Of a stretch of 52,583 bases of DNA, positions 1 to 52,583 are shown piece after piece. The DNA is from a virus, in the IMG/VR virus record IMGVR_UViG_3300045110_000292, positions 1 through 52,583 of that record; one strand, given 5' to 3'. The notes below the pieces were generated by a model. It saw only the letters and a program-made list of their open reading frames with translations, did no database searches and was not told the origin of the DNA. The number at the start of each line of letters is the position of its first letter. Positions within the stretch are counted from its first letter, which is position 1. The translations under genes were made by a program, and so were the position numbers.

Positions 1-26
1 CATTCTGATTCTCGACATTCTGATTC
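1..26. repeat. Left copy of 26-bp terminal direct repeat (contig overlap)
   Basis: These 26 bases are identical to bases 52558-52583. The copy is internally repetitive: an 11-mer (cattctgattc) occurs twice, separated by tcga, so the period is 15 bp. On the minus strand it encodes N-Q-N-V-E-N-Q-N inside the methyltransferase. The simplest reading is that both ends are one locus of a circular or circularly permuted genome. Confidence 0.95.
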
Positions 27-622
27 AGACGAGCCTCCGACGAAACACTCATCGGCTCTGCAATCGCATCAGCATCGTAAAAATACTTCCGCGATTTACT
101 GAACAAGAACAGGTATTCGTGACTGCGTGTCGGCCGGTCAGTCACGCTCTCAGGCATACAATTCGGCTTGGCCCAAATGATGTCGGATCTCAGATACCAA
201 CCCACCTCACGCAAAGCAAACGCGACCATCCACGGAATACCGATCAGGTCTTTCTCTTTCAGATTCGTGCCCAACCGTGGCGGCCGTGCCTCGCGCTTCC
301 CGTTCGGCAATGACCCTTCGCCCACGACATTGCGACGTGAGCACGGCCATGCACTTGCGTACCTGTCACCGAGATTAAGCCAGAGAGTGCCGTCTTTCTT
401 GAGAACACGCCATATTTCATTGAAAACTCGAACGAGGTTGGCAACGTATTGTTCTGGTGATTTCTCCTGACCGAGTTGATCGGGATGTTTGTAGTCACGA
501 AGCCCCCAGTATGCGGGACTAGTCACGCAGCATTGAACCGACTCCTTCGGAATGAACGGCAGTGCCGACAAAGCAGATGCGCAGTAAACGGTTCGGAGGG
601 ACGATTGAATGACGGGGACCAC
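1..622 (-). CDS. DNA methyltransferase (N4-cytosine/N6-adenine, beta class), N-terminal part; continues at 52557
   Basis: Read leftward from a GTG at 622 through base 1 and on into 52557-52127, this gives about 350 aa. This part carries the catalytic motif IV as TSPAYWGLRDY (bases about 501-533), followed by typical downstream blocks LWLNLGDRYA, DLIGIPWMVAFAL and DIIWAKPNCMPESV. Motif IV comes before the SAM-binding motif, which is the beta-class order. The usual SPPY is SPAY here, a visible deviation. The GTG lies 2 nt after the stop of the preceding small gene, so translation is probably coupled, but the start is uncertain. No restriction partner is seen, so it is probably an orphan protective or regulatory methylase. 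It adds a methyl group to a base in a specific DNA site. Confidence 0.85.
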   Translation of the reverse strand, partial: MVPVIQSSLRTVYCASALSALPFIPKESVQCCVTSPAYWGLRDYKHPDQLGQEKSPEQYVANLVRVFNEIWRVLKKDGTLWLNLGDRYASAWPCSRRNVVGEGSLPNGKREARPPRLGTNLKEKDLIGIPWMVAFALREVGWYLRSDIIWAKPNCMPESVTDRPTRSHEYLFLFSKSRKYFYDADAIAEPMSVSSEARLNQNVENQN

Positions 623-624
623 AA

Positions 625-840
625 CTACGTTCCGTTGTCCACGGCTTCCAGGCGGGTGATGATCGATGAGATTCGCTGCCTGGAACCACCGCAGGTGCTC
701 GACATTCGATCCGCTTCTTTGGGTGCGTCGATCTGGATGGCGAGAATGTCGTTCCTCTGAACGATGGCATCACCGTGTGGAATTTCGCGGCCCCCTGATG
801 TGTGAGGCAATGAATCAAACCATTCGCTCGCACTTTTCAT
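625..840 (-). CDS. Small protein of unknown function (71 aa)
   Basis: The start overlaps the stop of the regulator gene by ATGA, and the stop lies 2 nt before the GTG proposed for the methyltransferase, so it sits inside a tightly packed operon. The protein is soluble with no signal peptide or membrane segment. I do not recognise the family. It may help the regulator or methylase, but that is only inferred from position. Confidence 0.6.
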   Translation of the reverse strand: MKSASEWFDSLPHTSGGREIPHGDAIVQRNDILAIQIDAPKEADRMSSTCGGSRQRISSIITRLEAVDNGT

Positions 841-1079
841 TTCGTGACTTCCCCCAACGCCTTCTGATCTTTGTCCGGGTTGTGCTCGCCCAATATCCAG
901 GCAATCAACGCCGAGAAAGCGTGCTCCTGAACAGGTCGGCCTTCCTCAAATCGCCAGATCAAATTGTGATCGAGTCCGGTGAGTACCGCGAGTTCACGGT
1001 AGGACAGGCCGTGCTTCTCACGGTAGAGCTTGAGCATCTCACGGAAACGAGTCGGCGGAGTTTTGGTTTTGTCAGACAT
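837..1079 (-). CDS. XRE/Cro-type helix-turn-helix transcriptional regulator
   Basis: An 80-aa protein dominated by one helix-turn-helix domain. LSYRELAVLTGLDHNLIWRFEEG matches the XRE pattern of 'sxxeLAxxtGlsxxxixriExG'. The ATG at 1079 was chosen over an upstream TTG at 1088. It is the first gene of the minus-strand operon and faces the large plus-strand operon across 171 bases, the classic place for a phage switch repressor. A strong Shine-Dalgarno-like AAAGGAGGA (minus strand, 1117-1109) lies about 30 nt upstream, too far for this start. Confidence 0.82.
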   Translation of the reverse strand: MSDKTKTPPTRFREMLKLYREKHGLSYRELAVLTGLDHNLIWRFEEGRPVQEHAFSALIAWILGEHNPDKDQKALGEVTK

Positions 1080-1212
1080 GAAAATCAAACGAACCGACAG
1101 GGAAGCATTCCTCCTTTAACGGAACCCAATGTCCATAAACACTCTGTTTCATTAGCACAAGAAAAGGTGTTCGCTCTGCCGGTTCATCTGTCTCACTCAT
1201 ACAACATTGTTC

Positions 1213-1241
1213 TTGTCAGGTCAATAGCGGAGTGATACGAT
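1213..1241 (+). promoter_or_regulatory. Predicted sigma70-type promoter for the plus-strand operon
   Basis: TTGTCA at 1213-1218 and TACGAT at 1236-1241 are separated by exactly 17 bases. Transcription would begin near 1248, only about 3 bases before the ATG at 1251, so the message would be almost leaderless. The site lies between the divergent regulator and the long operon. It is a pattern match only. Confidence 0.55.
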
Positions 1242-1250
1242 CTGTTCACC

Positions 1251-1589
1251 ATGAAACGCAGATGGAATGAGGAATCCGAAATCATCGCCGCCATCGACCA
1301 CAATCACGAAGCGGGTATCGCCAAGCTGAAAGAGGCGGAGGAATGCGAACAGGAGATCGAGGAGAACAAGCGGTTCATCGCTGCCAACGAGGATGCAAAG
1401 GACAAGGTGACACGCATGAAGGTGGACATCGCTTACTCGAAGATCGAACCCTTGCGTCGTCAGGTGTTAAAGGCTAGAAAACGGGCGACGACACTCCTCG
1501 AAGTGAAGGCGAAGAAACTGCAAAATCAACTGGCGATATTTCGAACCCGCACGATGGAATTCTGTCCCGACCAAAGTATCCCGGCATGA
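1251..1589 (+). CDS. Coiled-coil protein of unknown function (112 aa)
   Basis: First gene of the plus-strand operon, directly behind the predicted promoter. The sequence is highly charged and almost wholly helical, with long heptad-like stretches (KLKEAEECEQEIEENKRF). There are no membrane segments or enzyme motifs. The next gene overlaps its stop by ATGA. As an early leading gene it could be a regulator or a host-takeover factor, but nothing in the sequence proves this. Confidence 0.65.
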   Translation: MKRRWNEESEIIAAIDHNHEAGIAKLKEAEECEQEIEENKRFIAANEDAKDKVTRMKVDIAYSKIEPLRRQVLKARKRATTLLEVKAKKLQNQLAIFRTRTMEFCPDQSIPA

Positions 1590-1801
1590 AAACCCTGGTG
1601 ATTGGTAACGTCACCGGGTACGTCACAGCCTCTCGAGTCGAATTCTCCACTCGCGCCGGATCGGTGATGAGCATGACCCGCAACGAAGCCATCATGGTAG
1701 CGAAGTGGGTATTGGAGAACGTCGAACCGGAGAAGAAGGAACCGCCCCGCCAAGAGATCACGTTGGAGGAAGCTGCAAAGACCGATTCGCTCCGAAGATG
1801 A
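1586..1801 (+). CDS. Small protein of unknown function (71 aa)
   Basis: Both ends are coupled by ATGA overlaps, to the coiled-coil gene upstream and the HNH gene downstream. The N-terminal half reads like a small beta-sheet (TLVIGNVTGYVTASRVEF) and the C-terminal half is helical and acidic. I do not recognise the family. Confidence 0.6.
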   Translation: MKTLVIGNVTGYVTASRVEFSTRAGSVMSMTRNEAIMVAKWVLENVEPEKKEPPRQEITLEEAAKTDSLRR

Positions 1802-2307
1802 GCACGAAGGCAGGAAAGCCACACAGAAAGGGTCCGGTCACAAAAGACTGGATTCTGGGAGTTGTGAATATCGACAGTCAGTCCGGGTGCTGGAATTGGA
1901 AACTCGCAGTCAATAGGCAGGGATACGGGACAATCACCGAGAACAAAACAAAGCAACTCGCAACGCGGGTTGTGTATCGAGTCTGGTTTGGTGAATTTGA
2001 TCGAACGCTTTTGGTCTGCCACAAATGCGATAACGAACAGTGCGTCAATCCCGATCATCTGTTTCTCGGAACGCACCAAGACAACATGTCGGACATGGTT
2101 TCGAAGGGCAGGGCATCGCGCGACAACGGTCATCCGGGGGAAACCAACGGAAATGCAAAGCTGACACTCACCCAGGTAGATGACATCCGAGTTCTGAAAG
2201 TTCTTGGCGTATCCCTGAGAAGATTAGCAAAGGAGCTTGGTGTTGCAAAAAGGACCATCCAGAGAATTGTGAGAAACAACACTTGGACAAAATATGCCGA
2301 GACTTAA
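1798..2307 (+). CDS. HNH homing-type endonuclease with C-terminal DNA-binding helix-turn-helix
   Basis: The ATG at 1798 overlaps the previous stop (ATGA). An upstream in-frame extension exists but is only a shadow of the preceding gene. The HNH core is CHKCDNEQCVNPDHLFLGT, with paired cysteines and the N-P-x-H-L-F pattern of phage HNH enzymes. The C-terminus (about residues 120-165) resembles a resolvase-like helix-turn-helix, VSLRRLAKELGVAKRTIQRI. Such genes are usually selfish elements that cut unoccupied target sites. It overlaps the next gene by 14 bases, so it is fully embedded in the operon. It is related in design to the HNH at 33717-34187. Confidence 0.85.
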   Translation: MSTKAGKPHRKGPVTKDWILGVVNIDSQSGCWNWKLAVNRQGYGTITENKTKQLATRVVYRVWFGEFDRTLLVCHKCDNEQCVNPDHLFLGTHQDNMSDMVSKGRASRDNGHPGETNGNAKLTLTQVDDIRVLKVLGVSLRRLAKELGVAKRTIQRIVRNNTWTKYAET

Positions 2308-3043
2308 ATCACGACAGAAATACATCCCGAACGGGTTCGTCTTTTACCAGCCTCAAACGAAGTGGAGCGCGCCGTCCAACGCTTCATTCGATGTCATCGT
2401 GTCGGCCGTGATCTCCCATCGCCAGGGGCAGCCTCACATCGTTTCACAATTCGGACTGTCCACCGATTACGCGACCGTTGCTGAGGAAGTCGATGCGTTC
2501 AACGCCACGATCTGTCAGAGGATGGGGTGGACTGACTTTTACGTGGAAGGGGGTTCTAGTGCTGTGGCCCTCCCTTTTCAGCAAGCAGCACTCCCGCCAA
2601 TGCCGCCGATCGACCAAAACAAGCTGGCTGTTGCGGCAGCAAAGGTTAAGAAGATTTGGATTGGCATAAAGACGCTCAAAGAATGGGCGGAGTCCGGCGC
2701 GCCTGCCGTGCCCGCCGAACTGTCGGCCAAACGCGCGGCTGTCTGCGCGACATGCCCGAAGAACGGTCAGGGGGATTTCACGAGTTGGTTTACCCGACCG
2801 GCATCCGAGGGGATAATGAAAATGATCGACCTCGTGAAGTCTCGCAACCTCACGACCCCCGACGATGACAAGCTGAATATCTGTGAGACATGCCTGTGTC
2901 CGATGAAGGCGAAGGTCCATCCAACAATCGAGATCATCAATAGCTGGATGGGAGACGTTGACCGAGCAGAACTGTCTGCCGTCCAAAATCCGAGCGGTGG
3001 CTGCTGGATCGTCAAAGAGATTTGGCCGGAGCGTTACCCTTGA
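2294..3043 (+). CDS. Cysteine-rich protein, zinc-ribbon-like C-terminal half (249 aa)
   Basis: The N-terminal part contains FVFYQPQTKW and a hydrophilic linker. The C-terminal part has two cysteine pairs, CATCPKNGQGDF and ICETCLCPMKAKV, which look like a structural metal site, and ends with a conserved-looking GGCWI. I have the impression of a recurrent phage family with this 'CATCPKN...C..C.CPMK' layout, but no function is known to me. It overlaps the next gene by TTGA and opens the glycan cluster, so a role in sugar modification is possible by context only. Confidence 0.7.
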   Translation: MPRLKSRQKYIPNGFVFYQPQTKWSAPSNASFDVIVSAVISHRQGQPHIVSQFGLSTDYATVAEEVDAFNATICQRMGWTDFYVEGGSSAVALPFQQAALPPMPPIDQNKLAVAAAKVKKIWIGIKTLKEWAESGAPAVPAELSAKRAAVCATCPKNGQGDFTSWFTRPASEGIMKMIDLVKSRNLTTPDDDKLNICETCLCPMKAKVHPTIEIINSWMGDVDRAELSAVQNPSGGCWIVKEIWPERYP

Positions 3044-3729
3044 GAGTTGCTGTCGTTTACGTTTACCCGTTGGGCGGCGCCGGAAAGTTCTACGAACGAG
3101 CCATCCGTTTCCTTCAAACTTATCACGACAACCCACCACAGTACGATCACGACTCGGTGATAGTCTGCAACGGAAGTCCGGCGACTGAGGAGATCCAATT
3201 CCTTTTTTCGTCACTTCCGAATTGCCGATTCCTTGAACGTGACAACAGCGGGTGGGACATCGGCGCCTTTCAACTCGCCGCACAACAAGCCCCGGCCGAC
3301 ATGATGGTTTATTTTGGGAGCGAAACGTACTTCCGGCGAGCCGGTTGGCTGGCTCGCATGGTCGAAGTGTTTTCCAAATATGGTTCCGATCATCTCTACG
3401 GCTGTACCGGCAACCAGGGCGATGCGCGGTTCAATGTCTGGCCGCATGTTCGGACGACGGCATTCTTTTGCACCCCGCATTTGATTAACGCTCATCCGAT
3501 GCGCGTCACCGGGACTGGCGAGCACCAGCGATACGCTTACGAACACGGCCCTGACGGTCTGACGTCCTGGGTGTTGAATCAGAATCGTCGGGCGTGGATC
3601 ATCTCATGGGACTCGGTTTGGCCGCTCCATCAGTGCGATCAGATGCCGGGAGGATTTCACCACGGCAATCAAGAGGGGCTAATCGTTGGCGATCGTCTTA
3701 CCTGCCCGCCCTACTATCACTGCGAATGA
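3040..3729 (+). CDS. Glycosyltransferase-like protein (229 aa)
   Basis: The probable start is the TTG at 3040, overlapping the previous stop as TTGA. The body reads as a nucleotide-sugar transferase fold: a beta-strand start RVAVVYVYPLGGAGKFYERA, a glycine- and asparagine-rich turn CNGSP, and DNSGWDIGAFQLA, which recalls rhamnan-synthesis-F-like transferases. No membrane segment is visible, so it should act in the cytoplasm. The next gene, another transferase-like protein, starts at an ATGA overlap. The exact donor and acceptor cannot be deduced. Confidence 0.65.
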   Translation: MRVAVVYVYPLGGAGKFYERAIRFLQTYHDNPPQYDHDSVIVCNGSPATEEIQFLFSSLPNCRFLERDNSGWDIGAFQLAAQQAPADMMVYFGSETYFRRAGWLARMVEVFSKYGSDHLYGCTGNQGDARFNVWPHVRTTAFFCTPHLINAHPMRVTGTGEHQRYAYEHGPDGLTSWVLNQNRRAWIISWDSVWPLHQCDQMPGGFHHGNQEGLIVGDRLTCPPYYHCE

Positions 3730-4406
3730 CGCCGATCATTCTGTTTTACCATACCTTGTTCTTCATGGGTGAGAGTCAGAACGTGCTCAACCTGGAAATT
3801 ATCATGGAACAGATGGATGTGCTCAGACGCAGCGGACTCGAAGATGCGGCGACTGAAATCCACATCGGAGTCAACGGCGGAGAGGAAAGCCGGTTCTTTG
3901 CCGAGTCGTTGTTGCCGTCGAAGGCGCGCGTTGTTTACCACGGACTGCAGTGCCGGTCGGAGAACCGAACTTTGGTGATGATGGAGGATTGGTGCAGGTC
4001 CAACACCAATCAGGCTCATCTATTGTATTTCCACAGCAAGGGCATCACTCACGCTCCCGGCAGCGACTACGGTGAACGGATCTCCCGGCCGTGGAGAAAT
4101 CGCATGATGGAGACGTGCGTTCACCATTGGCGACAATGCGTCAAGGATTTGGAAGGCTACGATGCTGCTGGCGCTCACTGGTTGACCGGGCAGGGATGGG
4201 ATCGGTCACAGCATTATTTTGCCGGGACATTCTTTTGGGTGCGAGCTTCGTTCTTTAGAACGATTCCAAGTCTGACGACCCGGCAGCGGATCAAAGATTC
4301 AGGACTCGACTCCCTCGAAAGTCGATACGAAGCCGAAGTGCATTTAGGAAATGGACCAAGACTCCCGATTGTAAAAAACTACTATGCAGGTTCGATTGGA
4401 ACATAG
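3726..4406 (+). CDS. Glycosyltransferase-like protein with YFHSKG motif (226 aa)
   Basis: The ATG at 3726 overlaps the previous stop. The motif LLYFHSKGITH, followed by PWRNRMMETC and HYFAGTFFWVRASFF, is characteristic of a group of phage and polysaccharide-locus glycosyltransferases related to rhamnan synthesis proteins. The protein is soluble. Together with the preceding gene it may form a pair acting on one glycan. The following NUMOD4-HNH gene begins inside its last codons. Confidence 0.7.
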   Translation: MTPIILFYHTLFFMGESQNVLNLEIIMEQMDVLRRSGLEDAATEIHIGVNGGEESRFFAESLLPSKARVVYHGLQCRSENRTLVMMEDWCRSNTNQAHLLYFHSKGITHAPGSDYGERISRPWRNRMMETCVHHWRQCVKDLEGYDAAGAHWLTGQGWDRSQHYFAGTFFWVRASFFRTIPSLTTRQRIKDSGLDSLESRYEAEVHLGNGPRLPIVKNYYAGSIGT

Positions 4407-4932
4407 CGAATTGGAGACATGGCTCCCGGTTTCGGGCTTTGAAGGTAGATACGAAGTGAGTTCACACGGGAGAATCATGGCACTGTTCCCAAGCAACGGA
4501 GGAGAGTTGAAGCCGGGGAGAATTCTATCACAGATCCAAACCCCAAACGGATACCTCAAAGTCGGACTTTACAAACACGGAGGGAATAAATCTGTTCAGA
4601 AAAGCGTGCACTCGATTGTGCTCGAGTCGTTCAAAGGTCCAAGAACCGGAAAGCAGGTGTGCAGACACTTGGACGGTATAAGGACTCACAACACCCCCAA
4701 AAACCTTGAGTGGGGAACGGGCAAGCAAAACGCTCAGGATTCGAAGGGGCACGGCACCTTTGTTATTGGCGAGAAGAACGGGTTCTCGGTCTTGACCAAG
4801 GACGATGTTGTTAAAATAAGAAACATGAGGGAAGAAGGAGAAACTCTAAAATCCATAGGTTTAAAATTCAACACCCATCTGAGTAACGTGTCATTGATAT
4901 GTAGGGGAAAAGCGTGGAATCATGTGACATGA
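4384..4932 (+). CDS. NUMOD4-type HNH homing endonuclease
   Basis: The N-terminus ETWLPVSGFEGRYEVSSHG is a clear NUMOD4 motif. The middle has the HNH core HLDGIRTHNTPKNLEWGT, and the C-terminus has a helix-turn-helix-like block ending in WNHV. It overlaps the upstream transferase by 23 bases and the downstream radical SAM gene by ATGA, so it has inserted without breaking translation coupling. A TTG about 27 bases downstream of the ATG is an alternative start. It belongs to a different family from the HNH genes at 1798 and 8725. Confidence 0.88.
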   Translation: MQVRLEHSELETWLPVSGFEGRYEVSSHGRIMALFPSNGGELKPGRILSQIQTPNGYLKVGLYKHGGNKSVQKSVHSIVLESFKGPRTGKQVCRHLDGIRTHNTPKNLEWGTGKQNAQDSKGHGTFVIGEKNGFSVLTKDDVVKIRNMREEGETLKSIGLKFNTHLSNVSLICRGKAWNHVT

Positions 4933-6011
4933 GTCCCGAACTCCAATCAGCGTACGACGAAGCAGCCAAACCGTTCTGGCAAAGCGGTGGAGCAATCTCG
5001 ATCGAGGAGAGCCAGATGAAGTCATGGCGGTATTTCCTCGAGATCAATTCCGCCTGCACCCTCAAATGCCCGACCTGCACGAAGGGCAATCAGGGTGAGG
5101 TCAACGGACTCAAATACGATCACAAGACAGGCATCATGGACCGTGAGTTGATGGAGCGCATCATCGACAAAATCGCGTCGGAGAACCCGAAGTGCATTGT
5201 CTTTCTCTATGGCAATTCCGAGCCGTTCGTTCACCCGAAACTACCTGAGTGCATTGCGGCCGTGAAGTCCCGCGGGTTGCGTTGTGAGTTCTCGACGAAC
5301 CTCAATCACGTCCATCGACTCGATGAAACGCTCGAAGCCGGTCCCGACATGATAATCATTTCACTCTCAGGCTTCACCCAGGACATTTACGTCCGAGGTC
5401 ATGCAGGCGGCAATATCGAGAAGGTGAAGGCGAACATGAGGTTGATTGCCGAAGCGAACGCGAAGATCGGCCAACGCATTCGGATTGAAGTGAATTACCA
5501 CCGCTACAACGACAACGAACACGAGTTGCCGTTGATGGGGGAGTATTGCCGCAACCTCGGACTCGGATTCTTTACGTCTTACGCTCGCGCGATCTCGATG
5601 GAGAACGCGATTCAGTATTGCCGTGAGCATGATCCGGCCAGCACGGAGTTCGAACGCCAGAAGGGAAAACCTGATTGGAATGTCCTGCTGCCTCCGACTT
5701 CCGAGCAGTGGAAATACACGATGAACAGGTTGAAGATCCCACCAACCGAAGCGCGCGAAATGTATGAGCACCACCCGGTTGCCGAGCATTGCCCGGTTGG
5801 GGCCGGGGGAATGTTCACATTCATCAGGCACGACGGAAAGACCTCGATGTGCGCGTGCGTGGCTGACAGGCGGATAACCGTTGGTGATTATCTCGACACC
5901 ACGCCGGATCAGATGATCGAACAGCGAACAGGTCACGCGATTTGCAAGCAGTGCATGAAGTATCGAACGAACTTTTACTTTCACTTGGTTGATCGGGAGA
6001 AGTGGGAATGA
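4929..6011 (+). CDS. Radical SAM enzyme (360 aa) with SPASM-like C-terminal cysteines
   Basis: The ATG at 4929 is chosen because it overlaps the previous stop. The iron-sulfur cysteines are CTLKCPTC at residues 43-50 (C-x3-C-x2-C). Family-typical elements follow: FLYGNSEPFVHPKL and STNLN. The last third holds HCPVGAGG, CACVADRR and CKQCMKY, an auxiliary-cluster (SPASM-like) arrangement. Radical SAM proteins use SAM and a 4Fe-4S cluster for difficult rearrangements or methylations. In this neighbourhood the substrate could be a sugar or a peptide-linked glycan. The precise reaction is unknown. Confidence 0.85.
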   Translation: MSPELQSAYDEAAKPFWQSGGAISIEESQMKSWRYFLEINSACTLKCPTCTKGNQGEVNGLKYDHKTGIMDRELMERIIDKIASENPKCIVFLYGNSEPFVHPKLPECIAAVKSRGLRCEFSTNLNHVHRLDETLEAGPDMIIISLSGFTQDIYVRGHAGGNIEKVKANMRLIAEANAKIGQRIRIEVNYHRYNDNEHELPLMGEYCRNLGLGFFTSYARAISMENAIQYCREHDPASTEFERQKGKPDWNVLLPPTSEQWKYTMNRLKIPPTEAREMYEHHPVAEHCPVGAGGMFTFIRHDGKTSMCACVADRRITVGDYLDTTPDQMIEQRTGHAICKQCMKYRTNFYFHLVDREKWE

Positions 6012-6139
6012 CTTGGGCTGACAATGATTTGAGATGCAAGATCGGTTACTGCGTGTGGATTCTTTATTTCCGCCTGTGGGACAAAACTCCGTACAGCAGA
6101 AAAGAATGGAAGGCTGAGTTGAGGAGATTAAAACAATGA
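6008..6139 (+). CDS. Small protein (43 aa), possibly membrane-associated
   Basis: This short reading frame runs from an ATG overlapping the stop of the radical SAM gene (ATGA) to a TGA overlapping the ATG of the methyltransferase. The centre is hydrophobic and aromatic (CVWILYFRLW) and the end is basic. The double coupling makes it a likely real gene. Its function is unknown. Confidence 0.55.
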   Translation: MTWADNDLRCKIGYCVWILYFRLWDKTPYSRKEWKAELRRLKQ

Positions 6140-6744
6140 AAACTCTCGACGAAATCGGCATCGAACAACAGACCGACAAGGCAAGCCAGTTCAGCCGTAC
6201 GTATGCCAAGCCTCACAACTACCTGACGCACCTTGCAAAGTTCTTCGACCCGATACGCGAGAAGTCGATTCGCTTCGTCGAGATCGGGGTTGGAGGCGGC
6301 GAGAGCATTCGGACTTGGATTGAGTTCTTCCCGAACGCCGAGGTCATCGGTGTCGATAATGTTCAGGCAACAAATCCGTGGAACACTGTGGGAAGTGGCG
6401 TCCACGAACGCTACCGATTCGTCTATGGCGATCAGTCTGACAAAACATTTTGGGCCTGCTTCGTTGCGGATTACGGATCGGAGTTCGACGTGTTAATCGA
6501 CGATGGAGGTCACCACTCGCATCAGGTGATGACTACATTGAATTGCATGTGGTGCCATGTTGCAAGCGGTGGGCTGTACATCATGGAAGATTTAGCGTGC
6601 TCGTATTCACCGATTTTTATGACGGCAGGATGGCCGACGCCGATGGATAGGCTTCGCGATGAGATCGACTCAATGAACAGGGGCCAAGACGAGATCGACT
6701 CGATGTATTTTGCCAGGGAAATTTGCATCATCAGGAAAAGGTGA
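6136..6744 (+). CDS. SAM-dependent methyltransferase, sugar O-methyltransferase type (202 aa)
   Basis: A class I methyltransferase with motif I FVEIGVGGGESIRTW, a following acidic strand VIGVDN, and FDVLIDDGGHHSHQV, the hallmark of the TylF/CmcI and macrocin/rhamnosyl O-methyltransferase group. It is likely to methylate a hydroxyl on a sugar made or transferred by its neighbours. Near the C-terminus the phrase DEIDSM is present twice, 10 residues apart, from a small in-frame duplication. The next gene overlaps as GTGA. Confidence 0.8.
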   Translation: MKTLDEIGIEQQTDKASQFSRTYAKPHNYLTHLAKFFDPIREKSIRFVEIGVGGGESIRTWIEFFPNAEVIGVDNVQATNPWNTVGSGVHERYRFVYGDQSDKTFWACFVADYGSEFDVLIDDGGHHSHQVMTTLNCMWCHVASGGLYIMEDLACSYSPIFMTAGWPTPMDRLRDEIDSMNRGQDEIDSMYFAREICIIRKR

Positions 6745-7016
6745 GTTCTCCTCGAAATCCAAATCGAGTTGTGAGGCTCGGTGATAAACCAGTTCACGAA
6801 CGAACCGACCCGGATTATTACGAAAAGAAGTTAGCGAAAATGGCTATTGATTATCGCGATTGTCCCGATGAGTGGAAAGGCGTGTTCATTGCTGGAATTG
6901 ACACTAAAGACCTGAAAGAACTCCAAGATCGAGGATTTCTTCCAAAAGGTGATGCGAGAATCCCCGCATCACAAAAACCTAATTCGAAATTCTGGCATAC
7001 GTCTGACTTTCGATGA
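6741..7016 (+). CDS. Small hydrophilic protein of unknown function (91 aa)
   Basis: The probable start is the GTG at 6741, which overlaps the methyltransferase stop (GTGA). The protein is polar, with DPDYYEKKLAKMAIDYRDCPDEWKG as its longest helical region (two blocks), and no cysteine pairs or membrane segments. The following fusion transferase begins at an ATGA overlap. No family is recognised. Confidence 0.6.
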   Translation: MSSPRNPNRVVRLGDKPVHERTDPDYYEKKLAKMAIDYRDCPDEWKGVFIAGIDTKDLKELQDRGFLPKGDARIPASQKPNSKFWHTSDFR

Positions 7017-8653
7017 ACGGCTTCCAGCGTGTACAACTTCAAGATGGGGGAGGCAACGAACTTCCGAAGGACCGTGTGTCAGTCCGACGTATTGCCGCCA
7101 TTGGTGATTGCGTAGCCGCGTCAGTCGTGGCCGACAAGCTGTTCGAACAGCAGATCCCGGTCGATTGGCAGTGCCATGGGATGATCGTTCCAGTGATGAA
7201 GCGCATCGGGTCGATCAGCAGTGTCAACACTCCGAACTTCCATGCCGATGTCGTGCTCGATGGAGTTTACGAAAAGGACTCAGAGCGAAAGACGCGGCAT
7301 TTCCACGATTATTTTATTCGATCGGCCAACGCTCAACTCAAGAGCCGCGGCATCGACATCGGGCGACCGATCAACTGCCGACCAGCCTTAAACGTCACCG
7401 ACGGAGAGAAACAATTGTTTCTATCGAAGATCGTCCAATATCCGAAACCTTGGGTGATGATCTGCCCACGCAGCCAGTGGTTTAGATGCCGAGACGTTCC
7501 AGATTACGTGTGGGAACGGGAGGCACCAAAGATCAACGGCACCTGCTTTTGGATGGGCATGAACCAGGAACCCAAAGGGATCGTCGGACTTCGTTGCAGC
7601 AACATTGAGGAGGTCTTGATGTATTGTGCTGTCGCTGACTTGGTGATCTCGCCTGACACTGGACCGGCGCATTTGGCGATCGCTGTCGGCACCCAGGCAT
7701 TGCTCGTCGGCCAATCGTCGGACCCAATATTACACTTCTCCGACCTGTGCGATTTCGAAGTCATCTATGCGAACGTGCCTTGTAGGAATTGCCAGGAAAA
7801 CAGGTGCCCGATAAATCAGTTCACGCCTCCGTGTTGTGAGATCGAGCCTGACAGGATTGCCCTGGCGGCGAACAGGAAGCTGAGGCGAAACATCGTGTCG
7901 TGCGTTGTGCCGACCTTCGCGGCAACAACGGAAAGACTCTCAAGGTGCATTGCGGCAGTGCTCCCCCAAGTGGATGAAATCGTGGTCGGTGCAGATGCCG
8001 GAGGGATATTTCCGAAAGGAGCGCCGATCCACACCAAAATAAAATACGTCCAGAGCTGTAAAACCAACCAAGGTTTCGGGAAAAATATTAACCACGCTTT
8101 GAGACACACGTCAGGAGATCTAATATTGCTTCTCAACGATGACGTATTTTTAGACCCAGGAGCAGTGCGGGCCATGTGTAAAGTGATGGACGAGAATCCA
8201 AGGGTGGGAATGGTGTCCCATTTATTGCGCTACGAAAGTGGGAAAATTTATTTTGCTGGTCGGCAGAGGCACAACGGGGAACGGGGGTTCCCGCACATCG
8301 ACCACAATCAATTCCTCCCAACATTCAACCAAGTTGTTGAGCAGGAGGCGGCAAGCGCAACGTCACTTCTGGTTAGTCGAGAGGCGTTCTACAAAGCTCG
8401 ATGTTTCACTGAGGAGATTCACATGTATGCCGAAGATGATTTTTTGTCGATGTCTGTTCGCAAGGCCGGATACAGAATCCTGTACACGCCCCATGCAGCG
8501 GGCGTTCACATCGGGAACGCGACAACGGGGCCAACTGGAAAAATGCACGAGTGGATTGCTCAGTCAGGCAAGATAATGGAACGGTACTGGGGTCCGTATT
8601 TTGACCACAATCGGAACCGACTTCCTCTTGGCAACTTCGACTATTTAAGGTAA
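7013..8653 (+). CDS. Bifunctional glycosyltransferase: GT9-like N-terminal and GT2-like C-terminal domains
   Basis: A 546-aa fusion. Residues about 20-290 resemble GT9 heptosyltransferases: the nucleotide-sugar motif [15 protein letters not shown] lies near residue 220, followed by a cysteine cluster [11 protein letters not shown]. Residues about 295-530 are a GT2 (GT-A) transferase: it opens with [15 protein letters not shown], has the metal-binding NDDV motif in [11 protein letters not shown], then [17 protein letters not shown], the usual acceptor-side ED motif. No membrane helices are seen. It should transfer two sugars, or one domain may only bind. A hairpin follows the stop. Confidence 0.88.
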
Positions 8654-8660
8654 AACAATC

Positions 8661-8695
8661 GAACCGAGCGAACGACTGTAATCGTTGCCCGGTTC
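8661..8695 (+). terminator. Hairpin after the GT9-GT2 gene (terminator-like, no U tract)
   Basis: GAACCG (8661-8666) pairs with CGGTTC (8690-8695), and AACGA (8671-8675) pairs with TCGTT (8682-8686). It lies in the 71-base gap before the next gene. There is no run of T after it, so it could be a weak terminator, a processing site, or part of the inserted endonuclease cassette. Confidence 0.4.
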
Positions 8696-8724
8696 TGAAC
8701 ACAACGAAAGTATCAGTTTCGAAT

Positions 8725-9294
8725 ATGCCTGCCGGTAAGATTTCACTGGACGGAAGGACCGTTCAAGATTTAACCAACGTAAAATTTGGAAGATTGCTGG
8801 CAGTCAAGCCTGTCGGGTTCAGGCACCGAGGACACATCGCCAAGAGGACCGTGATGTTCTGGGACTGCATTTGTGACTGTGGCAAACGGGTTGAGAAAAG
8901 CGCCGAATGCCTACGTGCCATAGAAACCCAGTCGTGCGGTTGCCTTCTGAGGGAGATGAGGTCCGCTCAAAACACAAAACACGGTCACGCCAGAAGGGGA
9001 AAAACGCATCACCTATACGGAAGGTGGAGGGGCATGATTCAGAGATGCTATGACCCCAATCACAAACAGTTCAACAATTGGGGAGGCCGGGGAATAATTG
9101 TGTGCGAACGGTGGAGAACATCGTTTGCTAATTACCTCGAAGATATGGGTCCATCGTGGGTTAATGGATTGAGCATCGACCGGATTGACAATGACGGTCC
9201 ATACAGTCCGGAAAATTGCCGATGGGCTACCGCATCACAACAAGGACAGAACAAACGTAAATACCGGAAAGAGTTCTTCGCCCATTTCCTTTGA
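8725..9294 (+). CDS. HNH/AP2-like homing endonuclease (189 aa)
   Basis: The N-terminal third has a cysteine-rich block [15 protein letters not shown] and SCGCL, typical of a metal-binding AP2-like DNA-recognition domain. The C-terminal half has the diagnostic endonuclease blocks [31 protein letters not shown] and ASQQGQNKR. This family is common as free-standing mobile genes in phages. It is set off from its neighbours by short gaps (71 and 45 bases) instead of overlaps, consistent with a separate insertion. Confidence 0.88.
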
Positions 9295-9348
9295 GCAAAC
9301 GATTATTTGCGTTGACATCCCTGTGGTATAGGTGAGACAGTGGCGGTG

Positions 9349-10173
9349 ATGACAATTGTCCTTCTTGGCGCATCAGGTTACGTCGGCTCCGCACTCGCAA
9401 AAGAGATTGATGCCAGGTGTATCCCCGCCTTCGAAATCGCCCGCGGTGTTGTGGATTACACCATCGAAGAAAACTTTCGATCGTTGATGCGGGACAAACC
9501 AACGCACGTCATCAATGCCGCGGCCTGGATTCCTCAACCGTCGGTCGATGCCTGCCGAAACGATCCGGCGAAAACATGGCGGTCCAACGTTCACTTCCCG
9601 GCGATGCTGGCGAAGGTCTGCAACGAACTAGGCATCATGCTCTGCCACATCAGCACCGGCTGCCTTTACGACGAGGAGCGGTATTACACCGAGGACGACG
9701 CTCCGACACGATGGCAGCACGACTATGCGGGGCTGTACGTCAACACCAAGTATTACGGTGAAGTGCTAGTACAGAGGATTTGCCCAAACTCCTTTGTCTG
9801 GCGGGTGCGCCTGCCATTCGATGAAGTCGATCACCCTCGCAATTTCCTGACGAAGATTCAGCAGCACGCCCAAGTCTGGGATCATCGAAATAGCCTGACT
9901 CATCGCGGCGATTTTGCGCGCGCGGCGATTGATATGATCGAGCGTGGGGTTATGCCAGGGGTGTACAACATGACCAATCCTGTGGGCATCCACACCAATT
10001 CAATAATGGCCCAAATGGAACAGTCATGGGGCTGCATAATAAAAAGGCAATTAGTCCCCGGACCCGTCCCAGGAACACTGCTGTCTGGGGAGAAACTTAA
10101 ATCGGCAGGCATCTTCATGCGCTCTGGTCCGGAAGCTGTGACTGATGCGCTCAACAGGTGGAGGAAAGAGTGA
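9349..10173 (+). CDS. NAD(P)-dependent sugar reductase, RmlD/dTDP-4-dehydrorhamnose reductase-like
   Basis: A Rossmann-fold short-chain enzyme of 274 aa from the ATG at 9349 (GTGs at 9340 and 9346 are alternatives). The cofactor motif GASGYVGSALA is at the N-terminus, THVINAAAW follows as in RmlD, and the catalytic residues sit in HISTGCLYD and YVNTK (Y-x3-K). RmlD-like enzymes reduce a 4-keto sugar nucleotide. No RmlA, B or C homologue is present, so the substrate would come from the host. The next gene starts at a GTGA overlap. Confidence 0.82.
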   Translation: MTIVLLGASGYVGSALAKEIDARCIPAFEIARGVVDYTIEENFRSLMRDKPTHVINAAAWIPQPSVDACRNDPAKTWRSNVHFPAMLAKVCNELGIMLCHISTGCLYDEERYYTEDDAPTRWQHDYAGLYVNTKYYGEVLVQRICPNSFVWRVRLPFDEVDHPRNFLTKIQQHAQVWDHRNSLTHRGDFARAAIDMIERGVMPGVYNMTNPVGIHTNSIMAQMEQSWGCIIKRQLVPGPVPGTLLSGEKLKSAGIFMRSGPEAVTDALNRWRKE

Positions 10174-10628
10174 TAAAAATAAAGAAGTCGGAAACGGCGG
10201 ATACTCGCACTTGCGACTTTGCAAACGTCACAAAGGCACAGTTACTCAGTTCAAGTTGTCAACACATTGGTGATGTCGGGCTGGCGATGCAGTTCTTCCG
10301 CCGCTACATGACGAACGCTGAATTGTCCCACGACTGGGATAAGATCAAAAACATCGACCAGTTCCACGACGATTTTGTGACCGGGTTCAAACAAACCGAG
10401 TGGTGGAATGCCCACCGCAAGATGCACCGACATCACCTTAATTATACAGATGGTATTCCGTCAGACGTGAATCTCCTCGACGTGCTGGAATACATTTGCG
10501 ATTGCGTCATGGCTGGCATGGCTCGAAGCGGAGAGGTTTACGAAATAAAGATTGATCCCGAGACATTGCAGCACGCCTTCAACCAAACTGTTGCTCTGCT
10601 TAAATCCCAAGTGGAAGTGGAGAAATGA
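10170..10628 (+). CDS. DUF5662-like phage protein (152 aa)
   Basis: The GTG at 10170 overlaps the previous stop. Histidine-rich blocks such as DWDKIKNIDQFHDDF and HRKMHRHHLNY, followed by LEYICDCVMAGMARSG, look like the DUF5662 phage family, whose conserved histidines and aspartates suggest a metal-dependent fold. Its function is unknown. It lies inside the sugar operon and overlaps the C-methyltransferase gene by ATGA. Confidence 0.65.
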   Translation: MIKIKKSETADTRTCDFANVTKAQLLSSSCQHIGDVGLAMQFFRRYMTNAELSHDWDKIKNIDQFHDDFVTGFKQTEWWNAHRKMHRHHLNYTDGIPSDVNLLDVLEYICDCVMAGMARSGEVYEIKIDPETLQHAFNQTVALLKSQVEVEK

Positions 10629-11845
10629 GCTTCACCCTCGTAACCAAATGCCGAGCGTGCGGTGCTGGCGATCTGAAACCAGTATTCAATCTCGGAGTTC
10701 AACCTCTGGCAAACGATTGGCGACAGCCTTCGGAATCGAGACAAGGCCACTATCCGCTGTCAGTCCTGCTCTGCACGAAATGCACGTTGTCTCAATTGTC
10801 GGCTGTCGTGGACCCCGATATTCTCTATAGGAATTATTCCTACGTGACGAGCAGTAGTATTACGATGCAGCGACATTTCCACAGACTGTTCATCGACCTT
10901 GAATCCGAGGCTCCGCCGACAGCCATTCTGGAAATCGGCAGCAACGACGGCAAGTGTTTGGCATACGCAAAGAGCCGAGGCTGGATCAATGTGTTTGGGA
11001 TCGAGCCAGCGAAGAATCTCGGTCAAATCGCGTTCGACGAATACTCGGTCCCATCATTGCCTGAGTTCTTTGAGAAGGAGTCGGCACACGTTGCGCTCAA
11101 CAGGATGGGAAATCCGTCCGTCATCCTGGCCCGACACTGTTTCGCCCATGTCAATGACTGGCGTGAATTCATGGCTGGACTCGAAATCCTGGCAGGCAAG
11201 GACACGGTGATTGCGCTCGAAGTGCCATACGTTCACGACACACTCGCCAAAACCGAGTTCGACCAGATTTACCACGAGCATCTGTCGTTCATCTCAATCA
11301 GTTCGATCTACGCACTGCTTCTGCCAACGCCATTCAAACTCCAACGAATCATCCGTTACGGCATTCATGGCGGCAGCCTGCTCATCATGCTCAGACACAA
11401 AAGTTCAGGAGCGGCAGAACATCTGAGCGTCGATGAGTTCATGGGAGAGGACTTGGTGACGAAGAAACACTGGTCGAAGTTTGAAGTCCAGGCGTTCCAA
11501 AAGATCAATCGAATGCGCGACATCGTTCGAGGCTTGATTGCCGATGGCAAGAGAGTCTGTGGGTTCGGCGCCAGTGCCAAGGCAACAGTTTGGATCAACG
11601 CCTGTGGGTTCACAGAAAAAGACCTGCTGTTCGTCTCCGACAACTCGCCGTTGAAGCCAGGATGCTACATTCCTGGGACGTTCATCCCAGTCATCGCTCA
11701 AGACGAGTTTTTGAGTGAGCACCCGGATTACGCGATCATGTTTGCCTGGAATTTCAAAACTGAAATCTTGGAGTCACAAAAGAAGTGGCGGCAACGTGGA
11801 GGCAAATTCCTGATCCCGACCGTCGATGGGGTGGAGGTTGTGTGA
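10625..11845 (+). CDS. Sugar C-methyltransferase (TylC3/NovU family)
   Basis: A 406-aa protein of the three-part architecture known for nucleotide-sugar C-3 methyltransferases. There is an N-terminal zinc site (C9, C12, C50, C53) with the family phrase NLGVQPLAND. The SAM domain starts near residue 100 with AILEIGSNDG and carries the catalytic segment YHEHLSFIS. The C-terminal Rossmann-like domain contains GFGASAKATVWIN. These enzymes add a methyl branch to a keto-deoxy sugar nucleotide. Its presence next to an RmlD-like reductase strongly suggests synthesis of a branched, methylated sugar. Confidence 0.9.
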   Translation: MSFTLVTKCRACGAGDLKPVFNLGVQPLANDWRQPSESRQGHYPLSVLLCTKCTLSQLSAVVDPDILYRNYSYVTSSSITMQRHFHRLFIDLESEAPPTAILEIGSNDGKCLAYAKSRGWINVFGIEPAKNLGQIAFDEYSVPSLPEFFEKESAHVALNRMGNPSVILARHCFAHVNDWREFMAGLEILAGKDTVIALEVPYVHDTLAKTEFDQIYHEHLSFISISSIYALLLPTPFKLQRIIRYGIHGGSLLIMLRHKSSGAAEHLSVDEFMGEDLVTKKHWSKFEVQAFQKINRMRDIVRGLIADGKRVCGFGASAKATVWINACGFTEKDLLFVSDNSPLKPGCYIPGTFIPVIAQDEFLSEHPDYAIMFAWNFKTEILESQKKWRQRGGKFLIPTVDGVEVV

Positions 11846-11867
11846 CAACCGTTGAAGGAAAGGGAGA

Positions 11868-12134
11868 ATGAAATTCTTTAGCTATCATCCATGCGACTGT
11901 CCGGCTTTGAGGCTCCATGAAACAGCGGAGTCTGCAAAAGCGAGAGCCGAGAAAGATTTAGACCAAGAACGCTTCGAGGCCCAAGAAGGATGGTCGCAGG
12001 AAGTAATGGACAACCCTATCTGCTGGGGAAAAATCAGCGAGATAATGACCCAAACCGAGCGCCGTAAGCCGCGTGCGGACGAAAAGGCCAACGGAATTGA
12101 CGAAGTTCTAAACTATCAACTTAAATCTCCATGA
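11868..12134 (+). CDS. Small phage protein (88 aa)
   Basis: Preceded by a good purine-rich ribosome site (aaggaaaggg). Acidic and helical, with EGWSQEVMDNPICWGKI in the middle, a pattern I have seen in short early phage proteins of unknown role. Its stop overlaps the next gene as ATGA. Confidence 0.65.
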   Translation: MKFFSYHPCDCPALRLHETAESAKARAEKDLDQERFEAQEGWSQEVMDNPICWGKISEIMTQTERRKPRADEKANGIDEVLNYQLKSP

Positions 12135-12304
12135 CCCCCTCCACAACAGAAGCCCTCAAAATCGTTGCTGAGAATGAGTGGCAGACCAAACGCGCTGCTC
12201 CAGTCGAACTCACACCCGCCGACGCCAAAACCCTATTCGCCGCCATCAAGCAGTTGAGTGGGGATGGTGAGCGGTTGAACGGCAAAGATGGGGAGATGAA
12301 TTGA
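12131..12304 (+). CDS. Small protein (57 aa)
   Basis: A short frame coupled on both sides: the ATG overlaps the previous TGA, and the stop shares one base with the ATG of the PP-loop gene. Composition is ordinary and soluble (LTPADAKTLFAAIKQL is helical). Function is unknown. Confidence 0.55.
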   Translation: MTPSTTEALKIVAENEWQTKRAAPVELTPADAKTLFAAIKQLSGDGERLNGKDGEMN

Positions 12305-12840
12305 TGGAACAAAGGCGCTTACTTTGGTTCTCCTGTGGGGCAGCGAGTGCGGTTGCGCTTAAGATGGCCGTAAATGCTTATGGTTTGGACGCGGTTACGC
12401 CAGTGTACTGCGATTGTTCCGCTAATGAGGATAAGGATAATATCCGATTCCGAGCCGATGTTGAGCAGTGGACTGGAAAGCAAATCACAGTCATAAGAAA
12501 TGAGAAATTCCGCACGGTGGAGGAGGTCAATGAGGCCCGCCAATACATGCTTGGCTTTAAGAATAACAACTGCAAAGCCTGCAACAAGGCCACAAGCCTC
12601 GCCTACTGGGTTCTCACCCGCAGGATCGACCCGGAGGAATTCAGGGTCAGAGCGGAACAGTCTCGAAGATTTGGGGCGAGAATGACGCGGTGGAACGGTA
12701 AGCGCATCTTCTTAGACGAAATTCCACCCGACGACCAGATTCCGAAACGATTCCTCAAACAAACCGAGAACGTGTCATGCGGGCCGGAATGCGGCCTGAC
12801 CGACGCCGCAATCCGAAAGGACGAGAGGGGTTATGAGTGA
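12304..12840 (+). CDS. PP-loop / PAPS-reductase-like adenine nucleotide alpha-hydrolase (178 aa)
   Basis: The N-terminus LLWFSCGAASAVALKMA is a variant of the PP-loop SGGxDS signature that binds ATP pyrophosphate, with Cys and Ala at positions usually Gly and Asp. It continues with VYCDCSANEDKDN and FRADVEQWTGKQI as in phage PAPS-reductase-family proteins. A cysteine group NNCKACNKATS follows, and a CGPECG near the end could hold a metal. Such enzymes activate or reduce sulfur substrates or act in nucleotide modification. The actual substrate is unknown. Confidence 0.8.
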   Translation: MEQRRLLWFSCGAASAVALKMAVNAYGLDAVTPVYCDCSANEDKDNIRFRADVEQWTGKQITVIRNEKFRTVEEVNEARQYMLGFKNNNCKACNKATSLAYWVLTRRIDPEEFRVRAEQSRRFGARMTRWNGKRIFLDEIPPDDQIPKRFLKQTENVSCGPECGLTDAAIRKDERGYE

Positions 12841-13165
12841 CCATGAAGAAATAGAGCTATCTAATCAAATCGACGCTCTGCATTCCCAACTATCGACAGC
12901 GCTGGAACGGGTGAAGGAGTTGGAGTCCTATAAATCGAAGTGGATTTCAGACGCCGTTTGGAACAAGGGATTGGCTGACGGAGCAAACAAACGAATCACC
13001 GCCCTCGAAACGGAGAATGCGGAGTTGGCCGAAGCTTTGAGGATGCTTCACGACTATCAAAATGGCTGTCCATTGCCGACCTACGAAAAAGGTTGGACCG
13101 AAGCCATGCGACTCACTGAGAACGCATTGGCCAAAATCGCTGAGGCGAAGAAATCACAACCATGA
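12833..13165 (+). CDS. Coiled-coil protein (110 aa)
   Basis: Overlaps the PP-loop gene by 8 bases. Residues 5-75 form long heptads (ALHSQLSTALERVKELESY and ALETENAELAEALRML). There are no other motifs. It ends in an ATGA overlap with a tiny basic frame. Probably an early accessory protein. Confidence 0.6.
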   Translation: MSDHEEIELSNQIDALHSQLSTALERVKELESYKSKWISDAVWNKGLADGANKRITALETENAELAEALRMLHDYQNGCPLPTYEKGWTEAMRLTENALAKIAEAKKSQP

Positions 13166-13278
13166 GACATACATCGCTTTCAAAATGGATTGGCATCAGA
13201 GGTCGAAGATCAACTCCTGAGACGCGAAGGCGCTACAAAGCCTGGTTGAAGGCTAACCGTATAAAAATTCGTAAATGA
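13162..13278 (+). CDS. Tiny basic protein (38 aa)
   Basis: Starts at an ATGA overlap and ends 1 base before the next ATG. Strongly basic (GRRSTPETRRRYKAW and a KIRK tail), consistent with nucleic-acid binding, but too short for family assignment. Confidence 0.4.
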   Translation: MRHTSLSKWIGIRGRRSTPETRRRYKAWLKANRIKIRK

Positions 13279-13279
13279 A

Positions 13280-13780
13280 ATGAAAAACCAAATCAAACTC
13301 ACTGTCTGCTGCCTTGCAGCACTGGTGCTGACCATGTTCTCAGCACGCGCACAGCAGCCACCAGTTCCAGCCTGTATCACCAACGTTTACATCGCGTGTT
13401 GGGGTGACCTGTTTCCGCCGTACGCCTACTGGGGAAGCATCACTCAAACATCGTGGGGAGGTTGCACCAATGTCAGCACGTTCGCCGGTATGCCGATGAT
13501 CTCGGATTGCACACCGACAAACTGTTACGGCATACCGCTCACGATCAATCCCTGCCCGGACTTTACCTGTCAAGCGACCGATCAGGTTATCGGCGTTCTC
13601 TGGTGGCAATGTTCTCATACGTGCGATCCGTCAGATTCATGGCACAGTGCGAATATCATCCTGCCTGCTCACAGCAGTTGGATGGATTTTTACGTCTGCG
13701 ATTCGACGACGGCCGATTGCAGCCTCTACATCAGTTGTGTGACTAAAAGCGTTCCATGCGACAGGGTATGGGATTGGTAA
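13280..13780 (+). CDS. Secreted cysteine-rich protein (166 aa)
   Basis: It has a clear signal peptide: basic start MKNQIK, hydrophobic core LTVCCLAALVLTMF and cleavage-like ARAQ. The mature part has many cysteines, aromatic residues and glycines (for example NCYGIPLTINPCPDF), suggesting a disulfide-rich exported protein. It is unusual in a phage operon and might act in the periplasm or on the cell surface, for example in exclusion of other phages. No homologue is recognised. Confidence 0.7.
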   Translation: MKNQIKLTVCCLAALVLTMFSARAQQPPVPACITNVYIACWGDLFPPYAYWGSITQTSWGGCTNVSTFAGMPMISDCTPTNCYGIPLTINPCPDFTCQATDQVIGVLWWQCSHTCDPSDSWHSANIILPAHSSWMDFYVCDSTTADCSLYISCVTKSVPCDRVWDW

Positions 13781-13782
13781 AT

Positions 13783-13797
13783 AATTTCCCGCTCTCA
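13783..13797 (+). repeat. 15-bp direct repeat, copy 1
   Basis: The sequence aatttcccgctctca lies just after the stop of the secreted protein gene and occurs again at 14180-14194 just after the next gene. Both genes also have ggattgg shortly before their stops. Confidence 0.8.
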
Positions 13798-13799
13798 GA

Positions 13800-14180
13800 G
13801 TGAATCTCATTCCCATCGCCCTGTTCCTCCTGGTCAATCACGGTTTGTCATTAGACATGTCCCCGGTTAGCGTGTGGACTAATGGACCCGCTCTCACAAA
13901 GGCATTGGCTCAGGTTAATACGCCATTGCCGCCACCAATCAAACACCCCAAATTGATCTGGGATTGGATTCCAGATGGCGCTCCGGTTTTCTTCGAGGTA
14001 TGGCACACGAATCGATTGCCATCAACACTGACAATAATCGGAACCAACGTACCGATCGGGTTCACGATGTTCACTAACGTCCTGTCCCCATCGACAGATA
14101 TTGGATTGGATCAGGTGAACGAGTTTTTTATTGTTCGCGCAGGGAACTCGATTGGATATTCGGATTGGAACAGTAAATGA
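13800..14180 (+). CDS. Secreted, fibronectin-like protein (126 aa)
   Basis: The GTG at 13800 precedes a hydrophobic N-terminus (LIPIALFLLVNHGLSL) that may be a signal peptide. The rest is beta-rich with Trp and Thr (LIWDWIPDGAPVFFEVWHT) and ends in FFIVRAGNSIGYSDWN, which resembles the last strand of fibronectin-type repeats in verrucomicrobial secreted proteins. This supports, but does not prove, such a host. It could be a surface or virion decoration protein. Confidence 0.6.
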   Translation: MNLIPIALFLLVNHGLSLDMSPVSVWTNGPALTKALAQVNTPLPPPIKHPKLIWDWIPDGAPVFFEVWHTNRLPSTLTIIGTNVPIGFTMFTNVLSPSTDIGLDQVNEFFIVRAGNSIGYSDWNSK

Positions 14181-14194
14181 ATTTCCCGCTCTCA
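14180..14194 (+). repeat. 15-bp direct repeat, copy 2
   Basis: Exact second copy of 13783-13797, beginning with the last base of the preceding stop codon. Confidence 0.8.
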
Positions 14195-14313
14195 TTCGAG
14201 GCGTGTGCCCTTTCGCTGTCTAATAAGTCCACAGGCGATACGTTCGGGATCGTTTGATTCCGAGGCGGGAAAACCTTTGACCCTCTGACCAAAGAAGCGT
14301 AAGAGTCAGATTG
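14181..14313 (+). promoter_or_regulatory. Structured leader before the portal gene
   Basis: A 133-base gap in which TTTCCCGC (14182-14189) is complementary to GCGGGAAA (14265-14272), enclosing a smaller CGAT/ATCG pair. This could be a folded leader or the end of the early operon. The motif GAGTCAGA lies at 14303-14310 right in front of the start codon. No clear -35/-10 pair was found. Confidence 0.4.
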
Positions 14314-16611
14314 ATGCAGTTCAAACAAGCCGATGAGGTATCCTCGATCTGTTGGCAACTCCGCGAAGCCGATTACGACCGTGGACTCAATCGCGCTCGC
14401 ATCAACAACCTGTTCAACGGCTGGCCCCCATACTCACCCCAGGAAGTAGAAGAAAACGGAGTCGAGATTAACGTCAATTACCTCGAATCGACTGTCATCG
14501 GTCACGACGCGCGCTCACAGTTTTATCAGGCGTTCCTCAAACCCGGAAACTTCTTCAAACTGACGACCGACATGGGTCCAGTTCACAACCGACAGAAGTA
14601 CTCCAACATAGTCACCAAAGAGATCAACAAGCGCATGAAGCGTGATCTCCCGTACTTCGAGACAATGCGCTCGAAGTTCGCTAACTGCGTTCTGCATTCA
14701 CCAGGACCGGCAGTATGGGCCGATCGAGACTGTCCATTGCCTGACGCGATTGGTGTCGAGGACTTGCTGGTTCCGGCAAACACCCATCTGACGTTCAAAA
14801 ACCTGCCTTTCTTCTGCCTGCTGAAATCATTCACGGCGCCGGAACTGATTAAGCTGACACGCGGAAAGAAACGCGACCCGGCGTGGAACGTTGAATTGGT
14901 CGATGACACACTGCGTTGGATCGACCGTGAGACGATGGCACTTCTCGGAACCAACTACGCCGAGATTTGGAGTCCTGAAAAGTTGGAGGAGCGGGTCAAA
15001 GGAGACGGCGGATTCTACATGGGAGATCAGGTGCCAACCGTCGATGTGTTCGATTTCTATTACTGGTCCGACGAAGGCGGGAACGAAGGTTGGCGCCGAC
15101 GCATGTTGATCGACGACTGGTCAAACCCGACATACTTCGGTACTCCATACGGTCAAGGTCCGAGAGAGAAATCCTCTCGAAACGAGAAACTCAAGTTCGC
15201 TCGCAACAAATGGCTGTACGATCCTGGCAGTCGTAAATATGCGGACAGTCGGGAGGAGATATTCTCCTGTCAATTTGCCGATCTCTCTGCCGTTGGTCCG
15301 TTTCGCTATCACACCGCGCGTTCACTCGGTTTCCTGATGTATGCCGTCTGCCATCTGCAAAATCGAATGCGTTGTAAATTCAACGAGAGCGTGATGGAGG
15401 CGCTGATGATGTATTTCCGGGTGAAGTCTCAGGAGGATGTGCAGCGAGTGCTCAAGACCAACCTCATCAACCGCGGGTTCATCGACGAGACATTACAGTT
15501 CGTCCCGGCCGCAGATCGGTTCCAGGTCAATGCCGGGTTGGTTCAACTTGGCCTGAGCGAGAACTCGCAGATCATCCAGCGAAACAGCAGCAGCTACACG
15601 CAGAACACTCAGCAGCAGCGCGATCGGGTCGAAAAGACGGCGACCCAGATCCAGGCCGAAGTTGCCTCAATGTCCACGCTGGTCAGTGCGGCTCTCACCC
15701 AGGCGTATGCCTATCAGAACTTCGAGTATATTGAGATCAAACGCCGGTTCATGCGTAACAGCAAAACGAATGCGATGGTGAAAGACTTTCGGGCGGCATG
15801 TTTGCGCCAGGGTGTGCCGGAGAAATATCTGACTCCTGAATGTTGGGAGTGTGAACCCGACCGGGTGCTGTCCCCAAGCAAGTCGATGGAGATGGCGATA
15901 GCAAATTGGCTGATGGAGCATCGCGATAAATTCGATCCCGAACCTCAACGTGAGATCCTCCGAAGTGCCGCTCTTGCTGTTACGGATGACTCGGCCAAGG
16001 CTGACGCGCTTGTTCCTGAGCAGCCGAACATCAGCGACTCGATCACGTCGGCTCAATACGCTTTCGGTGCGTTGATGGCTGGCGGTCCAGTATCGGTGAA
16101 GTCTGGATTGAACGAGTTGGATTACATCCCGGCATTGATGGCGAGCATGGCGCATGTCCTTCAAACCGTTCAAGTGGTCGGTTTGCCGACAACCCAAGAA
16201 CTCGTTGGGCTAAACAACACGGCAAGCCATATCAACGAGCACATCCAGATTCTCGCTCAGGACAAAAACAACAAAGCAATCGTCAAAGGTTTCTCCGATC
16301 AGTTGGGCAAAATGATGAATCTGGTCAAGGCTTTGACGCAGCGATTCCAGGAGCACAATCAAAGTCAGAACGGTAACGGTAAACTTGATCCTGAGACTGC
16401 CGCGAAAGTTCAAAGCACGATGTTGCTTGCCCAAGCAAAAGCTCAGAACACCAAGACTTCGCACGCTCAAAGAACGGCCCAACGCCAGGTTCAATTCGAA
16501 CTCGAGCAGAAGCGCAAAGACCAACAAACTGCCGCCGAGATTGCGCGGGACAATGCCAAGACAGCCGCAGAGATCCACCGCAACCGTTTCAAATCCCTGA
16601 CTGACGAGTGA
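14314..16611 (+). CDS. Portal (head-tail connector) protein
   Basis: A 765-aa protein from the ATG at 14314 (an upstream TTG is 3 bases earlier). It heads the structural block and has portal features: an early YSPQEVEENG, a middle Trp/Tyr-rich wing, the phrase DRVEKTATQIQAEVASMSTL typical of podovirus portals, and a C-terminal coiled coil with Gln-rich segments (AKAQNTKTSHAQRTAQ) that would form the barrel. Twelve copies normally form the vertex through which DNA passes. Length is in the range of P22-like portals. Confidence 0.85.
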   Translation: MQFKQADEVSSICWQLREADYDRGLNRARINNLFNGWPPYSPQEVEENGVEINVNYLESTVIGHDARSQFYQAFLKPGNFFKLTTDMGPVHNRQKYSNIVTKEINKRMKRDLPYFETMRSKFANCVLHSPGPAVWADRDCPLPDAIGVEDLLVPANTHLTFKNLPFFCLLKSFTAPELIKLTRGKKRDPAWNVELVDDTLRWIDRETMALLGTNYAEIWSPEKLEERVKGDGGFYMGDQVPTVDVFDFYYWSDEGGNEGWRRRMLIDDWSNPTYFGTPYGQGPREKSSRNEKLKFARNKWLYDPGSRKYADSREEIFSCQFADLSAVGPFRYHTARSLGFLMYAVCHLQNRMRCKFNESVMEALMMYFRVKSQEDVQRVLKTNLINRGFIDETLQFVPAADRFQVNAGLVQLGLSENSQIIQRNSSSYTQNTQQQRDRVEKTATQIQAEVASMSTLVSAALTQAYAYQNFEYIEIKRRFMRNSKTNAMVKDFRAACLRQGVPEKYLTPECWECEPDRVLSPSKSMEMAIANWLMEHRDKFDPEPQREILRSAALAVTDDSAKADALVPEQPNISDSITSAQYAFGALMAGGPVSVKSGLNELDYIPALMASMAHVLQTVQVVGLPTTQELVGLNNTASHINEHIQILAQDKNNKAIVKGFSDQLGKMMNLVKALTQRFQEHNQSQNGNGKLDPETAAKVQSTMLLAQAKAQNTKTSHAQRTAQRQVQFELEQKRKDQQTAAEIARDNAKTAAEIHRNRFKSLTDE

Positions 16612-17903
16612 AGCCGATTTCGGATGTCACCTGCTGCGTCGTCGATAACGGGCTGTTCCTCGGTTTCGCCCGCCGCATGTCGCAATCCTGCAAACGCACA
16701 CTGTTCGTTCCTTCGTGCTGGCAACGTGGTTTCTGCTCTATCAAAGACGCGGGTATCGGCAGTGGGTTTGAAGGCATAGAACACTGTCTGGATTTCTGGC
16801 CGCAACTGAACGACATCGACTTGTTCGTGTTTCCAGACAACGGCAACGCTGGACTTCAACATCACCTTGAGAACATTGGCAAGGTTGTCTGGGGTGCCCG
16901 CAAAGGTGACGTGATTGAGCAGAACAGGATGCGATTCCTTGACGAGTTGAAACACCTTGGTCTGGAAGTTCCCCCACACAAAGTCGCTCACGGCATACAG
17001 GAACTCACGGCCATCCTCAAAGACTCGAAAGATGTTTATATCAAAATGTCTCGCTGGCGAGCCGACTTCGAGACAACGCACTGGCGATCATGGCAGGAGG
17101 ATTGGCCGTGGCTCGATCACGTTGCTACCAAACTCGGACCGTTCAAAAAGCTCCTGACCTTCCTGGTGTTCGAAAAGATCGACACCGATCTTGAAATCGG
17201 TGGTGACACCTTCTGCATCGACGGTCAATGGCCTTCGCTGATGCTCAATGGGTACGAGTGGAAAGACAACTGCTACTTCTCTGCCGTGACGCCCAAGGAA
17301 AAGATGCCGACGCAGATCCAGGAGATCCTCGAAGCGTTCGGTCCCTTGCTGCGTGATTACTCCTACCGATCTCAGTGGTCGATGGAGGATCGAGTCAAAG
17401 ACGATAAACATTATTTCATCGACGCAACGTGCCGCGGCGGTATGCCGTCCTCGATGTCGCAGTATTCGGCGTGGTCGAATTGGCCTGAGATCGTTTGGGC
17501 AGGCGCCCAAGGCGAACTCGTTGAACCTGTGCCGTCGCGTCAGTTCACGATTGAAGCGATGGTAAAGAGTAAGGTGGAAGGTGATTGTTGGGACAGGCTG
17601 ATGATCGACCCTAAACTCGAACCGCACCTGATGCTTTCGTCATGCTGTAAAGTCGATGACGTTTTGTGGTTCCCGCCTGACGGTCAACGAGCAGGAGACC
17701 TTGGTTGGCTAGTCGCTACTGGCAACAGTCCGATTGAAACGCTCGACCGAGCCAAGGAACTCTGCGACATGCTGCCTGATGGGTTCGACGCCAATCTCGA
17801 AGCGATGGCGCACATCATCAACGAAGTCGAAGAAGGCATGAGCAAAGGCGTGCCGTTCACGAAAAAGGAGTTGCCAAAGTCCGCCGAAGTCATCGCAGAT
17901 TGA
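16608..17903 (+). CDS. ATP-grasp enzyme, PurD/carboxylate-amine ligase-like (431 aa)
   Basis: The GTG at 16608 overlaps the portal stop. The order resembles glycinamide-ribotide-synthetase-type ATP-grasp proteins: LFVFPDNGNAGLQHHLENIG, then RMRFLDELKHLGLEVPPHKV (the usual 'K..l...giptp' step before the ATP-binding domain), a lysine strand DVYIKMSRWRADFE, and a late GGDTFCIDGQWPSLMLNGYE. These enzymes use ATP to join a carboxylate to an amine. It has no purine pathway partners and sits between portal and scaffold genes, so it may modify a virion protein or make a small peptide. The substrate is unknown. Confidence 0.65.
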   Translation: MKPISDVTCCVVDNGLFLGFARRMSQSCKRTLFVPSCWQRGFCSIKDAGIGSGFEGIEHCLDFWPQLNDIDLFVFPDNGNAGLQHHLENIGKVVWGARKGDVIEQNRMRFLDELKHLGLEVPPHKVAHGIQELTAILKDSKDVYIKMSRWRADFETTHWRSWQEDWPWLDHVATKLGPFKKLLTFLVFEKIDTDLEIGGDTFCIDGQWPSLMLNGYEWKDNCYFSAVTPKEKMPTQIQEILEAFGPLLRDYSYRSQWSMEDRVKDDKHYFIDATCRGGMPSSMSQYSAWSNWPEIVWAGAQGELVEPVPSRQFTIEAMVKSKVEGDCWDRLMIDPKLEPHLMLSSCCKVDDVLWFPPDGQRAGDLGWLVATGNSPIETLDRAKELCDMLPDGFDANLEAMAHIINEVEEGMSKGVPFTKKELPKSAEVIAD

Positions 17904-17940
17904 TGTTGCATACGTGAGACGGAAGGGATAGGGTGGGTTT

Positions 17941-18168
17941 GTGCGAGTGAAAGACTACCACGACGACCCGGCAAATGATCCATGGCTGACTTCGAGGGGA
18001 ATCGCTCTGTCCTCGAACCGGGTCACGGTGAGTTTCCAAACAGGATTCGCCGGAAAACCGATCACCGAACCCACCCATCGTTTCGCCTACCCCGAAGTCT
18101 GCAACTGCCCCACGTGCATTTCGATTCGAGGGTATCGAGTGGAGTTGCCAAAGAAGAAGGCGGCATGA
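17941..18168 (+). CDS. Small protein with Cys pair (75 aa)
   Basis: Starts at a GTG 37 bases after the ATP-grasp gene. It has CNCPTC near residue 55 and a lysine-rich tail (PKKKAA). Another frame through the same DNA is open but is judged a shadow until 18165. Function is unknown. Confidence 0.5.
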   Translation: MRVKDYHDDPANDPWLTSRGIALSSNRVTVSFQTGFAGKPITEPTHRFAYPEVCNCPTCISIRGYRVELPKKKAA

Positions 18169-18239
18169 TTCCAGAGGGTTCAGCAATCGACGACAGCGAC
18201 GAAGATGGCGGTATGCCGGAGGACCAAGACGATGAATAG
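18165..18239 (+). CDS. Tiny acidic protein (24 aa)
   Basis: ATGA-coupled to the previous stop, and its own end overlaps the ATG at 18232. The peptide is rich in Asp and Glu (DDSDEDGGMPEDQDDE). Position inside a run of coupled small genes supports it, but its length makes it uncertain. Confidence 0.4.
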   Translation: MIPEGSAIDDSDEDGGMPEDQDDE

Positions 18240-18342
18240 CCCGACCTTCAAAGGAGCAGGCAAAGGCTACGGTCAGCACATGGTCAACCAGACCCCGGTT
18301 TACTCCAAGAAGCGCAAAAAGAAAAAGCGTAAGTCGAAGTGA
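18232..18342 (+). CDS. Tiny basic protein (36 aa)
   Basis: ATG at 18232 to TGA overlapping the next GTG (GTGA). The tail is KKRKKKKRKSK. Small lysine-rich proteins near podovirus portals may bind DNA or scaffold, but this is a guess. Confidence 0.5.
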   Translation: MNSPTFKGAGKGYGQHMVNQTPVYSKKRKKKKRKSK

Positions 18343-18527
18343 ACGACCACAACATCAACGCTCCGTTGCCGAACTATCCGCAGTATCAGCCACTTCCTCC
18401 TGGCACTGAACTGGTGATTGAGAAGATGCACAAACCGTTGATGAAACTTTTGAAGCAGAAAATGATGAAGCCTCGCAAACTCAGCATCAAAGCCATGCGC
18501 AGACTTCCGAAGAAGAAAATCGTGTGA
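18339..18527 (+). CDS. Small basic proline/lysine-rich protein (62 aa)
   Basis: GTG start overlaps the previous stop. The N-terminal half is proline-rich (PLPNYPQYQPLPPG) and the C-terminal half is a basic helix (MKLLKQKMMKPRKLS). The next gene is coupled by GTGA. No family is recognised. Confidence 0.55.
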   Translation: MNDHNINAPLPNYPQYQPLPPGTELVIEKMHKPLMKLLKQKMMKPRKLSIKAMRRLPKKKIV

Positions 18528-18769
18528 GGTTCATTCGCAAATCCGATTTGATCGAAGCCGTTCGCTGGAAAGGTGAAAACAAAACGGAGGTCAACGCCTT
18601 CGTTAAAGTGCCGACGGAATTCCAGAACAGGCAGTGCGTGATTCATTACGACTCACTCCTTCGTGCCGAACCCGGCGACTGGATTATCAGGCATTGGGAC
18701 GGCCGGTACGAGACGATGACGGACATTGTTTTCAATCACAACTATCAACTGTTCTCAGTAAGATCGTAA
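18524..18769 (+). CDS. Small phage protein with 'PGDWIIR' motif (81 aa)
   Basis: The layout 'EAVRWKGEN...LLRAEPGDWIIRH...YETMTDIVFNHNYQLF' is like a widespread small phage protein family (beta-rich, one domain) often annotated only as hypothetical. Coupled to the preceding gene by GTGA. Confidence 0.65.
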   Translation: MRFIRKSDLIEAVRWKGENKTEVNAFVKVPTEFQNRQCVIHYDSLLRAEPGDWIIRHWDGRYETMTDIVFNHNYQLFSVRS

Positions 18770-18772
18770 TTT

Positions 18773-19111
18773 ATGTCAATACCATCAACACCACCCGAAG
18801 TCGGAAAGCAGGGATTCAAAGTCCCCGATTACAACCGTAGCCCCAAAGCGAGATTCAGAGATTCAGGCGACAACGTGTCGAAGCACTCTCGCATTGTTGA
18901 AAGTGCTGAGTTCGTTCGAGGCTGTGACTTTGCGCTCATGCAAATGTTCCACGAACTCGCCCCTGCATCCGTGGACGCGAACACCGCGGCAAAGAACCAA
19001 ATGATGCTGACCGGGGCACAATTGTTTCTAAACATTTTTCGCACACTCGGTCAGGAACCAATGCGAATGCCGACGATTGTTGACCGTGACAATCTGACGC
19101 ACGCTCAATAA
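18773..19111 (+). CDS. Hypothetical structural-module protein (112 aa)
   Basis: Starts 3 bases after the previous stop. The N-terminal half is basic and disordered-looking; the C-terminal half is helical (AAKNQMMLTGAQLFLNIFRTL). Position just before the scaffold gene suggests a head-assembly role, such as an internal or adaptor protein. Confidence 0.55.
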   Translation: MSIPSTPPEVGKQGFKVPDYNRSPKARFRDSGDNVSKHSRIVESAEFVRGCDFALMQMFHELAPASVDANTAAKNQMMLTGAQLFLNIFRTLGQEPMRMPTIVDRDNLTHAQ

Positions 19112-19120
19112 TCTTCCACT

Positions 19121-20404
19121 ATGGCCGATCTCGCCCCTCCTCCATCTGGTGCTCCTCAAGTCACGATCGTTCCGGCAAAGCCAACGCCGGGGATTAAGAT
19201 GCCAGGGGAGATCCACATTGGCGGCACGCCTTCGACTTCGACTGTGCCTGAGCCACCAAAGCCAGGATCGGCAAAAGAAGCGTTGGGCAAACGATTGGCA
19301 GAGAAGGGGGCGAAACCGCCGACACCGGAGACTCCCCCTGCGCCAGCAACGCCTCAGACACCGAAGCCCGGTGAGGTTCCGACTGGAGCGAAGCCGCCAG
19401 AGACACCTGCGGCGGCCGCGCCTGAAACGACAGAGACTCCTGCTGTCGATCCCAAGACAGGCAAACCGCCCAAGGAATCACCGTGGAAGATCATCGACGG
19501 TTACAAGGAACGACTGGCAAAGGCTGAACGGGCACTGCTCGAAGCTGGCAAGGGCGGCATACCAAAAGAGGTCCAGGAGCGGATTACCAAAGCCGAAGCA
19601 CGCGCCAAAGAACTTGAGGATGAAATCCGATTCGTCAATTACGAGAAGTCGCCGGAGTTCAAGACGAAGTATGGTGATCCCTACGACGCGGCATGGAAGC
19701 GCGCAGTTGCCGAAGTCTCCGAAATCCCAGTCAATGACAACGGCGCATCTCGACCTGCAACTTCTCAGGACATTCTCGACCTGGTAAACCTTCCCCTCGG
19801 TGCGGCAAGGAGTCTCGCCAATGAACGGTTTGGTGAGTTCGCTGATGACGTGATGGCGCATCGAAAAGAGATTCGCGGACTGTTCGATCAGCGTCAGGCT
19901 GCTCTTGAGGAGGCGCGAAAGACTGGCACGCAGAGAGAGCAGGAATTGCAACAGCAGCGTCAGGCGAATCAGGAAAAGATCGTCGGTGAGATCAAAACTG
20001 AATGGCAGAAAGCCAATGATGAAGCCTTGGCCGATGAAAAGAACGGGTCATTTTTCAAACCCATCGAAGGTGACGAACATTGGAATCAGCGACTCGCCAA
20101 AGGGTTCGAACTCGTTGACCGTGCATTCAGCGAGAATCCCGAAGCACCCAACCTCACCCCCGAACAACGTAAATCAATTGTGCGTCGTCATGCGGCTGTG
20201 CGAAACAGGGCTGCCGCATTTGGTCCGATGAAGCACAAGATTTCGACCCTCGAAACCAAGCTGGCGGAACTCACCAAAGAACTCGAACAGTTCAAAGGCA
20301 GCGAGCCAGCAGCGGGCGGCAGGCAGCCATCGAACGGCGCCCAGGAACCAGCGAGTGCGAAGCAAAGCGTGTTCGGCAAGCTGAGGACGTTGGGGGCGAA
20401 GTGA
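19121..20404 (+). CDS. Scaffold-like protein (427 aa)
   Basis: Located directly before the capsid gene. Residues 1-125 are a long low-complexity Pro/Ala/Thr/Glu segment (TPETPPAPATPQTPKPG). The rest is charged coiled coil (KRIT/KAEARAKELEDEI; QREQELQQQRQANQEK) and the tail is basic. This acidic, helical, proline-rich composition fits capsid scaffolding proteins, which guide shell assembly and then leave. No protease domain was seen. Confidence 0.75.
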   Translation: MADLAPPPSGAPQVTIVPAKPTPGIKMPGEIHIGGTPSTSTVPEPPKPGSAKEALGKRLAEKGAKPPTPETPPAPATPQTPKPGEVPTGAKPPETPAAAAPETTETPAVDPKTGKPPKESPWKIIDGYKERLAKAERALLEAGKGGIPKEVQERITKAEARAKELEDEIRFVNYEKSPEFKTKYGDPYDAAWKRAVAEVSEIPVNDNGASRPATSQDILDLVNLPLGAARSLANERFGEFADDVMAHRKEIRGLFDQRQAALEEARKTGTQREQELQQQRQANQEKIVGEIKTEWQKANDEALADEKNGSFFKPIEGDEHWNQRLAKGFELVDRAFSENPEAPNLTPEQRKSIVRRHAAVRNRAAAFGPMKHKISTLETKLAELTKELEQFKGSEPAAGGRQPSNGAQEPASAKQSVFGKLRTLGAK

Positions 20405-20592
20405 AATAGTTGTTGCGGTCCTTCGGAAAGGGGAGTAAACGTCCATTGTCAGGTAAAGCCTGATCGGACAGTTGGGATAGACCACTGACAGTCGGCAAAG
20501 ACCGGCAAGCGGCGGTTCCGCTTCTTAAACCAGTTCCCACGGTTAGTGAAGCGTTATGTCCATTACGAAACAATAGAACCGAATTCTTTTTT
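20405..20592 (+). promoter_or_regulatory. Structured leader of the capsid gene (chain of hairpins)
   Basis: A 188-base non-coding stretch with several perfect stem-loops: CCTT/AAGG (20420-20431); TCAGG/CCTGA around TAAAG (20449-20463) inside GTCC/GGAC (20441-20444 with 20466-20469); GUCGG/CCGGC (20491-20506); and AAGCGG/CCGCTT (20507-20523), directly abutting. The short A-rich segment before the ATG has no Shine-Dalgarno site. It is likely a regulatory or stabilising 5' UTR, or a small RNA. I cannot match it to a known riboswitch. Confidence 0.6.
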
Positions 20593-22077
20593 ATGAGTTG
20601 CCCAACAAATTTTATCACGGGTTGCGATTTTGCACAGTTTTTGGTAAATGAAACCCCTCGATTCGACGAACTCATCATGGAGGACATCCGTGTCACGGAT
20701 TCGTGGCTCGGAAACGTCTCCACCGGCACGAGTCCGATGGGAACACCGTCTGAGATCACCCAGGATCGTTTCCGGCACGTTTGGCCCAACACCACGAAGC
20801 CCTGGCGCCGTGTGGCATCGGCTGGCGTTGGCTGTACCGGAAACCCTTGCGATCCACCGGCTCATCAAATCGGTTGGGGCGCCGATCGGTTGACGTACTA
20901 CACCGAGGAAACGACGTTCGAAACTCCGCTGCTCTGTTACGACCAGGAGATGCACGTCACTCACGCCGAGCAGCACCTTGCCCAGATCATCAACGACATT
21001 CTTCGACCGGCGACCAGCGCCATCGCCAGCATGTTTTTGCGCAAGCGCGCGCTTCTGTGGGCGAAGTATTTGCAGGTGGCAAACTCCGCCCTGTCGGCAT
21101 TCAACTTCCAGTGGAACCTCGATGCCAACGGCAACGAAGTGTTCTTCGATTCGAACATCAATCCAAACAACGTGTTCCATCTGGTTCCCCAGATGCTTCA
21201 ATACAATTTCCAACTGGCGATGCTGGAAGGCTATGCCGGTCGGAACCCGTTCAAAGACACGGCTCCGTTCATCGAACTCGTCACCGACATCGAGTCGCTG
21301 TGGTTCCTGGACAAGTTGGGCGGTCAGCAAGGCGTTGGTGGAGGCGACCTTCCGAATACTCTCGCCAACTGGCGCTTCACCGAATGGGGAGCGGCCAATG
21401 AGTACTGGCGCTATGGCTATTCCGGTCAGATCGGAAACTACATGGCGCGCACCGACATGATGGGCTTGCGCTTCAACTTCGTGGCCGACCTGGGTGCGGC
21501 TGCCAACGGCGGAAATGGAAATCGGTTCCGCTATCAGTTACTCCTGCCGTACGTGAACGGTATCTCATCCGGCGCCGGTGGCGCGGCCGGACTGGGTGAC
21601 ACGCCGAGCTTGGCGTATCAGAATGCGCACTTCGCGATCTCCTTCCAGTGGCATAAGCGGGGTATGGAATTGCTGGTCCCCGACGCGAGGCCGATCAATC
21701 CGGAGATGCCGTTCGGTCATCGTGATTTCGGTGGCAAGTGGCGGTTTTTGATGAACAACCTTGGCGCCGATGCCAACGGTGTTGCCATCAACAACAAGTG
21801 GGAAAACAAAGGGCAGTTTGCGGCGTGGTTCAAATACCTCATTCGCCCGCTACACACGGAGTTCATCCGAGCGTACTTCCACGGCCGGGAACCGATGTGC
21901 ATACCAAACATCGGATTCTGCTCGCCCGATCCTGGCTACCCTGCTCAGGTTTACTCGAGCACGCTGCCGGTCTGTCCGTTGCCTGCTTCCTTCGCTGGAT
22001 TGTTTGGCTCTGGCGTGCCGTTCCCTGGCGGTCCCGACGCACCAGACTTGCCTTTCGTTCCGCCTCCTGATGTATAA
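20593..22077 (+). CDS. Major capsid protein (probable, 494 aa)
   Basis: Assigned by position after the scaffold and by length and composition. It is a soluble, balanced protein with many aromatic residues and beta segments, an N-terminal arm (MSCPTNFITGCDF), a helical stretch near residues 115-165 (AEQHLAQIINDILRP) as in the HK97-fold spine region, and a loop with FDSNINPNN. It does not carry a sequence motif I can recognise, so the family is divergent. It is followed by a hairpin and a small acidic head protein, as in many podoviruses. Confidence 0.7.
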   Translation: MSCPTNFITGCDFAQFLVNETPRFDELIMEDIRVTDSWLGNVSTGTSPMGTPSEITQDRFRHVWPNTTKPWRRVASAGVGCTGNPCDPPAHQIGWGADRLTYYTEETTFETPLLCYDQEMHVTHAEQHLAQIINDILRPATSAIASMFLRKRALLWAKYLQVANSALSAFNFQWNLDANGNEVFFDSNINPNNVFHLVPQMLQYNFQLAMLEGYAGRNPFKDTAPFIELVTDIESLWFLDKLGGQQGVGGGDLPNTLANWRFTEWGAANEYWRYGYSGQIGNYMARTDMMGLRFNFVADLGAAANGGNGNRFRYQLLLPYVNGISSGAGGAAGLGDTPSLAYQNAHFAISFQWHKRGMELLVPDARPINPEMPFGHRDFGGKWRFLMNNLGADANGVAINNKWENKGQFAAWFKYLIRPLHTEFIRAYFHGREPMCIPNIGFCSPDPGYPAQVYSSTLPVCPLPASFAGLFGSGVPFPGGPDAPDLPFVPPPDV

Positions 22078-22097
22078 TTAGTTTGCGTTCAGTGCGG

Positions 22098-22129
22098 GGT
22101 TGCCTCAAGCGTGGCCGCGTGAGGCAACC
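22098..22129 (+). terminator. Perfect 10-bp hairpin after the capsid gene
   Basis: GGTTGCCTCA (22098-22107) pairs fully with TGAGGCAACC (22120-22129). The loop can form a further GCG/CGC pair. No T run follows. It may partly terminate or stabilise the abundant capsid message, which is usual downstream of such genes. Confidence 0.65.
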
Positions 22130-22146
22130 TCCATCCCACAACTGTT

Positions 22147-22434
22147 ATGGACCTATATGACGATGAGGACGGATCGGTTCAAAACAAACCGACTGCCCAG
22201 GCTGAACCCGAAAAGAAGGGGGACGGCGACTCCGATCAACCGACCGCGATTATACCCAAGAGTCTGCTTGCGGGTAAAACGTTCGAGGTTGGTGACTCCG
22301 TGGTTTTGAAGATCAAGGCCATGCACGAGGATGACGTTGAGGTTGCCTATGACACATCGGGAACCAAAGACGAACAGTCAGGGGGATCGAAATCCTCGAT
22401 GCCGGAATCCTCCGCGGGGTCCGATTACGATTAG
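22147..22434 (+). CDS. Small acidic head-associated protein (95 aa)
   Basis: The centre carries IIPKSLLAGKTFEVGDSVVLKI, a recurring phrase in small proteins next to podovirus capsid genes, flanked by acidic, serine-rich ends. Likely a capsid decoration or head-completion accessory. The assignment rests on context. Confidence 0.65.
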   Translation: MDLYDDEDGSVQNKPTAQAEPEKKGDGDSDQPTAIIPKSLLAGKTFEVGDSVVLKIKAMHEDDVEVAYDTSGTKDEQSGGSKSSMPESSAGSDYD

Positions 22435-22441
22435 GCCCTGG

Positions 22442-22510
22442 ATGGCGTGGGTGATATTTACCCTGCTCCTGGCGGTGTGGTGTTGGGTGTTGTGGAAGTT
22501 TAACCGATGA
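22442..22510 (+). CDS. Tiny single-span membrane protein (22 aa)
   Basis: A short frame of almost only hydrophobic and tryptophan residues (WVIFTLLLAVWCWVLW) ending in a basic KFNR. It could be a small membrane toxin or holin-like peptide. Its shortness and the lack of a clear ribosome site keep confidence low. Confidence 0.4.
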   Translation: MAWVIFTLLLAVWCWVLWKFNR

Positions 22511-22516
22511 AGTTGT

Positions 22517-23062
22517 GTGGCAAATGATCCTCAATCGCTTAACTCTCAGGCGCAATGCTACCTGTGTTTCGGAGTCTCTGAAACCGAGGCGCTTGGACTG
22601 GCCTTGCTCGCGAACATTGCCAATGCAACGGTCACGCCGATCACGCCGGTAACACCGCTCGAACCTATGGTCATCGACTTATTTGCAGTCGGCCAGAACA
22701 ACCCAGTGGCCGCGACCACTTACTTCGTTGGGAAATTTTCCGTTCATGTCAACAATACGGTTTACGGATTTGCGATAGTTGACATTCCTCGCGCAGGCAC
22801 GATTAAGCGTGTGTTTTACTTCGTGGATCAAGGTGTGGCGGGCACTGTCGGACAGAACATTACGCACGCCATTACAATTAATAATGCTGTTGATGTTGCG
22901 GTTTCAGCGTTCGATTATAGCGTCATTCCGACCAGTTCTGTCGTCAACTTGTCTCAGGCAGTGAATCAGGGGGATGCAATTGCATTCAAAATAACTACCC
23001 CCGCAGTGTGGACCACCCCGGCAACATCTGTCAGGATGTTCGCACAGGTTTATATCGAATGA
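22517..23062 (+). CDS. Tail/virion protein with N-terminal CYLC module (181 aa)
   Basis: GTG start. The first ~32 residues, ANDPQSLNSQAQCYLCFGVS then a helix EALGLALL, are shared with the three genes at 23064, 23302 and 24069. After this module comes a beta-sandwich-like domain (residues 50-181; HVNNTVYGFAIVDIPRAG) resembling phage fibre or receptor-binding domains. The shared module may be a common docking peptide that attaches different domains to the same particle site. Confidence 0.65.
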   Translation: MANDPQSLNSQAQCYLCFGVSETEALGLALLANIANATVTPITPVTPLEPMVIDLFAVGQNNPVAATTYFVGKFSVHVNNTVYGFAIVDIPRAGTIKRVFYFVDQGVAGTVGQNITHAITINNAVDVAVSAFDYSVIPTSSVVNLSQAVNQGDAIAFKITTPAVWTTPATSVRMFAQVYIE

Positions 23063-23063
23063 T

Positions 23064-23300
23064 ATGGCGACCGACGCTCAATCACTCCTGACTCAAGCCA
23101 GCCCGTACATCGGCTTCGGCACGTCGATTTATCAGGGACTCAAAATAGCCCTGCTCGTGCAAATCGCTTTGGCGCACAACCCGGCTGCCAACGTTACTCC
23201 GCAGGCGCTAATCACAGCAGGTCGATGCAACGCCTGCTTTGCCAATCTGGATGTGGGCAGGATCATGGAACTTCAACTCCTGACCATCATCGCGTCGTGA
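23064..23300 (+). CDS. Small protein made of two CYLC-type modules (78 aa)
   Basis: The first copy (ATDAQSLLTQASPYIGFGTS) has lost both cysteines. The second copy (TPQALITAGRCNACFANLD then a helix MELQLLTII) keeps a C-x2-C pair. There is no other domain. The gene follows the previous stop by 1 base. Confidence 0.6.
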   Translation: MATDAQSLLTQASPYIGFGTSIYQGLKIALLVQIALAHNPAANVTPQALITAGRCNACFANLDVGRIMELQLLTIIAS

Positions 23301-23301
23301 T

Positions 23302-23502
23302 GTGGCAACTGACGCTCAATCTCTTGTCGATCAGTCGAAGTGCTATCTGTGTTTTGGGGTGTCGGAGGCAGAAGCATTAGAACTCGCTTTGCTTAAAACA
23401 TTGGTCGAGAGCGGAACTGGTTCGGGATCTGGGACTGCGATTGAAACTGAATCGTCACAAGATATATTGACGGAATTGGGCGACACTCTGGTAACTGAAT
23501 GA
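23302..23502 (+). CDS. Small CYLC-module protein (66 aa)
   Basis: GTG start 1 base after the previous stop. The module ATDAQSLVDQSKCYLCFGVS plus EALELALLKTL is the closest match to that of 22517. The rest is Ser/Thr/Glu-rich and probably unstructured. Overlaps the next gene by ATGA. Confidence 0.6.
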   Translation: MATDAQSLVDQSKCYLCFGVSEAEALELALLKTLVESGTGSGSGTAIETESSQDILTELGDTLVTE

Positions 23503-23633
23503 TGTTTGAAACATTTCCTCTTTCCGGACCTGAGCCGAAACCGATCCCTCTCGGTGTGGACATCACCACAGAGGACGGAGACCCACTCGAACCCGACGAC
23601 GATATAACACTTCTCACCGAACAAGATTTATGA
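23502..23633 (+). CDS. Tiny acidic protein (43 aa)
   Basis: ATGA-coupled at both ends to the CYLC gene and the fibre-like gene. Proline- and Asp/Glu-rich (PLGVDITTEDGDPLEPDDD). Unknown; probably translated because of the coupling. Confidence 0.5.
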   Translation: MFETFPLSGPEPKPIPLGVDITTEDGDPLEPDDDITLLTEQDL

Positions 23634-24067
23634 GCGTAAAGATTTCAGCACTGCCAGCAGCAGCGGCCGCGGCGGGAACAGACCAACACCCGGTTAATCA
23701 AGGTGGAACTACCAAGCGTTTGACCAACGCTCAAATCGCGACGTTCATTCAGACTGCACTGACACAGCTTTCGATCAACGGTGGAATTGCGCTTATTAAT
23801 TCGGATGGGTCGGCTCAGTTCGCCGGTTTAAACATTAATGCTGTTGGGGACATTGATACGAATGGATCTATCACTATAAACGCTGGTCAAGTTCAGTTGA
23901 ACAACGACGGAAGCGCCTTCTTTGCAAACGGAGTTACTCGAATTGACATTGCAGGCGTGATTTCCGTCAACGGACTTTCTGGAATCACTGGAAACTTTTC
24001 CATTCTTGTCGCCGGAGTGCCCAAGACGTTCCACTTCGAGGGCGGAATCCTGACCAGTGTGACATGA
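23630..24067 (+). CDS. Tail fibre-like protein (145 aa)
   Basis: The start KISALPAAAAAAGTDQHPV and QGGTTKRLT is typical of the head-binding start of phage fibre and spike proteins. The rest is short beta repeats with Gly and Asn (INGGIALINSDGSAQF; LNNDGSAFFANGVT), as in trimeric beta-helix fibres. Likely part of host recognition. Confidence 0.7.
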   Translation: MSVKISALPAAAAAAGTDQHPVNQGGTTKRLTNAQIATFIQTALTQLSINGGIALINSDGSAQFAGLNINAVGDIDTNGSITINAGQVQLNNDGSAFFANGVTRIDIAGVISVNGLSGITGNFSILVAGVPKTFHFEGGILTSVT

Positions 24068-24068
24068 G

Positions 24069-25007
24069 ATGGCGCTCGACCCTCAATCTCTTCTCACACT
24101 CGCCCAGTGCTACCTCTGCAATGGGGTCAGCATGGATGAGGCGATGGAACTGGCGTTGCTACAACCCCTCGCTGCCAACGGAATATCCACTCCTACAGAT
24201 CCGGTTGTTTTAGATTATGTTGCCCGCCTGACGGCCCTGAGCGGAACTGCTCCAAGCTCGGACTTCGTATCTGCAATGGACGTTTACGTAAAAGGTATGA
24301 GAGCAGACGGTATTTGGGGCAATATGATAGTCGTTCATATACTCCCCAATTTCTTTGGTGCAGCAAGTTTGACGACACCTCTTTTGGTTGGTCCGAGCGC
24401 GTTTGTTAATGGACCTCCTGCCACAAATCCGTTTCTCAACGCAGACCTGACTAACGCTGGACTTTGCCCGAACGGTGGAAACAAATTTCTGAACGTTGGA
24501 TGCACACCTGCAGTCATGTGGTCATCCGCATCGAATATCGGGTTTTCGTCTTACGTGGCAGTTTATGTCGGCAACGGGAACGTGACATCAATGGGCTGTA
24601 CTGGTGGTGGAAATCTGTTGCAGTTTTTTGAAGGCACCGCAGCCGCCAATGTGGAATTAGACTGCCTTAACAATGCCAACGATGTTGCGTTAGCCAATCC
24701 GGCGCCAGCACTCGGCGGTTTTTACACAGGAAACAGAATAGCGAACAACGACTCGCGGTTGTTCTTTGGAAATTCGACGAACGCTTTCGGCCAGATCGGA
24801 GCCACCCAAGTCAATGTGATGACGGGAACTTTAGTCGGACTCCTGCCAATTTGGGCGATGGGAACAAATAACGGTGGCCCATTGTTCAACACTAATCGAA
24901 CGATCTCGTACCTCGCTTGGCATACAGGCATGACTGGCACCCAGGCCGCGAAACATTTCTCGCGCGTCCAGACGTTGAGGACATCTATGGGTGGCGGTTT
25001 CGTTTGA
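24069..25007 (+). CDS. Tail-tip/receptor-binding candidate with CYLC module (312 aa)
   Basis: The N-terminal module ALDPQSLLTLAQCYLCNGVS and EAMELALLQPL match the 22517 family. The large C-terminal domain is beta-rich and ends with ISYLAWHTGMTGTQAAKHFSRVQTL, a pattern I associate with concanavalin-like domains in phage tail proteins. Likely exposed on the particle and a candidate carbohydrate binder. Confidence 0.65.
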   Translation: MALDPQSLLTLAQCYLCNGVSMDEAMELALLQPLAANGISTPTDPVVLDYVARLTALSGTAPSSDFVSAMDVYVKGMRADGIWGNMIVVHILPNFFGAASLTTPLLVGPSAFVNGPPATNPFLNADLTNAGLCPNGGNKFLNVGCTPAVMWSSASNIGFSSYVAVYVGNGNVTSMGCTGGGNLLQFFEGTAAANVELDCLNNANDVALANPAPALGGFYTGNRIANNDSRLFFGNSTNAFGQIGATQVNVMTGTLVGLLPIWAMGTNNGGPLFNTNRTISYLAWHTGMTGTQAAKHFSRVQTLRTSMGGGFV

Positions 25008-25008
25008 T

Positions 25009-25218
25009 ATGTCCGACGCTGTTGTTATTGCGATCATCGTCGGCATACCCGCAACGATTTCCGCCATTGGAACCGTGCTGAACAACATCAAAATGAAACA
25101 CGTCATCCACAATACCAATAGTATCAAGGATGAACTTGTTGCGGCGACGGCCAAGGGGTCATTCGCTGCGGGACGAAAAGCGGAGAAGGAGCAGGCATCG
25201 GGGACTTCCCCCCGTTGA
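25009..25218 (+). CDS. Holin-like single-span membrane protein (69 aa)
   Basis: The ATG at 25009 is preferred over an in-frame upstream GTG. One hydrophobic span near residues 4-25 (VVIAIIVGIPATISAIGTVL) is followed by a charged helix with NTNSIKDELVAATAKG and GRKAEKEQ. Small phage membrane proteins of this form are often lysis-related. No endolysin was recognised beside it. Confidence 0.5.
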   Translation: MSDAVVIAIIVGIPATISAIGTVLNNIKMKHVIHNTNSIKDELVAATAKGSFAAGRKAEKEQASGTSPR

Positions 25219-25227
25219 ACACCCACC

Positions 25228-25252
25228 TTTACGGAGTATGTTCTTCCGTAAA
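25228..25252 (+). promoter_or_regulatory. Hairpin ending on the start codon of the 25252 gene
   Basis: TTTACGGA (25228-25235) is perfectly complementary to TCCGTAAA (25245-25252), with a 9-base loop. The last A of the stem is the first base of the ATG. It could hide the start from ribosomes until melted, or mark an RNA-processing site. Confidence 0.55.
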
Positions 25253-25644
25253 TGAGCGAGCGTTTGGAACAAAACATTCACGACCTTGCGAGTGCCGTTC
25301 ACTCGCTGGCGCATCAACTCAAAAATGATGTGGAAACAAGGATCAGCCAACTCGCGACAAAAGACGATCTGCACCGCACCGAAAGACACATTATGCAAGC
25401 AATCACCGACTTCTCAAATCAGGCGACTCAAGACAATGTTGCCACTAATGCAAATCTGGACGCCATCGTAACCGGCATTGCCGCGCTCGATGCGTTGATT
25501 ACCTCTCTTCAACTGGCGAGCACTCTGACGGCTGCTGACCAGGCCGCTCTGGACGCTGTTTCGGCGTTGAGCAGGGCCTTGGTTGCCCGGACCTCCGGCA
25601 TCTCGACGGCACCCCCCGTCACACTCGCCCGTCAAGGCGCGTAA
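25252..25644 (+). CDS. Coiled-coil protein (130 aa)
   Basis: The N-terminal half is heptad-rich (DLASAVHSLAHQLKNDVETR; LHRTERHIMQAITDF), and the second half contains ALDALITSLQLASTLTAADQ, another helical repeat, then a Pro-rich tail. It could be a tail or lysis accessory. No enzyme motif is seen. Confidence 0.55.
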   Translation: MSERLEQNIHDLASAVHSLAHQLKNDVETRISQLATKDDLHRTERHIMQAITDFSNQATQDNVATNANLDAIVTGIAALDALITSLQLASTLTAADQAALDAVSALSRALVARTSGISTAPPVTLARQGA

Positions 25645-25654
25645 CCTTTCACCG

Positions 25655-25697
25655 AGCACGGGGACCGATTTTTCATAGGGGATCGGTCTGCCGTGCT
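25655..25697 (+). terminator. Long nested hairpin (terminator-like)
   Basis: AGCACGG (25655-25661) pairs with CCGTGCT (25691-25697), and GACCGAT (25663-25669) pairs with ATCGGTC (25682-25688), giving a long, nearly continuous stem. It lies between the coiled-coil gene and the lipoprotein gene. A weak T run appears inside, not after it. Confidence 0.65.
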
Positions 25698-25730
25698 TGC
25701 TTTGCCTGTTGGAAACACTACGCTTCCGAA

Positions 25731-25940
25731 ATGAAACGAGTTCTGTCACTCCTACCGCTGGTTTTGCTGTGCGGCTGTTCCTCGACAAACATTACGGACC
25801 TGACCAAGGCTCTCGCCAAAGACCCGGCCATCGTGATTGTCAAAGTGGGATCGGTCTACGGAACCCTATCGTTCGTCAGAGTCGGTTCGCAGACGAACGG
25901 AGTCACGGTTTCGCCTGATGGCTCGGTTTCCATTAAGTGA
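25731..25940 (+). CDS. Lipoprotein (69 aa), outer-spanin candidate
   Basis: A typical lipoprotein signal: basic start MKRV, hydrophobic core LSLLPLVLLCG and lipobox cysteine followed by SSTN. The mature chain is short. Its 3' end overlaps the minus-strand coiled-coil gene by 75 bases. Small lipoproteins beside lysis genes often serve as outer-membrane spanins, but this is inference. Confidence 0.65.
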   Translation: MKRVLSLLPLVLLCGCSSTNITDLTKALAKDPAIVIVKVGSVYGTLSFVRVGSQTNGVTVSPDGSVSIK

Positions 25941-26087
25941 CTTCACTGCAATCTCCGCCCGAAGTTCCGCTAATTCCTTTCTCAGGTCAGAGATGATTTC
26001 GGATTGAGAGAGAATCCTTTGCTGGTATTCACGCAGCTCATCCCTGAGTTTTCTGATTGTCTGCCTATCTTCGGATTCTTCGAGCAT
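25866..26087 (-). CDS. Coiled-coil protein (73 aa)
   Basis: Strong heptads (TIRKLRDELREYQQRILS; ISDLRKELAELRAEIA). The start overlaps the end of the 45-aa membrane protein by 23 bases. The C-terminal end runs antisense through the lipoprotein gene. Together the membrane protein and this coiled coil would look like an inner spanin made of two chains, but no frameshift site is visible. Confidence 0.5.
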   Translation of the reverse strand: MLEESEDRQTIRKLRDELREYQQRILSQSEIISDLRKELAELRAEIAVKSLNGNRAIRRNRDSVRLRTDSDER

Positions 26088-26202
26088 TGTTGATCCGGCG
26101 ATATGTTAAGAGTTCTCCTCGGGTGTAGCCCATCACGAATCCGAAGGCGCCACACCCGATACCAAAAAGAAAGATTCCGATGACGATCACGGCTGCACCC
26201 AT
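26065..26202 (-). CDS. Small membrane protein (45 aa)
   Basis: The ATG at 26202 is inside a longer open frame whose upstream part is a shadow. One hydrophobic span (VIVIGIFLFGIGCGAFGFVM) then a basic tail. Overlaps the secreted-protein gene upstream by 16 bases and the coiled-coil gene downstream by 23. Confidence 0.55.
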   Translation of the reverse strand: MGAAVIVIGIFLFGIGCGAFGFVMGYTRGELLTYRRINNARRIRR

Positions 26203-26933
26203 CGGAAGAACTCTTGAGGTTTTACACCATCGATCTCGATGCAGTCGGGCGGTATCATGCAGATGCCGTCGGCCTGGGAGTGGTAGCCTGAGAAGATCGG
26301 CACGCTGTTCGTAACGGGATCGTAACGACCTCGGTAGGTGTTGATGAGAACGGCGGCCGTACCGACAGTTGTGCCATCCTCGAAAAAGTAGTTGGTTGAA
26401 CTGCATTGATAGCAGATCGACTGCGCAACATCCGACCAATGTGTGAGATCGGTCGATGATTCGAGCGTGACGGAGAAATAAGAGTCGAACACACCGTTCG
26501 TTACCAGCGGTGGATAATATCCAGAGAACGGAGATGGCTCCCATTTCGAGATGTCGAAGTCGTAGCCGTGAAGCGATGTTTGATGATCGAGTACCGATAC
26601 ATGAACCGGGCTGATGTCCTGGTATCTCCCCCTTGGGCTGACATAGCCAGGCGGGGGAAATGATCCTCTCCACCACGGCGGGAACGAGTTCGTCCAGTTG
26701 ACGCGCGTGATCGGAGTATTTGTGACGGGAGGAGGCGGAGGCGGAAGCGACGGATCTGGAATCTGTTTGCAGAGCGACACCAGCGAGTAAACTATGATGC
26801 CGCCCATCGCCAGGGCGATGCAGCCGACGATCAAAGTGCTGTCTTTACCGGGAGGCGGGTCTGTTTGGCACTGAGTCTGTTGTGGGATCGGAAGTACGCA
26901 CGCTATCATTAGAAGGATAACGGGGAGTTTCAT
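26187..26933 (-). CDS. Exported or membrane protein (248 aa)
   Basis: N-terminal signal-like segment (LPVILLMIACVLPI) and a second hydrophobic span near residues 33-55 (LIVGCIALAMGGIIVYSLV). A Pro-rich linker follows. The C-terminal domain is Ser/Thr/Tyr-rich with SSTDLTHWSDVAQ, a phrase common in verrucomicrobial secreted proteins. Probably anchored in the cell envelope. No enzyme motif is seen. Confidence 0.6.
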   Translation of the reverse strand: MKLPVILLMIACVLPIPQQTQCQTDPPPGKDSTLIVGCIALAMGGIIVYSLVSLCKQIPDPSLPPPPPPVTNTPITRVNWTNSFPPWWRGSFPPPGYVSPRGRYQDISPVHVSVLDHQTSLHGYDFDISKWEPSPFSGYYPPLVTNGVFDSYFSVTLESSTDLTHWSDVAQSICYQCSSTNYFFEDGTTVGTAAVLINTYRGRYDPVTNSVPIFSGYHSQADGICMIPPDCIEIDGVKPQEFFRWVQP

Positions 26934-27138
26934 AGAGCATAGGTATTTTGCTTGAGTTGTTGTTTTGTGGTCGGAACAGGAGGTAAATCGTGATGAAGTT
27001 TGAGAGGAATAAAACGCAGAACACGGAACACACTCCGACTCTCCAATCAGGAACTCGACAGGCGGCGAAGATGAACGACGTGATTGCTCCGAGGGTGATG
27101 CAAAAGCAGGTTTTGCGAAGGGTGGACCAGTGCTTCAT
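26845..27138 (-). CDS. Small membrane protein, two predicted spans (97 aa)
   Basis: Two hydrophobic segments near residues 9-26 (CFCITLGAITSFIFAAC) and 35-54 (VCSVFCVLFLSNFITIYLLF), then a polar tail overlapping the next gene by 89 bases. It lies right after the terminase and could be a holin or antiholin. Confidence 0.55.
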   Translation of the reverse strand: MKHWSTLRKTCFCITLGAITSFIFAACRVPDWRVGVCSVFCVLFLSNFITIYLLFRPQNNNSSKIPMLYETPRYPSNDSVRTSDPTTDSVPNRPASR

Positions 27139-27169
27139 TTCACACTTGTCTCATACCTACGACAGATCG

Positions 27170-29005
27170 TCAAGCAGCATATTTGAGATTTCCGCTGCTA
27201 TGAACCTTGCTGGCCCGTTCCTTCAAATCACGCTTCCACCTGTCGCTGTTGGGTCCGCGTCGATCTTCGCCCAGGCGCATGATCTTGAATCCTTTGTGAA
27301 CGGCGCCGTGACAACCGATGACAACCGCATCAGCCAGGTCGGGGCTGCGCGATGTCTTTACCTTCATCTTTTCCTTCGGCTCTACCTCGATCTTGTTCGC
27401 TCCAACCATCGTCCATTCGCGTTGAACAAACTCGTTCATCACTTCCTCAGTCATGCCTCGAAACTGGCGAGCCTCTACGATGTGCCGCACGGCAAACCAC
27501 AATTCAGTGATCTTCTTCGAGTAATAATCCTTGGCTGCAACTTGAATATCCTCCGACACGTAACGCTCTGACGGCGCTCCGCCGCAATCGATGGAGTTGG
27601 TAGTCGTTGCCCACAGTCGGGCATACGCCTGAACGAGTGATGTCCGCATACCGCTGTCGTAAAAGAAATTCTCTGGTGGGACATTGTGAGCCACGCATTG
27701 TTCCATCGTGAACTTCACGATCTGATCCTCCGGGTCCATGATGCCGCTGATCGGCACGAGCAGCACTTCGGTCAGTGCAATGATTTTCCGTCCGCGATTC
27801 TGGTCCGGAGATTGTGAAATCAAATTCGTGATAACCTTTGTCGGGTCGAGTGGGGCAACCTCATCACCAAACTCAAGGAATACCAGGATGCACCTGTCGC
27901 CTCCCACTCCACGGTAAGCAGCGTCCAGGGCCGCAATTCGAGTGCGATTGGAGTTCGCCCAATTGGGTTCTTCGAGTGCCTGGAACTTGAGGCACATTTG
28001 TCGGGTGAGAACACGGCGCGCGCCTTGCCCACGCGGCATCGCTCCCAAGTTCATCATCGTGTACCACAGTGATTCTTTGCCGTAGAAAGCGATGTCTCGA
28101 TCCATCGCCTCTTGCGTGATGAGCGGGATTCCAAGTTTGCCGTCGAGGTTGGGTGAGTCCGTGCCTGGGAACTGCAGGCAAATTCCTCTTGGGCGTTTCG
28201 TGCGCCAACTCTTTGTCCCTGGCTGCTGGTCGATTCCGCCTTCCCATCCTCCGAGATCGGCGGCCGGTTCGCAGAACACACCGAGAGCGTCAGTTGTGTC
28301 CTTCGGATTGCCCAACCCCACAGCTTTGAAATCCGGGTTCTTGTCCAGATTCGAAATCGCATCGACAAACACGCGCGGCAACAAATGAAGCTCATCACCG
28401 ATCAACCTTACTCGTGCATTTTTGGAACCGGCGAAATCACCAAGACCCTGATAGTTGTCACCTTTCTTGATCGGCACGCCTTGCAGGCCATTCCTGAAAT
28501 CTCGACCTTCAACGGCAGACATCTTCGGATCACGCAACAATCTCTGACGACCTTCGATCAAATATCCCGGCAAAGTCGGAACGCTCTCCTGAGCCGATTT
28601 ATGGAGTCGCTTTATCTCCCCCCACACCCTGTTCTCCAACATCTCTCGTGTCGTTGAGCATACGATGACAGTGGTTTTCTCAGAGAAACAGTACCAGTCG
28701 GCCAGACAACACACCGCGGCATCGAATGTCTTACCGCTCGAGGCAGGGCCAAGGGCGCCGATGGTTCGGTATTCGATGTAAGATTCGATGAACAGGTCGA
28801 TCCATTTGTGAAACTTGATCCACGGCCAGATCGCTTTGATGAGTTCCCGGAAATGAAACACCAAACCGTTGCCACATGTGATTCCGTTTCTGTCCTTCCA
28901 CTGTCCCCCGTGGCGTATCATTTCAATTTCCATCGATGAAGGTCTGATGGTGTTCTGCCAAACAACCTCGTATTTGATAAAGGAGGACTGCGATTTGCGT
29001 AGCAT
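27170..29005 (-). CDS. terL: Terminase large subunit (DNA packaging motor)
   Basis: A 611-aa two-domain motor. The ATPase domain has Walker A GPASSGKT at residues 86-93, an acidic Walker B pair in RLIGDELHLLP (D204, E205) and GLGNPKDTTDALG. The nuclease domain begins with RIAALDAAYRGVGGDRC and closes with RSPDLADAVVIG, the acidic cutting site. It cuts and pumps DNA through the portal. An internal ATG at residue 25 is a possible alternative start. It is on the opposite strand to the portal, 11 kb away, and starts 45 bases from the divergent tail gene. Confidence 0.92.
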   Translation of the reverse strand: MLRKSQSSFIKYEVVWQNTIRPSSMEIEMIRHGGQWKDRNGITCGNGLVFHFRELIKAIWPWIKFHKWIDLFIESYIEYRTIGALGPASSGKTFDAAVCCLADWYCFSEKTTVIVCSTTREMLENRVWGEIKRLHKSAQESVPTLPGYLIEGRQRLLRDPKMSAVEGRDFRNGLQGVPIKKGDNYQGLGDFAGSKNARVRLIGDELHLLPRVFVDAISNLDKNPDFKAVGLGNPKDTTDALGVFCEPAADLGGWEGGIDQQPGTKSWRTKRPRGICLQFPGTDSPNLDGKLGIPLITQEAMDRDIAFYGKESLWYTMMNLGAMPRGQGARRVLTRQMCLKFQALEEPNWANSNRTRIAALDAAYRGVGGDRCILVFLEFGDEVAPLDPTKVITNLISQSPDQNRGRKIIALTEVLLVPISGIMDPEDQIVKFTMEQCVAHNVPPENFFYDSGMRTSLVQAYARLWATTTNSIDCGGAPSERYVSEDIQVAAKDYYSKKITELWFAVRHIVEARQFRGMTEEVMNEFVQREWTMVGANKIEVEPKEKMKVKTSRSPDLADAVVIGCHGAVHKGFKIMRLGEDRRGPNSDRWKRDLKERASKVHSSGNLKYAA

Positions 29006-29049
29006 TTACGAATTTACTTTACCGCTTTCGAGGCTACCGTAAACGTCAA

Positions 29050-31179
29050 ATGCCGGAGTTCCTCACAGATGGCAGTCTCTCCTTCGCCGGTGGCGTGAAC
29101 AGCATCAAGCCAACGACTGTCGCCAGCCAGTCAAACCCGGACGGTCTTCCGCGGAACGCCTTGGCCTGGATGAACAACGCCTCCGTCCGTGATAGCGGGA
29201 TCTCTCCGCGTGACGCATGGCTGTTCAAAGGCATTTTCCACAACCCGAACGGACTGTTCCAAGGCGGCATTATTTATGAACCGATTGACGGTATCAGTCC
29301 TCCGTACCTGCTCATCGCGATCTCAGGTCACATCTTTCAGGTCTTTCCTGATTCACCCGCAACAGCACTCGATTTGTCCGTCAAATTCAACCTGTTCCAT
29401 CCGGCAACTCTGGACTTCTTCTATTTCGTCCAAGGCGAACAGTTCGTGGTCATTCAGGCGGGAGATTTAATCACGCTGCCGTTGTTTTGGGACGGAGCAT
29501 TACTCAGGAGATCCGTGGGCATAATTGCGATTCCAAATCAGCCGAGTGCATTCACGCTGCTCGACAATGGCTACTTCATTATTCCGTCAGTTGGGAACAC
29601 GTTCACAATGAATCTGGATGCCGTCTATGGCGGAAATGTGGGGGATGTCGGTGATCTCATAATTCCCGGAAGGCCGGGAGGACTGGGTGGAAGTTCTTCG
29701 GGAGGAGTATTTACCCCCACTTCGGGAACTGCGCCTTTCAATGCCGGACAGTTCACAGTGACAGCAAAAACAGCAGTCGCGCCATTCTCCATCACGCTCA
29801 GGGTTAATAAAACCACAATTCCCGGCACGAAACTCATACCAAACACCTACACCTTCAACATCATTAGTACGGCCCCAAATCCATCCGAGATTCCCGCCGC
29901 TGGACCGATGGACTATCACCACGCACGGTTTTGGTACGGACAGGGATTGAAAGTCAACGGAGGCGATATTGTCGGCGGACCTTCGGGGACCGCCGCGTAT
30001 AACAATCGCGACTCAATTCTTAAAGTCACCGAGAACCCATTGGCGATTGGAGGTGATGGGTTTGAAGTTCCAACAAGTTCCGGAAATATCAGGGCCATTA
30101 AACACACTGCACAAATTGATGCGTCTCTCGGTCAGGGCGACCTGCTCATTTCCACGCGAAAGGCAATCTATAAACTGGATGTTCCGATTTCTCGAACCGA
30201 TTGGATTGCCGCGGATTCAACCAATGCTCCCAGGATGACGCCTGTGCAAATCAATAACGGTGTGGTGGGCGACAGGTGCATGGTGAATGTCAGCGGGGAT
30301 ATGTATTACATGTCGCTGACACCGGACATTCAATCCCTGATCTTCGCGACTCGCTTCTTCGGTCAGCCTGGAAATCACGCCATCAGCACGAATGAACAAC
30401 GGGCATTGCAATTCTACGACCGGAACCTATTGCGATTTACGAGCGGAATAGATTTCAGCAACCGACTCCTCATGACGGGCCTTCCGACTCAGACAGCGCA
30501 AGGGGTTGTTCACAAGTTAATCACACCACTCGACTTCGTTCCGCAAAACACGCTTGGTGAGACTGCTCAGCCTGTCTGGAATGGAGTTTATGAGGGCATT
30601 GATTTCATGCAGTTGTTCGTCACGGGGTTCAATGGACTTGAGCGTGGGTTTGCCGTCGTGCGCTTGCAGGACGGATCGTTCTCGATCTGGGAGATCACAG
30701 TCAACGGTCAGTTCGATGTGAACCAGACTGGCGAGGCACGCATACAGTGGTCGATGGAATTCCCCGCGTTCACATGGGAGGAGGAATTCAAGTTGAAGCG
30801 ACTTGAAGCAGGAGAACTCTGGGTTGATCGTATGGTTGGGACCGTGATATTCGAAATGGATTATCGACCAGACGGATACACCTGCTGGATTCCCTGGCAC
30901 AAATGGCAAATGTGTTACGCTCGATCGACGGCAGAAGATTGCGTGAACCCTGTCGATTATCCAAAAATTGATTACGGTCCTGGATTTGAACAACCCATCG
31001 GACTTCCGAAACCTCCTGTGACCTGCATCACGACCAACGCGCGCAAAGGCAGACCTTCGAATCTCGGATTCCAATTTCAATGTCGATTGACGGTCAAAGG
31101 TTACTGTCGTGTCCGTGGTCTTATCCTTTACGCAACGCCAGTCGAACGCGCGTTGTATTCCGCAATGGTCCCTTGCTGA
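29050..31179 (+). CDS. Large tail protein, probable tail nozzle or beta-propeller type (709 aa)
   Basis: Many beta-strand pairs with Gly/Asn loops and a C-terminal Trp/Tyr-rich domain (CWIPWHKWQMCYARS). The early part (GGVNSIKPTTVASQSNPDGL and PRNALAWMNNASVRD) is like the 'F..Gvn....p..lp.ne...l.N...r.G.i..R' opening of podovirus tail proteins. Likely forms the tube or its distal end. It starts a plus-strand structural block divergent from terL. Confidence 0.65.
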   Translation: MPEFLTDGSLSFAGGVNSIKPTTVASQSNPDGLPRNALAWMNNASVRDSGISPRDAWLFKGIFHNPNGLFQGGIIYEPIDGISPPYLLIAISGHIFQVFPDSPATALDLSVKFNLFHPATLDFFYFVQGEQFVVIQAGDLITLPLFWDGALLRRSVGIIAIPNQPSAFTLLDNGYFIIPSVGNTFTMNLDAVYGGNVGDVGDLIIPGRPGGLGGSSSGGVFTPTSGTAPFNAGQFTVTAKTAVAPFSITLRVNKTTIPGTKLIPNTYTFNIISTAPNPSEIPAAGPMDYHHARFWYGQGLKVNGGDIVGGPSGTAAYNNRDSILKVTENPLAIGGDGFEVPTSSGNIRAIKHTAQIDASLGQGDLLISTRKAIYKLDVPISRTDWIAADSTNAPRMTPVQINNGVVGDRCMVNVSGDMYYMSLTPDIQSLIFATRFFGQPGNHAISTNEQRALQFYDRNLLRFTSGIDFSNRLLMTGLPTQTAQGVVHKLITPLDFVPQNTLGETAQPVWNGVYEGIDFMQLFVTGFNGLERGFAVVRLQDGSFSIWEITVNGQFDVNQTGEARIQWSMEFPAFTWEEEFKLKRLEAGELWVDRMVGTVIFEMDYRPDGYTCWIPWHKWQMCYARSTAEDCVNPVDYPKIDYGPGFEQPIGLPKPPVTCITTNARKGRPSNLGFQFQCRLTVKGYCRVRGLILYATPVERALYSAMVPC

Positions 31180-31182
31180 TCT

Positions 31183-32640
31183 ATGGCAAACCCACTCACA
31201 CTTCCCTGCTGCATCAAGAGTCGTTGCCCCGGCGATGTGCCGTTGCAGAATCTCAGCGCGGAGTTGTCGGATGGTCCGTCATTCATCGGCATCAACTTCG
31301 GAGGGTTCATTGTTCCTCCTCCTGGCACGACCTATCGCGACCCAACAGCCCCATGCTTCACCGAAGGCGAGAGTCAGTTCGCCGCAGACTCAAGTGCTCA
31401 ACGTTGCGTGGTTATTCACACGAGCGACGATCCTGGTGGCGGAGGCGGTGATTGGCATGATCCAAACGGAAACCCGGTTAATAACTTCGGCAACACCGCG
31501 CAGTCCTGTGCCGCCACATGCGCAGATGGATTGCCTTTCGTGTTCACGGTTCCGGCAAACACATATCGCGCACTCGATCAGATCACGGCGAACAACATCG
31601 CGCACTCGTTTGCCTGCCAATTTGCCGCGCTCAACAAAGTCTGCCTGTCATCGTTGAGCGGCAGTGCGTGCATCGGTCAAGCTTACTTCGACACGATCAT
31701 TCCGTTGGGACGTTCGCCGTTTAGATTCACGATCATATCCGGTGCCTTGCCCCCTGGCCTGACATTTACTTCCGGACCAACCGTTGCAACCGTCCAGGGA
31801 ACTCCGACTGTTGCGGGTCTTTACACGTTCCAGGTCCGAGCAGTTTCCGGCAACGGAAACTTCATGCAGAAAACTTTCAGGATTTCCGTTCTCGACATCA
31901 CGAATAAAACATTGGCCCCGCAAATGTCGGCGGGGGACTTCTACACCTTCCAACTGTTCGGGACAGGAGGCATGACTCCGTACGTGTTCAGTTCCGACGA
32001 TTTGCCGGAGTTTCTTTCGATCTCTGATAGCGGAATCATTTCCGGAATTGCCAATGACGACGGTGCGTTGGATGCCACAGTCACAATCACCGATTCGCTC
32101 GGCAACAGTTGCGACTTCGCATTGAGTTCGCAGGCGCCGTGTCCGTTCTTTGACTCGATGGTTTGGGGCGCTCCATTCATCGTCGATGCCGGTCCACCAC
32201 CGAACAGTTCCAGCCGCGTCGTTACTCCAAACGGGAGATCAATTGAATTCAATCTCGCCGCCAACATGCTCGTCATAGGACAGCCTTTGGTTTACGACAT
32301 AGCAGGAGATTGCACCGATGCCACAACTCAGGAAGTCCACTGCATCGTCACGATCAACGTCAAGAGTCAGATTGGTGGAGGTTATGGCCCCAACCCCGGA
32401 GATCACGGAGGGTGGCACATGGAGGTTCAGGTGTTTGATGACAATGCTCCATTTGCAACGTTCCTCGACGTTCAAAGCGGAGTTGATTTCGGACCCGGCG
32501 CCGGTGTTTACACTTTCCCCATCACAATCACGGCAGGCTCTCGACCGGGAGTGTTTATCGTGTTGAATGTCGGTTATCCTCTTATCGACTTCGGCCCGAT
32601 CAGTGGCGCAATTGACGTTGTGGTAACGTTTGGTTCGTGA
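31183..32640 (+). CDS. Tail protein with putative Ig-like domains (485 aa)
   Basis: The start is Cys-rich (LPCCIKSRCPGD). The middle contains two motifs of He_PIG/cadherin-like domains: SGALPPGLTFTSG with VATVQGTPTVAGLYTFQVR, and DLPEFLSISDSGIISGIAND. Such immunoglobulin-like folds on phage particles usually bind cell-surface sugars. It lies 3 bases after the preceding gene. Confidence 0.65.
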   Translation: MANPLTLPCCIKSRCPGDVPLQNLSAELSDGPSFIGINFGGFIVPPPGTTYRDPTAPCFTEGESQFAADSSAQRCVVIHTSDDPGGGGGDWHDPNGNPVNNFGNTAQSCAATCADGLPFVFTVPANTYRALDQITANNIAHSFACQFAALNKVCLSSLSGSACIGQAYFDTIIPLGRSPFRFTIISGALPPGLTFTSGPTVATVQGTPTVAGLYTFQVRAVSGNGNFMQKTFRISVLDITNKTLAPQMSAGDFYTFQLFGTGGMTPYVFSSDDLPEFLSISDSGIISGIANDDGALDATVTITDSLGNSCDFALSSQAPCPFFDSMVWGAPFIVDAGPPPNSSSRVVTPNGRSIEFNLAANMLVIGQPLVYDIAGDCTDATTQEVHCIVTINVKSQIGGGYGPNPGDHGGWHMEVQVFDDNAPFATFLDVQSGVDFGPGAGVYTFPITITAGSRPGVFIVLNVGYPLIDFGPISGAIDVVVTFGS

Positions 32641-32652
32641 GAGGGTAACAAT

Positions 32653-33711
32653 ATGCCTCAAAGGTTGCGCCTCTACGATCTCCGACTGGGACGACTCCCA
32701 CAAGCGATTGGACTGTGCGCGGCCGACCTGCCTTCCATCAGAACCGAAGTCAATGCCGCTTGCCAACGTCTGATGCTCTGCAAAGAGATGCAGGACGAAG
32801 GACCGTACGGTTCCTGGGCGGAGATGGCATTTACTGTCGATCGCAGCGACCCTTTCATAACGACTCCGCGGGAGGTTGCGAGGTTCGAACTGGCGACAAT
32901 CTGCAATCGACCCATCGTAATCAATAATCAGTTCTTCGAGTACCTCCAATTCGGGAACGGCAGGCTTCCCAAGTGTCCGCAGTTTAGAACGTCTCCGTGC
33001 ATGTCTCAGATTTACTCACGTAACAACGTCCCCACATTTCGCGACCTGTCTCCTGCTCCGCAACTGATCTACGTTTACATGTCCGACCCATCGGACGACG
33101 GAAAGCGCGTGCTGATTCAGGGGTTGGATAACTTGGGGAACGTGGTTTATTCACAGGACGGGAATTTCAGAGTCACGGGCCAATACGTCTCGCTCCATTT
33201 GCCATTTGTAAGTCCGACGATGCCGTTCAGCCAGATCACCGGGGTTCAAAAGGATCTGACGAACGGTCCGGTTCAAATCTTCCAAGTCGATCCCAAGACC
33301 GGCGCTCAGGTGTTGCTGCTCACGATGGAACCATCAGAGCAAGTTGCTTCGTACCGCCGCTATTACTTCGACAAACTGCCATTCGCCTGCTGCCCGATCC
33401 CAAGTCAGACGTCGTCTCAACCGTTGGTTGTCACCGCGATTTGCAAACTGGAATTCATACCGGTCTTTGCCGATCCCGATTACACCTACATCCAGAATGA
33501 GCAGGCGATTATCGAGGAGTGCCAGTCGGCCCGATATGATGACATCGACACCCAGGCGGCAAAACAAATGTCATCGTTCCATCACAAGAACGCGGTGCAA
33601 TTTCTAAATGGAGAAATCACACATTACCTTGGCCTTGACTTTCCCGCCGTTCAGTTCAAACCGTACGGCTCAGCAAGCCTGAGAAAGCAGCGTATCGGTA
33701 CGCTTGTGTGA
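32653..33711 (+). CDS. Tail/connector structural protein (352 aa)
   Basis: The opening LGRLPQAIGLCAADLPSIRTEVNAACQRLML recalls podovirus tail adaptor and connector proteins ('...cg...d...v...vN.a..rL'). The remainder is beta-rich with several cysteines. It ends 5 bases before the end of the opposed HNH gene. Assignment is by position and this pattern. Confidence 0.55.
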   Translation: MPQRLRLYDLRLGRLPQAIGLCAADLPSIRTEVNAACQRLMLCKEMQDEGPYGSWAEMAFTVDRSDPFITTPREVARFELATICNRPIVINNQFFEYLQFGNGRLPKCPQFRTSPCMSQIYSRNNVPTFRDLSPAPQLIYVYMSDPSDDGKRVLIQGLDNLGNVVYSQDGNFRVTGQYVSLHLPFVSPTMPFSQITGVQKDLTNGPVQIFQVDPKTGAQVLLLTMEPSEQVASYRRYYFDKLPFACCPIPSQTSSQPLVVTAICKLEFIPVFADPDYTYIQNEQAIIEECQSARYDDIDTQAAKQMSSFHHKNAVQFLNGEITHYLGLDFPAVQFKPYGSASLRKQRIGTLV

Positions 33712-33716
33712 AAACA

Positions 33717-34187
33717 TCACGCAACATGTCTCCACGTCGCCCCTCGGATAATGTCTCCGATGGTGACGGGATTGACTCCAAAACGGAGTGCCAAGTCCTT
33801 GTACCGTATTCCGCCCATCCCATAAAGAACTCTGATCTCTCGAACTTTGATTTCCGAAAGTTTGGAGTGATCGTACTCCTCTCCTTTTGGGCAACGGTGT
33901 CGATTCTTTGCAAGCATGTCGTTGCTGTTTTCCTGGGGTGTACCCAAAAACAGGTGCTTTGGATTGACGCACGAACGATTGTCGCATTTGTGGCAGACAT
34001 ACATTCCTTCTGGTATTTCTCCGTTCGCCATCACCCAAGAGAATCTGTGCGCTCCGCCTGCCTTTTCAGTTCCAAAAAACAACCCGTACCCGTTTGGCGC
34101 AATGCAACCGATCCACAGCCAGCACGATTCCGTTTTAGACACTTTATCCCAAAATCTTTGCTCAACAGTCCTAGCCGTTTTTGGCAC
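33717..34187 (-). CDS. HNH homing endonuclease, opposite strand (156 aa)
   Basis: The proposed start is the GTG at 34187 (VPKTARTVEQRFWDKV). The frame is open further upstream, but that would run into the next plus-strand gene. The core CHKCDNRSCVNPKHLFLGT is close to the one at 1798. The C-terminus has IRYKDLALRFGVNPVTIGDI, a helix-turn-helix. It interrupts a plus-strand structural block without damaging its neighbours, the usual behaviour of a mobile endonuclease. Confidence 0.85.
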   Translation of the reverse strand: MPKTARTVEQRFWDKVSKTESCWLWIGCIAPNGYGLFFGTEKAGGAHRFSWVMANGEIPEGMYVCHKCDNRSCVNPKHLFLGTPQENSNDMLAKNRHRCPKGEEYDHSKLSEIKVREIRVLYGMGGIRYKDLALRFGVNPVTIGDIIRGATWRHVA

Positions 34188-34228
34188 AATGAAAAGATAG
34201 GAACTCGGTTTGATTTTGTAAATTAAAT

Positions 34229-35056
34229 ATGCCTGCATTTGGCGGAGCACCAACTTACGGAGGCGGTTCGCTTCCGGGATACACGATGGATTGGTCGAGT
34301 GCCTATGGTGGCAGACCCCGTGTTCCGAACCCCGTCACCACGGCCGGAGCAGCCTTGCGCGGCGATGCTGGCACTCTTGGCTACGTCAACCGCATCGCTG
34401 GCGGTATCGACACAGGTGGTATCAACACTCTCGCCACAGCAACTCAAGGCGCAGTTCCAGGATTGACGGCTCGGCTTCACGGCGAACTTCCGTCGGATGT
34501 CATCAACCAGATCATGCAGCAGGCCGCCGAACGCGGCATTGCTACAGGCACGGGCTTTCGCGGAGCAGACTATCTCAAGGCCCTGGGGTTGACATCTCTC
34601 GGAGTCTCGACACAGGCAGCAGGAGAACTCGAATCTCAGATCGGACGCGCTCCGTTGATTGACCCGAATCGACTGATCGTCACTCCTGAGCAGCAGCAGG
34701 AGGCGCAGACGGCGGCAAACATTTATCAGTCGGCTCCGATACCGTCCGCCGCGGCAGGTGCGGCCATTGGAAACGCGCAGATGGGACTCAGGCAAGGCAT
34801 GGGTGCAGTGCCAACGTTTTCCGGTGGTGGTGCATACGGTATGCGTGATGCTCTCGGTTTCCCGATCACGCCGGATGCTGGAAGTTTTCAGGACGTTCCT
34901 CAGACTGCCGCGTATGGCGCACTCAACCCAACGGCGCCGACCTCGCCATCAACATTCAATTGGGCTGACTACGCACGGTCGATCACGCCAAACAATTTCG
35001 GTCCATCGTATTCACCGGACGAATCGTATCTGTCCGATATTTACGCGAACGAATGA
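34229..35056 (+). CDS. Internal virion protein candidate (275 aa)
   Basis: Glycine- and alanine-rich with low hydrophobicity; the segments GELPSDVINQIMQQAAERG and DYLKALGLTSLGVS are like podovirus internal core/ejection proteins. It starts a three-gene run (34229, 35061, 35849) typical of ejection proteins, which form a tunnel for DNA delivery. Confidence 0.65.
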   Translation: MPAFGGAPTYGGGSLPGYTMDWSSAYGGRPRVPNPVTTAGAALRGDAGTLGYVNRIAGGIDTGGINTLATATQGAVPGLTARLHGELPSDVINQIMQQAAERGIATGTGFRGADYLKALGLTSLGVSTQAAGELESQIGRAPLIDPNRLIVTPEQQQEAQTAANIYQSAPIPSAAAGAAIGNAQMGLRQGMGAVPTFSGGGAYGMRDALGFPITPDAGSFQDVPQTAAYGALNPTAPTSPSTFNWADYARSITPNNFGPSYSPDESYLSDIYANE

Positions 35057-35060
35057 TTAA

Positions 35061-35849
35061 ATGGCTGTTGGATACCCAATTCCAGAATGGTTGCAACCCC
35101 GTGGTAATCCCGGCGCCGAATACGTTGCTGCTTATCGTGCAGGTGCGGAAATCGCACAGGAACAGCAGCGTCTCGGAGTCGAGCGTGAGCGATCAGCGAT
35201 GGCGTCGGCGGAGCGTGCTCAGATTGCGCAGCAGGAATCGTTGGAGCGACAGCAGCGTATCGAAATCGACAAGCAATATACGCAACAGCAAATTGGACTC
35301 CGCAAGCAGGCTCTTGACCAAGCGCAACAGAAGGTGGACTTGGCGGCTCAAAGCGCGGCTCGTAAATTCGCTGGTCAACAAAAGATTCGTCAAGCGATTG
35401 ATTCAGGCATGTCTCCCGATGAAGCGTACTTGAGATTTGGCGGAGAAGCGTTTGGCTCAATGGCTGGAGTTGGAGCGTTGTCGAAAGAATATCATCAGCG
35501 TGTAAACCCTACACCGCCGAAGGACATTGTTCCCAAGATATTCACCGACCCATCAGGCAGGCAGATTGTTTACAATCCTGCCACTGGCGCGGCGGTTAAG
35601 GGGCAGGCAGAGGATAAAGGACCAACGGTTTCTGTACCACTTACCGACAACCCATTCGGCCCGAAGATCAGTGGTCGATTGAGCGATCCCAACATTCGCA
35701 AAGCACTGGGAACCAATGCCCCCGCCATCTCAGGAGCGCAAGGGCAGGCGAAGCGCGTCAAAGTCAAAAGCCCTGATGGCAAGATTGGCACATTACCTGC
35801 CGATCAGGTTGACGAAGCGATTAAAGCGGGATACAGCCTTGTTAAGTAA
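35061..35849 (+). CDS. Internal virion protein candidate, coiled coil (262 aa)
   Basis: A long, Gln/Arg-rich helical region from residues 20-115 (RAQIAQQESLERQQRIEID; LRKQALDQAQQKVDLAAQ). The C-terminal third is basic with KRVKVKSPDGKIGTLPADQ, an SH3-like short beta fold. The stop overlaps the start of the next gene by one base. Confidence 0.65.
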   Translation: MAVGYPIPEWLQPRGNPGAEYVAAYRAGAEIAQEQQRLGVERERSAMASAERAQIAQQESLERQQRIEIDKQYTQQQIGLRKQALDQAQQKVDLAAQSAARKFAGQQKIRQAIDSGMSPDEAYLRFGGEAFGSMAGVGALSKEYHQRVNPTPPKDIVPKIFTDPSGRQIVYNPATGAAVKGQAEDKGPTVSVPLTDNPFGPKISGRLSDPNIRKALGTNAPAISGAQGQAKRVKVKSPDGKIGTLPADQVDEAIKAGYSLVK

Positions 35850-38800
35850 TGCCGACAGAGTTCGATTTCGTTGCAGAGGAAGCGGAGAAACCGCAATTCG
35901 ATTTCCAGCCCGACAAAGAGGCGACTCGAAAGCAGTTTCAATTCGAGGCAGAAACACTTCGAGGTCAGCGCAAGTACGGTGATATTGTTGAGCAATTGTT
36001 TTCAGGCGGTCCTGAGTTGGCGCGGAATCTTCAATACTATATCAAGAACCCGCTAAAATTAGCCGACATTCCAGGGAGGCTGATGGGCGCCGATCCAGAC
36101 AATCCAAATCTGCCATCGAACATTCCACTGTTCACACCGGGCGAAACCGAAGCCACTTTCAACCCGATCGTTCGCCCCTTGATGCGTACCATTCTGCCTG
36201 AGACGACAGACCCAATGCAGAAAGAACGCGACATTAGCGCAGTCGAGGAACGTGTTGGTCAGATCGGAAGCCAGATGACAACCGCTCCGGCCATCGCAGC
36301 TTTGGCGACAGGCAAACCGGGCGTAGTTGGCTTCGGTGTTCAAAGCGCGGCAGAAGTGCCAGAGACGATCAAGCGCATCACCGAAGCGGCAAAGGCGGGT
36401 GATGAAAAGGGCGTGCTGCAAGCCTCAGTCGATTTGGCGGGTCAAGCAGCAGCGATTTACGGTGCGGGCAAAGCAACAGTGCCAAAACCGACAACTGAAT
36501 CTTTCCAAATGCGACCAGCTGCGGACGTATCTGGTCGAGCAATTGAAACACAACAACCGTTACCAGTTCAACCCAAGGAGGTTCCTAATGCCATACAGTC
36601 AGAAAGCGCACAACTTTTTCGAGATGTGCAAACACAGCCCGAGCAAGGCGCACAGCAAGTGCCCGTCGAAGGCGGTAGCGTCGAAGCTGGCGAGCGAGGG
36701 GGTGAAGCACAAGCCAATGTCCAGCAACAAGCCGGGACGCCCGCGCCAGTGGCCGAAGGAGCACCGCTACCTGTAACGCCTATCGTTCTCGAAAAGGAAC
36801 TTGGTGTCCGTGTCGCTGGAGAAGGTCCGTTCGGCATCTTGCTTGAAACCAAGAACGCGAAAGGCGAACCAGGAACCTCGTTCCTCGTAAAACCAGGTTC
36901 GACATTGGAGCAGGCCAAGGCTGATTACGAAGCGACACGAAAACGATTTGAGGGTGAACCCGACGAGCCAGCACCGTTGAAACAAGCGGAGCCTCGCGGC
37001 CTAGCCAAAGACGTTCGTGCCCGTCTCGAATCAGGACAACCGAGCGAGGCAGGTTTCGTAAATCTGGACATACTCAAACAGGTCGGTGAGTTCGGAAAGT
37101 CGATTTATCAGAAGGGCATGGACTTTGCTAAGTGGGCGGCTGACATGGTTTCGCAACTCGGTGACAAGGCAAAAGATTATCTTCAAGAAGTCTGGGACCG
37201 AATCACTACTTCAAAGCCCGCCACTGTCGAGCAGTTGTTGAAACGACAGCCGGGACATGTGACGGTTGAGGAGATTGCGAATCTTTCACCGGAGGATGCT
37301 GCTTCGTATTGGGACGGGATCAAACAGAAAGGTTTGTCGTTTCAAGAGGATGGAGTACTCGCAGGAATGAGACTTTCACAGAGCGACCTTCCAGCATTGA
37401 AGAAGTTGCAGCAACAAGGGATGGATGATTTCGCCGCTGCTTTCAAGAGTGGGGACAAGGCTGCGCAAAGTGCCGCACAAGGAAAGAACATTTGGGCCAG
37501 TGGGGCTATCGAAGGACTCAATCGCAAGGGTCCGAATTATGATTTGGCTGCATCTCGAATGCGTGCACTTGGAGGCGACCCGCATCCTGCGCTAAACACT
37601 GAGTCCGGTTTCTTCACACTTGAACCAGTCGAACGGGCAGGAAAGGCAGTCCGCGATTTCTGGCGCTCGTTTTCAATGCAATCTCTGCCGAAGATTACCG
37701 GCGCTAACCGTGAAGTCGGGGAAGCTGGCGTTCGTTACGAGACTGCTCCGCGTGTCGCCCGATCTAAAGGCATTGATTTCGCTGAGCGTGTTGTTGGTCC
37801 AGACGCAAAGCCTGAGTTCGATACGAAATTCGGCACCGCCTTAACCGAGGACAACTTGCGCGGAATCAAAGAAGGACTGCGCACTGAATCTGTTCAGGAA
37901 ATGGCTAAAGGCAATGTCGAACGCGCCAACGCACTTGAAGCGCAGGTCGATGCCGTGACTTCGTTGGTTGGTAAAAAGAATTCCCCGTTCAAGACGGAGG
38001 CAGAGTATCAATCCTTTCTGAAACAGTCGGACACGCAAGCCGCGATTGATCGTCACATTCAGCAATGGGAATCGGAGAAAGACCCGCTCTTTCGCCAAGC
38101 CAACGATCTCGACCCCGAAACCGAATTGTCATCACGCGGTTTGCAGACTGGGGCACGAGTGAACCTCAAGAATGTGATGCCGGATGAAGGGACTCCGACA
38201 ACGATTGGCCCGGCCGCTCGGTCAACGCTGATTCGCCAAACCGCCACACTCCTTCGACGCGACCCATTCGCGCGTCAGGCGAAAGGAACAGGGCAGTCCT
38301 ACGAAGGCAGCTACCGCGAATTGATGGCTCATGGTTTCGAGCGTGAATATCCCGTAGCCAAGCAGCACGAATTCATCAAGAAACTTATTGATTCCGGCAA
38401 CGCTGTTATTTCATCTCGCGAAAAGGCAGTCGAGATTGGCGGCGAAAAGACCAAGGGCTATCTCATGCGCCTGCGTCCCTGGTCTGGTCAATTCCTACAC
38501 ATCAAAAAGAGTCTTGCGCCAGAGTACGAGTCGATCAGCGGGCTTCTGCCTGCCAACAAGATTCCGTACGTGAGCAAGGCCGCAGATTTCCTGACCAAAC
38601 AAAGCATCATGGGTCTTGCTGAGGGTTCGACTCACGTTGGGAATATCCTGTCGCAAGTCTTTACTGGAGTTGGCCCCACCGCTAACCCCATGCTAAATGC
38701 CCTGCTCAAATCGGCTGGACGCTCAGACCTGCTTATTTCGTTCCCTCAGATCATCATTAAGGCATTCTCCGATCGCGCTCCCGACATGCTGCGCCTTGCT

Positions 38801-39883
38801 GAAATAGGCGCGGCGAAGGAACCGTATCGCGGAACAATTGGATGGGTTATTAACAAGGTCGATCAAGGAACTCGCCTCTACGCTTCGGACCTGTATCAGA
38901 AAATGGCTGAGAAAGGTTGGTTTGAGAAAACGGAAACTGGAGAACGCGAGTTCGTGAATCAGGTGGGGCAATATGCAAAGCGTTTGCAACCTCGATTGAT
39001 CCAGTCATTGCGCGATACCGGCATTCAGCCTTTCGCTACCGCAATTCACACGTTCAACCTCCAGGGATTCAGAAACCTCGTTGCTGGTCCTGGCGCAAAG
39101 TCCCCAACCAATCTAGGGGCACTGGCATTACGCGCAGACAAGGCAGCAGGCTTCATTGGCACCGTGGTTCTGATTGCAGCACTCAACAAACTTGTATCCG
39201 GCAACCCACTTGGTCCGAACGGCACGCAATTGGGGAATGTGGGGTGGATTGGTGACGATAAGAAACTGCATCAATTCAACGTCGGAAAACTCTCAGGGTG
39301 GGAACGCGGGGCACGCATCACGGGCATTCAATCCGCCATCGAGGCGAAACGTGCAGGTCTTTCGACAAGCAAGGCTGTGACTGGGGGCGCAAAGTCGATT
39401 GCAGGCACCGCGTTGAACTATACGACTGGACCACTCATTCAAACCGCCGTCAAAGCCGCGACTGGGAAACGTCCCGGAGTTCCGATGGTGCAAGAGGCAA
39501 AAGTTGCACCACCAAGTGAAGATTTATCCCCTCTAAAATCTCAAGCGGCGGAGAATCTTAAAACCGCATTGCAGGAGGTGAATCCAATTGTCGATACCGC
39601 CGCGAAGATCATTCAAGGAAAGCCTGTCGAGGACATTGTTCGATCGCAGCTTTCCCGCTACACGCCAAGGACTGGACAGGAACAAAAGACTATCGAAGCA
39701 TTGCCCAAAATCGTTCATTCCTCCGAACTCCATTCGTATGTTGACGCTCTCGCAAAAGAGGCTCGCAAGTTACCACAGGATCAAAGGTCAACATTCCTGC
39801 TAAAGCGAATGAAAGAGGACGGATTGAAAGGAGCCGACCTTGGCCGAGCACAGGTGCAACTTCACCTCAAAGGAGTTCTCTGA
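35849..39883 (+). CDS. Large internal virion/ejection protein (1344 aa)
   Basis: The largest gene. Residues about 30-200 contain weakly hydrophobic helices (TTAPAIAALATGKPGVVGFG; SVDLAGQAAAIYGAGKA), 200-370 are a Pro/Gln linker, and about 740-1190 form a helical domain with AGFIGTVVLIAALNKLVSG as its best membrane span. The layout is that of a T7 gp16-like ejection protein. I do not see a lytic transglycosylase motif. It is the last gene of this block and is followed by a convergent minus-strand operon. Confidence 0.75.
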   Translation: MPTEFDFVAEEAEKPQFDFQPDKEATRKQFQFEAETLRGQRKYGDIVEQLFSGGPELARNLQYYIKNPLKLADIPGRLMGADPDNPNLPSNIPLFTPGETEATFNPIVRPLMRTILPETTDPMQKERDISAVEERVGQIGSQMTTAPAIAALATGKPGVVGFGVQSAAEVPETIKRITEAAKAGDEKGVLQASVDLAGQAAAIYGAGKATVPKPTTESFQMRPAADVSGRAIETQQPLPVQPKEVPNAIQSESAQLFRDVQTQPEQGAQQVPVEGGSVEAGERGGEAQANVQQQAGTPAPVAEGAPLPVTPIVLEKELGVRVAGEGPFGILLETKNAKGEPGTSFLVKPGSTLEQAKADYEATRKRFEGEPDEPAPLKQAEPRGLAKDVRARLESGQPSEAGFVNLDILKQVGEFGKSIYQKGMDFAKWAADMVSQLGDKAKDYLQEVWDRITTSKPATVEQLLKRQPGHVTVEEIANLSPEDAASYWDGIKQKGLSFQEDGVLAGMRLSQSDLPALKKLQQQGMDDFAAAFKSGDKAAQSAAQGKNIWASGAIEGLNRKGPNYDLAASRMRALGGDPHPALNTESGFFTLEPVERAGKAVRDFWRSFSMQSLPKITGANREVGEAGVRYETAPRVARSKGIDFAERVVGPDAKPEFDTKFGTALTEDNLRGIKEGLRTESVQEMAKGNVERANALEAQVDAVTSLVGKKNSPFKTEAEYQSFLKQSDTQAAIDRHIQQWESEKDPLFRQANDLDPETELSSRGLQTGARVNLKNVMPDEGTPTTIGPAARSTLIRQTATLLRRDPFARQAKGTGQSYEGSYRELMAHGFEREYPVAKQHEFIKKLIDSGNAVISSREKAVEIGGEKTKGYLMRLRPWSGQFLHIKKSLAPEYESISGLLPANKIPYVSKAADFLTKQSIMGLAEGSTHVGNILSQVFTGVGPTANPMLNALLKSAGRSDLLISFPQIIIKAFSDRAPDMLRLAEIGAAKEPYRGTIGWVINKVDQGTRLYASDLYQKMAEKGWFEKTETGEREFVNQVGQYAKRLQPRLIQSLRDTGIQPFATAIHTFNLQGFRNLVAGPGAKSPTNLGALALRADKAAGFIGTVVLIAALNKLVSGNPLGPNGTQLGNVGWIGDDKKLHQFNVGKLSGWERGARITGIQSAIEAKRAGLSTSKAVTGGAKSIAGTALNYTTGPLIQTAVKAATGKRPGVPMVQEAKVAPPSEDLSPLKSQAAENLKTALQEVNPIVDTAAKIIQGKPVEDIVRSQLSRYTPRTGQEQKTIEALPKIVHSSELHSYVDALAKEARKLPQDQRSTFLLKRMKEDGLKGADLGRAQVQLHLKGVL

Positions 39884-39888
39884 ATCCG

Positions 39889-40221
39889 TCACGCGCCGGA
39901 TTGAACTGACGCCTCAGTGAGTCGCTTTCCGATAACTTCCCTGCCTTGATCGTCGTAAAGTCCAAGTCCTTCTTCGATTGCGATATTCCTCAATTCAGAT
40001 AATTGCTTTTCGGTCGGCACCGCTCGGCGTTCGTAATACAATTCACCTTCCGAAACCACGCAGCGCAAGAATCCTTTTCGCATTAATGTTTCCCTCGCCG
40101 TGTTTGCATCGAGTTCCCCTGTGATTTTCTGAGCGGGTTCGTAATGATGAAGGCAATCAATGCGCTCACAGGATGGACTGAGCCAGAAACTATTCACGGC
40201 AACACTGCCTGCTGATACCAT
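39889..40221 (-). CDS. Small protein of unknown function (110 aa)
   Basis: Last gene of the minus-strand replication operon. It has a winged-helix-like second half (TARETLMRKGFLRCVVSEGE then LYYERRAVPTEKQLSELRN). It overlaps the upstream gene by 28 bases. It ends 5 bases from the end of the large internal virion gene. Confidence 0.55.
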   Translation of the reverse strand: MVSAGSVAVNSFWLSPSCERIDCLHHYEPAQKITGELDANTARETLMRKGFLRCVVSEGELYYERRAVPTEKQLSELRNIAIEEGLGLYDDQGREVIGKRLTEASVQSGA

Positions 40222-40682
40222 ACGCCTCCCTCTTTCCAGACGAGACTGAATGCTATTTCAGGATATTGTGACGCCGCACATTTCAAAGCGAGCAATCCAC
40301 GATCAACGTTCTTGCCTTGCCTCGGTCCCTTGCATTCATAGGCTTGAGGAAACCCGTAAATGATGGCGAAGAAGTCAGGCTTGTACCATGCTCCATTTGC
40401 CAGCCTGAATCTCAACGATTGAGCATGAATTCTTGCTTGCGGCCAGCGGTGGTGCATCTCCGATTGCCACTTGGTTTCGAGTTCGTTCAATAGCGGCTTG
40501 CTGCTCTGCCTGATTCTTTTGGTGGGCGGCCCGACCCCCTTAAAAAAGCATGACGCATCAGGGGCAGGCGATTGCGCTTTCGGCGTCACAGCAGGGAGAT
40601 TGTTTTCCCGCTCGGCACCGCCATAAAGGTGTGGGTTGAGTCTCCTGATCGTGTCAGTTGGATTCGTTGGAAGATTGCTCAT
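40194..40682 (-). CDS. Nuclease-like protein, DUF1064-type (162 aa)
   Basis: From the ATG at 40682 (another at 40697). The C-terminal domain has RLANGAWYKPDFFAIIYGF, then YECKGPRQGK and ALLALKCAASQYPEIAFSL-like blocks, the PD-(D/E)xK order of DUF1064 phage nucleases (D then E-x-K). It could trim or resolve DNA during recombination. It overlaps the preceding gene by 29 bases. Confidence 0.7.
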   Translation of the reverse strand: MSNLPTNPTDTIRRLNPHLYGGAERENNLPAVTPKAQSPAPDASCFFKGVGPPTKRIRQSSKPLLNELETKWQSEMHHRWPQARIHAQSLRFRLANGAWYKPDFFAIIYGFPQAYECKGPRQGKNVDRGLLALKCAASQYPEIAFSLVWKEGGVWYQQAVLP

Positions 40683-40902
40683 CGTCATCACTTTCATCTG
40701 AAATCAACATTCCCTCGATTTTATTTCTCATTTCATCGGTAATTATGAGCTTCGGTTTTACCTGCTCTGCCATGTTTTCTTCGATCACCATTTGAAGCCC
40801 TTCGAGAACATCTTGAACCGTTTGCTCATCACCGACCAACACGTCCTCATCAGATAGCTCCATCGTGAACTTTTCGTTCAGCACCCAATATTCCAGTATC
40901 AT
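40654..40902 (-). CDS. Small acidic protein (82 aa)
   Basis: The ATG at 40902 overlaps the previous stop (ATGA). Strongly acidic (ELSDEDVLVGDEQTVQDV; a DESDDDE tail). Possibly a DNA mimic or regulatory protein, but this is not supported beyond charge. Confidence 0.55.
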   Translation of the reverse strand: MILEYWVLNEKFTMELSDEDVLVGDEQTVQDVLEGLQMVIEENMAEQVKPKLIITDEMRNKIEGMLISDESDDDEQSSNESN

Positions 40903-41195
40903 TGTTTCCTCTCCTTCCAAATCGTGTCACCCCACGCAATCAGTTTCTTCACTCGCTCTTTGTCCAAATCGCTGTTCATGCGAACGCACTCTCTGGCACC
41001 CATCCAATCGCCATCGTGAAGCAGCATCGCACTACAGGCGAACCGTATCAGATCATCCTTGAATGTTTTCTTTTGCAAGCACAGTGCGTACGAAACTTCG
41101 TTGTCCTGAAACGCTTTGTCGCCTTGGACGATCAGCTTTTTCAACACGCCGATCTCTTCGGCCTGCTGCTGCTTTTCTGGCGAGAGAGTCAGCAT
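40899..41195 (-). CDS. Small helical protein (98 aa)
   Basis: The start ATG at 41195 is preferred because it lies at the end of the previous gene (7-base overlap). Helical (GVLKKLIVQGDKAFQDNE) with no clear motif. In the recombination and replication operon. Unknown. Confidence 0.5.
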   Translation of the reverse strand: MLTLSPEKQQQAEEIGVLKKLIVQGDKAFQDNEVSYALCLQKKTFKDDLIRFACSAMLLHDGDWMGARECVRMNSDLDKERVKKLIAWGDTIWKERKQ

Positions 41196-41410
41196 AGACC
41201 TTTGTTCTCCGCGAGCCAGAGGGGCATGGTCACAACACATTCTCGCCACTCATTTACTTTCGGAGATTGCCAAGTGACATGCTCGATCTGGCTTCGAGGC
41301 ACCCACACCCTTGTCCCTTCGCGATCATTTTTACCAGTCGTTGAGAAGAAGTATGCCATCTCCGTTCCTCCGACGTGGAACAACCTCAATTTCACAGTAT
41401 CTCCACTCAT
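41189..41410 (-). CDS. Small protein (73 aa)
   Basis: The ATG at 41410 overlaps the previous stop as ATGA. Basic residues and beta-prone segments (GDTVKLRLFHVGGTEMAYFF; TRVWVPRSQIEHVTW). Could be a small DNA-binding protein. Unknown. Confidence 0.5.
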   Translation of the reverse strand: MSGDTVKLRLFHVGGTEMAYFFSTTGKNDREGTRVWVPRSQIEHVTWQSPKVNEWRECVVTMPLWLAENKGLC

Positions 41411-41628
41411 ACAACTGCCATGATGTGTAGTGCCTCTCGCACGCTGCGTTTTGAACTGATGAAGCACATGGTTGAGCCGATTCCCAAATCAGGACGCGCG
41501 TCGATCATAACGAACACCTTGCGGCCATGTTCAAAGTCATCGATCAAACCGTTCGCGTTGGAACAGAAGAAATAACCCTTTGGGTCTAATCCCAGTTCGC
41601 GGAGTCGAGACATCCATTTGCGGTGCAT
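41407..41628 (-). CDS. Small protein (73 aa)
   Basis: Starts 1 base after the helicase stop. Has a basic, helical start (HRKWMSRLRELGL) and FVMIDARPDLGIGSTM. No family is recognised. Coupled to the following gene by ATGA. Confidence 0.5.
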   Translation of the reverse strand: MHRKWMSRLRELGLDPKGYFFCSNANGLIDDFEHGRKVFVMIDARPDLGIGSTMCFISSKRSVREALHIMAVV

Positions 41629-41629
41629 T

Positions 41630-43357
41630 TTACATCGCGCGTTCACTGAGAACCTCCTTCCACTTAGCGCAACCATCAGCCTCGGTCATGCCGTCGGTAT
41701 TGATACCTTTTTGCTGCAAACCGCGCGCCGTCTTTTCCATGATCGGGATGCGCGCCTCTTTATCTTTGCACAGACGATAGAACACTTTGGCCTGACCGTA
41801 ATTGACCGGCTCTTTCATTCCGTGCTTTCGAATCTTCTTCGTCATCCAGATCGGGATCTCTTTGACTGCTGTCCCATTGCGCTTTCCCGATCTGAACGTC
41901 TCATTCCCAAATGGGTCAACATCACGACTTTGATACTGCGCTTTCGGTGCCCGGACTTTGAGCAGTCGTTGGCGTTCGATCTCCCTGGCCCGCTCCTCCT
42001 GCTCTCGCTTCAACTTATGTTCGGCATTCGTCAATGCCGCCAGCACTCGCTTGGGGCGTTTCGACTCAACCGCTTCTTTGACGGCTCGATCAATCGCCTC
42101 CTCGGTCATGTCACCACCCAAGACGTGCATCGAATTGACGAGTTTGTGGCGCCCACTGTTGCCGACGAAATCAACGATGCGGCAAATCGGCTTTGCGCTC
42201 GAAGCGACAGCAGCCTTGCGATGCTCTGGGGTTTCGAGTGTTTGCTCATCGACGACTCCCGGCAATGGTCGAGTCGCCCGCCCGACCTGCTGCGTGTAAA
42301 GCGTCAGGCTCTTTGTCGCCTTCCCCATGATGACGACTTCGACTGAGGGATTGTCGTAGCCTTCACTCAACACGCCGACGTTGCAGACAACAGCAGTGCG
42401 ACCGGATTTGAAACGTTCCAGAAGGTTCATCCGTTTATCGGGATGAGTCTCGCCGCACACCCACTCAGCAAGTCCAGGGCAAGCGGTATTGAAAATATGG
42501 CAGCATTCTTCCGCTTGTTTGACTGTTGCGGTGAACACAATCGTTCGTCTCGGATGATGGCTCAGACTTGCGAGATATTTGGGCCAATGATCCAACGGTT
42601 GTGATGTGAGCGTTCCAGGGACCAGGCCATAAATCACTTCGAGGGACGGATGGCAGATGCCAGCGATGTTCTCTTTCTTTTCGACTACCTTGGCAACATC
42701 ACCGGCATTCAAGTCCCCGGCAGTGGTTCGGCATTCCGACCAGTCGAGCGACTCGACTTTAATGAACTGTTGAGTTACATCGACAAGCCAGCCATCGCGC
42801 ACGCCGGACAAAATGCCGTAGTCGTAGGCAACGGATTCAAACACCTGCCCAAGAGATTCTTCGTCGGCTCGTTGTGGCGTGGCGGTGATGCCCAAGATTT
42901 TGCAATTCGAGTTCTGCCGATAGTATTCGACGATCTGCTTGTACGACGGAGCCGCCCCACGATGCGCTTCGTCGATGACGACCAGCGAGAACTCGCTCGG
43001 CTTGAACTTCTCGAACCGCTTTTTCAACCGTCCCGATGTCTGGGTTTGAACGGTCGAAATGATGACTTTGGTTTTCGTGAACAGACCATGTTCCGCGCGT
43101 TCGTCTGCCATCTCGATCTCGCAATTGTACCCAGTGTAATGTTCGATCGTGGCCTTGCCCTGGCGAATCAACTCTGCGCGATGGGCGAGGAATAGCGCCA
43201 TCTTGCCGGTGCGTTCGTGAAAACGTTTGATGATCTCTGCCGCACAGACGGTCTTTCCCAATCCGGTTGCCAACACTCCGAGGGTCGAGTTGTGCGTCTC
43301 CAATTCTTTGCACACGGAGTCGCAGAACGGAATTTGGTAGGACGGGCGGAGGTTCAT
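41630..43357 (-). CDS. SF2 DEAH-box helicase (575 aa)
   Basis: Canonical superfamily 2 motifs: Walker A ATGLGKT (30-36), Ia LFLAHRAEL, DEAH box VVIDEAHRG (129-132), III GITATPQRAD, V LSEGYDNP, VI QVGRATRPL. The C-terminal tail has a basic region (RAPKAQYQSRDVDPFGNE) instead of a nuclease domain. Likely unwinds or remodels branched DNA during replication or recombination (UvsW/RecQ-like role). Overlaps the small upstream gene by ATGA. Confidence 0.88.
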   Translation of the reverse strand: MNLRPSYQIPFCDSVCKELETHNSTLGVLATGLGKTVCAAEIIKRFHERTGKMALFLAHRAELIRQGKATIEHYTGYNCEIEMADERAEHGLFTKTKVIISTVQTQTSGRLKKRFEKFKPSEFSLVVIDEAHRGAAPSYKQIVEYYRQNSNCKILGITATPQRADEESLGQVFESVAYDYGILSGVRDGWLVDVTQQFIKVESLDWSECRTTAGDLNAGDVAKVVEKKENIAGICHPSLEVIYGLVPGTLTSQPLDHWPKYLASLSHHPRRTIVFTATVKQAEECCHIFNTACPGLAEWVCGETHPDKRMNLLERFKSGRTAVVCNVGVLSEGYDNPSVEVVIMGKATKSLTLYTQQVGRATRPLPGVVDEQTLETPEHRKAAVASSAKPICRIVDFVGNSGRHKLVNSMHVLGGDMTEEAIDRAVKEAVESKRPKRVLAALTNAEHKLKREQEERAREIERQRLLKVRAPKAQYQSRDVDPFGNETFRSGKRNGTAVKEIPIWMTKKIRKHGMKEPVNYGQAKVFYRLCKDKEARIPIMEKTARGLQQKGINTDGMTEADGCAKWKEVLSERAM

Positions 43358-43590
43358 TCAAGATTTCCGATTTTGACTTCCAAAATCTCTTTTAGTGCCT
43401 CTGTTACATCTGTGTCAGCGAGACAGCATCGTTTGGTTCCGGGGAACTGGACTTCCTCGCCATCCATGAGCCATGAATTGCCGAATTTATCAACGGCATC
43501 CAATGCCTCTTGCAAGTCATCACCACTCTCAGTTCTCAGAGCAACTATCAATTCTCCAATCGCTTTCACTACTGGATTTGCAGTTTTCAT
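43354..43590 (-). CDS. Small acidic protein (78 aa)
   Basis: ATGA overlaps at both ends tie it to the ParB-like gene and the helicase. Helical (IGELIVALRTESGDDLQEAL), no known motif. Possibly a helicase partner. Confidence 0.55.
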   Translation of the reverse strand: MKTANPVVKAIGELIVALRTESGDDLQEALDAVDKFGNSWLMDGEEVQFPGTKRCCLADTDVTEALKEILEVKIGNLE

Positions 43591-44534
43591 TTCTTCAATG
43601 CTGACTCTCGTTTTGCCTTAAACTGTGGCTGAGTTTTTTCGTAGATCGTTTTCGATAATAGCCCCGACTGCCGACAGGCCAAGCAATCACGAACACCATG
43701 ATCGTCTCGGTATTTGAAAGTCCCAACACAATAAGGGCAAACCACGTCCGGCTTTCGATCGGCAATATCCATGTAGATACGAGTCAGGCTGTCACCGAGC
43801 GCACCGTGAAGATCACCGAGCAATTGATCCCGTGAATCGTGCGACCGCTTCAACGCAACTCGAACTTTGCTCACCGCCGTCATTAACTCCTGTATCTCCT
43901 GGCGTCTCTCCCAGAACGGGAGTGAGACTTTCGGGATCGGGAAACCCATCGTGTCAACGGGAACAGCGGGTGCTTCTGGTTCTGTTTCTGGTTGCGGGTC
44001 GGCGGGTTGTGGTTTGCCTGATTTAGGTTTGTCAACAGATTTCTCTGCGTTGTTTTCGCCCTTGCTCTGTCTCTCGCCCGATACGGGGGTGGCAACCGTT
44101 GCCACTTCTGGCTTTCGGCAGGAATCAACAAAGGTGTGACTCACGCCGCATTTCTCAGCCAATTCTCGCGAAGAATCGTCCGGCCATTGATTTAGTGCCG
44201 CCTCTACACAAACCCTCTTGTCGGCATTCGTTCGCCTGAGTCCGTTCACTTCATTTGCCAGCAGTGCGAACTTCAAACACTCCTCGTAGTTTCCCGTGTG
44301 GACTTCGCAAGCAGTGGCTTTCTGGCCGATCAGTTTCAACGCAGCGATTCGATGGCGCCCATCTGCCAAGAGAAAGTGTTTGCTTCCGTTCGGTTGAAAG
44401 ACGTGCGGCAGCGGAAGTTGTTTTTTGGATTTGTAAGCGTGCGCGTAATCGTCCGAGGCTTCTCGTTGGAGTTCGGCGCGGACCTTTGGGCTAGAGTCGA
44501 GGTCGATGTCCTCGATGAACACAAGTTTCTTCAT
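43587..44534 (-). CDS. ParB/sulfiredoxin-fold protein with C-terminal zinc ribbon (315 aa)
   Basis: The N-terminal domain carries FLLADGRHRIAALKLIGQK, the ParB nuclease-like motif, followed by a helix-turn-helix-like stretch (SRELAEKCGVSHTFVDSC). A Pro/Glu linker leads to a C-terminal domain with CPYCVGTF and CLACRQSG, a zinc ribbon. There is no ParA nearby, so it is more likely a phage DNA-binding or regulatory protein than a partition system. First gene after a structured, operator-like leader. Confidence 0.8.
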   Translation of the reverse strand: MKKLVFIEDIDLDSSPKVRAELQREASDDYAHAYKSKKQLPLPHVFQPNGSKHFLLADGRHRIAALKLIGQKATACEVHTGNYEECLKFALLANEVNGLRRTNADKRVCVEAALNQWPDDSSRELAEKCGVSHTFVDSCRKPEVATVATPVSGERQSKGENNAEKSVDKPKSGKPQPADPQPETEPEAPAVPVDTMGFPIPKVSLPFWERRQEIQELMTAVSKVRVALKRSHDSRDQLLGDLHGALGDSLTRIYMDIADRKPDVVCPYCVGTFKYRDDHGVRDCLACRQSGLLSKTIYEKTQPQFKAKRESALKK

Positions 44535-44568
44535 GGTTGGTTAATGAAAATGCGCCGATCCCAGAAGA

Positions 44569-44668
44569 TGTTGAGTCAGCGGCATCGGGCGATGCCAAAG
44601 GGACCGGCGCAAAATTATTACAGTCTGACTCAACACAACCATTTCACCACAAACACAGTTCTTGTCAA
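44569..44668 (-). promoter_or_regulatory. Promoter and structured leader of the ParB-like operon
   Basis: On the minus strand TTGACA (44668-44663), 16 bases, then TGAAAT is a promoter candidate; its -35 covers the stop of the upstream nuclease gene. The transcript would start near 44632, inside an 11-base inverted repeat (TGTTGAGTCAG 44569-44579 with CTGACTCAACA 44625-44635). The loop holds a perfect GGCATC/GATGCC hairpin (44581-44596). This could be an operator pair or a folded leader. Confidence 0.6.
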
Positions 44669-45840
44669 AGTTTTTTCAGCGAATCCGCCTTGGGAATTTC
44701 TGACGTGATGCCGTCGAACAGACGTTTGCATTCTTCGGCAAGCTTCTTCCCCTTGAGTCCTGTCAGTTTCGAAACCAGATGCTCCACATCTTTCTTCGTC
44801 GTTTTGACACAGCGCATGAAGTCCATCAGCACGTCGTCAGATTCGACTGCCGGATTTGATTCTTTGGCGCGAACAACCAGGCGATTAAACAACTCCTGGG
44901 GATCGTTGACCGGTGACATCGGACTGTTTGGTGACAGACCGTAACCAGGTATAAAGCTCGGGTCTTTCTTCACGCCTTCACGCATGTAATCCCAAATCTC
45001 GTCCAGCCACTTCGAGGCAATGGCTTTCTTTTCACAGAAGGCGACCCGTTGTTGCGGCGACCAATCAGCGATAGCTGTTCGCCATAGATCGGGCGGCATG
45101 TTCGACGGTACGGCATAGCCAGCAAATTGAGCGTGAGCCGGACAGTTGAGTTTGGCGCGGCAGAACTGGCACTGATCTTCACCAGGAACGCGCTTTGATT
45201 CCGGGTTATTCGATTCCATCACGCGCCTGAACATCTCTTGAGTCGCGCGTTGAATGTCCTCTTTCTCGTACAGACAGGGCGTTGGTGAATGAGTGGCGAG
45301 AGGTTGAACGATGACGCATCCGACCTGATTGACGACGATGTAATGACCGGCGACCAGGCAGACAAGATCCCGCAACTGCAAGTTCTCTGCGCTCTCTGGC
45401 TTTTCGGCTGCAAGGCTCTTGTAATCTACGATCAGCGCACGATTGCCCACACGATAAACGACATCGGCTTGTCCTGAGTGACCGATCGCGTCAGTGAGCT
45501 TGACCCAGAAGCGTTTTTCACGTTGGCAAGTCGCCTTTGCCTTTTCGAGATCATCCGGCCCAAAGAAGTCAACGACCTTCGCCAGTTCGATGCTCAAGCA
45601 TGATTCGGCAATCTCCTGTTGTCGTGGTTCGAGGGATTGATATTCAGCGAGAGCCTCAAGCGCGTCGAGTGAAGGCGGGTTTGGCACCATCTTCAACGCC
45701 GCGTGAATCTGATCTCCCCACTCGCTGTCTTTTGATCGGGCGGGTTCGGCAATCCCGCGTTGAGCCAGGTGCCGACCAGGGCACAAGGCATCAGCTTGCG
45801 CCGAACTCGCTGAGGTCTGACCAAGGCGGGGATCGTTCAT
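44665..45840 (-). CDS. RecB/Cas4-like PD-(D/E)xK exonuclease (391 aa)
   Basis: From the ATG at 45840, ATGA-coupled to the small gene before it. RHLAQRGIAEPARSKDSEWG and FWVKLTDAIGHSGQADVVYR lead to the catalytic ALIVDYKS, the D...D-x-K pattern of RecB-family nucleases. A cysteine set CQFCRAKLNCPAH near residue 230 resembles the iron-sulfur or zinc site of Cas4/AddB-type nucleases. It lies downstream of RecT, so it should provide the single strands that RecT anneals. Confidence 0.85.
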   Translation of the reverse strand: MNDPRLGQTSASSAQADALCPGRHLAQRGIAEPARSKDSEWGDQIHAALKMVPNPPSLDALEALAEYQSLEPRQQEIAESCLSIELAKVVDFFGPDDLEKAKATCQREKRFWVKLTDAIGHSGQADVVYRVGNRALIVDYKSLAAEKPESAENLQLRDLVCLVAGHYIVVNQVGCVIVQPLATHSPTPCLYEKEDIQRATQEMFRRVMESNNPESKRVPGEDQCQFCRAKLNCPAHAQFAGYAVPSNMPPDLWRTAIADWSPQQRVAFCEKKAIASKWLDEIWDYMREGVKKDPSFIPGYGLSPNSPMSPVNDPQELFNRLVVRAKESNPAVESDDVLMDFMRCVKTTKKDVEHLVSKLTGLKGKKLAEECKRLFDGITSEIPKADSLKKL

Positions 45841-46010
45841 TCGTCCTCCACGGTGATTCGTTCGCCTTTTTGCAGCGCGGCGAGAACCTCTTTGAGTCCA
45901 GCGACAAAGACCGACTCGAAGCGTGGACCGTTGGCTTTGAGTTCGTAATCCTTCTGTGATCGAATGGCAATCATCAGGGCGGATTCGAGGTTTGCTTTTA
46001 GCATTTTCAT
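45837..46010 (-). CDS. Small helical protein (57 aa)
   Basis: A short frame with ATGA overlaps at both ends, between a zinc-finger protein and the nuclease. Starts MKMLKANLESALMIA and ends RITVEDE. Its tight coupling supports expression. Function is unknown. Confidence 0.6.
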   Translation of the reverse strand: MKMLKANLESALMIAIRSQKDYELKANGPRFESVFVAGLKEVLAALQKGERITVEDE

Positions 46011-46315
46011 AAAATGGTTTCACCCTGACTGCCGTGACCGAACGGCGACACGCGATGCTTCTTCCCAGAGCCAGGTGGATGATTTCCGCCGCAGATTCGG
46101 CATCCTAATTCCAAGCGAGCCAAGTCCCGACGAAGATCACGCAGAACATCCGAGAGAGGTTTTTCCTTCTTGGCAATTCGATGTCCCCATTCGCGCATCG
46201 TCTCTTTATCGAAAGCGCATAGCGGGCACATGGTTGGAATCTGCAACGCCTCTTTGGTCACGTAGCCAACGGGCCGCTTGCACTGCACACATTCGTTTGC
46301 GACGAGTTGAGCCAT
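46007..46315 (-). CDS. Zinc-finger protein (102 aa)
   Basis: Two CxxC pairs near the N-terminus (CVQC and CPLC) and one near the end (CRICGG), consistent with a metal-binding fold. The middle is a charged helix. Sits between RecT and the nuclease, so it may load or regulate one of them. Confidence 0.6.
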   Translation of the reverse strand: MAQLVANECVQCKRPVGYVTKEALQIPTMCPLCAFDKETMREWGHRIAKKEKPLSDVLRDLRRDLARLELGCRICGGNHPPGSGKKHRVSPFGHGSQGETIL

Positions 46316-46317
46316 AA

Positions 46318-47486
46318 CTATTCCGGAGCGGGGTTAGCTGCGAACTCAGACACACGGCGGGCGAACTCCTGCCACTCCTCTGCGACCTGCCCAAGCAACG
46401 TGTCGTTTGCCAGGTCAATTTCCTCGAGGTTGGTTGCCTCTGGTTCGATCAATTGAATCGAAGCCAGGAACGAGATCAGATCAGCCTCTTTCAGTTTCGC
46501 AGCTTTGAGAAGTTCGCGAATGACGATCGGTGCCGCCTTTTTGACCTCCGACTCAGTTTTTGGCGAATTTGGGGTGGCTGGGAGCGTAATTGTGGGGGTA
46601 GGGCTTTCCGCTTTGGCCCCGCCCTGAGGTTTTGAGGGGGTGGGTGCGGGTCGTATGCCTTCTTTCGCGTCCTGGGGCATTTCGGGCGGTTCAGGTTCGA
46701 TTTGTGGACCGTTTTCGATCTGTGGCGAGGCGAATATCGGGCGGAGCATTGGCTTCGGCTCTTTCACCGGCAAGTTGTCATCATCAGCATAAAGCACATC
46801 CCGAATTTCGGGCATGAGATCCCACCGTTTACTGTGACGTTTGATGACTGTCTTTTTTGCCATTTCGCCCCACGACTTCACCCAAGGCATTGAGTCTTTG
46901 GCTCGGCTGAACGACTGGCGAACTCCTTCGACTTCATCGGCTGACATAATTTCGTAGTCAACAGACCCGTCCTGCATTTTGGCACGGGAATAAACGGCAA
47001 CGATCTCGCCTCGGGCTTGGGTGTAATCGGCGGAGTGATTGACGCGCGTTCGCCCTTCGCCGTCATCCTCGAGTACCTCGAAAGCGTCGCCGGAGAAAAC
47101 GAGCTTGGCTGTCACCTGGACGTTATTTCGACTGGCGAGCGCGACCAGTCCTTTCCAGTCAAAAATGACTTGGGCGGTATTTCCAAAGGCGATGATGTGA
47201 GCAAGGCGCCCATCGGGTTCAAGACCAGCTTGGGCACAGATCAGGACGCAACGCCTGAGACTGTCGCGAGTGCAGGCCAGCAACTCAGGTTTGTACAGGA
47301 CCATCGTTTGAGATACGCGCAACAATCGTTCTGCCGTCAAATGCTTCGGCAGGACTTTTTGGACTTCGGCAACGAGAGCGGGACTGGCGAACTCCTCCGC
47401 AATGCCGGTCTTTGCCACGGCTTGAGGGTTTGCGCGTTTGGCCGTTTGCGTTGCGGGCGTTGTTGGTTTTGGTTCGAGTAAAGATT

Positions 47487-47490
<4 letters not shown>
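46318..47490 (-). CDS. RecT-family single-strand annealing recombinase (390 aa)
   Basis: The core follows the RecT order: TMVLYKPELLACTRDSLRRC, CAQAGLEPDGRLAHIIAFGN, QVIFDWKGLVALASRN and an ending MPWVKSWGEMAKKTVIKRHSK-type block. The C-terminal ~140 residues are a Pro-rich linker and a helical tail. The ATG at 47490 is preferred because it overlaps the previous stop (ATGA); the long Arg-rich extension upstream is a reading of the repeat tract of the neighbour. RecT anneals complementary strands. Confidence 0.88.
47463..47480 (-). repeat. Duplicated 18-bp gene-start segment, copy 1
   Basis: The plus-strand sequence ttggttttggttcgagta at 47463-47480 is repeated exactly at 48182-48199. In both genes it encodes the N-terminal LLEPKP just behind the start codon (RecT and the 240-aa protein). 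Confidence 0.8.
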
Positions 47491-48209
<719 letters not shown>

Positions 48210-48213
48210 AGCT

Positions 48214-48411
48214 TCAAATCCATCCCTGAGTTTTGGCGAAGCGTTCGATTTCGTCCCATCCGATACGATGGCACCCGGCAATCACACCTTGCTCATTTAC
48301 TGCGTCAAGTTGGTAGTCGCCAACTTTGAATTGATCTCCGTTGCGATGCCAGCCGCGTTTTCGTTGGATCATTGCGAAACGAAAAGCCTTCTCAGCTTCC
48401 GGCAGTGGCAC
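48214..48411 (-). CDS. Small protein (65 aa)
   Basis: Probable GTG start at 48411. Charged, with KRGWHRNGDQFKVGDYQLDA and a Trp-rich end (IGWDEIERF). A few bases before the repeat-tail gene. Unknown; an internal start at MIQRKRGW is possible. Confidence 0.5.
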   Translation of the reverse strand: MPLPEAEKAFRFAMIQRKRGWHRNGDQFKVGDYQLDAVNEQGVIAGCHRIGWDEIERFAKTQGWI

Positions 48412-48473
48412 GCACGCGCCCCGGCTGGTTTCGAGAACGGTTACGGGCTCTCTGCCCTCGTCGTATTGATGGC

Positions 48474-48710
48474 TCAGGAGAGTAAACGGATGACTTCGTT
48501 CGGCAATGAATGCTCGCGCGCTTCACGCAGGCAATGGAAAGCACAGCCGATTTCAAACATCGCAACGCGAATGATCTCCGCGCGCATCTCATTCGAAAGA
48601 TTTGTTTCCAGGAGGGTGGCGATTTTCTTTTGCACATGTTCAAGGCATTGCGCGGCGCCACCATCAAAAGCAGGGTCAATCTTTTGGTTTTCGTTTTCAG
48701 TAGTTTGCAT
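48474..48710 (-). CDS. Small helical protein, first gene of the recombination operon (78 aa)
   Basis: Starts at an ATG about 3 bases after the predicted transcription start. Helical, with Cys and His residues (MFEIGCAFHCLREAREHS), no metal motif. A regulator or host-directed early protein is possible. The gap of 62 bases before the next gene holds nothing I recognise. Confidence 0.6.
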   Translation of the reverse strand: MQTTENENQKIDPAFDGGAAQCLEHVQKKIATLLETNLSNEMRAEIIRVAMFEIGCAFHCLREAREHSLPNEVIRLLS

Positions 48711-48719
48711 AACACCATC

Positions 48720-48747
48720 AGCGTAGCATGCGTGAGACAGATGTCAA
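48720..48747 (-). promoter_or_regulatory. Predicted promoter of the recombination operon
   Basis: On the minus strand TTGACA (48747-48742), 16 bases, TACGCT (48725-48720). Transcription would begin near 48713, only about 3 bases before the ATG at 48710. The motif GAGTCAGACT lies at 48778-48769 upstream. A 13-bp palindrome covers the -35 box. Confidence 0.6.
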
Positions 48748-48755
48748 GCCTTGAC
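48743..48755. promoter_or_regulatory. 13-bp palindrome (operator candidate)
   Basis: GTCAAGCCTTGAC is a perfect inverted repeat about a central C. It overlaps the -35 of the minus-strand promoter and offers a matching TTGAC on the plus strand in the divergent gap. A repressor such as the XRE protein could bind here. Confidence 0.5.
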
Positions 48756-48782
48756 GAAAGAAAAGTTTAGTCTGACTCTGAC

Positions 48783-49223
48783 GTGGTGAGCAGTGCAGCC
48801 TTTGTGATGGAGGATACCCCGGCGCCTTACAGGTGTGATGAACGCTCAATCCTGCCTCAACCACTTGACCGCAACGCCTTACTCGCAAAAGCCAGGGCGT
48901 GCAGAAAGCACCGCAACACCGCACTGTCTCAAGCGATTGACAGCCGGAGACTCGCTCATAAAGTCGTAATGGAACTCGAACAGGACTTGGACGCCGCTAC
49001 GGACGCTGATTCCCGCAGGGAAGTAGCGATTGCCATTCGTTCGGCGATTCAGGCGTGGGATCTGGCTTGTGATCGTGTGCGGATTGCCAAAGGTTTGCCG
49101 TTACCCGGCAGTCTCCGTCCAGAGGCAAAGCCAAAGAAGTCAAAGCCGGTTCATCAGACGTTCAGTGAACAGCCGTCCGGACCGTCCGGCCCGTCCGCTC
49201 CCATCGACAAGCCGATTGCCTGA
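48783..49223 (+). CDS. Helical phage protein, small-terminase candidate (146 aa)
   Basis: GTG at 48783; an ATG at 48807 is a strong alternative. The region RNALLAKARACRKHRNTALSQ to RVRIAKGLPLPGSLRPE has the length and 'W....DR.RI..G.PLPG' style ending of proteins I have seen near phage packaging and replication genes. The C-terminal tail is Ser/Pro-rich (PSGPSGPSAP). A small terminase identity is plausible but unproved. Confidence 0.5.
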   Translation: MVSSAAFVMEDTPAPYRCDERSILPQPLDRNALLAKARACRKHRNTALSQAIDSRRLAHKVVMELEQDLDAATDADSRREVAIAIRSAIQAWDLACDRVRIAKGLPLPGSLRPEAKPKKSKPVHQTFSEQPSGPSGPSAPIDKPIA

Positions 49224-49635
49224 CGGGCAACGTTGCCAAGTAGCCCAATCCCCAAGCGGAACTTTCGTGTCCCCTCGACTTTGGCAATGACCGCGTCAGG
49301 GCAGGAACCAGAATGACCGCATCACCTGAGACCAGGCAAGACGTCAGACCTGAGCTTTTAGGAAAGAAGGTCTGCAGGCGAACCAAACCGAAAAGGAATC
49401 TCTTTGGCGTCAGACGGTCCCCACACCCCCAACCCGGACCGGGCCAGGGAGATTGGGGGTCGAGAGGTGAGAGTGGACTTTTGATGGATGCCAACTTTTC
49501 CAAAACTTTCGACTTGCAGACCTGAAAATCGCTCTCCCCTCATACTCCCCTCTGTATATGTATCTGTATGTGCCTACGATTTGACACCGTTTAATATAGT
49601 TGACATGCGTTGACAGTTGTGATGATGTATAAGGA
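49224..49635. other. 412-base stretch without a firm gene; possible small frame and promoter-like boxes
   Basis: A plus-strand frame at 49313-49525 (70 aa, starting MTASPETRQDVRPELL, basic and proline-rich) is possible but has no recognised family and a weak ribosome site. The last part holds three TTGACA hexamers (49581, 49600, 49610) and a TATAAG at 49628, but no pair has normal spacing. This could be a regulatory or replication-origin region. Confidence 0.4.
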
Positions 49636-50253
49636 GTGGACACCATTACGAGTTGGACGCCGTTGTTTTCCTCGATAGTGACCTCGACTTTGTGGGAGGA
49701 GTCGAAGGAGGTCAGGTTGCTGTTTGTGACGATGCTGGCGTTGAAGAACCGGGATGGGTTGGTGATTGCCACGATGTCGGGTTTGAAGCGCCTGGCGAAT
49801 TTGAAGGCTGAGGAGGTTGAGTCCTCGGTGGCTGTACTCGAGGCACCGGATACAAAAGCGGAATTGACTCAGGAGTTTCAGGGCAGGCGCATCGAACGGT
49901 GTGAGGGAGGGTGGAGGATTTTGAATCACGAGAAGTACCGGGATCTCGTGTCGGGGACCAAGCGTCGGGCCTATCAGGCATCCTGGCAGAAGGGGTATCG
50001 TGACAGGAAGAAAATGGCAAAACAGCAGGGGTATAAAGACGGTGTTGAACAGGTGATCGACGAAGGGTTGAATGAGATGAAAGAGTCACACAAAGTTCAG
50101 CCAGATCCGATGACTGACGAGCAGCGCGCCGCCGTAGAGGAGGAGGTTTACCAGCAATACCCGAGGGAGTTTGTCGAACCACCCGAAGTCGCGAGTCCAC
50201 CAATCACTCAACCAATAGCCCCGAGGTACAAACTTCGGGATGATGTTCAATAA
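49636..50253 (+). CDS. Replication-organiser-like protein (205 aa)
   Basis: GTG start right on a ribosome-binding-like aaggag. The N-terminal domain (WTPLFSSIVTSTLWEESKEV, LFVTMLALKNRDGLVIATMS, GLKRLANL) is the winged-helix form common in phage replication initiators, and the segment ERCEGGWRILNHEKYRDL is also typical. A basic helix then a Pro-rich tail follow. It probably binds the phage origin. There is no polymerase in the genome, so it would recruit host enzymes. Confidence 0.7.
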   Translation: MDTITSWTPLFSSIVTSTLWEESKEVRLLFVTMLALKNRDGLVIATMSGLKRLANLKAEEVESSVAVLEAPDTKAELTQEFQGRRIERCEGGWRILNHEKYRDLVSGTKRRAYQASWQKGYRDRKKMAKQQGYKDGVEQVIDEGLNEMKESHKVQPDPMTDEQRAAVEEEVYQQYPREFVEPPEVASPPITQPIAPRYKLRDDVQ

Positions 50254-50256
50254 TTT

Positions 50257-50619
50257 ATGCAACGATCCATAATACCAGTCGGACCTTCAAAGGCACCCTA
50301 CGAAGGACTCACCTGCCGTGAGTGTAAAGTCACATGGTACATGCCGGTAGAATACGTAGAACAACGGCGCCGAACATCCGAAGTGTTCTTCTGCCCCAAC
50401 GGTCATCAAAAACGCCTGGTGCCGATAGATCAGCCACCACCGCGAGGACCGGCCGTCGTTCCAACCGAACCGTTCGATAACCGGCCGCCCGTGCCGAGAT
50501 TGCCCCCATCAGGAGGCAGGCCGAGCGGCACTCAGCCCGTACCGTCTGACGCACCGGCCCAACCGATCGAAACCCGGCAGACAGCCGCCTTGATAAATCC
50601 TCAGTTCGGACAGGGCTAA
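50257..50619 (+). CDS. Zinc-ribbon protein (120 aa)
   Basis: CRECKVTWYMP and FFCPNGHQK supply a C-x2-C...C-x3-H metal site. The rest is a proline-rich disordered tail. Located between the replication-like gene and the J-domain gene. Its role is unknown. Confidence 0.65.
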   Translation: MQRSIIPVGPSKAPYEGLTCRECKVTWYMPVEYVEQRRRTSEVFFCPNGHQKRLVPIDQPPPRGPAVVPTEPFDNRPPVPRLPPSGGRPSGTQPVPSDAPAQPIETRQTAALINPQFGQG

Positions 50620-50621
50620 GC

Positions 50622-51224
50622 ATGGACTTCGAAGCCGTTCAACGTTATCCACTGTGCTGGCCTGATAATTGGCCGCGCACGCCGTTCAGGATCTCCTCGA
50701 GATTTGGGGATCGGACGGTCAACCAGGCGTTCGCCATCCTGGGAGATGAGATACGGCGCCTCGGTTGTGATACGTGGAAAATATCAACCAACATCCCACG
50801 CACCAATAGCGGGTGGATCAAGTCACAGTTCAAACAACCGACCGACCCAGGCGCAGCCGCCTACTTCACGTACAACGGCAAACCAGTCACGCTCGCCTGT
50901 GATAAATGGACACGGTTGGAGGACAACATTTATGCCATCGCCCGTCACATCGAGGCTCTGCGAGGTCAAGATCGTTGGGGAGTAGGCACTCTCGAACAAG
51001 CCTTCCGTGGTTACATGGCACTGCCTGGTGTCGGTCAAACCAGTGGTGAAAACTGGTGGCAGGTGCTAAACGTCCCGATCAACGCCACACAACAGCGAAT
51101 CAAAGAATCATTTCGCACACTGGCTAAACTCCATCACCCTGATACTGGGGGTGAGCGTGAAGGTTGGGAGCGGATAAACCGCGCGTATCAACAGGCAGAA
51201 GCATTGTTTGGCAACGGCAAGTGA
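50622..51224 (+). CDS. J-domain protein (DnaJ-like, 200 aa)
   Basis: The C-terminal 55 residues form a J-domain: WWQVLNVPINATQQRIKESF, then the essential HPD at 172-174 in LHHPDTGGEREG. The N-terminal 140 residues are a phage-specific domain (VNQAFAILGDEIRRLG; TYNGKPVTLACDKW), which would target it. J-domains activate DnaK ATPase, so this should direct host DnaK to a phage substrate such as a replication complex. Confidence 0.85.
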   Translation: MDFEAVQRYPLCWPDNWPRTPFRISSRFGDRTVNQAFAILGDEIRRLGCDTWKISTNIPRTNSGWIKSQFKQPTDPGAAAYFTYNGKPVTLACDKWTRLEDNIYAIARHIEALRGQDRWGVGTLEQAFRGYMALPGVGQTSGENWWQVLNVPINATQQRIKESFRTLAKLHHPDTGGEREGWERINRAYQQAEALFGNGK

Positions 51225-51814
51225 ACTGCAGGGCCATCCAACGTCGGCTGATCAGCGATCGTTTCGCCAAAGGATTTTGCATCCCGAACTACACACCAAG
51301 CGGTTGGTTTGAGTGTGACGTTTTCGAGATCACAAAGTCCGGGTTTTTTCGTGAGTATGAGATCAAGTTGTCTCGCAGTGACTTTCGCGCCGATGCTGCC
51401 AAAAGGAAAAGCCGACCAGTCTATGAAAACGGGGTGTGGAAAGAGGACGTAGGAGGCAATAAACACGAACTGCTGGCCGGACACTCACTCGTCGGACCCT
51501 CACGGTTTTATTACGTGTCGCCCCTCGGAGTGCTCAAGCCGGAGATCATACCAGCCTTTGCCGGATGGATCGAGTTTGAGGACGTCGATGACTCCAACCG
51601 GCCGTTCGGACCAGTGCCTCACACTCGCAAAGAAGCCCCACAACTTCACCGATCAAAACCACTACCGGAGATCAGGCGCCATGCCGAGAGTGTCTGTTAC
51701 TGGCGATTCCTAAAACTGTTTTTACGATGCGATACCAACCTAGCTGCCGAGGTCGAGCACGCCACAAGTGGGATCTCAACAACTTCTGTGAATGGTGCGG
51801 CAAGCCTCGAGTGA
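51221..51814 (+). CDS. Restriction-endonuclease-fold protein, MmcB-like (197 aa)
   Basis: GTG start overlapping the previous stop (GTGA). The segment WFECDVFEITKSGFFREYEIKLSRSDFRAD (two blocks) has the E...E-x-K of PD-(D/E)xK enzymes, followed by RFYYVSPLGVL and EIIPAFAGW, as in phage proteins related to MmcB. Likely a DNA-cutting or repair factor. Its specificity is unknown. Confidence 0.6.
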   Translation: MNCRAIQRRLISDRFAKGFCIPNYTPSGWFECDVFEITKSGFFREYEIKLSRSDFRADAAKRKSRPVYENGVWKEDVGGNKHELLAGHSLVGPSRFYYVSPLGVLKPEIIPAFAGWIEFEDVDDSNRPFGPVPHTRKEAPQLHRSKPLPEIRRHAESVCYWRFLKLFLRCDTNLAAEVEHATSGISTTSVNGAASLE

Positions 51815-51848
51815 CCGGAGCGGAACGAATGGCTGACTGGCGGGTTCG

Positions 51849-52151
51849 TCACCCGAAGTCAACTATGCCATCCCGCCCATCACCTTCGACGATCAACTGC
51901 ACCTGACTGGCATCGGTGATCTTGCTGCCGTCGGGCAACAGGTGCCAATCGTAATGCAACGGTGCTATCACGATCTGCCCGCGTTTGAGTTCACCCCTGG
52001 CTTTCACGGCAGGCGAGACATCGACGATGATGAACTGTTGTAAATCACGATCATCATATTCACGCAGCAGCAAGCCGGATGCGGTAAGTCTCGGAGGCTG
52101 AATCGGCCTGAGCCACACGTTGTTTTTCAGCAGGCGGAGAGTGCGGGGCAT
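51849..52151 (-). CDS. GroES-like co-chaperonin (100 aa)
   Basis: It has the co-chaperonin layout: VWLRPIQPPRLTASGLLL as the N-terminal beta-strand segment, IIVDVSPAVKARGELKRGQI with the usual G.....G.....V.P..., and VQLIVEGDG at the end. Size is normal for GroES. As with phage T4 Gp31, such proteins replace or assist host GroES so that GroEL can fold the large capsid protein. Overlaps the methyltransferase end by 25 bases. Confidence 0.8.
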   Translation of the reverse strand: MPRTLRLLKNNVWLRPIQPPRLTASGLLLREYDDRDLQQFIIVDVSPAVKARGELKRGQIVIAPLHYDWHLLPDGSKITDASQVQLIVEGDGRDGIVDFG

Positions 52152-52557
52152 AACTCAGGTTGAAGTTGAATCGAAGTGCGCTCGTCGATGAAAGGGATGT
52201 ATTCAGGGTTCAGTTCGATCAACAACGCCGTTCGACCGTGTTTTATGGCAACCTCGCCTGTCGTGCCACTACCAGCAAACGGATCGAGAACGACATCACC
52301 CTTACGACTACCAGCGAGGATACACGGCTCGATCAGTTTCGGAGGGAAGGTAGCGAAGTGAGCTTTACGATATGATGCGGGAGCGACAGTCCAGACATCG
52401 CGCTTGTTGCGCATACCACTGCACTGTCCTTCGCGATCCATCTTGTCCCACCTGTCGTTGAACCCATCGTGACGCCTGCTGTGACCTCGTTGTTTGTCGG
52501 ATCGAACGGCTTTCATTGCACCATTGGTTTTCACCCCACCATTACCCCGGTGTGAAC
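52127..52557 (-). CDS. DNA methyltransferase, C-terminal part (same gene as 622..1)
   Basis: This is the downstream half of the gene that crosses the contig ends. It carries the SAM-binding motif I as DPFAGSGTTGEVA, preceded by HFATFPPKLIEPCI and followed by LLIELNPEYIPFIDER, the standard C-terminal half of a beta-class N4/N6 methyltransferase. Counting codons from the GTG at 622 through base 1 keeps this segment in frame. An isolated reading starting at 52534 would lack the catalytic motif. Its 3' end overlaps the GroES-like gene by 25 bases, suggesting one transcript. Confidence 0.88.
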
Positions 52558-52583
52558 CATTCTGATTCTCGACATTCTGATTC
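52558..52583. repeat. Right copy of 26-bp terminal direct repeat (contig overlap)
   Basis: Exact copy of bases 1-26. Removing one copy leaves 52,557 bp and makes the minus-strand methyltransferase frame continuous over the join. The 15-bp period is five codons, so gain or loss of repeat units would keep the frame open. The assembler may have under-counted units here. Confidence 0.95.

Follow-up and report, generated by a model that had tools for sequence, protein, structure and literature searches.

A predicted exchangeable sugar cassette beside presumed head-assembly genes in an uncultured group of tailed phages

Phage glycosylation is usually seen as the work of a glycosyltransferase or two that draw on host sugars, and phage-encoded glycosyltransferases are also known to act on modified DNA. 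Among eukaryotic viruses, mimivirus encodes UDP-L-rhamnose synthesis, a MycE-like methyltransferase, a pyruvyltransferase and glycosyltransferases for its virion fibrils (PMC10117803). Mycobacteriophages glycosylate capsid and tail-tube proteins, the examples being Che8 gp110 and Corndog gp38 (Freeman et al. 2023, as cited in PMC12363180). The window analyzed here is one whole virus record of 52.6 kb, in which the original prediction placed a run of glycan genes at positions 2294–11845. The run is confirmed, with open frames and Pfam domains mostly over cut-off, and amounts to a dedicated exchangeable cassette with genes for the remodelling of sugar nucleotides, for both O- and C-methylation and for radical chemistry, in a group without detected cultured relatives.

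A cassette between two anchor genes

The genes of the run are open reading frames on the plus strand, mostly joined by 4-bp overlaps (with the preceding gene at 3040, 3726, 7013 and 10625). The presumed head genes lie on the same strand, on which no terminator-like site was found between 1500 and 20700. One anchor of the cassette is CYS (2294–3043), a Cys-rich protein with six invariant cysteines, whose predicted model (pLDDT 87) has no PDB match by Foldseek; an HNH gene (1705–2307, plus strand; PF13392, 33.2 bits) lies directly upstream. The right-hand anchor is a presumed portal gene (14311–16611, plus strand) kept in 24 related contigs. The presumed head genes, coding for 766 aa, a 427-aa scaffold-like protein and 494 aa, resemble those of N4 in sizes and order, and it is by size and order alone that portal, scaffold and capsid are presumed; the presumed capsid gene lies at 20593–22077. 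Neither the presumed portal nor the presumed capsid protein gave a match in Pfam (capsid, portal), PHROGs or PDB profiles, or to N4 and epsilon15 proteins, and the label of a short-tail phage found no support.

Each of the 33 related contigs in which both anchors are resolved has a variable cassette linked to CYS and the presumed portal gene. The recurring order is Cys-GTa-GTb-rSAM-OMT-(NRS)-CMT-portal, and a search of other phages for this order recovered the same genes in the same arrangement in more than 12 contigs, so the grouping is not due to chance. Cassette content differs between relatives: loci L008 and L024 include a pyruvyltransferase, and in several of the alternative cassettes there are families (F3, F9, F10, F13 and F15) that match nothing. 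Catalytic residues are kept at 30–45% identity. The genes, their families, the conserved catalytic residues, the fixed location and the swapping of content are established. On sequence grounds, an uncultured group of tailed phages of about 50–60 kb keeps an exchangeable sugar cassette at a fixed site beside presumed head-assembly genes. No isolate relative of the presumed portal, the presumed capsid or CYS was found among 50,697 phage records, and no description of such a cassette was found in the open-access literature. The word ‘rare’ in the original prediction may hold for phages in general, but within the group every resolved relative has an anchor-linked cassette.

Two homing-endonuclease-like genes inside the region were absent from the original prediction. 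A NUMOD4-HNH gene (4384–4932; PF07463 and PF13392 over cut-off) sits between GTb and rSAM, with homologues at the rSAM–OMT junction of L041 and L043; a mobile ORF at 8725–9294, which has no Pfam family over cut-off and is read as an endonuclease from a motif, has homologues at different junctions in relatives. Homing endonucleases at the cassette joints may help to swap modules. The embedded DUF5662-like gene is present (10158–10628), with a family score below cut-off (PF18907, 23.9 bits versus 27); its homologue in L026 lies outside the CYS–portal interval, and the gene was probably inserted here and has no part in the pathway. A small protein coupled to OMT and the GT9-GT2 fusion (6723–7016) has no family match. 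The phage has a DNA methyltransferase gene as well.

Methyltransferases, epimerase/reductase, radical SAM enzyme and glycosyltransferases

CMT (10625–11845) is a sugar 3-C-methyltransferase of the predicted TylC3/NovU type: its zinc-binding, SAM and C-terminal domains (PF08421, PF13489 and PF08484; up to 124.5 bits) all score over cut-off, and it is a full-length homologue of MtmC (4RV9, 3.9e-81) and TcaB9 (3NDI, 8e-55), enzymes of antibiotic pathways with 2-deoxygenation steps, none of which is seen in the phage cassette. The zinc-binding residues C9, C12, C50 and C53 are conserved, and Y216-H217-E218-H219, invariant in three phages, aligns with the YHEH motif of MtmC, a motif that we take to be catalytic in TcaB9. 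OMT (6136–6744; 202 aa) is a sugar O-methyltransferase, as predicted, but is better described as the metal-dependent MycE/TylE type than as the TylF type (MycE 3ssm, 2.5e-32; Methyltransf_24, 35.1 bits, over the Pfam cut-off). Its D123, H126 and D152 correspond to MycE D275, H278 and D304, of which the two aspartates bind metal and the histidine is the base (PMC10117803). The protein matches the catalytic half of MycE and lacks the N-terminal domain; the MycE-like R132 of mimivirus is likewise short, at 221 aa (PMC10117803).

NRS (9340–10173) had been called an RmlD-like reductase. That it is a sugar-nucleotide enzyme holds (RmlD_sub_bind, 87 bits, over the Pfam cut-off), but it is better matched by bifunctional NRS/ER-type 3,5-epimerase/4-reductases, the activity predicted here. 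The best solved-structure match is Arabidopsis NRS/ER (4QQR, 8e-25), and the UDP-L-rhamnose synthase 7JID follows at 3e-13. Invariant in six phages are the Rossmann GxxGxxG glycines (G10/G13/G16), the YxxxK reductase pair (Y133/K137), which the Arabidopsis enzyme shares, and C108 and K172, which align with C115 and K183 of 4QQR, residues to which Han et al. (2015) reportedly ascribed roles in the epimerase site. In the alignment, the RmlDs 4WPG, 1VL0 and 8G22 have Tyr where NRS/ER has Cys, and 4WPG and 8G22 lack Lys at the NRS/ER position. An RmlD equivalog was rejected (TIGR01214, 87.4 bits versus a cut-off of 224.05), the NRS/ER diagnostic residues being present instead. NRS has only seven matches in cellular genomes, at 23–29% identity, and in related contigs it is present only where CMT is (6 of 6).

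The original prediction of a ‘nearly complete’ route was too strong, since the window has neither a nucleotidyltransferase nor a 4,6-dehydratase: RmlA and RmlB are absent from it and are found in relatives. In L032 both lie in the same cassette, beside NRS and CMT (RmlA 371 bits, cut-off 361; RmlB 378 bits, cut-off 365), which makes dTDP-4-keto-6-deoxyglucose the likely precursor; the phage of L024 has an RmlB over cut-off directly upstream of CYS. Whereas the Arabidopsis enzyme serves the plant UDP-rhamnose route, phage NRS probably uses dTDP-sugars, given its association with RmlA in L032.

The radical SAM protein, rSAM (4929–6011), scores 40.2 bits with PF04055 (cut-off 29.5), in agreement with its original assignment. 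Its preferred start is the ATG at 4929, which overlaps the preceding stop, and a GTG at 4914 is possible. The CxxxCxxC motif (C48/C52/C55) is invariant in four phages, as are C293, C313, C315, C344 and C347; the extra C-terminal cysteines are SPASM/Twitch-like. A DesII identity was rejected: the match is weak (24.5 bits) and tied with an unrelated archaeal lipid enzyme, and the equivalog TIGR04426 gave 35.9 bits against a cut-off of 450. When 84,980 genomes were scanned for patterns from two short peptides, a scan that distant homologues could escape, no cellular source was found. Of the 19 loci found, 16 have the protein at about 60–72% identity; this highly conserved enzyme is open to expression and assay.

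GTa (3040–3729) is GT2/RgpF-like, with a PF00535 score of 20.3 bits (below the cut-off of 23.3), weak similarity to RgpF of rhamnan synthesis and no match to solved structures by profile search; the family is kept, and often duplicated, in relatives. GTb (3726–4406) has no Pfam match, and its predicted model, with Z of about 11–12.9 to many GT-A enzymes, suggests a GT-A-fold glycosyltransferase, a fold that alone is no proof of activity. The predicted GT9-GT2 fusion is borne out in one 546-aa protein (7013–8653), whose GT2 (PF00535, 47.8 bits) and GT9 (PF01075, 22.8 bits) domains are both over the Pfam cut-offs; it matches heptosyltransferase II and chondroitin synthase, and the complete fusion also occurs in L013, L020 and L024. 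No transferase of the window has a hydropathy peak above 1.6, and none is membrane-anchored. With active-site residues kept, the claim of a phage-borne pathway for making and transferring a modified sugar is well supported.

Proposed pathway and its acceptor

From this gene set we infer that the genes are expressed together, and likewise the order of the reactions, the sugar made, its acceptor and the benefit. The likeliest product of the cassette in this genome is a rhamnose-like sugar with a methyl branch, and expression is probably late. The host would supply dTDP-4-keto-6-deoxyglucose, the product of RmlA and RmlB, both of which one relative encodes. CMT would place a methyl group on C3 of the keto sugar, and NRS would epimerize it at C3/C5 and/or reduce C4 to give an activated 3-C-methyl-6-deoxyhexose, which may be an L-sugar, for example 3-C-methyl-rhamnose. 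Transfer of the branched sugar and of host sugars to the acceptor would fall to GTa, GTb and the GT9-GT2 fusion, OMT would cap the glycan by O-methylation, and rSAM would introduce one more radical modification, on either the sugar or the acceptor. A virion protein of the phage is the likeliest acceptor, in which case the particle would be sugar-coated. We give an even chance to the reading of a late modular cassette that makes a C-methylated 6-deoxyhexose glycan and attaches it, probably to virion proteins. More tentative is the fuller picture of a lineage that makes its own activated branched deoxysugar and a radical-modified, doubly methylated particle glycan, with modules swapped via homing endonucleases, which would be the equivalent, in a bacterial virus, of giant-virus capsid glycans. 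Should the virion indeed be coated, its adsorption, stability and recognition would all be affected, and the cassettes would be ready natural variants for tests.

The main rival acceptor is a host-surface glycan, such as the LPS core at the cytoplasmic face, modified so as to block superinfection or the binding of progeny to debris. GT9 is the heptosyltransferase family, whose members usually act on the LPS core in the cytoplasm, where no flippase is needed; GTa's weak likeness to RgpF, the pyruvyltransferase of L008 and L024 (an enzyme common in surface-polysaccharide synthesis) and the polymorphic cassette content expected of surface-targeted genes point the same way. Against this, the 31 records searched contain no GtrA-type flippase (PF04138; controls positive), the window has no membrane-anchored transferase and the cassette adjoins presumed head genes; we regard host-surface remodelling as unlikely, and a virion protein is favoured.

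The resemblance of CMT and OMT to antibiotic-sugar enzymes, the SPASM-like cysteines of rSAM, as in peptide modifiers, and the constant linkage of CYS would also suit a natural product, diffusible or linked to a peptide, in which case a peptide, possibly CYS, would be the target of rSAM; neither enzymes that would make a scaffold nor genes for export were recognized, however, and a glycan coat takes fewer assumptions, which leaves such a product improbable. Interruption by mobile endonucleases and variable content could mark a relic or transient cargo whose genes are not expressed together as a pathway, but the open frames, the kept catalytic residues and the order conserved in many phages indicate selection, and we think this very improbable. 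Glycosylation of DNA against restriction, in the T-even manner, a target the original prediction had allowed, is disfavoured and the least probable of all: phage transferases that act on modified DNA are a general precedent, and the phage has its DNA methyltransferase, but the 31 records hold no thymidylate-synthase homologue that could provide a hydroxymethyl base, and we know of no precedent for branched-deoxysugar enzymes in DNA glycosylation.

Comparison with known glycosylation systems

The virion-glycan cassette proposed here shares with the gtrABC serotype-conversion loci phage-borne glycosyltransferases that vary between lineages; it differs in lacking GtrA (31 records) and, in the window, membrane-anchored glycosyltransferases, and in its genomic position. 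Identification as gtrABC was rejected for want of GtrA. Mycobacteriophages, like the phages of this group, are tailed phages with their own glycosyltransferases; their systems are described in PMC12363180 as glycosyltransferases only, and neither remodelling of nucleotide sugars nor C-methylation nor a radical SAM cassette is mentioned there.

The fibril genes of Mimivirus and Megavirinae likewise comprise an L-rhamnose-type epimerase/reductase, a short MycE-like O-methyltransferase and several glycosyltransferases, with a pyruvyltransferase in some members and clade-specific gene content. These are giant viruses of amoebae that use UDP-sugars, whereas the activating enzyme of the phages, where encoded, belongs to the dTDP type; a 3-C-methyltransferase and radical SAM enzymes come on top in the phages, at a site beside presumed head genes. 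By analogy of their parts lists, the phage cassette and the giant-virus fibril clusters may have evolved convergently.

Enzymes encoded by the cassette

All genes named in the original prediction are present on the plus strand between 2294 and 11845, and several adjacent pairs share 4-bp overlaps, indicating coupling. Two genes had been overlooked, a NUMOD4-HNH gene (4384–4932) and a homing-endonuclease-like ORF (8725–9294). Homologues of the latter and of the HNH gene just upstream (1705–2307) occupy different sites in other phages, as expected for mobile elements. The HNH genes at 1705 (+) and 33717 (−) are paralogous homing endonucleases within one genome (37.5% protein identity) and share a 93-nt inverted repeat (2014–2106 versus 33906–33998) of 72% complementarity.

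The reductase NRS (9340) was originally called RmlD-like, but it falls outside the RmlD equivalog, scoring 87 bits where the cut-off is 224. Its closest solved structures are the Arabidopsis 3,5-epimerase/4-reductase 4QQR (8e-25) and the UDP-L-rhamnose synthase 7JID (3e-13), with true RmlDs ranking behind both (1.5e-8 and weaker). NRS C108 and K172, invariant across six phage copies, align with C115 and K183 of 4QQR, reportedly the epimerase-site Cys and Lys of the bifunctional class (roles attributed to Han et al. 2015). In the RmlD structures that were aligned, Tyr stands in place of the Cys, and the two with a clean alignment through the Lys position lack that residue.

The sugar 3-C-methyltransferase CMT (10625) has the full set of three Pfam domains for this enzyme class and aligns along its whole length with MtmC, a D-mycarose 3-C-methyltransferase (3.9e-81); its four zinc cysteines and YHEH motif are kept in phage relatives. 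MtmC is bifunctional, combining methylation with 4-ketoreduction. Bifunctionality of this type would explain why, among related cassettes, NRS is always accompanied by CMT (6/6) while about ten have CMT but no NRS. The O-methyltransferase OMT (6136) aligns with MycE (2.5e-32) and TylE over their catalytic halves, and its D123, H126 and D152 correspond to MycE D275, H278 and D304, whose roles are described in PMC10117803.

The protein at 7013 is a fusion of a GT9 and a GT2 domain. The transferase GTb (3726) has no Pfam match; its AlphaFold model (pLDDT 83, pTM 0.85, eight-sequence alignment) aligns to GT-A glycosyltransferases with Z up to 12.9. The radical SAM protein rSAM (4929) has a CxxxCxxC motif and, towards its C-terminus, five further cysteines that are conserved; no subfamily model came near its cut-off, so no substrate is assigned to it.

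The window contains no NTP_transferase, and its one epimerase-family gene is NRS itself; RmlA and RmlB functions would thus need to be supplied by the host. The predicted sugar pathway therefore stands in its genes and families, but not as ‘nearly complete’. In a related contig (L032, IMGVR_UViG_3300005545_000011), the same cassette holds NRS, CMT, RmlB (378 bits, cut-off 365.1) and RmlA (371 bits, cut-off 360.65) in order, directly before the presumed portal gene, and in a second relative, IMGVR_UViG_3300037743_000357 (L001/L024), an RmlB over cut-off lies slightly upstream of the Cys-rich protein gene CYS on the opposite strand. Both point to dTDP-4-keto-6-deoxyglucose as the probable substrate pool for CMT and NRS. 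Judging by enzyme families, the product would be a 3-C-methylated 6-deoxyhexose in an O-methylated glycan.

A fixed locus with variable parts

A search with the presumed portal gave 24 related contigs and one with rSAM gave 19 loci, of which three fell in contigs from the first search. Because the second set was retrieved with rSAM, the sampling is biased and rSAM counts are not frequencies. CYS is linked to the presumed portal in 33/33 contigs with both anchors resolved, and a cassette of about 2–12 kb lies between them in 32; in L023, CYS and the cassette are inverted, yet still adjacent. The genes recur in the order CYS-GTa-(GTa)-GTb-rSAM-OMT-(NRS)-CMT-portal, GTa being a GT2/RgpF-like glycosyltransferase, and the smallest cassette (L005) comprises CYS, GTa and GTb. 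Other members substitute GT2_4-type transferases, a second set of radical SAM genes (one with SPASM), a pyruvyltransferase, other methyltransferases, a PLOD-type transferase or families without any match. An alternative cassette (L014 3327–9766; also L015, L019 and L022) encodes radical SAM proteins, one of which has SPASM, along with a GT2_4 transferase and methyltransferases, and its large families F9, F10 and F13 have no match of any kind. The Pfam-less family F3 (L018 3124–4074 and relatives) adjoins CYS in seven cassettes; by eye it has a GT9-like motif (GRYGDIIQLLP ... TTDTATLHLA) and is possibly a divergent GT9 transferase.

Pairwise identities were compared with presumed-portal identity in rSAM-carrying phages only (up to 14). 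Spearman coefficients were 0.74 for the presumed scaffold, 0.72 for CYS, 0.64 for CMT, 0.51 for OMT, 0.21 for GTb and 0.05 for rSAM; mean pairwise identity was 66% for rSAM and 44% for the presumed portal. These values are compatible with GTb-rSAM having been exchanged horizontally, or with rSAM evolving under exceptionally tight constraint, two readings that the identity test cannot separate.

Genome and head-gene neighbourhood

The 52,583-base record has a 26-bp direct repeat at its ends (1–26 and 52558–52583). A DNA N4/N6-methyltransferase ORF at 2–622 (−) is cut at base 2 and, by coordinate arithmetic, continues in frame across the repeat from the right-end ORF 52127–52582 (−), which suggests a complete genome closing on itself. 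A large-terminase homologue (27170–29005, minus strand), a helicase, a PD-(D/E)XK exonuclease and a RecT protein mark it as that of a tailed phage. Downstream of the cassette, the presumed portal (14311, 766 aa), scaffold (19121; Phage_scaffold match below cut-off) and capsid (20593, 494 aa) carry names based solely on their size and order; none of the searches confirmed these identities, so ‘short-tail’ stays a tentative label for the phage.

Several other features were observed. A long run of CGGCGT/CGGCGG-type units with 9–15 bp spacing (47534–47731) lies at the start of the minus-strand RecT gene, making the RecT N-terminus low-complexity. The protein at 12301–12840 (+) has no Pfam match; it contains a PP-loop-like motif (WFSCGAASAVALKMA) and on visual inspection looks like the PAPS-reductase/ATP-pyrophosphatase proteins of phages. 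Within the structural region, the protein encoded at 31183–32640 (+) has two domains putatively of the Ig (He_PIG) type and is possibly a host-binding appendage.

Acceptor and relation to known systems

The presumed head genes lie on the same strand as the cassette, and a scan of this strand from 1500 to 20700 turned up no terminator-like site, making late co-transcription plausible. Host surface, virion and DNA had all been proposed as targets. Neither a GtrA-type flippase nor a thymidylate-synthase homologue was found in 31 records, and the window's transferases have no hydropathy peak above 1.6; together, these features favour a soluble, cytoplasmic acceptor. We rank a virion protein first, giving virion glycosylation about an even chance. 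Modification of the host surface at the LPS core, a normal substrate of GT9 enzymes, ranks second, at a clearly lower probability.

Virion glycosylation by viral enzymes has precedents. The Mimivirus, though unrelated, has a similar parts list: its virion fibrils are decorated through UDP-L-rhamnose synthesis, a 221-aa MycE-like methyltransferase, a pyruvyltransferase and several glycosyltransferases (PMC10117803). Mycobacteriophages are cited as using glycosyltransferases of their own to glycosylate capsid and tail-tube proteins (PMC12363180, citing Freeman et al. 2023). No relatives of the presumed portal, the presumed capsid or CYS were detectable among 50,697 phage records, and no description of such a cassette was found in the open-access papers searched. 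We rate virus-encoded glycosylation as already known, and the chemistry and genetic arrangement as apparently new for tailed phages.

Follow-up and report, generated by a model that had tools for sequence, protein, structure and literature searches.

What occupies the 188 nt in front of the major capsid gene of this phage? The gap lies within a window of 52,583 nucleotides, the whole stretch of viral DNA analysed (IMG/VR record IMGVR_UViG_3300045110_000292), and follows a 427-aa open reading frame (ORF) (Table 1). The original prediction, made from the letters alone, saw in it at least four perfect stems, two of them adjoining. All four are present in the window sequence (CCTT-CGGA-AAGG, CAGG-TAAAG-CCTG, GTCGG-CAAAGA-CCGGC and AAGCGG-CGGTT-CCGCTT), and two of them, at 20491–20506 and 20507–20523, do abut. 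As evidence for a structured leader, however, this leader alone is barely beyond chance: folded as a single sequence, the gap reaches −53.7 kcal/mol with z = −1.24, 21 of 200 shuffles being equal or better, while the segment from −160 to +12 of the capsid AUG gives z = −2.0. It is among related leaders that the idea is borne out, both by the fold (mean z of −1.74 over 64 clusters, as compared with −0.48 in upstream control windows) and by strong covariation.

Table 1. Features of the capsid locus and its leader in the window (AS, start-masking helix)
Feature	Position	Strand	Basis or remark
427-aa ORF, weak likeness to scaffold proteins	19121–20404		PF06810, E = 2e-4, below cut-off
188-nt gap	20405–20592		between the 427-aa ORF and the capsid ORF
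−35-like element TTGCGG, degenerate	20413–20418	+	position −180; lines up with relatives, most of which have TTGACA
First predicted stem, CCTT-CGGA-AAGG	20420–20431	+	between the −35-like and −10-like elements
−10-like element TAAACG	20436–20441	+	GGAGTAAAAG in close relatives L005 and L030
H1, 5′-terminal hairpin GTCAGGT-aaa-GCCTGAT	20448–20464	+	pair probability ≥0.9
H2, hairpin CAG(T)TGG-GATAGA-CCACTG	20469–20487	+	alternative to S1; by eye
S1, GACCaCUG (20480–20487) with CGGcGGUU (20510–20517)	20480–20517	+	encloses H3
H3, hairpin GTCGG-CAAAGA-CCGGC	20491–20506	+	pair probability ≥0.93
Predicted stem AAGCGG-CGGTT-CCGCTT	20507–20523	+	alternative fold, disfavoured
Second helix, 5′ arm CGGTTC	20513–20518	+	overlaps the 3′ strand of S1 (20510–20517)
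AS helix, CGCTTC (20519–20524) with GAAGCG (20548–20553) and AACC (20528–20531) with GGTT (20541–20544)	20519–20553	+	pair probability ≥0.92
Six-codon ORF ATG TCC ATT ACG AAA CAA TAG (MSITKQ)	20556–20576	+	sequence, R3 alignment
Second helix, 3′ arm GAACCG	20576–20581	+	ends 12 nt before the capsid AUG
Major capsid protein gene, 494 aa, predicted N4 gp56-like HK97 fold	20593–22077	+	AlphaFold2, Foldseek, BFVD

The capsid gene and its relatives

With an input of 14 sequences, AlphaFold2 gave a capsid model with a pLDDT of 36; 63 relatives were used instead, and the resulting model (mean pLDDT 73.9, pTM 0.71) finds its best solved Foldseek match in the capsid of phage N4 (9e99, E = 2.8e-9) and N4-gp56 family capsids in BFVD. 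Because of these matches, the label ‘capsid gene’ given in the original prediction is correct on the evidence of the predicted fold. As in the family, the leader adjoins this N4-type gene directly on its upstream side. PHROG and Pfam returned no match for the 494-aa protein, and the phage GenBank collection neither a DNA nor a protein match. A capsid family of at least 63 members without a PHROG or Pfam match, despite a predicted N4-type fold, represents a gap in capsid annotation.

Scanning IMG/VR with this protein as query yielded 89 distinct leaders, falling into 64 clusters, in front of N4-type major capsid proteins of 46–71% identity. The sole relative in a cellular genome collection (L113, JAQGOT010000011.1, 7363 bp) is a short contig in a genome bin of Pedosphaera, which we take to belong to the Verrucomicrobiota; this contig hints at Verrucomicrobiota as hosts. 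Downstream of the capsid gene in the window, four genes on the same strand (22517–23062, 23064–23300, 23302–23502 and 24069–25007) have in common an N-terminal segment of about 35 residues, MATDPQSLLTQAQCYLCFGVSEAEALELALL, after which the remainders are unrelated; this may perhaps be a shared virion-attachment segment.

A promoter upstream of the leader

Exact TTGACA occurs between −290 and −170 in 42 of the 64 clusters, as compared with 4/64 and 3/64 in flanking windows; for −170 to −50 the count is 4/64. The relatives’ promoters have a spacer of 17–18 nt and, in most, a T/A-rich −10 element. The promoter proposed for the window, TTGCGG-17-TAAACG (20413–20441), has a 17-nt spacer and two degenerate hexamers. 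Its −10-like element was placed by comparison with the relatives’ promoters, and we infer that transcription starts at about 20448. The first of the predicted stems lies inside this proposed promoter and is therefore probably not transcribed. In two relatives (L024 and L025) a strong terminator-like sequence, AACCCCCTTAGAAATAAGGGGGTTTTTT, was seen by eye directly before the capsid promoter, some 230–270 nt upstream of the capsid AUG; such a terminator would leave the capsid transcript there dependent on the capsid promoter. Elsewhere in the window, three TTGACA hexamers fall within 35 bases of the plus strand (49581–49615, starting at 49581, 49600 and 49610), a dense promoter-like or repeated site.

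A free small RNA, which the original prediction had also entertained, was rejected: the plus strand shows no terminator-like site from the promoter to the start codon, and the start region is itself part of the fold. That no known riboswitch had been recognised was borne out, Rfam giving 0 matches at gathering cut-offs over the whole window and 15 relatives’ loci, and 0 up to E = 10 for window positions 20300–20700. A tRNA/tmRNA search found none.

A covarying helix at the start codon

Many leaders contain a mid-leader segment (for example CTTCAAAAC) whose sequence complements the bases immediately preceding the AUG (GTTTTGAAG). In the L106–L113 group, CATAAAATCG is complementary to the AUG itself (CGATTTTATG), and in L127, L023 and L231 the segments CATAAAGTCG, GGTTCTAAAAAC and CTTCATTAAAA are complementary to the start-codon sequences CGACTTTATG, GTTTTTAGAACC and TTTTAATGAAAG, respectively. 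Each mid-leader was scored against its own start region and against those of other clusters, a swap that tells pairing from a shared motif. Over the 64 clusters, pairing with the own start scored 17.4, as compared with 13.9 ± 0.33 after swapping and a maximum of 15.3 in 10,000 permutations (z = 10.5). The same test gave z = 1.5 for a control target 20 nt further upstream (−43 to −21) and z = 1.3 at the starts of downstream genes. When the target was slid along the leader, z was 9.4 at the start codon, 4.8 at −10, 2.3 at −20 and about 0 from −30 upward. All four Watson–Crick pair types are found at helix positions 4 and 6–10. By these comparisons of related leaders, the predicted AS helix is established for the family.

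A clear contiguous AS helix, joining mid-leader to the start codon or the ribosome-binding region, was found in about half of the 64 clusters and no clear one in the rest; in many relatives it forms part of the minimum-energy fold. The original prediction had pointed to compensatory changes in homologous leaders as the evidence to look for, and these proved abundant. What they support is a different architecture from the chain of local hairpins first described: its conserved core consists of a long-range helix reaching to the start codon area and a stem enclosing a hairpin. A structured capsid leader without an Rfam match is supported; the stems originally singled out are mostly not its conserved parts, one lying in the proposed promoter and another being a disfavoured alternative fold. 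Repeated AAAG loops were likewise rejected as a motif, the loops of relatives being different and forming no family signature. In three distant relatives (L099 at 2893–2986, L100 upstream of 2995 and L190 upstream of 2492) an in-frame hydrophobic extension, exemplified by MVTLLSVFGVLLGAAWLKSVFRLYKNGFDFR in L099, was noticed by eye before the assumed capsid start. The true start may lie further upstream in these genomes, which could account for the missing helix there.

S1 and a candidate pseudoknot

In relatives, a hairpin just upstream of a GAAG motif is present in 23 clusters, as compared with 4.4 in shuffles and 13/63 in control windows (11 against about 2 with a stricter score), and it covaries. 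S1, which encloses this hairpin and abuts the CTTC of the AS arm, has at least five Watson–Crick pairs in 8 of 21 leaders where 2.0 were expected by swapping (p = 0.0002, for a GAAG-defined subset and a test narrowed after looking); the broader GAAG-defined test gave p = 0.04. Swap tests of S1 over all CTTC-anchored leaders were not significant, and an unconstrained pseudoknot search per leader gave no excess over shuffles. The covariation is suggestive of an H-type pseudoknot, formed in a subset of leaders by S1 and GAAG:CTTC, which would compete with the AS helix for CTTC. In the window the corresponding S2 stem has shrunk to approximately AAG:CTT.

Covariance models and the place of the window

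RNAalifold, applied to 14 start-proximal domains aligned with MAFFT, predicted no pairs, the 3′ arm having been slipped in that alignment. Core alignments A6 and A7 were misaligned, so that a covariance model was grown from one close cluster instead. The first model, R1, was built from one cluster of five and searched against 516 kb that excluded these five; ranks one to three and rank five went to capsid leaders in register (L069, L092, L001 and L076), no single E-value being significant. With the first three added (R2), the search returned L097 at E = 0.01 and also recovered L076, L095, L101, L005 and L091. R3, which further includes L097, L076 and L095 (11 relatives), found L101 at E = 0.019, followed by L066, L258, L075, L005 and the window. 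Its alignment carries two-sided changes in 17 of 25 pairs and has a covariation score of 0.342, as compared with 0.102 when shuffled and at most 0.044 when slid, the score being favoured by an alignment that was fitted to the structure. Across 18 whole phage records, R3 matches below E = 0.1 occur once per phage, at the capsid leader; weaker ones are unreliable.

In the window, the best R3 match (20491–20558, 11.0 bits) has E = 0.0046 for a 401-nt region and E = 6.2 in the pooled 549-kb search; over the window’s whole record, R3 gave no match at E ≤ 1. Within this match, CGCTTC-TTA-AACC (20519–20531) and GGTT-AGT-GAAGCG (20541–20553) are aligned to the relatives’ AS helix. The alignment ends on an AUG at 20556–20558, in register with UU-AUG and 2 nt after the helix, as in L078 (GAAGCCTT-ATG). 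This AUG opens a six-codon ORF and stands where the family structure has the capsid AUG; the window’s own capsid AUG lies 37 nt downstream in a different frame. The small ORF could possibly be a leader peptide, a re-initiation site or a relic of recombination.

The region upstream of this AUG offers more than one fold. One of the four stems originally reported, CAGG-TAAAG-CCTG, falls inside H1, and by eye a hairpin is found at this position in many relatives (e.g. L078, L019 and L023); the GATAGA loop of H2 is, again by eye, common to L057 and L065. S1 belongs to the minimum-energy fold with pair probabilities of 0.6–0.9, and a fold forced to contain the AAGCGG/CCGCTT hairpin comes out about 15 kcal/mol above the optimum. 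A second helix would join the leader to the capsid start region. It is the best contiguous pairing between mid-leader and start region in the window (p = 0.17 alone; 0.17–0.64 for the window’s own start-region pairing), and the window’s CAATAGAACCG has a similar counterpart in L069, CAATAGAAGCG, the difference between them being compensated in the L069 partner, CGCTTCTA. Because its 5′ arm shares bases with the 3′ strand of S1, the second arm and S1 are mutually exclusive. The two states, S1 on the one hand and the second arm stacked on the AS helix on the other, have computed energies of −42.6 and −41.1 kcal/mol, i.e. 1.5 kcal/mol apart. The window keeps the ingredients of a two-state leader, and the comparisons weakly suggest that it is a divergent and modified member of the family.

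Discussion

Taken together, the data are best read as a cis-acting leader that would control translation of the major capsid mRNA, probably as a two-state switch, and that appears to be conserved in N4-type phages; judged from sequence comparison, we put the probability of this reading at roughly 0.6. The leader would be the 5′ region of the capsid mRNA, about 145 nt long, transcribed from its own promoter. By analogy with T4 genes e, soc, 49 and I-TevI, the AS helix would lower access of the ribosome. The upstream S1, joined in a subset by the GAAG:CTTC pseudoknot, shares or abuts the 5′ arm of the AS helix and would compete with it, which would make the leader a two-state switch, the start being open in the S1/pseudoknot state and masked in the AS state; the two states have less support than the masking by AS. 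Masking the start of a very abundant protein makes sense only if something relieves it, and candidate triggers would be free capsid or scaffold protein, ribosome traffic, co-transcriptional folding or timing, and a small ligand. In the window, the AS helix would be intact and would cap the AUG of the small ORF, with the stacked second arm of 6 bp ending at −12 of the capsid AUG; capsid protein would then probably be made by re-initiation after the small ORF, or by direct initiation when the second arm opens.

For the window itself, the leader may instead be decaying or recombinant, an out-of-frame junction having left the ancestral start (ATGTCCATT) behind the AS helix, so that the capsid gene now starts 37 nt downstream without proper control. 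The match of GAAGCG-TT-ATG to the sequence around the start in relatives (e.g. GAAGCCTT-ATG in L078), the R3 alignment ending exactly at the AUG of the small ORF and the degenerate promoter all speak for such a history, which we nevertheless hold to be a minority possibility, since the second arm, CGGTTC/GAACCG, reaches the capsid start region and has a counterpart in L069.

Alternatively, the element could be constitutive, the hairpins shielding the capsid mRNA against decay, with a start-proximal helix that fixes the initiation rate or silences read-through transcripts. Hairpins located from the inferred transcript start onwards, an AS helix lying in the minimum-energy fold of many relatives and the partial nature of the evidence for the pseudoknot are all consistent with this explanation, and fixed start-masking helices do exist in phages, at T4 genes e, soc and 49 (PMC3014915). 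It is made rather unlikely by the two mutually exclusive, near-equal folds of the window and by the covariation, in a subset, of S1 strands beside the AS arm, for which a fixed helix has no need; moreover, both arms lie downstream of the conserved promoter, contrary to the situation at T4 gene e.

A more specific version of control, also rather improbable at present, would be autoregulation, in which unassembled capsid or scaffold protein binds S1, H3 or the pseudoknot and stabilises the masked state, thereby matching synthesis to assembly. Each phage has one copy, invariably at the capsid gene, which would fit, as would the position of the leader just downstream of a gene weakly resembling scaffold genes (PF06810, E = 2e-4, below cut-off), and T4 gp32, whose leader pseudoknot is bound by its own product, provides a precedent (PMC3014915). 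On the other hand, the family has no sequence-conserved binding loop. Finally, inverted repeats acting in DNA as an operator, or chance hairpins in a promoter-proximal spacer, would agree with the presence of a promoter and with the window’s own fold z of −1.2 to −2.0, yet the arms change together and are tied to the start codon where an operator would keep its sequence, and permutation excludes chance for the family; the operator was rejected, and a reading without any RNA role is refuted for the family and very improbable overall.

If the preferred reading of a translational-control leader is right, the most abundant virion protein of a whole phage group apparently has its translation controlled by a hitherto undescribed RNA element that has a promoter of its own. 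This makes it possible to ask by experiment how synthesis of the capsid protein is adjusted to assembly or to timing in these phages, and the R3 model and the natural compensatory variants are directly usable for reporter tests. It is tempting to speculate, although we consider it doubtful, that these leaders represent a new class of phage RNA switch sensing assembly, through free capsid or scaffold protein, or some other signal; such a leader would toggle between a pseudoknotted open state and a start masked by the long-range helix, and compensatory changes would have preserved it throughout a broad range of N4-type phages.

Comparison with known systems

At T4 genes e, soc, 49 and I-TevI the start region is sequestered in an mRNA helix, and well-translated late transcripts of gene e start inside the structure, without its 5′ arm (PMC3014915). 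The capsid leaders resemble these in placing the Shine–Dalgarno sequence and/or the AUG of a phage mRNA in a helix that should lower initiation. A paired start of this type is indicated for the family by covariation (z = 10.5); in the window it would involve only the second arm (p = 0.17) and the AUG of the small ORF. Contrary to gene e, the family has its conserved promoter upstream of both arms; its element is maintained through compensatory changes in a broad range of phages and is located at the major capsid gene.

Gene 32 of T4, T2 and RB69 carries a leader pseudoknot, and T4 gp32 binds its own leader (PMC3014915). Here too a phage gene has a structured leader, with a possible H-type pseudoknot in a subset of the family. 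The gene is a different one, however, the main conserved part of the family is the covarying start-masking helix, and the pseudoknot is a candidate in that subset, with a reduced S2 stem in the window. Should the leader switch, it would share with translational riboswitches the principle of a strand that can pair with either of two partners but not with both, the start region being hidden in one of the two pairings; it differs from them in being without a known aptamer, ligand or Rfam match and in that its gene encodes a virion protein, not a metabolic enzyme or a transporter. A literature search, with subscription journals largely outside it, returned no report of a covarying, family-wide start-masking helix at a major capsid gene. 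A few T4 genes are already known to have start-masking helices; what appears to be new is a family-wide, covarying one at the capsid gene.
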